In this document: in pieces, positions 1 through 27,905 of the stretch
Numbering within the stretch: the first letter of the stretch is position 1
How the letters are laid out: each line of letters begins with the position of its first letter
Source: a virus
Direction: 5' to 3' (one strand)
Length of the DNA: 27,905 bases
IMG/VR virus record: IMGVR_UViG_3300044620_001118
Span: 1-27,905 of that record
The notes under the pieces: model-generated
Seen by the model: only the letters and a program-made list of their open reading frames with translations
Database searches by the model: none
Told to the model about the DNA's origin: nothing
Made by a program: the position numbers and the translations under genes

Positions 1-3000
1 AGAGGAAGCCAGTTGCTCAAAAGCTTGAGCTGAGTTTTTCAACTTATCTATATTTTGCTGCGTTGTTGTTCTTAGCTGCTCTATTACTGCTTCATTGCCG
101 CTATCCGAAGCATCAATCTCAAAACCGGATACAAAAGCCAAAGCTTTGTCTACATCTGAATACTCTGGAATAGTCGTTTCGGCTTCCCCTGTTGTACTTG
201 TGTTGACGGAAGACGGCATTTTAGGAGGAATGTACTTTTCAGCCATTGTTTTTCCTAAGCCGGTAAACGAAAGAAGTGCTGCATTCGATGTTAAACCTAC
301 GTACAAAGACTCACGTAACTTTGTACTTTCATCCATAAGCGCATCAGAATACTTTTTGGATTCCTCAAAATACGTACTTCTGTTTTGATTCTCAGGCAGA
401 TTTGCTTGTGTAATAGCCGCATTTATATAAGCTGTGTCGTTTTCTTTAAGAGCTCTTACCACTTCTTGATGAGTTGTGGGCCTTAATTCAGTTTGAGGAA
501 CAGCCTCAACCTTTACTTTTGGTCTCAGTGTGAGCGGATCAAGCTCTTGAACGCCTGTTTCCGGATTTATTACTGGAACGCTCTTTAGTAAAGTTTCTCC
601 AGTTGGGACTTCAATTAACTCACCCTTTTTAGCTAGAAGATCAATTGCTTCGATAGTGCGCTTATCCGCAATCACATTGTAAGTCAATATGGATTCATTG
701 GCAGTCTTTGCAGTCTCTGGACCGTAAAATACTTCACCTGCTGCAATAGCCTGGTCATCTTTTAGTTTGCCCATTGACTGACGCGCTAATGCTTGAGCAG
801 TACGCTCTGTCAAACTGACTGTTTTAGAAGGGTCATCTAAACTCGGAACTCTCATAGCAAGCGCTGTTTGTTGCGTTTCTGTAAGAGTTGAAGCATTTGT
901 TGACAATTGATCCATGTACATCTGCTGAGCGCCGTAGTACGTCTTACTAAACTCTGTAGTCGCTGCAGCAATTTCTTCTTCTAATTGAGCACCGAATCGG
1001 CCAGTAAATCTAATGATTTCTTTTCTGTCAAACGTACCCGCAATTATATCTTCGATGTCTTGGTTATTTACTAAATTTTCAGGATTCTTTGCGCGAGCTG
1101 GAGCGTTCTTTAGCAACTCGTTATTGTATTTTTCTGCTGCCTGCTCAACCATTGTTCTGCGAATTTGCGGTGCGTACAGAGTTTCTAAGTCTTCCCGCTT
1201 CATCTGCACTTCTGTCTCTTTTAATATTTCTTGCCTTTGCTCAACGCTTGTATCCGAGTCAAATGCCGCACGGTTTAAGTTCATTCCTTGATATGCACCG
1301 TATGCGCCGCCAATTAAAGCGCCACCTGCTATACCCCACGGACCGGCAATAGTTCCTATTGCCGCTCCTGCTCCCGCACCTAGCATAATTGAGGGCAACA
1401 ACCCAGCAATATTGCTTCCGTTCAATCCGTACTTTTTAGTAAAGACGGCATCTATGGCTTGCTGTGTTGGCTGCAACGTAGCACCGTAGCCCATTGAGGC
1501 AGCAAATTGATTGACGGCTCCAATACCTTGGTCAGCCGCGCTTTGACCAAGAGCTCGATACCGATCCAAAGCTGCTTTTCCTTCAGCAGTTAAGCTGTCA
1601 TAACCTCCGAAGTCGTTATATTCAACTTTGCCTTCAGCAAGAAGTTTAGCAGCTAAATCGTACTCTTCTCCAGTTTCCTTGTCACGGACAAGGGCCCTAA
1701 CTAGAGGTCTTCCGTATTTCGCGTCTTCTCCGTATCCACCAAAGATTCTAATTTCTTTGTTCGGGTCTGCTTTTATGGCTTCTATTTCTTTCTTTACAGC
1801 AAGACCTTCAGCGGAACCTTTTTCCGGAGCGTCGATTCCTAAAAACCTTCCTCTTACCTCAAGTCCATCTTCAAGATTCATGTTAAAGGTATCGCCGTCC
1901 AAAACTTCTAAATTCTTTACTAGAATTTCTTGGTCGTCTTTATTTATTAACGCTTTATTTGCGTCGTCTAATTGATCTTTTAACATTTCTGGAGTAGTGT
2001 TTAACGACCCTAACTGCACTCTTGAAGTGACAAACTGCTGATAACCTGCGTAATCAGTCTGCTCTGTTATTGTCTGCCTAATTGCGCTTTCTTGAGTTAT
2101 ACCTGTAAGCATTTTTGCCCTAACATCGGCTTTAAACGAGTCTTGTTCTTCCGGCGTCATCTGATTTAATCTTTTGTACAAGGTTGCATTAACATTCTGA
2201 CCGGTGCTTTCCTCAATTAATTTGTTTTCCTTGACCATCGCTTCATTTGCATTTGCAAGCATTGCGTCAAGATCTTGCATAAAAGTTGCAGAGTTGAGGT
2301 CAAGATCCTTTATAACTTTTCTACCGTGTGCAGCTTGAGTAAGTACAGAGTCTCCTCGCTTAGCAACTCTTTCTTTTAGAACTGTGTCGGTTGTATCACG
2401 CCTTGAGGTTTCAGCTATAGTCGAGTCTTCACCAACAAAGTAATTAAGAATTGGTTCTAGGGCGCTTACTGCAATTTTACTAAAGCTTAATTGAGCTGCT
2501 TCGAGCCTGCCCAACATTTTGTCATATTTAGTTGCCATAGAAGCCGCTTGATCTTCAATCAAACGGTCAGTCAAGCCCATTCCGCTAAGAAGAGCATCAA
2601 GGCTGTCAAGCATTTCTATAGCGTCGCCTTGTTTAATGTTTGAAAGCGCCGATCTGCTAATTTCAAATCTTCTCGACAAAGAAGACATGTTACCCGAAAG
2701 AAATTCTCTAATTGCTATTTGCGCGCCTTCGGTGCCCTGAGCAGGGTCGAATGCAGCTAGTTTACGGGCGACGTTAAACGTTTTGTTAATGTCGACGCCG
2801 TAAGAATTCGCCAAAGGAATGAATCCGGTAACTTGTCCAATATTCTTAGTCAACGTACCGCCAAACAGCTTTTGCTGAGTAAGCGCAGCCTGCATGGCGT
2901 TTCCGTAAGTTTCGGGACTAAGCGCTAAAGTTCTGGCACTGATCATTGTACTTTCAGCATTTAATGCAGGTCTCACTGCTTGATCGATTGCTTGCATTAT

Positions 3001-6000
3001 CGCGGTCGGTGCGTTAAACGCGGCTGTTGCCCAGTAATTAATCTGTTGTGCTTTTTGCGTAAAATGCGAAAATCTACTAGCCAAGGTTGATTGATTTCTT
3101 GCAGATTTTTCCTCATTAAGTGTTTTCTGCATTGCAGTCAAATCTGCAGTAGTGATGTCTACCCCAGGTCCCCTATCTGCTTCTCTAGTAACGCGATTAA
3201 GGATTCTTTGTCTTCTATTGACATCAGTTATTCCTTTCTTATCTAAAGCAGCGTTAGTAGCGTCTATTCTTCTTTGATATTCAGAATCGCCTCCTGACAA
3301 CTTCTTTTGTGTGTATGCTAGGTCTGCAGCAGAAGCAGTTCGTAAGTCTCTTCGTACTTCTTTTCCAAGGAAATTGACACCGTATGCTTGTAGGTTTCCA
3401 GCAAGAGAGCTATAAAGAAGTCCTTCTTTTCCTCCGGTAATTTCGTTTGCGTAGCCTTTCAACAATCTTCTTCTTGTTATGTCTTGTCCGAATGTATAAC
3501 CAAACAAGGACTGTTGAGTAGTGTTTGCTTGTAATCCTTCACGGAGTGCCGAAAGCCGACGATTAGTTTCCTTCTCTACATCTTTTGCGGCTCGGTCTTG
3601 TTCTTCGCCTGCAAAACCTGCAAGAACACCGACTTTTGCAGCTGCTGCTCTGACTTTTGCTGCGCGTTCGATTTCTTCTGAAGTTTTAGTTGTGTCATTT
3701 TGAGTAGCTTCGGCTGCCTTGTCCAATGCTACCAAAGCGTTTTGCAATCGACTTAAATCTGTAGCTAAGTCAGCAATATTTTTTCCCGGCGCGTCAAGGC
3801 TACTGAAAATAGCTTGAATGTCGTCGGCTTCTTGCCCGTATCCTCCCTTGTTTGCAGTTTGCAGTAACTCTTTAAAACTATCGTTGTTGTCAATAATTGA
3901 TTTAGTCGTTGTTTGAGCAATACCGGTAAGTTCTCTTTTACTTACTCCGACACCCGCACCACCAAGAGAACCCATATTTTGTTCGTATGCATTTCTTGCT
4001 GCTCTTAATTGCTGCACTGCCAGCAAACGGTCGGCGCCGAAATTACGGGCACCACCTTCACCGAACTCGCCGCCAACTCCAAATGGAAGGCCGCCGCCTC
4101 CACCACCACCGAAACCACCACCTGCACCAGGAATAGCCAAGCCTGGGAACATGCCGAAGAAGCCTGCTCCGGCGCCAGCTGCTGGCGTAGTCGCTGCAGT
4201 TCCTGTTGTTGCAGAACCTGTTTTATAAATTGGACCGAATGGTCCTATTCCTACTAATGTTCGTCCAGCGACTATCGAAGCCGGAGTAGTTGAAGGAGCA
4301 GACGCAGCAGCAACCACTGCCGCATGAAGTGCCGTTCCTGAAACACCTGAGGCACCTGAAGCAGGAGCTGCGTGAGCTCCTGTAGCAGAACCGCTTCCAG
4401 AAACTGCTAAACCAGCGGCAATAATGTTTACAGGGGATCCTGTCGCTGTTACCGTGTTTGCAGTAATGTTTACTGGAGAACCTGTTGCTGTTACAGTAGT
4501 TCCTGAGCCTTCTCTTCTTCTGCCTGTCTTTCTTCCACCTCTTCGTCGTCCGCCTTCTTCGCCACCGTCTTCATCATCAGAAGGTGGAGAACCTCCACCG
4601 CCACCGCCTCCGCCTGAACCGCCAGAGCCTGATCCAGACCCCTTTGATCCCTTTCCGGAATCAACGGCGTAAATGTCTTCTCCTTTTTCAAACCGAGCAA
4701 GCAATTTTGATTTTTCAGCTCTTTGCGCGTCGGACAAAATTTCTTCTGGGTAGGTAAGGAGTTCTTCAATTTCGTCACGTCGTTGTGCTTTTTGCCATTC
4801 TGGATTATACGGTCGTTTATTTTTTAACAAACGGTCTCGTATTTTTTGAGCCCTTGCTTGCCGAGATGCTGTTTCTTCAGCTGTCATAGGACCCATATCA
4901 GAAAAAAGTTTTTTCTGTATGGCTGTTTCTACAATATCAGTCGCCATTCGCATTCCTGCACCTGGATCTGACTCAGGTGAGTAGTTGCGAAGTTCTGCTA
5001 AATTAATGTAGTCTTTCGGTTGTCTGTCTAATCTGTAACCTTTTGGAGTTTGTACAGTTCGAGGAATGTCTCGTTGCCGTGGTACGTTGACTCTTGCAAG
5101 CAACATAGCACGTTCTTCTGGATCTGTAATACTCTTGCTGTCCATCCAGTCTGTAACTGACTTAACGGCTTTAGCATACTCTGGATTTTCTTCTTTTGAA
5201 AGCAGACTGTAAGCCCTTTTTCGCATTGCATCGCTTACAGGTCTGCCAGTTCGAGCAGCTCTTTCGTCAAGACGACGGTCAATCTCTTTTCTTCTAGCTA
5301 CAAGCGCTGGGTTTTCCATCACTGCGCGGGAAGTATCAAAGAACATTGCTTCAGGGTGAGCTTTATAGTATTGTCTTCTTTCTCTATCGGCAACTCTTGC
5401 TTCTGTTTCAGGTTGTCTTCTTTTGCTTTCTATTGACTTTTCTTTTCTTCTGCTTTCTCTACTTGCCGCTAGTTGCGCGTCGTAGTCTTCTATTCTTTTT
5501 TGTTCAGCAGCACTTACTGGTTTTTGACGTCTTCCCATTATTTTAGCGGGAACTGTAATCTTGCTTACAAGTTTTTGTAAATAAGCATCATACGTAGCAT
5601 CGTCAACTCGTCCGGCAATCTTCGCTAATCTTTCTTTTGCTTTTTCGACTTCTGCAAGATATGCAGGATTGTCTATTTCCACCGTTGCCAAAGCTTCGCC
5701 TTTTTCTTTTGCTTTTCTTTCTCTCTCTGCCACAGCTAAATCAGTCTCAGGTCTTCGTTTTTTACTTTCAACCGACTGACGTTGTTTTCTAGGAACACGA
5801 GCGGCAGCGTATTTTTCAACATGCTTATCAATTATCTGGCGTTCTCTTTCGCTAATTGCTTCGGTGGCTGGAACAGTAAGCTTAGCAGGAACAGCAATCC
5901 GGTCAAGAAGATTTTGTAAATAAGCTTCTTTTCGTTCTGGACTAATTCGACCAGCAATTTTTTCTACTCTTTCTTTTGCTTCTGCAACTGCCGCCAGATA

Positions 6001-9000
6001 TTCAGGATTGTCGGTCTCAACCATCTTTACAGGTTTAGCCGCTTTTGCTGCTTTTTGTTTAGCTTCTCTTGCTGCAATTTTAGCATCAGTTATAAAAGAC
6101 CTGTCTGCGAGTCTTTCAGCGGATTCATTTCTTTTTCTTGCAATTCTTGGAGTGTCGCGGACTAAAACATTTTTACCAGTTCCCACATCTGGGAACATTC
6201 TCCATGTACTTGTTCCGGATCCCTCATCAACGCCTCCAGTGAGCAAATCTTTAAAGAATTTAGAAGTACTTTCTTTGAATTTTGAAAATCCTGAAATAGG
6301 AGGGGCACTTTGCTTAGGAACAGTAATCTTGCCTATAAGCTTCTGTAAAAACGCATCTTTCTGACTCTCAGTTAATCCAGTAGCTCTGTTTACTTTTTCT
6401 CTAGCAGCCTCGACTGCTGCAAGATATGCGGGATTGTCAATTTCCGGTGTCTGTCTTTCATACGTCGGGACTTGATAACTTGCGCCTTGTTTGCTTCTTG
6501 TACGCTCGCTGAAGTTTAATATTCTTACTGGTTTAAGTTGAGCTTCGTATTCTCTTTCTCGGCGCTCTGCCTCTTCGCGTCGTCTAATTACTTCGCGTAT
6601 TGATTGAATTTGCGATTCAGCTTCTCCTTCTCTTATATCACGTCTTTCTTCTGCTACTTTAGTTCGACGTGCGACAGCCGGTTCGCTCATGTATTGTTTT
6701 TCTTCTCTTGCAGCGACTTTTGCTGCTGTTTCCGGTTGTCTTGCTTTGCTTGCTATCGATTTTGCTTTTCTTCTATTAATTCGATCTTCATCTATTCTTT
6801 TTTGATACAAGCGTTCTGCATTTTCTTCCTGTATCGGTCTAAGAGCGGAGTCAAGGCTGTCTTCCCGCATTGATCCTCTTATAGCAGCAATTTTAGCGTC
6901 AGCCTCACCTTCTCTTTCTGCTCTTACCTCTTCACCTCTTTTTTCCCTAATACTCATTTCTTTTTGATAAAGTTCTGCTAAAGCTTTTCGGTCATCTTCA
7001 ATTTTTTTATTTTCAATTTCTTTTGCGTTTTTAGCAATCTGTTGTCTACGCAATTCTCTTTCTTCTGCAATAGTTGCGGGCTGCTCTTTTGTCGCGTCTG
7101 CGACTAACGGCATTCGACCGACGTCGACTCCTTCATTAGTTAACCTTCTGAAACGTGCTGACATTCGTTGTCGAAACGTTTGAAACGCCGATTGCGGTCT
7201 GTCCTGTCCTACATAACTAAGCGGTCGCCGTATAGACATGCCACCCGAAAGGTATTCTTCAAATTCTGTTCGAGTAGCTTCTCTTACTTGTACAGGATCA
7301 ACTTCAATAGTCGGGCCGGTTAAATTAAACTGCCGTCGAGGACGATCTCCTCTTCCTCCGCTATATCTCTTATGTACGTAATTATACCGCCCAAGTATTG
7401 ATTGTTTGCGATCTGCCAGTCTTTGTCTTTCTGTTTCGTCTGCTTCTGCTTTAGCTACTCTTTCGGCTTCAAGTTGAGAATGAGTTTTAGTGTATTCTTC
7501 TTCAGGCTTATTTGGATCGGGAGCAGGAAGTAAAAATCTTCCAGTTACTCTGTCCTCATATTCGCGAAATTCTCTAGCTTTTCTTTCTGCCTCTTCTTTT
7601 TCTGCTTGTAATTTAGCTTCTTTTTCTGCCTGTAGTCTGGGTTGTTCTGCTTTTCTTTCTCTTTCTATTCTTAGTGCTTGTAGTCTGGCTTTTCTAGCTG
7701 CCCGCGGTTCTGCTTCTCTTGCAGCAACTTTTGCTGCTGTTTCCGGTTGTCTTGCTTTACTTGCTATCGATTTTGCTTTTCTTCTGTTAATTCGATCTTC
7801 ATCTATTTTTTTCTGTCTTTGGTCTTCTAATTGAATACCTTCAGGAGTTGAAGGTGGTACGACGGCCCCTGCATCGTAATTAGTGTATACAGCTTGAATT
7901 TGCTTTCTTCTAATATTTCTACGTCTAGTAGCTAACCCTCTTTGTGCTGCCTCGCTTCTTCGTTTAGCTTCCGCTTCTCTTCTTCGAACTGTTTCCGCTG
8001 ATTGTCGAGCTGGTTCTTCAGCTGCAAGTTGTTCTGCTGTTTTAGTGTACTCTTCTTCAGGCTTGTTTGGATCGGGAGCAGGAAGTAAAAATCTTCCGCT
8101 TGCTTCCATAAAAAGCCTATTTTGGACTTTTTCAACAATTGGGAGAGTAGCGGCATCGGCTTCGGTTTCCCTTGCAGCTGCTCTTTCTTCCGTTTCTTTT
8201 ATTCTTTTCCTACCCCTGACTATTATTTGATCAAGAGTAGCAAATTCCGATCTTTTAACATCTTTTTCAGCAAATGCTAATTTTTCGGCTGGATCGGTAA
8301 TTCCTTCTTTTTCCGCGTTCCATACCGCTATTTGTTTTGCAATTGCGTATCTTCTTTGCTGACGAGCTTGAAAAAGTCGTTTCGCGGTTTCGCTTCTTTC
8401 TTCAGTGCCTCTTTTAGCTTTTGGATCTGACCGAGGAATCGAAGCCACTTCTGGATCAATACCTGCTCCTCCAAAGAGCGAGCCGTACTTATTTACATAT
8501 TCAGGTCTTGTAGGATCACCGTATTGCGCTGTCATTGCTGTGTCAATTCCGCGCGGGGGATTCTCTCTTTGCATCCAGGCATCGATTAACCTTGCCGGTA
8601 TTGGGTACTTTGCATCCACATTCCGGTCCGCGTAGTATTCACGGAGCTCATTCATTATTTTTTGATTATTGGCCTCGTCTCCAGGTATTGGTGCAAAAGC
8701 ATCTTTTTCTCGCTTTGTGAAAAATAAAGGATTGCCTTTTTCGTCTCTTCCAAAATCCTCTTGCTCATAAGTTCTGGTGTTTCTAGTGAGTCTGTCAAGT
8801 ATTTTTTTTCTTTGTCTTTTGCTTCTTTTTTTAGGTTTTGAGTCTAAAGCGGCGTTTATTTCTTTTCTTCTCTGTCTGCGATTTTTGTCTACAGCATTCT
8901 GTCCATTTTCTTGATCCGCTAATCGCTCGGCCTCTCTTTTTTTATCGACTTCAAGCAGCTGTCTTTCTCTTTCTCGCTCTCTCATTATTTCTAAATCTTT

Positions 9001-12000
9001 AACTTCTGATTGCACTTTAGGCTCGTCAAATTCTTGAAATTCTTTTATAAAGCCAGGAATTCCTCTTGCTACGCTTGGATTGATGCCGTAGCTAACTTCT
9101 GGAACAGGCATGTTTTCTGCTTCTCTTGCTTCTTGTTTTGCGTCTTTTTCTCTTTGCTTAGCTTCCAGATATTCAGGAGAATTTCTGTATAACGCGTTAA
9201 TTTGTCTTTTTGTTCTTTTTACTGGTTTTGTTGCTTCCCACCAAGCTAAAGGCCTGACTCTTCTAGTTAACCTTTTAAAAATCGTATCTCGTCTTCTTTG
9301 GTTTGCTTCGCTATTAGATCCAAAATAACGACGGCGTTTTCCTTCGGTAGCTTCTTTAAACTCTTTTCTATCTAAAGCCGCGTTGACTTCAGCAATCCTG
9401 TCTGCATTTTCTTTGTCTCTTGCAGCAATAGCCGCGTTTCTATCTTCTTCTCCCAGCCTTTCTAGAAAAAGTTCTTTTGGATCTTCCTGGCTTTTATCTT
9501 TTGCTTCTGCTACAGCTGTATCTCTTTTCAATAATTGTGCGTTTTCAGTGGCACTTCCAACATAAAACTCAACGTTTTTATATGGCGTATTTTTAGTCAG
9601 CTTTGTAATTTCTTCTTTCGGTTCTACGTCGACAGCCCTTGGATGGCGCATGTGCCTAAGGTACAGTCCTTGCGCTACTGCCCGCATTTGCCGAACTAGA
9701 TCTCTACCTGCGTTTGTTGTTGTCAAGCTTTGAACATGTTCAGGATTTTTTGTATCCATTTTTCTAAATTGCTCTGTTTGCTCTGGCGCTAAAACCGAAA
9801 ATATAGCTTGCATGTCTGATAAAAATTTAGTGTCTCCTAGAGAAGGATCTCTGCTTGACTGTCTTCCAAAGTCTTTTAGCTTTTGAAGGATTCGCAATTT
9901 TCCAATTACTGGTCCAAGGCGACGAGCTAGTGGCACATCTTCCTCTTTTGCTTGCTGCCTTGCCTCAACAACAGCCTCATTAGGCCTGTCTCTCGTAGCC
10001 ACGTTAAACATTTCGGCAATTGCAGGGTTTTCTAAGTATTTATGACCTTTTGTATCAGCCATGAAAGTAGAAATTTGCTCAGCCATCGCTTTGTTTTTTG
10101 GATCTTTAGCGGCTGCCTTTACATAACTTTCTACTGATGCCGTGTCACCAAAGTCTGTGTACCTTAGCATGTTTGCCATGCCTGGAGTCACGCCGCCAAT
10201 AAGTTTTAAAGCTTTTTCCCTAGCTTTAGGATCTCCTATAGCAGTTGCTAGTAATTGCTTTAATCCTTTGTTGTCTCCTTGAAATTTTTGAAACTTAGCA
10301 ATTAAGTCGTCTAGCGGGCTTCTATCGGCCCGTTCGCGGGGTTTGTCTGACGTAGTAACCATTGCCGCGGCCGGATCGTAGTTTACTGCGTTGTCCTGCC
10401 TGTTTCCGGATTGTAGATGCCTCAAAGGATCTAGTCCAGCAGCTATTTCTGCTTGATATTGAGACCTGCGAATAAGTTCCGCGGTTGTAAGACTTTTTTC
10501 AGGCGCTCGCAAAATACGGTCTATTTCTTCTCTTTGTTCCTCAAGGTTAACATGCTCACCTGCTGAATAAGTTCCCGAACGGTACGTAAATTCTCCTGAT
10601 CGTTCTTCTAAAGTAAAATCTCTGTCTGCTTGCTGTTGTTCAGCTAGCTTGTCACTGATCCTTAAATCTTCACGAATGCCTGCATCGACAATCCCTTCTC
10701 TTTTGTGCCTTTGTACAACAGAGTCGTTGTACGCTGGCGATGGCATACGACCTAGCACAGCTCTTGCTAAACTACTTATACGGAATCTCAGTGTCTTGGC
10801 CATTGATATAGGGCTGACTGTAGAAGCTTGTTTGCGTGAGTTTTCTAAGTCATTAGTTGTCCCCATTACCCGCGCAATTCTATCGGCCATTCCTCCAGAA
10901 GTGTGCAATATTGGTAAATTCTGTCTCAATGCATCAGGAGCACTGACAAGAGTGTCTACTGACGGAACGTCTTCTCCTCCTTCTGCTAAGGCAGGTACGA
11001 GAACCGGTCTTAAAAGTTTCGAAAGCATTGAAAACTGTCCAAACGAATCCGTGCTTTTAAATTCTTTAGATCTTGATAATGTTCTAACTCTTGCTAACAT
11101 CCGCTTGCTTAATTCAGAAAGCATTGGCGACGCAGCTTCCATTTCTAGAGCCAAGGCTCTATTTGGATTTTTAGGGTCGTAGGCATTAGCGTAATCCAAA
11201 ATAGGGAAACCAGAATACTCGGCTTGCTCAAGTAGCTGTATACTAGAAAAGAAATTTTTTAATTGACTTAACGGGCTTGGCAGTTCTCGTGCTTTTCTTG
11301 GATCTACTTTTCCATCTTTATCTGTAATATTGCGTGCTGTTTGCAAGCCTTGAGTAAAATTTTGATACTTGGAACTGCCGCCAATTAAACCAAATCCTGC
11401 CAATATACTGTCAGTAAATTTATATTTATTTTGTTTAATTTCCTCGTCTACTTTTAGTTGACTTTCCAGACCGTCATCTAAAGGTAACCCTTCTCGATTA
11501 TTTTGAGCGATTACTTGCAAAGGTGTAGGAGAATCAAAAAGCACAGGCATATCAGCTCTTCCAAGACGTCTTAGATAGTTTAATGCCCTGTTCGCCACAG
11601 GTCGAACATTTGTCACCATATCGCGAAACGAATCACGTCCAAATCCGTAACCAGCAACGCGCGTAATCATTTCTTCAGGATCGTTTTCTATCCCAGTGAT
11701 ACTTGCTTTCGGATTTGCAATCATATCTGCAGGTACGGGTCTTGTAGGTTGGATAACTACTGAAGAAGGCCCTGCTGGCGTATCTTCTTCTTTGTAAGGC
11801 TCAAACGAGATTTGCCTTGCTCTTGGATTGGTTACTTGTTTTCTTATTGAATCTGGTAAGTCTTTAAAGCTCCATCCTTCTTTAGCCTCCCACGCTGCAA
11901 TTCCTTCAGGTGTGCTAAAATCCGGCTTTTCCACTGATGTTACTCGATACCGTGTTCCAGGCGCTTCCGGAATTTCGATTACTTGTCCAGGTTTGTATCC

Positions 12001-14439
12001 CCCACCCGCTCGAGTTGTGGCTGTTCTAACTCCTTGTTCAACAAGCTGAGCTGTAGTAGTCCCTGTTAAATATCTAGCTTTTAAATCTTCTCTTAACTGA
12101 CTCTGCGCCATACTGTACTTCATTGCCATTGTTGCGTCTGTTGGTCTAGATCTACCTAAATTAGGATTTAACGCCAGAGCTTGCTTCTGTATATAATTTT
12201 CTATATCTTGCGGCGTGTTGCGAACATCCTTATCATTTTCATCTCTTTGGAGATACCCATCCGGCATGTGCACATCCGCGTTTAATCCTAAAGCAGCCGC
12301 AGCAACAGATCCGGCAATGTCTGTTCCAGTTTGCCCACCTGACACAATTGTACTTAACTGTGGATACTGAGCTTTGACTATTTTTAAAATATCATAAACG
12401 TTTCGATTAACTTGATCTTGAGAAACTCCCGCTTTTTTCCAAGCCGGCATAGCATTTCCTGAAACATTAAGAGAAGTGGCGCTTGTCGCTTTTAGAGATT
12501 CTACTAACCTAGCTGCTATTTGTTCGTTACTTTGTCCCTCGTCACTTACTAAAACTCCGCCAGCCGCTTTTACAGCCGACGCTGTTTTTCTTTCTCCAGG
12601 GGTTGCATGGTCAGCTGCGTAAGACAGTGTTACTGGAGCGGCCGCAGCGTTTCTCTCTGTCCTGCGCGGATACGATCCCCCAGTGCTTACACTTACCAAT
12701 CCTCTAGTTGTTGATGGACCTACTGGAACTACAATGGGCTTTTCGTCAAGTGTTGCATATGTTCTTTGTTCAGCTCGAGCAGCAGCTAAAGCTTTGCCAG
12801 CTTCTTTTCTGGATTCTGGAGTTCCTGCTACAGCGTACTCTTCTTCAGCTCTTTTTACTCTTTTTTCTAGCTCGTCTTTAACTCTTTGATGAAGAATGCC
12901 TGCTAACGATGTCTCACTTTCTTTTTGATTAACTCCATCAGAAGTAAACAAATTTTTAAATATTTCTTTTACATTCAATCCCCGCAGCATTCTAATTTGA
13001 TCTTGTGTAGATTTACCGCTACTTGCTTGTAGCTTTTCGGCTAAAAACGCAGCAAAAATACCTGAGAATGCATTTTGAGCTGTTGGTCCACCAAACACGC
13101 CCAATGATTTACCTTCTCTACCGATGGCTCCTCTTGCCGTTGTATCTGTAGAAGCTCCTTGTACTAGGGGACCAAACCTTGACAAAGCGGCCATTATAGA
13201 TCTTGGAATCTTTGATGAAAGATTTGTTTCGGCTGCTGCAGGGTTTGTGGTCGGACTTACAACTCTACCTGACCTCAAATCTTGAATTGCGTTCTGTAGA
13301 ATTGAGTCCATTGCCCGAGTAATGTCGTAATCAACCCCTTCTTGGAAAAGTTGATTAGTTGCTGCCGACTCCATGTAACCTCGTGATATGTCTTGCCCTA
13401 CACGTAAGTCTTCGTTAGTTCCTTTCCCTACTCGAATTCCAAGTCTGGTTTTAACAGAGTCTTTAAATTTTCCCCACGTATTGTGCAAAGACCTTCTTCT
13501 CGCTCTGCCAGAAGCCTGTTGTTCAGCACCTGCTGTAAGAGAGTCTCCGAATCCTTCACCGTCGTCTCCAGAACCAGGCCTTTCAACATAGTTTACTTTG
13601 CCTCCATAACCCATTTCATTTTCAAAACCAACGTCAGATAACTGACTTCTCTGAACAACCGGACGAGCAACTGCTTTTCTAACCATCTGTTTGACAGTTC
13701 CTAGAACCTGCCTAAACGACTGTATATTGCCCATTCTCTTAGTTGCTTGTTGGCCCGCTGCCATGAAACCGTCACCAATATCCGCTACAACAGTAGTCAA
13801 AGCTTCTTCAAACGCATCGACTACCGCACCCACCGGGCTTCCTGGTTTTATACTCTGAAGTAGACCGGCGCCTCGGTTACTTCCGGCAGCAGTTTGTTTT
13901 TGCGCAATTGAGCGGATTAACGCCCTCATCTGAGATATTTCTGGCTTAGAAAGTGCGTTAACATCTGAAGTTTCTGTAAGAACGTTCGATCTTTTTGGAG
14001 AAGGCCCTTCTCCTTTGTAAAGCCCAAAAGTATTAGGAGTTGTTATACCGTATTGTCCCGGCAAATCAGGTTCTTTTGCAGTTGACGATCTTGATCCTCT
14101 AGGAGCAGCTCCAGAAGGTTTTGCGGCAGTCGTGACAGCGTTTGCTTGCTTCGCTGCATTTGCTTCTTGCTGCAATAGAGCAATGCGTTCTTCAATTATT
14201 TGATTGAGTCTTTTGTTTGAAGCTATCGCTTCTTCGACGTCCTCAACACGAATTTGGGCCTGTCGTTCTGATTTTCGACCTATAACTTCTCCGGTTTTGG
14301 AGTCTTTTATTGTAGGCTCTAAATCTTTAGTGTTAATTCCAACACTGTCTAAAAGTTTTTTAGCTTCTGGGACTGTCTGAATAATATCATTCAGCATAGT
14401 CAACAAGCTTTCTAACTTAGAAATATAGCTGTCTGACAT
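1..14439 (-). CDS. Giant tail tape measure protein, multidomain, partial (3' end outside window)
   Basis: One minus-strand frame stays open from an ATG at 14439, preceded by an AGGTG Shine-Dalgarno, to the left edge: at least 4,813 residues without a stop. It follows directly after the tail chaperone genes, the classic tape measure position. Residues about 3777-4000 resemble the tape-measure core (alternating helices, 'SGNMSSLSRRFEI', then a long helix ending 'ALEPILNYF'). Other parts in order: helical N-terminus (1-600), SLOG-like domain (603-745), helical region (750-1590), Arg/Glu/Lys-rich coiled coil (about 1594-3250), glycine-rich linkers (3254-3454), nuclease domain (4174-4295), glycine zipper (4340-4380). 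Tape measures set tail length and pass through the tail into the host during infection. At about 0.15 nm per helical residue this one would imply a tail near or above 700 nm, less if the globular parts do not span length (inference). A fused or polyvalent protein that is only partly ruler is the alternative. Confidence 0.86.
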   Translation of the reverse strand, partial: MSDSYISKLESLLTMLNDIIQTVPEAKKLLDSVGINTKDLEPTIKDSKTGEVIGRKSERQAQIRVEDVEEAIASNKRLNQIIEERIALLQQEANAAKQANAVTTAAKPSGAAPRGSRSSTAKEPDLPGQYGITTPNTFGLYKGEGPSPKRSNVLTETSDVNALSKPEISQMRALIRSIAQKQTAAGSNRGAGLLQSIKPGSPVGAVVDAFEEALTTVVADIGDGFMAAGQQATKRMGNIQSFRQVLGTVKQMVRKAVARPVVQRSQLSDVGFENEMGYGGKVNYVERPGSGDDGEGFGDSLTAGAEQQASGRARRRSLHNTWGKFKDSVKTRLGIRVGKGTNEDLRVGQDISRGYMESAATNQLFQEGVDYDITRAMDSILQNAIQDLRSGRVVSPTTNPAAAETNLSSKIPRSIMAALSRFGPLVQGASTDTTARGAIGREGKSLGVFGGPTAQNAFSGIFAAFLAEKLQASSGKSTQDQIRMLRGLNVKEIFKNLFTSDGVNQKESETSLAGILHQRVKDELEKRVKRAEEEYAVAGTPESRKEAGKALAAARAEQRTYATLDEKPIVVPVGPSTTRGLVSVSTGGSYPRRTERNAAAAPVTLSYAADHATPGERKTASAVKAAGGVLVSDEGQSNEQIAARLVESLKATSATSLNVSGNAMPAWKKAGVSQDQVNRNVYDILKIVKAQYPQLSTIVSGGQTGTDIAGSVAAAALGLNADVHMPDGYLQRDENDKDVRNTPQDIENYIQKQALALNPNLGRSRPTDATMAMKYSMAQSQLREDLKARYLTGTTTAQLVEQGVRTATTRAGGGYKPGQVIEIPEAPGTRYRVTSVEKPDFSTPEGIAAWEAKEGWSFKDLPDSIRKQVTNPRARQISFEPYKEEDTPAGPSSVVIQPTRPVPADMIANPKASITGIENDPEEMITRVAGYGFGRDSFRDMVTNVRPVANRALNYLRRLGRADMPVLFDSPTPLQVIAQNNREGLPLDDGLESQLKVDEEIKQNKYKFTDSILAGFGLIGGSSKYQNFTQGLQTARNITDKDGKVDPRKARELPSPLSQLKNFFSSIQLLEQAEYSGFPILDYANAYDPKNPNRALALEMEAASPMLSELSKRMLARVRTLSRSKEFKSTDSFGQFSMLSKLLRPVLVPALAEGGEDVPSVDTLVSAPDALRQNLPILHTSGGMADRIARVMGTTNDLENSRKQASTVSPISMAKTLRFRISSLARAVLGRMPSPAYNDSVVQRHKREGIVDAGIREDLRISDKLAEQQQADRDFTLEERSGEFTYRSGTYSAGEHVNLEEQREEIDRILRAPEKSLTTAELIRRSQYQAEIAAGLDPLRHLQSGNRQDNAVNYDPAAAMVTTSDKPRERADRSPLDDLIAKFQKFQGDNKGLKQLLATAIGDPKAREKALKLIGGVTPGMANMLRYTDFGDTASVESYVKAAAKDPKNKAMAEQISTFMADTKGHKYLENPAIAEMFNVATRDRPNEAVVEARQQAKEEDVPLARRLGPVIGKLRILQKLKDFGRQSSRDPSLGDTKFLSDMQAIFSVLAPEQTEQFRKMDTKNPEHVQSLTTTNAGRDLVRQMRAVAQGLYLRHMRHPRAVDVEPKEEITKLTKNTPYKNVEFYVGSATENAQLLKRDTAVAEAKDKSQEDPKELFLERLGEEDRNAAIAARDKENADRIAEVNAALDRKEFKEATEGKRRRYFGSNSEANQRRRDTIFKRLTRRVRPLAWWEATKPVKRTKRQINALYRNSPEYLEAKQREKDAKQEAREAENMPVPEVSYGINPSVARGIPGFIKEFQEFDEPKVQSEVKDLEIMRERERERQLLEVDKKREAERLADQENGQNAVDKNRRQRRKEINAALDSKPKKRSKRQRKKILDRLTRNTRTYEQEDFGRDEKGNPLFFTKREKDAFAPIPGDEANNQKIMNELREYYADRNVDAKYPIPARLIDAWMQRENPPRGIDTAMTAQYGDPTRPEYVNKYGSLFGGAGIDPEVASIPRSDPKAKRGTEERSETAKRLFQARQQRRYAIAKQIAVWNAEKEGITDPAEKLAFAEKDVKRSEFATLDQIIVRGRKRIKETEERAAARETEADAATLPIVEKVQNRLFMEASGRFLLPAPDPNKPEEEYTKTAEQLAAEEPARQSAETVRRREAEAKRRSEAAQRGLATRRRNIRRKQIQAVYTNYDAGAVVPPSTPEGIQLEDQRQKKIDEDRINRRKAKSIASKARQPETAAKVAAREAEPRAARKARLQALRIERERKAEQPRLQAEKEAKLQAEKEEAERKAREFREYEDRVTGRFLLPAPDPNKPEEEYTKTHSQLEAERVAKAEADETERQRLADRKQSILGRYNYVHKRYSGGRGDRPRRQFNLTGPTIEVDPVQVREATRTEFEEYLSGGMSIRRPLSYVGQDRPQSAFQTFRQRMSARFRRLTNEGVDVGRMPLVADATKEQPATIAEERELRRQQIAKNAKEIENKKIEDDRKALAELYQKEMSIREKRGEEVRAEREGEADAKIAAIRGSMREDSLDSALRPIQEENAERLYQKRIDEDRINRRKAKSIASKARQPETAAKVAAREEKQYMSEPAVARRTKVAEERRDIREGEAESQIQSIREVIRRREEAERREREYEAQLKPVRILNFSERTRSKQGASYQVPTYERQTPEIDNPAYLAAVEAAREKVNRATGLTESQKDAFLQKLIGKITVPKQSAPPISGFSKFKESTSKFFKDLLTGGVDEGSGTSTWRMFPDVGTGKNVLVRDTPRIARKRNESAERLADRSFITDAKIAAREAKQKAAKAAKPVKMVETDNPEYLAAVAEAKERVEKIAGRISPERKEAYLQNLLDRIAVPAKLTVPATEAISERERQIIDKHVEKYAAARVPRKQRQSVESKKRRPETDLAVAERERKAKEKGEALATVEIDNPAYLAEVEKAKERLAKIAGRVDDATYDAYLQKLVSKITVPAKIMGRRQKPVSAAEQKRIEDYDAQLAASRESRRKEKSIESKRRQPETEARVADRERRQYYKAHPEAMFFDTSRAVMENPALVARRKEIDRRLDERAARTGRPVSDAMRKRAYSLLSKEENPEYAKAVKSVTDWMDSKSITDPEERAMLLARVNVPRQRDIPRTVQTPKGYRLDRQPKDYINLAELRNYSPESDPGAGMRMATDIVETAIQKKLFSDMGPMTAEETASRQARAQKIRDRLLKNKRPYNPEWQKAQRRDEIEELLTYPEEILSDAQRAEKSKLLARFEKGEDIYAVDSGKGSKGSGSGSGGSGGGGGGGGSPPSDDEDGGEEGGRRRGGRKTGRRREGSGTTVTATGSPVNITANTVTATGSPVNIIAAGLAVSGSGSATGAHAAPASGASGVSGTALHAAVVAAASAPSTTPASIVAGRTLVGIGPFGPIYKTGSATTGTAATTPAAGAGAGFFGMFPGLAIPGAGGGFGGGGGGGLPFGVGGEFGEGGARNFGADRLLAVQQLRAARNAYEQNMGSLGGAGVGVSKRELTGIAQTTTKSIIDNNDSFKELLQTANKGGYGQEADDIQAIFSSLDAPGKNIADLATDLSRLQNALVALDKAAEATQNDTTKTSEEIERAAKVRAAAAKVGVLAGFAGEEQDRAAKDVEKETNRRLSALREGLQANTTQQSLFGYTFGQDITRRRLLKGYANEITGGKEGLLYSSLAGNLQAYGVNFLGKEVRRDLRTASAADLAYTQKKLSGGDSEYQRRIDATNAALDKKGITDVNRRQRILNRVTREADRGPGVDITTADLTAMQKTLNEEKSARNQSTLASRFSHFTQKAQQINYWATAAFNAPTAIMQAIDQAVRPALNAESTMISARTLALSPETYGNAMQAALTQQKLFGGTLTKNIGQVTGFIPLANSYGVDINKTFNVARKLAAFDPAQGTEGAQIAIREFLSGNMSSLSRRFEISRSALSNIKQGDAIEMLDSLDALLSGMGLTDRLIEDQAASMATKYDKMLGRLEAAQLSFSKIAVSALEPILNYFVGEDSTIAETSRRDTTDTVLKERVAKRGDSVLTQAAHGRKVIKDLDLNSATFMQDLDAMLANANEAMVKENKLIEESTGQNVNATLYKRLNQMTPEEQDSFKADVRAKMLTGITQESAIRQTITEQTDYAGYQQFVTSRVQLGSLNTTPEMLKDQLDDANKALINKDDQEILVKNLEVLDGDTFNMNLEDGLEVRGRFLGIDAPEKGSAEGLAVKKEIEAIKADPNKEIRIFGGYGEDAKYGRPLVRALVRDKETGEEYDLAAKLLAEGKVEYNDFGGYDSLTAEGKAALDRYRALGQSAADQGIGAVNQFAASMGYGATLQPTQQAIDAVFTKKYGLNGSNIAGLLPSIMLGAGAGAAIGTIAGPWGIAGGALIGGAYGAYQGMNLNRAAFDSDTSVEQRQEILKETEVQMKREDLETLYAPQIRRTMVEQAAEKYNNELLKNAPARAKNPENLVNNQDIEDIIAGTFDRKEIIRFTGRFGAQLEEEIAAATTEFSKTYYGAQQMYMDQLSTNASTLTETQQTALAMRVPSLDDPSKTVSLTERTAQALARQSMGKLKDDQAIAAGEVFYGPETAKTANESILTYNVIADKRTIEAIDLLAKKGELIEVPTGETLLKSVPVINPETGVQELDPLTLRPKVKVEAVPQTELRPTTHQEVVRALKENDTAYINAAITQANLPENQNRSTYFEESKKYSDALMDESTKLRESLYVGLTSNAALLSFTGLGKTMAEKYIPPKMPSSVNTSTTGEAETTIPEYSDVDKALAFVSGFEIDASDSGNEAVIEQLRTTTQQNIDKLKNSAQAFEQLASS
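1300..1425 (-). other. Glycine-zipper hydrophobic segment of the tape measure
   Basis: Residues about 4340-4380 read as a Gly/Ala-rich hydrophobic stretch with 'GAGAGAAIGTIAGPWG' and 'GGALIGGAYGAY'. Such segments in tape measure C-terminal parts are thought to insert into the host membrane during DNA entry. Here it lies just after the nuclease domain. Confidence 0.6.
1555..1920 (-). other. Staphylococcal nuclease-like (thermonuclease) domain in the tape measure
   Basis: Residues about 4174-4295 contain the SNase signature in order: 'VLDGDTF' (about 1885-1905), 'RGRFLGIDAPE' (1822-1854), 'KYGRPLVRALV' (about 1687-1719) and the C-terminal 'LAAKLLAEGKVEY'. Residues equivalent to Asp21, Arg35, Asp40, Glu43 and Arg87 of staphylococcal nuclease are all present, so it looks catalytically intact. 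The family cuts DNA and RNA with calcium. The domain is in frame and follows the tape-measure core, so it would be carried inside the tail (inference). Confidence 0.8.
2440..3110 (-). other. Canonical tape-measure core
   Basis: Residues about 3777-4000 show the pattern typical of siphophage tape measures. 'ALNAESTMISARTLALSP' is followed by helices with 'GVDINKTFNVARKLAAFDPAQG', then 'REFLSGNMSSLSRRFEIS', then 'MATKYDKMLGRLEAAQLSF' and 'ALEPILNYFV'. This is the part that most directly supports the tape measure call. Confidence 0.7.
4021..4680 (-). other. Glycine-rich and low-complexity linkers in the tape measure
   Basis: From 4680 downward the protein has a Gly/Ser run, a polyglycine stretch, an acidic 'SPPSDDEDGG' patch, a basic patch 'GGRRRGGRKTGRRR', then Ala/Ser/Thr-rich sequence and a second polyglycine run near 4085-4130. 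This probably acts as a flexible joint separating the long charged N-terminal part from the canonical tape-measure core. Confidence 0.75.
4417..4494 (-). repeat. Short tandem repeat encoding 'TATGSPVNI' twice
   Basis: Two units of about 36 bases (4417-4452 and 4459-4494), period 42, encode 'VTATGSPVNITA' and 'VTATGSPVNIIA'. They sit in the Gly/Ala/Ser/Thr-rich linker between the charged region and the tape-measure core. Confidence 0.7.
5545..6445 (-). repeat. Three diverged protein repeats of about 44 residues in the tape measure
   Basis: Three copies share the pattern D-N-P-x-Y-L-A-x-V, then x-A-(K/R)-E-(R/K), a G(R/L) turn, A-(Y/F)-L-Q-(K/N)-L and finally (K/R)-I-(T/A)-V-P. They lie at about 5545-5690, 5885-6020 and 6310-6445. 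Intervening sequence differs in length. They look like older duplications of a helical hairpin ruler unit. Confidence 0.7.
6702..6803 (-). repeat. Direct repeat A, copy 1 (about 100 bp)
   Basis: This stretch matches 7713-7814 at a constant offset of 1,011 bases with only about five mismatches by eye. Both copies encode 'INRRKAKSIASKARQPE' followed by an 'AAKVAARE' type helix. An offset divisible by three keeps the frame, so it is an in-frame duplication inside the tape measure gene. Confidence 0.85.
7485..7542 (-). repeat. Direct repeat B, copy 1 (58 bp)
   Basis: Matches 8041-8098 with two mismatches over 58 bases. Both copies encode 'GRFLLPAPDPNKPEEEYTK'. The sequence before and after diverges at once, so the unit is sharply bounded. 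Confidence 0.88.
7713..7814 (-). repeat. Direct repeat A, copy 2 (about 100 bp)
   Basis: Partner of 6702-6803. The near identity at DNA level, including synonymous positions, indicates a recent duplication or gene conversion, unlike the diverged protein-level repeats nearby. Confidence 0.85.
8041..8098 (-). repeat. Direct repeat B, copy 2 (58 bp)
   Basis: Partner of 7485-7542, at an offset of 556 bases. Since 556 is not a multiple of three, yet both copies encode the same peptide in the same frame, the phase must be restored by the copy boundaries: copy 1 reads from 7542 and copy 2 from 8098. The frame identity was checked by translating both copies; the exact offset would be worth recomputing. 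Confidence 0.75.
12205..12633 (-). other. SLOG-like (YpsA/molybdenum-carrier-like) nucleotide-binding domain inside the tape measure
   Basis: Residues about 603-745 read as a Rossmann-like unit. A strand ending 'LNVSGNA' (657-663) is followed by a helix, a strand, and the glycine-rich turn 'SGGQTGTD' (12319-12342), then 'VAAAALGLNADVHMPDG'. The GGQTG-D signature is typical of SLOG-superfamily proteins, which bind nucleotide-derived ligands. The domain is in frame with the tape measure on both sides. SLOG domains occur in phage polyvalent proteins and in defence systems, so a role in handling host nucleotide signals on DNA entry is possible but only inferred. Confidence 0.65.
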
Positions 14440-14448
14440 GTATTACAC

Positions 14449-14706
14449 CTACATAAACATTTCAAAGATTGCAGCTTCTTTTTTAAGATCTGCATCTTCT
14501 TGTTCTTTTATTTTCTTTAATTTTCTACGAATACTAGCATCAACAGCGTGTTGTTTCGCGCTGACTAAAGCGTTCATTTCTAAATGCGTTAAACGCCCTA
14601 TCTTTTGGGCGTTTAACGCGGTCATCTGATGGTCAACTAGAAAATGATCAATCCACATTCCTAGTTCTTGACGACTGTTATTGCAAGTCTTAATCAGATG
14701 ATGAAT
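14449..14706 (-). CDS. Frameshift extension of the tail assembly chaperone (gpT-like part)
   Basis: This frame, offset +1 from the upstream chaperone gene, is open well upstream of the chaperone stop and ends with TAG at 14449, ten bases before the tape measure ATG. It has no convincing start codon with a ribosome binding site near the overlap. Its sequence after the overlap is protein-like (helical, with 'QEDADLKKEAAIFEMFM' at the end). Joined after the GGG codon at 14708-14710, residues 1-135 of the upstream frame plus 85 residues from here give a 220-residue fusion, matching the G/GT organisation of many siphophages. The ORF upstream of 14706 in this frame is out-of-frame reading of the first gene and was not counted. 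Confidence 0.72.
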   Translation of the reverse strand: MHHLIKTCNNSRQELGMWIDHFLVDHQMTALNAQKIGRLTHLEMNALVSAKQHAVDASIRRKLKKIKEQEDADLKKEAAIFEMFM

Positions 14707-15112
14707 CCCCTCCAGACGGCTCAGGCTCACGTAAGGCGTTGTCCTTGTTGAGTGCCTCGATGTATTTATCGAAAGCATCCTTCGATACTTTTCCAAGCGT
14801 CCAAATGTTTTCTGCAAGCTCACGGACAACCTCCCCATTCGCGTCAAGTAATTTTTTCGCCTGAGCCGAGTTCAATTTTGGGCGAATTAATCCTTCAACA
14901 ATTGTGTTTATTGTAAACTCAATTGTATCAGTTTCCCCTGATTTTTGCGAAAGCGTGTTGATCTTCTCCATCTGAGCATAGCTCAGAGCACGAATTCTCA
15001 ACCGTTTCTTCAAACCCTTGATTGTGAGGTCTACTTCAAGAAGCGAATCATCAGTGAGTAAGTCATCGACATTCTCGTAATATTCCCCAGAACCAAATGC
15101 GTAATCTAGCAT
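14690..15112 (-). CDS. Tail assembly chaperone (short, gpG-like product)
   Basis: 140 residues, ATG at 15112 with an AAAGGAGA Shine-Dalgarno. It sits between the tail tube genes and the tape measure gene, the invariant place of siphophage tail assembly chaperones. The product has a beta-rich N-terminus ('SLLEVDLTIKGLKKRLRIRALSY') and a helical remainder ending in a Ser/Gly/Asp tail. These proteins bind the tape measure while the tube polymerises and are not in the virion. A fraction of ribosomes should shift near 14707-14710 into the next frame to give a longer product. Family assignment rests on position, size and the two-frame arrangement rather than on a clear sequence motif. Confidence 0.75.
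   Translation of the reverse strand: MLDYAFGSGEYYENVDDLLTDDSLLEVDLTIKGLKKRLRIRALSYAQMEKINTLSQKSGETDTIEFTINTIVEGLIRPKLNSAQAKKLLDANGEVVRELAENIWTLGKVSKDAFDKYIEALNKDNALREPEPSGGDSSSD
14704..14713 (-). other. Candidate +1 ribosomal frameshift site (GGA GGG GAT)
   Basis: On the minus strand the zero frame reads TCT GGA GGG GAT. The downstream chaperone frame reads GAG GGG ATT. A tRNA on GGG can re-pair perfectly one base 3' because of the GGGG run at 14707-14710, giving +1. A -2 shift would need GGG-tRNA to pair with GAG, which is less favourable. No stop codon directly follows the site; the zero frame ends 18 bases after GGG. Confidence 0.55.
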
Positions 15113-15126
15113 AAAAGTCTCCTTTA

Positions 15127-15170
15127 AATAAAAAAATAAACCCTCTCCGATAACATTTTATCAGAGAGGG
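15127..15170 (-). terminator. Intrinsic terminator after the tail tube gene
   Basis: Minus-strand RNA would fold CCCTCTCTGATAA with TTATCGGAGAGGG (12 of 13 pairs, the remaining one a G-U or mismatch) around a short loop (15141-15170). It is followed by a T-rich run, TTTATTTTTTTATTT. It sits between the abundant tube gene and the low-copy chaperone and tape measure genes, so it probably lowers expression of the latter. Confidence 0.85.
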
Positions 15171-15183
15171 TTGCATTTGACAA
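15155..15183 (-). promoter_or_regulatory. Candidate sigma-70-type promoter for chaperone and tape measure genes
   Basis: Minus strand TTGTCA (15178-15183), 17-base spacer (15161-15177), TAAAAT (15155-15160). The -10 box lies inside the terminator hairpin, so a transcript starting here would contain only the 3' arm and would not form the terminator. About 45 bases separate it from the chaperone ATG. Confidence 0.5.
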
Positions 15184-15209
15184 GCACTTACAATTAATTA
15201 TTAAGCGTC

Positions 15210-15647
15210 TTAGTCGGTGTAGTCGCTGCCAGTTGAGGTGTCGACTGTGAAGCCACCATTGTCCATGAAGTCGAACGATACAGTCACCTGATCGTTTGCG
15301 GCGTTCGTGAGCTGGTAACCAGTCAAGATAGCTGAAGGAATGACCATGGTGTAGCCGCCCTTCGAAACAAGCTTAACGCCGATGTATTCACCGGAGTTTG
15401 AGATGTTGATCAAACGAGTGTGAGTCGTCTGCTGGTCGATCGGAAGCGTTACTTGGAACGAACCGTTAACACGCTTCGTGGTGGTGAACGTGTACATCTT
15501 ACCGTTGTCGTTCAAGAAAGGACCGGCGTCGACCTGTTGGGTCTGCAAAGAAGCCTGCCACTGTGAAACAAACTTAACGTTGTCGTAGGCAGTGCCTGCG
15601 GCATTCTTAATCTTTAAATAACCCTCAATACCTTTAACAATTGCCAT
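15210..15647 (-). CDS. Tail tube (major tail) protein, paralogue 1
   Basis: 145 residues, ATG at 15647 with AGGAGA upstream. It is beta-rich ('GSFQVTLPI', 'TVSFDFMDNGGFTVD'), in the place of the major tail protein directly before the terminator and the chaperones. Roughly half its residues match the adjacent gene at 15661-16077, including the block 'QWQASLQTQQVDAGPFLNDN' and 'SGYQLTNAAND'-like motifs. By eye it uses more C- and G-ending codons than its paralogue, as do the capsid genes, suggesting it is the highly made copy. Tube proteins stack as rings that form the tail lumen. The call rests on position, size and paralogy. Confidence 0.75.
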   Translation of the reverse strand: MAIVKGIEGYLKIKNAAGTAYDNVKFVSQWQASLQTQQVDAGPFLNDNGKMYTFTTTKRVNGSFQVTLPIDQQTTHTRLINISNSGEYIGVKLVSKGGYTMVIPSAILTGYQLTNAANDQVTVSFDFMDNGGFTVDTSTGSDYTD

Positions 15648-15660
15648 TGAAGTAGTTCTC

Positions 15661-16077
15661 CTAATTTAGATTTGGTATTACTATAAATCCGGCGTAGTCG
15701 TAGAAGTCAAACGAGATTGTGACTCGGTCGTTTGCCGCATTTGTCAACTGATAACCGGACAGAAGAGCAGAGGGGATGATCATCTGATATCCGCCTTTGC
15801 TTTTTAACTTGAGCTCGAAATATATCCCGCTGTTCGACAAGTTTATTAACTTGGTATGGACATTGGAACTTGAAGATTCTTGCGTAATCTGAAATGATCC
15901 CTGAACTCGTCGGCTAGTAGTAAAAGAATACATTTTGCCGTTGTCGTTTAAAAAGGGACCAGCGTCCACTTGTTGCGTTTGCAGCGACGCTTGCCACTGC
16001 TCAGCAAAGGGAACTTCTTCTTCGCCTGAATCGTGTTTTATAATAATCTGGCCTTCTACGCCTTTAACAATACTCAT
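15661..16077 (-). CDS. Tail tube protein, paralogue 2
   Basis: 138 residues, ATG at 16077 with a GAGGTG site, located 13 bases upstream of paralogue 1 in the operon. It keeps the same fold signature: 'MSIVKGVEGQIIIK' at the start, a shared central block, and 'VTISFDFYDYAGF' at the end. The two proteins share an identical run of over 20 residues around 'QTQQVDAGPFLNDNGKMY', yet the codons there differ at many synonymous positions, so the duplication is old and the protein is constrained. It may be a minor tube ring component, a tube initiator or an alternating subunit; the sequence does not decide. Confidence 0.72.
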   Translation of the reverse strand: MSIVKGVEGQIIIKHDSGEEEVPFAEQWQASLQTQQVDAGPFLNDNGKMYSFTTSRRVQGSFQITQESSSSNVHTKLINLSNSGIYFELKLKSKGGYQMIIPSALLSGYQLTNAANDRVTISFDFYDYAGFIVIPNLN

Positions 16078-16080
16078 TGC

Positions 16081-16509
16081 TCACCTCGGAGTGATGAACG
16101 TTTCAAATCCTACTGCCGCTGTGTAGACAGCGGTTGTGTTTATTCTTTCAACTGGGAACGAGTAAGTTTTGTAAGGATAGAATTGCACATCGTACGGTAT
16201 AGCAATATTAGCTATACCCGTTACAAGAATTGGATCAGAAAAGTTATTAACAAGTTCTCCTAACGAGTCTGCCGCACCGGCCAAACTATTAGAGATAGAC
16301 CGCATAGTAACTATTCCTTTCCAAGCAGTCATGTTGAGCATGTTATAGCTGACGCCTAAACTACTGTCGCTCTGGTAAACCAGGTACGGGTACAGTGCTT
16401 CCGACGGAGCCACGTTAAAAAATACTCTTCCTGCGTATTGCCCAGAAATCTGAACAATTGCTCGTGCGATGATTCTCCATATATTTGGATAAAGCGCGTT
16501 AACTATCAT
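16081..16509 (-). CDS. Probable tail terminator protein
   Basis: 142 residues, ATG at 16509 after AAGGAAC. The stop at 16081 lies three bases from the start of tube paralogue 2. Mixed alpha/beta sequence with an N-terminal helix ('LYPNIWRIIARAIVQI'), strands around 'LYPYLVYQSDS' and a closing 'TAAVGFETFI' fits the size and layout of siphophage tail terminators, which cap the tube and join it to the neck. Gene order (stopper, neck protein, this gene, tube) is the main support; no diagnostic motif was recognised. Confidence 0.6.
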   Translation of the reverse strand: MIVNALYPNIWRIIARAIVQISGQYAGRVFFNVAPSEALYPYLVYQSDSSLGVSYNMLNMTAWKGIVTMRSISNSLAGAADSLGELVNNFSDPILVTGIANIAIPYDVQFYPYKTYSFPVERINTTAVYTAAVGFETFITPR

Positions 16510-16523
16510 TTTGTTCCTTGTTA

Positions 16524-17108
16524 CTATTTCAAAATGCTACCAATTTGCTGATTGACGACTTTTTTAACACTCGCCTCAAGCTCTGCATCGGTAAGCTGTT
16601 GAAATTTTTTTTGAACCTGCTGAACAAGTTCTTTCATCATTCCCTTTACTTCAGAAAGCGTTGCTTTTTTTGTTGAATTATCGACCGCTTGTTCAATAAT
16701 AACTTTTAAACTAGGTCCGTCAATTTTGCCAGACTTTATGATTAAACTGATTTCATTCGACATTTTATATAACTGCAGAATTGAATCGTCAATAAGCGCC
16801 GCTTTTAGCGGGTTCTGCACTGTGTCCTGATCAACCAGTTCTTCTCCAGTATCTTGCTTGACTTGCTGATTTATATTTTTAAACGTGTTCAAGCGGTCAT
16901 TAAATTTTTTGTTTTCTGATCTTTCTGATTGTTTATTGCGGCGATCAGTCATTCTGATTTCTTCTTCAGGACTGACGTCGTTAAGGGAGAACAAATACTC
17001 TTCCACATTTTTTAAAACTGTGTGTTCTACAATTTTGCCTAAATGCTTAGGAATGGAATTGTACTCTTCTTTGTATCTTTGAATCTTCTTTATAAGCTCT
17101 TGAATCAT
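16524..17108 (-). CDS. Neck/tail-completion protein candidate (HK97 gp10-like position)
   Basis: 194 residues, starting at 17108 with a four-base ATGA overlap with the upstream gene, which indicates translational coupling. It is almost entirely predicted helix, rich in K, E and Q ('MIQELIKKIQRYKEEYNS', 'KGMMKELVQQVQKKFQQL'). Position between the stopper and the tail terminator matches the HK97 gp10-like neck family, but the sequence is more helical than typical members, so the assignment is by position only. Confidence 0.45.
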   Translation of the reverse strand: MIQELIKKIQRYKEEYNSIPKHLGKIVEHTVLKNVEEYLFSLNDVSPEEEIRMTDRRNKQSERSENKKFNDRLNTFKNINQQVKQDTGEELVDQDTVQNPLKAALIDDSILQLYKMSNEISLIIKSGKIDGPSLKVIIEQAVDNSTKKATLSEVKGMMKELVQQVQKKFQQLTDAELEASVKKVVNQQIGSILK

Positions 17109-17479
17109 TTCTGTCGCTCGACTGAGATGATAAACGCCCCCATAAGCGAATGCTTGATGGGGACGTCTACTATATCGTATACAACGCTGTCAAATACTAA
17201 CTTGTCTTTAGTGGCCACTTCAACGCTAAACGGAAGTTGGATTTTCGTGGTTTGCTGATTTTTTAAAATCTGCACATCCTCATCTTGATTCGTAAAAGAC
17301 GATAGTGTTTTTCCTGACTTGTTAATTATGCGGCATTTTATATTTGTCTGCTCGGTGAACTGCTCTGTGTACTCACCGTCAATTGTTGAATATCCGGTAA
17401 ATACTCTGAGTGTGCAACTGTCGAGCATAAACGATTCAGCTTGCTGACGTATGTAAAGAGCTGAACTAATCAGTGTCAT
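17105..17479 (-). CDS. Head-tail stopper (head closure) protein candidate
   Basis: 124 residues from an ATG at 17479 ('MTLISSALYIRQQAE'). This start has AAGG eight bases upstream and overlaps the preceding gene by 14 bases. A TTG 27 bases further upstream is in frame but has no ribosome site. The pattern of an N-terminal helix, then 'LDSCTLRVFTG', strands, and a C-terminal 'DVPIKHSLMGAFIISVER' resembles the small beta-barrel head closure proteins of siphophages. Position after the adaptor-like gene agrees. Confidence 0.6.
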   Translation of the reverse strand: MTLISSALYIRQQAESFMLDSCTLRVFTGYSTIDGEYTEQFTEQTNIKCRIINKSGKTLSSFTNQDEDVQILKNQQTTKIQLPFSVEVATKDKLVFDSVVYDIVDVPIKHSLMGAFIISVERQK

Positions 17480-17975
17480 CCTGTGCCGCCTTAATTCGAG
17501 CGTCAATCGCTTGAATCTTTTTAATCGGTTTGTTTTGGTTAACAGCTGCTTCGCGTACGCGCTGCAAAGTTGAAAGAGCGGTAAGGGCGTAGAGGCGCTT
17601 GTTAAACTCAGTCATTGACTTTAATTCAACAATTTCATTAATATCTTGATCAGTTAGGAAGTTTGTAAGATCAGGTTCTAGATCAGCCTCGTTATACTCC
17701 TTAAGTAGCCCGTTTACGAACAAACTTTTGTTCATTCGCTTGAACAACTTGTCTTCTAACTCTGAATAAATTTCGATAACTTCATCCTCGTAAACAAACG
17801 CAGAGCGTCGTTTTGTATCGAAGTCAAAACTTTCTTCTCGTGTTGAAAGAGTCCACCCGACATTTTTTGAACTATCGTGAGGGTCTACACGGTCTCCAGC
17901 AACAATGTGAACTGGAACTTTTGCGTATCTCTTGTAAATTGTCTCAAACGCTGGGTAAATATTATTCTTAGCCAT
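17466..17975 (-). CDS. Head-tail adaptor candidate, downstream of major capsid gene
   Basis: 169 residues, ATG at 17975 with AAAGGAAAAAG upstream, 20 bases after the capsid gene. The N-terminal third is beta-like ('VPVHIVAGDRVDPHD', 'TLSTREESFDFDTKRRSAFVYEDEVIEIY'); the rest is acidic helix. The gene slot directly after the capsid normally holds the connector adaptor that sits under the portal, but I do not recognise the family, so the role is inferred from order. Confidence 0.45.
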   Translation of the reverse strand: MAKNNIYPAFETIYKRYAKVPVHIVAGDRVDPHDSSKNVGWTLSTREESFDFDTKRRSAFVYEDEVIEIYSELEDKLFKRMNKSLFVNGLLKEYNEADLEPDLTNFLTDQDINEIVELKSMTEFNKRLYALTALSTLQRVREAAVNQNKPIKKIQAIDARIKAAQDDTD

Positions 17976-17995
17976 ATCTTTTTCCTTTATTAGTA

Positions 17996-18940
17996 TTAAA
18001 CTACCTTAATGACACCGATGTTTTCAGGCATGTCGACTACCAAGCCATACTTCTGCCAGGCGTGCAGAACATAGTCTGCAGGCTGAATCGTGGTGTCAGT
18101 GTGCTCCTGATATTCAACGTTACCGTAGAGAAGAATTTCGCCAGCGTTCTGACCGATGACCAAAATCTGATCTTCGGGAAGAAGAGCTTCACGAGGCGTT
18201 GGCAGTTGATTACGAAATACTTGAGGCGTTTCGATAATTGGAATGCCTTTGTACGTCGTAACTCTATTAGTATTCAAGAATTCAATAAGCTTTTCAGGAA
18301 CTGGATACGCAATGTTGCTGCCGCCGCCAACGTAGGAGTATTCGCGGAAACCCGAGAATTCATAGATTGGGCGAATTGCGCGACGAACGCCTACAATAGC
18401 TTTAACATCGCCAGCAGTGTACATGACGTTTTCAATAAGTTCGTCAAGCTCAGTGTACTTAATCTTGTTTGTTTGAACATAATGCGATGGGGTAGCAGCA
18501 CTTGTCCAAGTCGAGGTAAGCAAGTTGAACACGCGTGCAACCAGCGTCTCGATGATGTCGTTCTGCAGTTGCTTTCTCATCATGTCTACCGTGATGTGAG
18601 AGCCCTCCTGAACATTCATCAAGGATTCGCGAACACCGCCAATCAATTGATCGAAGACAAAGCTGTGGAAGTCGCTAACAGTTGTTGGCTGACTGACCAA
18701 GTGCTGCGTGCCTGCGACCATTGACTGGACTGAGTACTTACCGCGACGCAGTCTTCGAATGGTCGGATCACCGACATTAACCTGCCGAGTAGGCATAAAA
18801 GCGTTAAAAATATCAAGACTGAGGAATTCTGGCTCAATCAACTGTACCAACATTTCAGCAAACGCTGATTTACCACCCGGAGTAGTTCCTGCCGTTTTGG
18901 CAAGTTCAGCTACACTTTTCAAAAGTTCTTTCTTATCCAT
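17996..18940 (-). CDS. Major capsid protein (HK97-type fold inferred)
   Basis: 314 residues, ATG at 18940 with AGGAG. A short helical N-terminus ('MDKKELLKSVAELAKTAG') precedes the core. Core features include a long spine-like helical stretch ('MMRKQLQNDIIETLVARVFNLL'), a loop segment around 'GVRRAIRPIYEFSGFREYSY' and a C-terminal 'ILLYGNVEYQEHTD...GLVVDMP' beta region. It follows protease-scaffold and decoration genes and precedes neck genes, as expected for the capsid gene. Codons are enriched for C- or G-ending forms, fitting strong expression. Length is near the usual 300-350. Confidence 0.85.
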   Translation of the reverse strand: MDKKELLKSVAELAKTAGTTPGGKSAFAEMLVQLIEPEFLSLDIFNAFMPTRQVNVGDPTIRRLRRGKYSVQSMVAGTQHLVSQPTTVSDFHSFVFDQLIGGVRESLMNVQEGSHITVDMMRKQLQNDIIETLVARVFNLLTSTWTSAATPSHYVQTNKIKYTELDELIENVMYTAGDVKAIVGVRRAIRPIYEFSGFREYSYVGGGSNIAYPVPEKLIEFLNTNRVTTYKGIPIIETPQVFRNQLPTPREALLPEDQILVIGQNAGEILLYGNVEYQEHTDTTIQPADYVLHAWQKYGLVVDMPENIGVIKVV

Positions 18941-18949
18941 TATTTACTC

Positions 18950-19480
18950 CTAGTGCATTATGATGTACAGCATGTCGGTATCTGGCTGATAACGATCAAC
19001 TGTAGCAATCTTATAAGAATCGTTAGTGGTGTAGGTGAGCAAGCCGGAAGCACCGACAGCGACACCTGCGCCGGGTACCTTAATATCAGCCGAGCTGACA
19101 AAACAATCTGCAGTAATGCCGACCTTGCCGTGATGGAGAGCAACAAGCTCACCGCTGTACATGATAGGCTGGCGCCACATGGAACGAGGGACTAAGTACA
19201 TCTTCTTTTCCAGAATCGGGTCGCCGTAAAGATTACCGTTATTCAGATTGTAACTCTGAGTACGAGGAGCCGTGTACCAATCGGCATACGTTGGACGAGG
19301 GAAAGAATCAGGCGGGAAGAAAGCAATGAAAACGCCATAACGTGTGTTTGCTGCTGCATACGTCACATTTGGCAAATCGTTGCGAACTCCCGAAGCGCCG
19401 ACCACAACGGCACGCCCTTCCATAATTTCGGAAGCGGCGACACCTTGGCGGCTGTACTGTGTAGTTACGATAACTGCCAT
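18950..19480 (-). CDS. Probable capsid decoration protein
   Basis: 176 residues, ATG at 19480 with AGAGGAT. It lies immediately upstream of the capsid gene and is beta-rich with a conserved-looking C-terminal barrel pattern ('GKVGITADCFVSSADIKVPGAGVAVGASGLLTYT', here read in pieces: 'GELVALHHGKVGI', 'AVGASGLLTYTTND', 'MLYIIMH'). Small beta proteins between protease and capsid genes usually cement the capsid surface. The codon choice is similar to the capsid gene. The role is inferred from place and composition. Confidence 0.6.
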   Translation of the reverse strand: MAVIVTTQYSRQGVAASEIMEGRAVVVGASGVRNDLPNVTYAAANTRYGVFIAFFPPDSFPRPTYADWYTAPRTQSYNLNNGNLYGDPILEKKMYLVPRSMWRQPIMYSGELVALHHGKVGITADCFVSSADIKVPGAGVAVGASGLLTYTTNDSYKIATVDRYQPDTDMLYIIMH

Positions 19481-19512
19481 TTAATTATCCTCTTTTAAAT
19501 TTAGACTGTAGT

Positions 19513-19725
19513 CTAGGATTTGTTTTTTAGCAAACGCTTTAGGCCTTCTGCTAAAATTCTTGATTGTTGTTTTTCTGCCTGTAGTTTTTCCGAAATAGTT
19601 AGACCCATCCAGTAAGCTTGAGCTTCTTCAGCTGTTTCAAAACACTGCATAGGTTTTTCGTCACCTTCTCGGTATACGCAGTAATCGAAGACTCGATTTT
19701 CATTTTCTCGGTATTCGTACGGCAT
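19513..19725 (-). CDS. Small protein of unknown function in the head cluster
   Basis: 70 residues, ATG at 19725 with TAGGTAG upstream. The N-terminal half is polar with aromatics ('EYRENENRVFDYCVYREGDE') and a 'CFETAEEAQAYWMG' helix; the C-terminal half is basic helix ending 'LKRLLKNKS'. It starts eight bases after the protease-scaffold stop. It might assist head assembly, but nothing in the sequence shows that. Confidence 0.6.
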   Translation of the reverse strand: MPYEYRENENRVFDYCVYREGDEKPMQCFETAEEAQAYWMGLTISEKLQAEKQQSRILAEGLKRLLKNKS

Positions 19726-19732
19726 TAACTAC

Positions 19733-21319
19733 CTACTTATCTTCTTTTTTAAGTTTTTTAAGTTGCTCTGCTAACTCCCGCGGAGTCAACGGTTTGTTGT
19801 AATCTCCACGAGGTTCGGGAATCACAGAGTTGTTTGCGGAAGCGCTTGCTTCTTGCTTAGGCTTAGCAGGCACACTCTTTTGAAAATCTTCAACAATTTT
19901 TGAAAGAATGCTGTCTTCCAGAGACAGGTAAAAATCAAGTTTTTCGGAAATTTCACTTTCGCTGAAAATAGCAGAAAGCTTCCGAGTTACTTCATTTTTC
20001 CGGGCTTCGGCTTTGGCGCGTTGCTCGGCTTCTTCATAGGTTTTGATTTGGATCCGTAACTCATTGAGTTCCTCCTCTTTTTTTGAGAGTGACATAGTCA
20101 ATTCATCAAGCTGTTGTTTATATTCTTCCATTTTTTCCTTCTCTTCTGCTACTGAAAGCAAAGGTGTTCTGTCTCCGTAGGCAGGGTTGTCGACAATACA
20201 TGTACCAGCAAACGTAATATCGTTTAACCAGCGTATACCGTCGATTTCTTCCGCAGACGTGTAGTAAACCTCCCAAGAAGTTCCTATAAATTCACTTTCT
20301 TCGGCGCGTGATTTAAGCAAGTCATAAACTGCAGGATATTCATCTTTCCAGATAAATGCTCTTCCTTTAATAACGTCACGGCCTTGGTAAGTATCAGCAA
20401 ATGCTTCGACAATAGCCCCAACAGGCTTAGCTCCGGCGTGACCGCCAAAACCAGCCGAAGAAGATGCTATTTTTATAGGAGTAAATCGAGAGGTTCGAAT
20501 GACGTTGTTTATTTCTGATTTTTTAATTCCTTCGCTATTAGCGTTAGGCTCGAAATCAGTCAAGACAACTTCGATTTCTTTAATGAAAGGATGATCAATG
20601 TTTGAAACTTCTGCAAGTCTTAAACCACCTTTCAATGATGCCGAACTTTTTTTGTCAGCTGCGTCCATTTGTCTTACTAAACGAGCAAACCAAGATCGAC
20701 CGGAAGCCCCTCCCCAAAGTAACCAAGATACCCAAGCAGGAGAATCTTTTGGAGCATTCGCAAATCTAGCGTTTCTTCCAAAAAATCTATTGCCCATTCT
20801 TGCTCTTTCAGGACTTACCGAATCTCCAGACACATACTTTCTTGCCCAACCGACTGTAGCAGGTTCTAGTCCACCTCCGCTTAGTCCTTCCTCATGAAGA
20901 GCAAGTCCACGCTTTGCAGCAGATTTTACTCCTGCTGGGGGAGAAAAACTAATATTGGCGTATTTGGCAGCCGAGTATGTTTGGTTGTTTGTCTCGTCCT
21001 CCTCAGTTTCATTAGATTCTTCTATATCTGGAAGATCCGGAATTTGCAATTCTTCGTTTTCAATTACCCAGAATTTACAAATAGCCTCGTCTTCTAAAAC
21101 ACCTTGAACGATTGAACAGCTTTTACTATCTTTTGCGTAGAAAGCGCAGTTTCCACATACAATTCCCTCAGCCTTAAAAGGATTAAGACTGGCTGGAGTG
21201 TAGTGAGATCCCTCACTGTCAATACCTTGACCAAACTTTCCGAACTCGTCAACTATCTCTAATAGCTCCTGTACTAGCTCTTGTTGACGCGGGCTAAGAT
21301 ACTCATTTTCATCTTCCAT
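19733..21319 (-). CDS. Prohead protease-scaffold fusion with N-terminal four-cysteine motif
   Basis: 528 residues; the ATG at 21319 overlaps the stop of the upstream gene (TAATG). Segments in order: a Cys motif at C55, C58, C68 and C81 ('CGNCAFYAKD', 'AICKFWVI'); an acidic linker (about 88-115); a domain with 'AAKRGLALHEEG' and 'AWVSWLLWGGASGRSW' (130-222); a protease domain (about 232-395) with 'GGHAGA' (His294) and 'FIGTSWEVYY' (Ser348), likely the His and Ser of an S21/HK97-like serine protease; a coiled coil (395-445) and basic tail, resembling a scaffold. The protease would trim the scaffold and capsid N-termini during head maturation. Confidence 0.8.
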   Translation of the reverse strand: MEDENEYLSPRQQELVQELLEIVDEFGKFGQGIDSEGSHYTPASLNPFKAEGIVCGNCAFYAKDSKSCSIVQGVLEDEAICKFWVIENEELQIPDLPDIEESNETEEDETNNQTYSAAKYANISFSPPAGVKSAAKRGLALHEEGLSGGGLEPATVGWARKYVSGDSVSPERARMGNRFFGRNARFANAPKDSPAWVSWLLWGGASGRSWFARLVRQMDAADKKSSASLKGGLRLAEVSNIDHPFIKEIEVVLTDFEPNANSEGIKKSEINNVIRTSRFTPIKIASSSAGFGGHAGAKPVGAIVEAFADTYQGRDVIKGRAFIWKDEYPAVYDLLKSRAEESEFIGTSWEVYYTSAEEIDGIRWLNDITFAGTCIVDNPAYGDRTPLLSVAEEKEKMEEYKQQLDELTMSLSKKEEELNELRIQIKTYEEAEQRAKAEARKNEVTRKLSAIFSESEISEKLDFYLSLEDSILSKIVEDFQKSVPAKPKQEASASANNSVIPEPRGDYNKPLTPRELAEQLKKLKKEDK

Positions 21320-22083
21320 TAAGCACCTCTGACTAAGTGGATTGAAAACGAGCCTACTGCTGTTTCGTCTAACGTAAACGCAATAATAAACCCGTTAACA
21401 GGACTTGCTAAAATTGGAACACTGTAAATACCGCCAGAAACAGCAACAGGATCGGGAAAAAATCCGTATCGGGTTTCTGCGTAAAGTTCGTATGAGTTAA
21501 TAAGCAAATCATCATCGAGAAATCCCAGATCTGCGTAAATTTTTAATGTTCCAGCTGCGGCAGATTTTATGGAAAATGAAAGCTTTCTCCATCCAGATCT
21601 AATCATCGGCACATACACAAAACGAGTGCCTAAACGAGCAGTATCAAAGAAATCGCCACTTGAAACGATAGGAGCCATTGTGTACTGATCAAAGCTGTTT
21701 TCGCTAACGTAGATATCGTCATAACCGTCAGAAAACGAAGGAACAAGTTCGTTTACTCTTCCGTCTCCGGCAGTCTTTAAACCGCCTTTTACAGTAGTTC
21801 TTAGAACAGACAGCTCCGTATCTAAAAGCTCAATTCCACTGTTTTCGATGGCTTCAGAGTAGTAAGCTCCTCCCATAGGAAAAACAGTTTGACCGTTATT
21901 GAAAGTCTTTATGTAAGACCCGTCCATAATTACAGAAACAGGAACCGGTGCGTCAGAGGTACCTATTGGATTTCCGCTAGCAGTAGTCATTACAAACTGC
22001 TGATAATGAGTTGTTGTTAATCCTCCAGTAATTTCTATAGTACCGATAGTCGTTGTTGTATTTGACGGTATATTAATTGCCAT
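21319..22083 (-). CDS. Beta-rich structural protein, first gene of the head operon
   Basis: 254 residues, ATG at 22083 with a strong GGAGGAAG site. It is rich in Gly, Ser and Thr with alternating strands ('TIGTIEITGGLTTTHYQQF', 'WRKLSFSIKSAAAGTLKIYADLGF', 'GGIYSVPILASPVNGF', 'VGSFSIHLVRGA'), without signal peptide or membrane segment. This composition suits a virion surface protein, such as a head fibre or decoration protein. It overlaps the protease start by one base and would be co-translated with it. No family was recognised. Confidence 0.6.
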   Translation of the reverse strand: MAINIPSNTTTTIGTIEITGGLTTTHYQQFVMTTASGNPIGTSDAPVPVSVIMDGSYIKTFNNGQTVFPMGGAYYSEAIENSGIELLDTELSVLRTTVKGGLKTAGDGRVNELVPSFSDGYDDIYVSENSFDQYTMAPIVSSGDFFDTARLGTRFVYVPMIRSGWRKLSFSIKSAAAGTLKIYADLGFLDDDLLINSYELYAETRYGFFPDPVAVSGGIYSVPILASPVNGFIIAFTLDETAVGSFSIHLVRGA

Positions 22084-22103
22084 AGTCTTCCTCCATTATA
22101 CTC

Positions 22104-22131
22104 TCTATACTTGTCAATAATTTTTTGTCAA
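22104..22131 (-). promoter_or_regulatory. Candidate promoter for the head operon
   Basis: Minus strand TTGACA (22126-22131), 16-base spacer, TATAGA (22104-22109), about 20 bases before the ATG at 22083. It overlaps the last codons of the HTH gene. A second TTGACA lies 13 bases downstream of the first, and a TATAAT further on is badly spaced for either. A short leader with GGAGG would result. Confidence 0.4.
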
Positions 22132-22509
22132 TTTTATTCGGTTAATGATTGCGCGAACACTTTCTCGAGAAACAGACAAACCAGCCGAATTACAAGCTTT
22201 AGTTATTTTTCTAACTGACTGATCTTCGGTATAAATAGACTGAATAAATGATTCAATTAACGGAGTTGTTTTCGGTCTTCCTCTAGGTCTTGAAGCTCCA
22301 AAATAAGATTTATAGTCTTTGCTTATAAAATCTACATCATAGTTTGCAGACTCCGCTTTTGTTATTCTTTTTTGAACTTGTTCTAGTCTAACAAATTCAG
22401 AAAACCATTCTTCAGAGACGTAAGGATTATACAAGTTGCGGCAAAAAGCGCAAAGAAAATCGTTAGGTGCCTTTCTATTATCACAAAACAAACATTTTAC
22501 ATATCTCAT
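22114..22509 (-). CDS. Zinc-ribbon, AT-hook, helix-turn-helix DNA-binding protein
   Basis: 131 residues, ATG at 22509 with only a weak upstream ribosome site. A four-cysteine knuckle (C6, C9, C20, C23) is followed by helices, then the AT-hook-like 'RPRGRPKTTP' (GRP at 77-79). A resolvase/Hin-type helix-turn-helix follows (about 88-130: 'SVRKITKACNSAGLSVSRESVRAIINRI'). It is the first minus-strand gene beside the divergent intergenic region, so it may regulate both directions. Acting as a late-gene activator or a host-recognition DNA-binding factor are both possible. It has its own stop 30 bases before the next gene. Confidence 0.7.
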   Translation of the reverse strand: MRYVKCLFCDNRKAPNDFLCAFCRNLYNPYVSEEWFSEFVRLEQVQKRITKAESANYDVDFISKDYKSYFGASRPRGRPKTTPLIESFIQSIYTEDQSVRKITKACNSAGLSVSRESVRAIINRIKLTKNY

Positions 22510-22785
22510 AAATCACCGCTTGACAAATTAAAATAGGCATATTTACCCACAATCATAATAACATACAAGCTAGTTGTTTTAACGCAATCAAGCTTATTCT
22601 AATCAAACTCTAATATAAAGGAGAAAATCTGCTTGTATAATTAACAAAGAGAAAAAAAAAAAAAGAAAGCATATGTTTACATATTAAGTTTATGTACTTA
22701 TGTTTTTCTTTTTTTTTATTATTGATTATATCTATAAGCTATGTTACAATGTTCTTGGTTTAATATTATCTAGGTGGAGGAAAAA
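22510..22785. promoter_or_regulatory. AT-rich divergent intergenic control region
   Basis: 276 bases without a supported gene. It holds a purine tract with a run of 13 A (about 22652-22664), followed about 40 bases later by a T-rich tract (about 22703-22719). The tract flanks are nearly inverted repeats (A9-GAAAGCATA and TATGTTTTTCT9), with ACATA...TATGT between them. Two TTGATT motifs sit near 22590-22610 on the minus strand. The plus-strand promoter is at 22722-22750. I see no clear promoter for the HTH gene on the minus strand. Confidence 0.6.
22722..22750 (+). promoter_or_regulatory. Sigma-70-type promoter for the plus-strand operon
   Basis: TTGATT (22722-22727), exactly 17 bases, TACAAT (22745-22750), then about 35 bases to the MazG-like ATG, whose GGAGG is at 22776-22780. 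It lies just after the T-rich tract. Four of six -35 bases and five of six -10 bases match consensus. Confidence 0.65.
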
Positions 22786-23127
22786 ATGGAAGAAAACTTA
22801 ATGGACTGGGATCAGTATCAGGCTTTTATTCGAACTACTAAAAAGTATGATGAGCGTTTTAAGCTTATGTATCCTGTTTTAGGCCTTGCTTCTGAAGCAG
22901 GGGAAGTAGCGGGTAAGCTTAAGAAGATCTTTCGAGACCACGGAGGACACGTTGACGAGCTTCAACGTAATAGACTGATTGACGAGCTTTCTGATGTTCT
23001 TTGGTACGTTACCGCTTGTGTTGACGACCTTGACTTCACTCTAGAAGAACTTGCTAAGTACAATGCGGCTAAACTTTCTGAGAGAATGCAGAAAGGGACA
23101 ATCCAAGGGGACGGCGATAATCGATGA
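22786..23127 (+). CDS. MazG-like nucleotide pyrophosphohydrolase
   Basis: 113 residues from ATG at 22786, chosen because GGAGG sits five bases upstream; an in-frame GTG at 22774 overlaps that ribosome site. The all-alpha NTP-PPase signature is present: E37-x2-E40 ('LASEAGEVAGKLKK') and E67-x2-D70 ('RLIDELSDVLWYV'), the magnesium-binding acids. Such enzymes hydrolyse NTPs or dNTPs to monophosphates. In phages they are thought to alter the nucleotide pool or the alarmone response. It overlaps the next gene by ATGA and leads an operon with ribonucleotide reductase, so a nucleotide-metabolism role fits. Confidence 0.85.
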   Translation: MEENLMDWDQYQAFIRTTKKYDERFKLMYPVLGLASEAGEVAGKLKKIFRDHGGHVDELQRNRLIDELSDVLWYVTACVDDLDFTLEELAKYNAAKLSERMQKGTIQGDGDNR

Positions 23128-23405
23128 AGTTTACTGTGTACGAATGGGTGGAGAGCAACGGTAACTTTCGCATAAAGTTTACCGTTGCTTCTAACAAGCA
23201 AGACAGGCTAGAATCATACGATATAACAATTCCGTTTACCGGAGAGGACCCTCAACTGTTTATGAGTAAACTGCGAAATTACATGGTTTCGCATGTTTCA
23301 TACGTTGATAATTTAAAAGCCGCTAAGAACGTACTTGGCGGTTTTACTTTTACAGATCCAACTGTCCATTATTACGAGAATATAGGAGATAGCGATGTTA
23401 CTTAG
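23124..23405 (+). CDS. Conserved-position small protein of unknown function
   Basis: 93 residues, start at 23124 overlapping the MazG-like stop (ATGA) and end overlapping the reductase start by 11 bases, so the three genes are translationally coupled. The sequence begins with strands ('MKFTVYEWVESNGNFRIKFTV') and has a central helix ('LFMSKLRNYMVSHVSYVDNL'). No family or motif was recognised. Confidence 0.7.
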   Translation: MKFTVYEWVESNGNFRIKFTVASNKQDRLESYDITIPFTGEDPQLFMSKLRNYMVSHVSYVDNLKAAKNVLGGFTFTDPTVHYYENIGDSDVT

Positions 23406-25545
23406 TAAGTCTTTTTTAAACAAGTTTGAAGATAACCCGCAATGGCCGAGCTTGCTCGGTCAGTTTGTCTATCTGCGCACATATAGCCGATATTTACCTA
23501 CCAAGCGACGACGAGAAACTTGGAAAGAGACTGTAACCCGTGTGGTTGAATACAGCATGGGTCTCGACACGATTACTAATCGATTGCAACAGGAAACAGA
23601 GGCGCGCGAACTTTTCGAGGCGATGTACAATCTTTCTGTATTTCCTGCGGGCCGCACTTTGTGGACCGGTGGAACAGAAGCCGCTAAGAAGTACCCGCTG
23701 TCTAACTTCAACTGCTCGTTCATGATCGTTGATGATGTACAAGCGTTTCTCGACGCGTTCTATTTGATGATGCTGGGCACTGGCGTGGGTTTTCGTGTTC
23801 TTCCACAGGACGTGAGTAAATTTCCGCCGTTAATCACCGGCGTAACCATTGAGCACAAAGAATACAATGCTAAGCGCAAAGCAAACCGCGAAGAATTGTC
23901 GCGATATGCTATTGATGGCGATGTAATGCATCTTTCAATAGGTGACAGTAAAGAAGGCTGGGTCTGGGGCTTAGAAGCTATTTTTGAAGCCTTCTTTCAA
24001 GGTTACAAGAAGATTGTTGTTGACTACGACAGCGTCCGTCCTGCAGGCGAGCAGCTAAAAACATTCGGTGGTCGTGCCAGTGGACACGAGGCATTACGCG
24101 ATATGTACGAAAAGATTGTCAAAGTCCTGAACGAGGGCAATGACCGTCTTTCAACAATACAAGCTATGGACGTCATGAATCTAATCGGCGAGGCCGTCGT
24201 TGTCGGCGGCGTTCGTCGTTCTTCTGAGATCACCTTGTTCGATATTAATGATACTGCGGTACTCGATGCTAAAGTCGACCTTTGGTCCGACCCCGCCAAA
24301 GAAGACAAGCGGTTTCGCTCAATGAGTAACAATTCGGTTTACTTCACTGAGAAACCAACCAAAGAACAGCTTACGCGGCTGTTCGGCCGCATCTTGAACA
24401 ACGGCGAGCCTGGTTTTATTAATGCCATGGCTGCAGCAAAACGCCGCCCTTGGTATGCCGGTACTAACCCGTGCGCTGAAATTTTGCTGGCTGACAACGG
24501 TGTTTGCAATCTTAGCGAAGTTAACGTTCGCAATTTTGTGAAGTTTGATCAGTACGGTGGATTTCTTGACCTGGACGCTCTCGAATCGGCAGTGACTCAG
24601 GCTACGCGTCTGGGCGTCCGCATGGCCACGCTCGAGCTCGAACTTCCGCACTGGGACAAAGTACAGCAGCGCGACCGTTTGACAGGTGTGAGCTTGACCG
24701 GATATGTCGAAGCATTTGATGCTTTGGGTGTTTCCACCACTGAAGAAGAAAGCAGCCCAATTCGCACAGTCTATAAAGATCGCACCGGTCGATTGCGATT
24801 GCAATTCCACACCTTGCGCGGTGTTTTGGAAATTTTAAATATGGTCGCTAACGAGTCAGCAGATGCGTATGCAAGCATTCTGCGAATTCCTACGCCGCTT
24901 CTGGTAACCACTGTAAAGCCCTCTGGTACGATTGCACAGCTTCCTACGGTATCGAGCGGTGCACACGCATCATACGCGCCCCTGTACGTCCGACGCGTGC
25001 GTATCTCGTCAAAGGACCCGTTGGCTCAGGCTATGCGAGAATCAGGATACCCAATCTTCCCTGAAGCGACCTCGTGCATGCCTGAAGCTTTTGCGGCCAT
25101 GAGCGACGCAGACAAAGAAGAGACGCTCAAAAATGCACTGACTTGGGTTGTCGAATTCCCAATTAAAACGTCAGCGAAAAAAGCGTCTGCGGAAGAAAGT
25201 GCTGTTGATCAGCTTAACCGCTACTTCATTTTGCAGAAGTACTGGACCGACCATAACACGTCGATTACAGTGACATTTAGCCCCGAAGAAGTGGACGAGA
25301 TTATCGAACTGCTGCTTAGCAGATGGGAAGATTACATCGGTGTGTCGTTTCTTCCAAAGTTTACAACTGCTTACCCGTTGATGCCATACGAGGCAATTGA
25401 TGAACTAGAATACGAGCATCGATTGACTGAAGTTGCCAGTGTAACAGGATCTTCAATTATTGAACTTCTTGAGAAACACGAGAATGTTGAAGTTGACGAT
25501 GACCTGGGAACTGACTGTGAAGGCGGCGCCTGTCCAATCCGGTGA
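23395..25545 (+). CDS. nrdJ: Adenosylcobalamin-dependent (class II, monomeric) ribonucleoside triphosphate reductase
   Basis: 716 residues, ATG at 23395 with GGAG upstream. It makes deoxynucleotides from ribonucleotides with a B12-derived radical. It resembles the monomeric Lactobacillus leichmannii-type enzyme (about 739 residues) throughout. N-terminal 'YSRYLPTKRRRETW' precedes C107, the likely first redox cysteine; 'FGGRASG' follows. The active site 'NPCAEI' gives N358, C360 (thiyl) and E362, with C371 in 'NGVCNLSE' as second redox cysteine. Then come 'VKPSGTIAQLP' and a C-terminal 'DCEGGACPIR' with shuttle cysteines C708 and C713. Catalytic residues all appear present. The middle of the gene is richer in C- and G-ending codons than its neighbours in the stretch I sampled. 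The upstream MazG-like gene suggests a nucleotide supply module. Confidence 0.95.
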   Translation: MLLSKSFLNKFEDNPQWPSLLGQFVYLRTYSRYLPTKRRRETWKETVTRVVEYSMGLDTITNRLQQETEARELFEAMYNLSVFPAGRTLWTGGTEAAKKYPLSNFNCSFMIVDDVQAFLDAFYLMMLGTGVGFRVLPQDVSKFPPLITGVTIEHKEYNAKRKANREELSRYAIDGDVMHLSIGDSKEGWVWGLEAIFEAFFQGYKKIVVDYDSVRPAGEQLKTFGGRASGHEALRDMYEKIVKVLNEGNDRLSTIQAMDVMNLIGEAVVVGGVRRSSEITLFDINDTAVLDAKVDLWSDPAKEDKRFRSMSNNSVYFTEKPTKEQLTRLFGRILNNGEPGFINAMAAAKRRPWYAGTNPCAEILLADNGVCNLSEVNVRNFVKFDQYGGFLDLDALESAVTQATRLGVRMATLELELPHWDKVQQRDRLTGVSLTGYVEAFDALGVSTTEEESSPIRTVYKDRTGRLRLQFHTLRGVLEILNMVANESADAYASILRIPTPLLVTTVKPSGTIAQLPTVSSGAHASYAPLYVRRVRISSKDPLAQAMRESGYPIFPEATSCMPEAFAAMSDADKEETLKNALTWVVEFPIKTSAKKASAEESAVDQLNRYFILQKYWTDHNTSITVTFSPEEVDEIIELLLSRWEDYIGVSFLPKFTTAYPLMPYEAIDELEYEHRLTEVASVTGSSIIELLEKHENVEVDDDLGTDCEGGACPIR

Positions 25546-25563
25546 CAATTAATTAAGGACATT

Positions 25564-25603
25564 AGTAGCAGATACTGTATAGTTTTATGCAGTATTTGCT
25601 ACT
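25564..25603 (+). other. RNA hairpin in the leader of the small terminase gene
   Basis: AGTAGCAGATACTG (25564-25577) pairs with CAGTATTTGCTACT (25590-25603): 14 pairs with one G-U, loop of 12. It lies between the reductase stop and the GGAGG at 25608-25612, which is five bases after the stem. No U-run follows, so it is not a standard terminator. It may be a processing site, a stability element or a translation control element. A TATAGT lies in the loop region but has no good -35. Confidence 0.75.
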
Positions 25604-25616
25604 GTTTGGAGGATAA

Positions 25617-26267
25617 ATGGCTAAGAATCGAAGGTTTGACGAGATTTTAAAAGATTATTCGGATAAATATGACTTAGCGACTCTATCTTCTCCGAATGAC
25701 AAGGCCAACTTAGAAATGCTTATCAACAATCAAATTATTGTTGAAAGTGTTCAATCAAAACTGCAAGAGCTTACCCAAGACGATCCTGTTGAAAACATTG
25801 ACATGATTCAGCGGCTTAGTTCTTCTTTAAAAGACATCATTGAAAGGAACTTACAGCTGGAAAGAGCTTTGGCTCTTGATAGGAAAACAAGAAACCAGAA
25901 CAACTCGGAATCAATTGCGGAGTATTTAGTAAATCTAAAACAAACCGCTCAAGATTTTCTAGAACGTCGGCTTGTTAAGCTATACTGCCCAGACTGCAAA
26001 ATACTTCTTTCTAGATTCTCCATTGTGCACGATCATAGCTTTTTCGACATTCGTGTTAACTGTAACCAGTGCAATAAACTTGTAACGGCGAGCAGAGAAG
26101 AAAAAGATATATTCTTTGACATCAAAGACGCAAGCTGGAGAAGAAAGCATAGGTACACGGTGAAGCAGTCTAAGGCTGCGGAGAGTACAGAGTCCGATAT
26201 TGAAGACGACTTGATTCTTGGTGAAGACTCCGAGGGAGAGGAAGACAATGCTGAAAGCCAAAATTGA
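25617..26267 (+). CDS. Probable terminase small subunit, zinc-ribbon containing
   Basis: 216 residues, ATG at 25617 with GGAGG, directly upstream of and overlapping the large terminase by 20 bases. The N-terminal half is helical ('FDEILKDYSDKYDL', 'LEMLINNQIIVESVQSKLQEL', then a long helix to about 120). A zinc-ribbon-like pair follows (C124, C127, C149, C152: 'LYCPDCKILL', 'CNQCNKL'), then basic 'WRRKHRYTVKQ', then an acidic tail. Position and DNA-binding character suggest it recognises the packaging site, but the family was not recognised and small terminases do not usually have a zinc ribbon. A transcription factor is the alternative. Confidence 0.5.
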   Translation: MAKNRRFDEILKDYSDKYDLATLSSPNDKANLEMLINNQIIVESVQSKLQELTQDDPVENIDMIQRLSSSLKDIIERNLQLERALALDRKTRNQNNSESIAEYLVNLKQTAQDFLERRLVKLYCPDCKILLSRFSIVHDHSFFDIRVNCNQCNKLVTASREEKDIFFDIKDASWRRKHRYTVKQSKAAESTESDIEDDLILGEDSEGEEDNAESQN

Positions 26268-27905
26268 AGACGCTGATTTAGCGTTTTTAGAGATTATCGA
26301 AGATCCTGTTTGGTTAAACGAGTTTCTTCGCTCCACTAACAATGGCGACATGAACAAAGTCAACTGGTCTCACCAGGAATTTACATTTCGTCCCTACCAA
26401 AAAGAAATTTTAACTGATCAAAGCAAGCACATCGTCATTACTGGTGGAAGAGCTATTGGAAAGTGCCAGCCGGCATCTGCTCGAGTTTACACCAGTGCGG
26501 GTTATGTTCCGATATCGCATCTTCTAAAGCAACCTTCTTTTGTAACTTACGGTTACTCCACAAATGGAGCGTTTACTCAACGTCGAGCCTTTCTGAGAAA
26601 GGACAAATGGAAGAAGTGCTACTCAATCATTACGCAAAGCGGTCAGCAAGTAAAAACTACTGACGTTCATCCAATACTAACTCCTCGAGGCTTTGTGCTG
26701 ATGGGGGATTTAGTTGTTGGCGACTTAGTTGCAGTTATGAATCGACTTCCCACGGATCACTGCGTATACAACACGCTGAGCTGGGCAGAACTTAGAATAC
26801 TAGGGTACTTAGCTACCGGAAGCGTTTATTTTAAACCGTCTGGTGCAATTATTCCAAAATATAGAAAAATCGAGGCAGAGCTTCAAGAAATAGCATCAAA
26901 GCTTTTTCTGGATTACCGCAAAGACGACACTGGAAAGATTTTTATCGAGCGCACTAAGGCTGGCGGAGTACGTCATTACATTAATCAACTAAAGATTGAA
27001 TTAGGCGCCTTTGGGAAGGATTATCGCAGAGTCTTTAAGCTTGACTGGCTAAAGACGCAAAAACTCGATAATATTCGCACATTTATCGAGGCTGCCTATG
27101 GCCAGCATGGCAATCTATCACTAGACTCCGTAAAGATTAAACTTTTTAATAAAAAATATGTTCAAGACTGGCAGGAACTTTTACTTTACTTCGGTGTTCG
27201 AACAAAAACGTCGAAAGTAGCTGATTGTGCAGACGAGCACCATATTTTTGATATTGACGACTCGCAATGGGTCGTCGAAACGTACGATAAAAGCGCTGCT
27301 CACGCTTTCTGGACAAACTTTAAAGTTCCTGGAGTTTCAGTAAGTCTGAAAGAAACTTACGAACCGCCTTTAGAGTGGTATACATGGGAGCCCATTGTCT
27401 TTAAGCAAAAACATGGTATGCAGTTAACATACTCTGTTCATGTTTATCAAGACGAGACATATATAAGCGAAAACATTATTGTGCACAACTCGGTAATCCT
27501 TGAAGATCTTTTAACGTATCAAGTTTTAAACTCTGGAGTTGAGTTCCCTGTAACCTCGGAGCAGCTTTTGGTTACTCCGAATACTAGTCAGATGACTCCC
27601 TTACTCGATAGACTTATTATCAAGTTTACTACTTCTCCGTTCTTAAAAGACTTTCTAAACAACAACGTCAATAGATCCAAAGGAACGTTAGACTTTCAAT
27701 TAGGTTCTAGACGGCATAGATTAAACGCGCGTATTGCTGGTAGTCGCGGAGAGAACAACTTGGTTGGTCTACACATACCAAAAATTACTGGAGACGAGTT
27801 TCAACTTTTTCCAATGACTGCTTTTGATCAAATGCAACCGACACTAAATACTTGGGAACCTCGTGTTCAAGAACTCTATACCGGAGTTCCAAATGGAATG
27901 CGAAA
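26248..27905 (+). CDS. Terminase large subunit interrupted by an intein, partial (3' end outside window)
   Basis: ATG at 26248 with a GAGAGGAAG site, overlapping the upstream gene. The N-extein is 72 residues and ends in 'VITGGRAIGK' (Walker A up to its lysine). After the intein the reading continues 'SVILEDLL', so the mature motif would be GGRAIGKS. The C-extein goes on with 'VTPNTSQMTPLLDRL' and the Walker B-type 'HIPKITGDEFQLFP'. This subunit is the packaging ATPase motor and, in its unseen C-terminal part, presumably the RNase H-like nuclease. Without intein splicing the P-loop is broken and the enzyme should be inactive. Confidence 0.92.
   Translation, partial: MLKAKIEDADLAFLEIIEDPVWLNEFLRSTNNGDMNKVNWSHQEFTFRPYQKEILTDQSKHIVITGGRAIGKCQPASARVYTSAGYVPISHLLKQPSFVTYGYSTNGAFTQRRAFLRKDKWKKCYSIITQSGQQVKTTDVHPILTPRGFVLMGDLVVGDLVAVMNRLPTDHCVYNTLSWAELRILGYLATGSVYFKPSGAIIPKYRKIEAELQEIASKLFLDYRKDDTGKIFIERTKAGGVRHYINQLKIELGAFGKDYRRVFKLDWLKTQKLDNIRTFIEAAYGQHGNLSLDSVKIKLFNKKYVQDWQELLLYFGVRTKTSKVADCADEHHIFDIDDSQWVVETYDKSAAHAFWTNFKVPGVSVSLKETYEPPLEWYTWEPIVFKQKHGMQLTYSVHVYQDETYISENIIVHNSVILEDLLTYQVLNSGVEFPVTSEQLLVTPNTSQMTPLLDRLIIKFTTSPFLKDFLNNNVNRSKGTLDFQLGSRRHRLNARIAGSRGENNLVGLHIPKITGDEFQLFPMTAFDQMQPTLNTWEPRVQELYTGVPNGMR
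26464..27489 (+). mobile_element. Intein in the terminase Walker A motif, with degenerate LAGLIDADG region
   Basis: 342 residues, in frame, from C1 ('CQPASARVYTS', block A) to 'IIVHN' with His341-Asn342. The +1 residue is Ser of the terminase P-loop. Block B is 'GQQVKTTDVHPIL' with the T-x-x-H motif. The central region has two LAGLIDADG-like helices: 'ILGYLATGSVYF' (26797-26832) and 'FIEAAYGQHG' (27082-27111). In both, the position normally held by the catalytic acid is not acidic (T and H). Splicing residues look intact; the homing endonuclease looks dead (inference from motif alignment by eye). Confidence 0.9.

Follow-up and report, generated by a model that had tools for sequence, protein, structure and literature searches.

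The tape measure gene and its neighbourhood

The DNA analysed here (the window) is a phage fragment of 27,905 bases from IMG/VR, and a near-identical contig of 68,078 bases (G001) contains its cut-off longest gene in full. The longest gene in the window lies after the tail tube and tail chaperone genes (Table 1) and encodes a giant protein, for which the near-identical contig gives a full length of 5350 aa. We assign this protein as the tape measure protein (TMP) because of its gene position, its size and its similarity to annotated TMPs, namely those of D6E (1e-10) and of Abouo and Davies (5e-5), with matches that span approximately 90 to 140 aa. Profile matches and gene order also place a probable tail terminator and a head-tail adaptor upstream. 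One stretch of the TMP, which we call the core, is common to the relatives described below and is partly shared even with compact TMPs that have no nuclease domain; searched against PHROGs, it gave no useful match.

Minor observations concern the surroundings. The two tail tube paralogues adjoin each other (15210-15647 and 15661-16077, minus strand) and are 64% identical. At 26218-27903 on the plus strand, the window holds a large terminase gene with a probable intein, present as a whole gene at L006:8567-11191; the intein splicing profile, at an E of 1.7e-5 that falls short of the Pfam cut-off, covers aa 125-424, and the terminase nuclease domain comes after it. A tblastn search with the terminase against isolate phages returned no match, and two scans for relatives in bacterial or archaeal genomes gave none.

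Table 1. Features of the window discussed in the text, with positions counted from its first base.
Feature	Position	Strand	Basis
Giant tape measure protein (TMP; P0001)	1..14439	-	Single open frame, 4813 aa; the end of the contig cuts off the rest
Gly/Ala-rich hydrophobic segment with GxxxG repeats, P0001 aa 4343-4386	1282..1413	-	Hydropathy and GxxxG counts
Predicted SNase domain, P0001 aa 4170-4314	1498..1932	-	Profile, fold and family evidence
KYGR motif (R87 equivalent; R at 1710-1708)	1708..1719	-	aa 4241-4244; R invariant
R-x4-DAPE motif (R35, D40, E43 equivalents)	1822..1848	-	aa 4198-4206; R, D, A, E invariant
DGDT motif (D19, D21, T22 equivalents)	1888..1899	-	aa 4181-4184; D-x-D-T invariant in 14 relatives
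Conserved TMP core directly before the SNase domain	2020..4017	-	blastp of relatives
SLOG/cpYpsA-like domain in the N-terminal TMP part, P0001 aa 588-754	12178..12678	-	phrog_10774, 1.1e-28
Tail assembly chaperone-like gene, XkdN-like	14690..15112	-	phrog_389, 3.9e-4
Two tail tube (major tail) proteins, paralogues	15210..16077	-	phrog_10528, 1.2e-3
Neck protein, 194 aa, without SNase in the window	16524..17108	-	Homology search and split alignment

A staphylococcal nuclease domain in the tape measure protein

A first-pass annotation of this DNA had described DGDT, R-x4-DAPE and YGR motifs, in that order and with all five classical catalytic positions, as a staphylococcal nuclease (SNase) domain at 1555-1920. 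The minus-strand TMP frame does contain these motifs in that order, and the window copy has residues equivalent to D21, R35, D40, E43 and R87 of SNase. The domain also lies where it had been placed, with boundaries that are a little wider (approximately 1932..1498). A strict version of the motif string occurs once in the TMP and in none of 2000 shuffled sequences; a loose version appeared in 29 of the 2000, so that the motifs by themselves are suggestive rather than decisive.

No member of the SNase set is more divergent than the window copy. Pfam hmmscan did not find PF00565 in it even at E <= 10, and tblastn against isolate phages gave only weak matches (E approximately 0.8 and above), several of them to proteins with an endonuclease annotation; the SNase of one relative (L018) gave no match at all in such a search. 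An alignment of 14 TMP SNase domains (A3) gave clearer results: PF00565 was matched by 13 of its 14 members (best 4.6e-13). Lack of a match to the SNase profile, which had been named in advance as grounds for rejecting the assignment, is thus what we found for the window copy itself, but not for its relatives. The profile built from A3 locates the domain at P0001 aa 4172-4315 and matches thermonuclease structures in the PDB at 4.3e-16.

Structure prediction, which had been proposed as a check against the SNase OB-fold, points the same way. AlphaFold models of the domain reached a pLDDT of 77.2 with 5 sequences and 84.6 with 14, and for both models SNases were the only structures among the matches listed by Foldseek against the PDB (for the 14-sequence model, E from 8.7e-8 and TM approximately 0.6 to 0.7). 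In fold and catalytic residues the TMP domain thus resembles staphylococcal nuclease/thermonuclease (PF00565). It differs in context, since staphylococcal nuclease is a secreted, stand-alone enzyme whereas the TMP domain is internal to a virion-type protein, and the two are approximately 18% identical by structural alignment. Judged by profile, predicted OB-fold and family, the TMP domain is an SNase, with an active site that is predicted to be intact.

Conservation and selection

Scans with the TMP core recovered 15 contigs including G001, in about ten lineages. All 15 have an SNase at the same place in the TMP, so that the fusion for which a search in related phages had been suggested is present in every contig that shares the core. 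The SNases of the relatives are 22% to 37% identical to the window copy. Across the 14 domains of A3, 13 columns are invariant, including the equivalents of D19, D21, T22, R35, D40, E43 and R87; loss of the key acids in close relatives, the second ground named for rejection, was not seen in any of the 14.

Between the window and G001, the SNase differs by a single replacement as against three silent changes, which gives a pN/pS of 0.097 (from small numbers), compared to a pN/pS of 0.40 for the whole TMP part. In two pairs of relatives the SNase dN/dS is 0.09 (L010/L011) and 0.26 (L017/L021). These substitution patterns indicate that the TMP SNase is under purifying selection. Invariant catalytic residues at 22% to 37% identity, together with low pN/pS and dN/dS, argue for a predicted working enzyme. 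A chance motif match is ruled out by the profile, the fold, the conservation and the selection taken together.

An SNase fold might still be kept in the TMP as a non-catalytic OB fold with a structural or DNA-binding role, given that TMPs tolerate insertions. We regard an inert fold of this kind as very improbable because the active site is invariant: the five catalytic positions, R35 and R87 included, do not change while the remainder of the domain diverges, and dN/dS is low.

Position of the domain and a candidate membrane segment

In relatives whose C-terminus is present, 1018 to 1150 residues separate the SNase from the end of the open frame (1108 in G001). This distance is constant even though the TMPs range from 3991 to 6477 aa in length. 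In the siphophage TP901-1, the tail tip holds the C-terminus of the TMP (PMC5099701). If the same orientation applies here, an SNase at a fixed distance from the tip-end terminus would fit early delivery.

A Gly/Ala-rich segment with GxxxG repeats follows approximately 25 to 65 residues after the SNase, at the same place in all relatives examined, and is the strongest or only segment of this type in the TMP of nearly every relative. Its composition makes it a candidate membrane-inserting hairpin. TMPs are thought to enter the cell envelope and to make a channel for the DNA (PMC9022992, PMC10770324).

A putative route through the tail

We consider it evenly balanced whether the SNase-type nuclease is cargo of the TMP that is ejected with it and cuts nucleic acid at the entry port, although this is the best supported of the readings considered. 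The sequence itself shows SNase homology and fold, intact catalytic residues, purifying selection, a steady distance from the C-terminus and a neighbouring hydrophobic segment. The giant TMP would carry the SNase near its tip-proximal end, beside the glycine-rich possible membrane segment. Upon adsorption, the TMP would be expelled before the genome and would insert into the envelope, so that the SNase would come to lie at the entry port, either at the cytoplasmic membrane or across it. There the enzyme could cut nucleic acid before or during entry of the phage DNA, with host DNA or RNA as the likeliest substrate. We infer the virion location of the SNase, its ejection and membrane insertion, its activity and substrate, and the sparing of phage DNA.

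Two known systems count for such delivery by analogy. The precedent for enzyme delivery by a TMP is gp96 of the Thermus phage P23-45, which is 5002 aa long, carries a virion RNA polymerase at its N-terminus and has transmembrane domains (PMC10770324). It is like the window protein in being a giant siphophage TMP that carries a nucleic-acid enzyme, thought to be delivered at entry, but its polymerase is N-terminal whereas the SNase of the window phage sits approximately 1100 aa before the C-terminus. Neither the window TMP nor ten relatives matched DxDGD, the motif with which that polymerase binds metal, and on this ground we reject a polymerase of the P23-45 type in the window TMP. The second system is the Agrobacterium type VI secretion (T6SS) effector Tde1, a DNase whose adjoining glycine zipper is required for passage of the inner membrane and is a motif shared with some TMPs (PMC10240207). 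Here, too, a nuclease lies next to a glycine-zipper membrane segment in a delivery machine that resembles a phage tail; however, Tde1 belongs to the Ntox15 nuclease family, has its zipper at the N-terminus and is an antibacterial weapon with an immunity protein. Other observations count against tail delivery. The window domain diverges furthest of all and has no Pfam match, and deletion of the second hydrophobic region of the TP901-1 TMP hardly changed infectivity, a membrane role not having been demonstrated there (PMC5099701). A third observation, the neck SNase of one lineage described below, is not obviously ejected.

The calcium requirement of known SNases also counts against tail delivery and bears on where the enzyme could act. 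SNases characterised so far are mostly secreted and Ca2+-dependent, and, to our knowledge, the known ones require Ca2+ at concentrations absent from the cytoplasm, so that action outside the cytoplasm is a serious alternative. The SNase might then degrade extracellular DNA, or competing DNA in the envelope, where Ca2+ is available, and would be inert inside the cell; the incoming phage DNA would therefore survive. The order of the domains is compatible with this, since the SNase precedes the candidate membrane segment and could remain on the outer side. Removal of extracellular DNA does not need a site in the TMP, however, because sites in tail fibres or the hub are more exposed, and we consider an extracytoplasmic nuclease unlikely, if the least unlikely of the alternatives.

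The entry port is also where the injected SNase could destroy host defence nucleic acids or DNA complexes at the entry site. Such counter-defence is improbable in our view: SNases are sugar-non-specific phosphodiesterases, and no defence target is known. What speaks for it is location, as some defences, SNIPE among them, act exactly at TMP-mediated entry (PMC13190303), where the SNase would be well placed.

Other domains carried by these tape measure proteins

Further nucleic-acid or nucleotide enzymes predicted in TMPs of the same family count for tail delivery. A DnaQ-like DEDDh exonuclease lies upstream of the SNase in the TMPs of L008, L009, L010-L012, L018, L019 and L020, from aa 2202 in the L008 TMP, with all motifs kept where the domain is complete; PF00929 matched at 1e-6 in L020, and the profile matched exodeoxyribonucleases in the PDB at 9e-7. 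This exonuclease was not found in the window TMP. A fragment of the L010 TMP (aa 567-621) has a NUDIX domain above the Pfam cut-off. The domains observed together are the SNase with a DnaQ-like exonuclease or NUDIX in the family, and the SNase with the SLOG-like domain in the window. The premise that TMPs commonly carry peptidoglycan-degrading domains and not nucleases needs qualifying, given the RNA polymerase of P23-45 and the DnaQ-like exonuclease of the relatives.

The SLOG/cpYpsA-like domain, a nucleotide-sensing type of domain within a tape measure, matched PF12694 at 4e-6 to 9e-6, about the curated cut-off, and had no match in the PDB by phmmer. An ASCH-like domain suspected by eye after it found no support in Pfam or PDB searches.

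A broader proposal is that the TMPs of this phage group may be multi-enzyme vehicles, in which a tip-proximal SNase and a variable DnaQ-like exonuclease, NUDIX or SLOG domain would be threaded into the cell ahead of the genome and, once at the entry port, would degrade or remodel the nucleic acids and nucleotide signals of the host. We hold this more tentatively than delivery of the SNase itself, at somewhat short of an even balance.

Relatives without the tape measure SNase and copies in a neck protein

Two more distant relatives (L082 and L084), whose tail tube protein is 60% to 62% identical, have compact TMPs of approximately 1582 and 1651 aa that share part of the core, and no SNase was found in their contigs. 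In L043/L044/L046, L072 and L085, by contrast, the neck protein is interrupted in its middle by an SNase of approximately 110 aa that keeps its catalytic residues (L044:1212-2075 and L085:8677-9537); the window homologue at 16524-17108 on the minus strand has no such insertion. We dropped the idea that the SNase had moved from the TMP to the neck: over 1846 aa, the TMP start on the L044 contig (L074) shares 99.6% identity with the L015 TMP, in which an SNase is present. The L044 lineage therefore probably has both TMP and neck copies. In a tree of the SNases the neck copies fall among the TMP copies. Since this tree is weakly resolved at its forks and puts the window sequence on a very long branch, we claim no history for the domain.

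A nuclease at the neck would sit where the DNA end lies, and this speaks for a self-directed role, in which the SNase would act on the phage genome itself, trimming it or setting it free as particles assemble or eject, in the manner of head-completion nucleases. T4 gp4 is a virion nuclease on which packaging depends (PMC7824862). The TMP copy, however, is near the tip end and remote from the packaged DNA end, the compact relatives manage without any SNase, and a non-specific nuclease is hazardous to the phage's own genome. A self-directed nuclease therefore seems to us a poor prospect, on a level with counter-defence.

Novelty and related proteins

The SNase family and the idea of an enzyme-bearing TMP are already known; within the literature searched, what is new is their combination and the conserved position. 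No SNase or thermonuclease in a TMP was found in that literature, which included few subscription papers, and the nearest case was the baseplate hub protein of BtI1. TMPs have so far mostly been viewed as rulers and DNA channels with added cell-wall enzymes. Our data suggest that in an uncultured family of long-tailed phages a nuclease is delivered by the tail itself, at the very start of infection. If the ruler does deliver a conserved nuclease, host takeover or counter-defence may precede any phage gene expression, and the lumen of the siphophage tail would be an enzyme delivery route comparable to contractile injection systems. The long-standing question of which part of the TMP ends on which side of the membrane now becomes testable, since the activity of a nuclease domain can report on the defined position that it occupies.

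Phages and conjugative elements also encode polyvalent proteins, which are likewise giant and multidomain and for which injection together with the DNA has been proposed, but the study describing them names neither tape measures nor SNase (PMC5512222). The BtI1 baseplate hub protein, a gp27 homologue, has an N-terminal SNase-like domain (PMC2147016), and a hub-like protein of Acinetobacter phage ME3 gave a weak SNase match (tblastn E 4e-3). Both are precedents that resemble the window phage in having an SNase fused to a protein of a phage tail, and differ in that theirs is in a baseplate hub or hub-like protein and not in the TMP. The ME3 protein (L120:1782-8771; record 37999-44988) is 2329 aa long, with the SNase-like stretch near its middle. 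The long family phrog_8809 matches the neck SNase at a position similar to that of the ME3 stretch.
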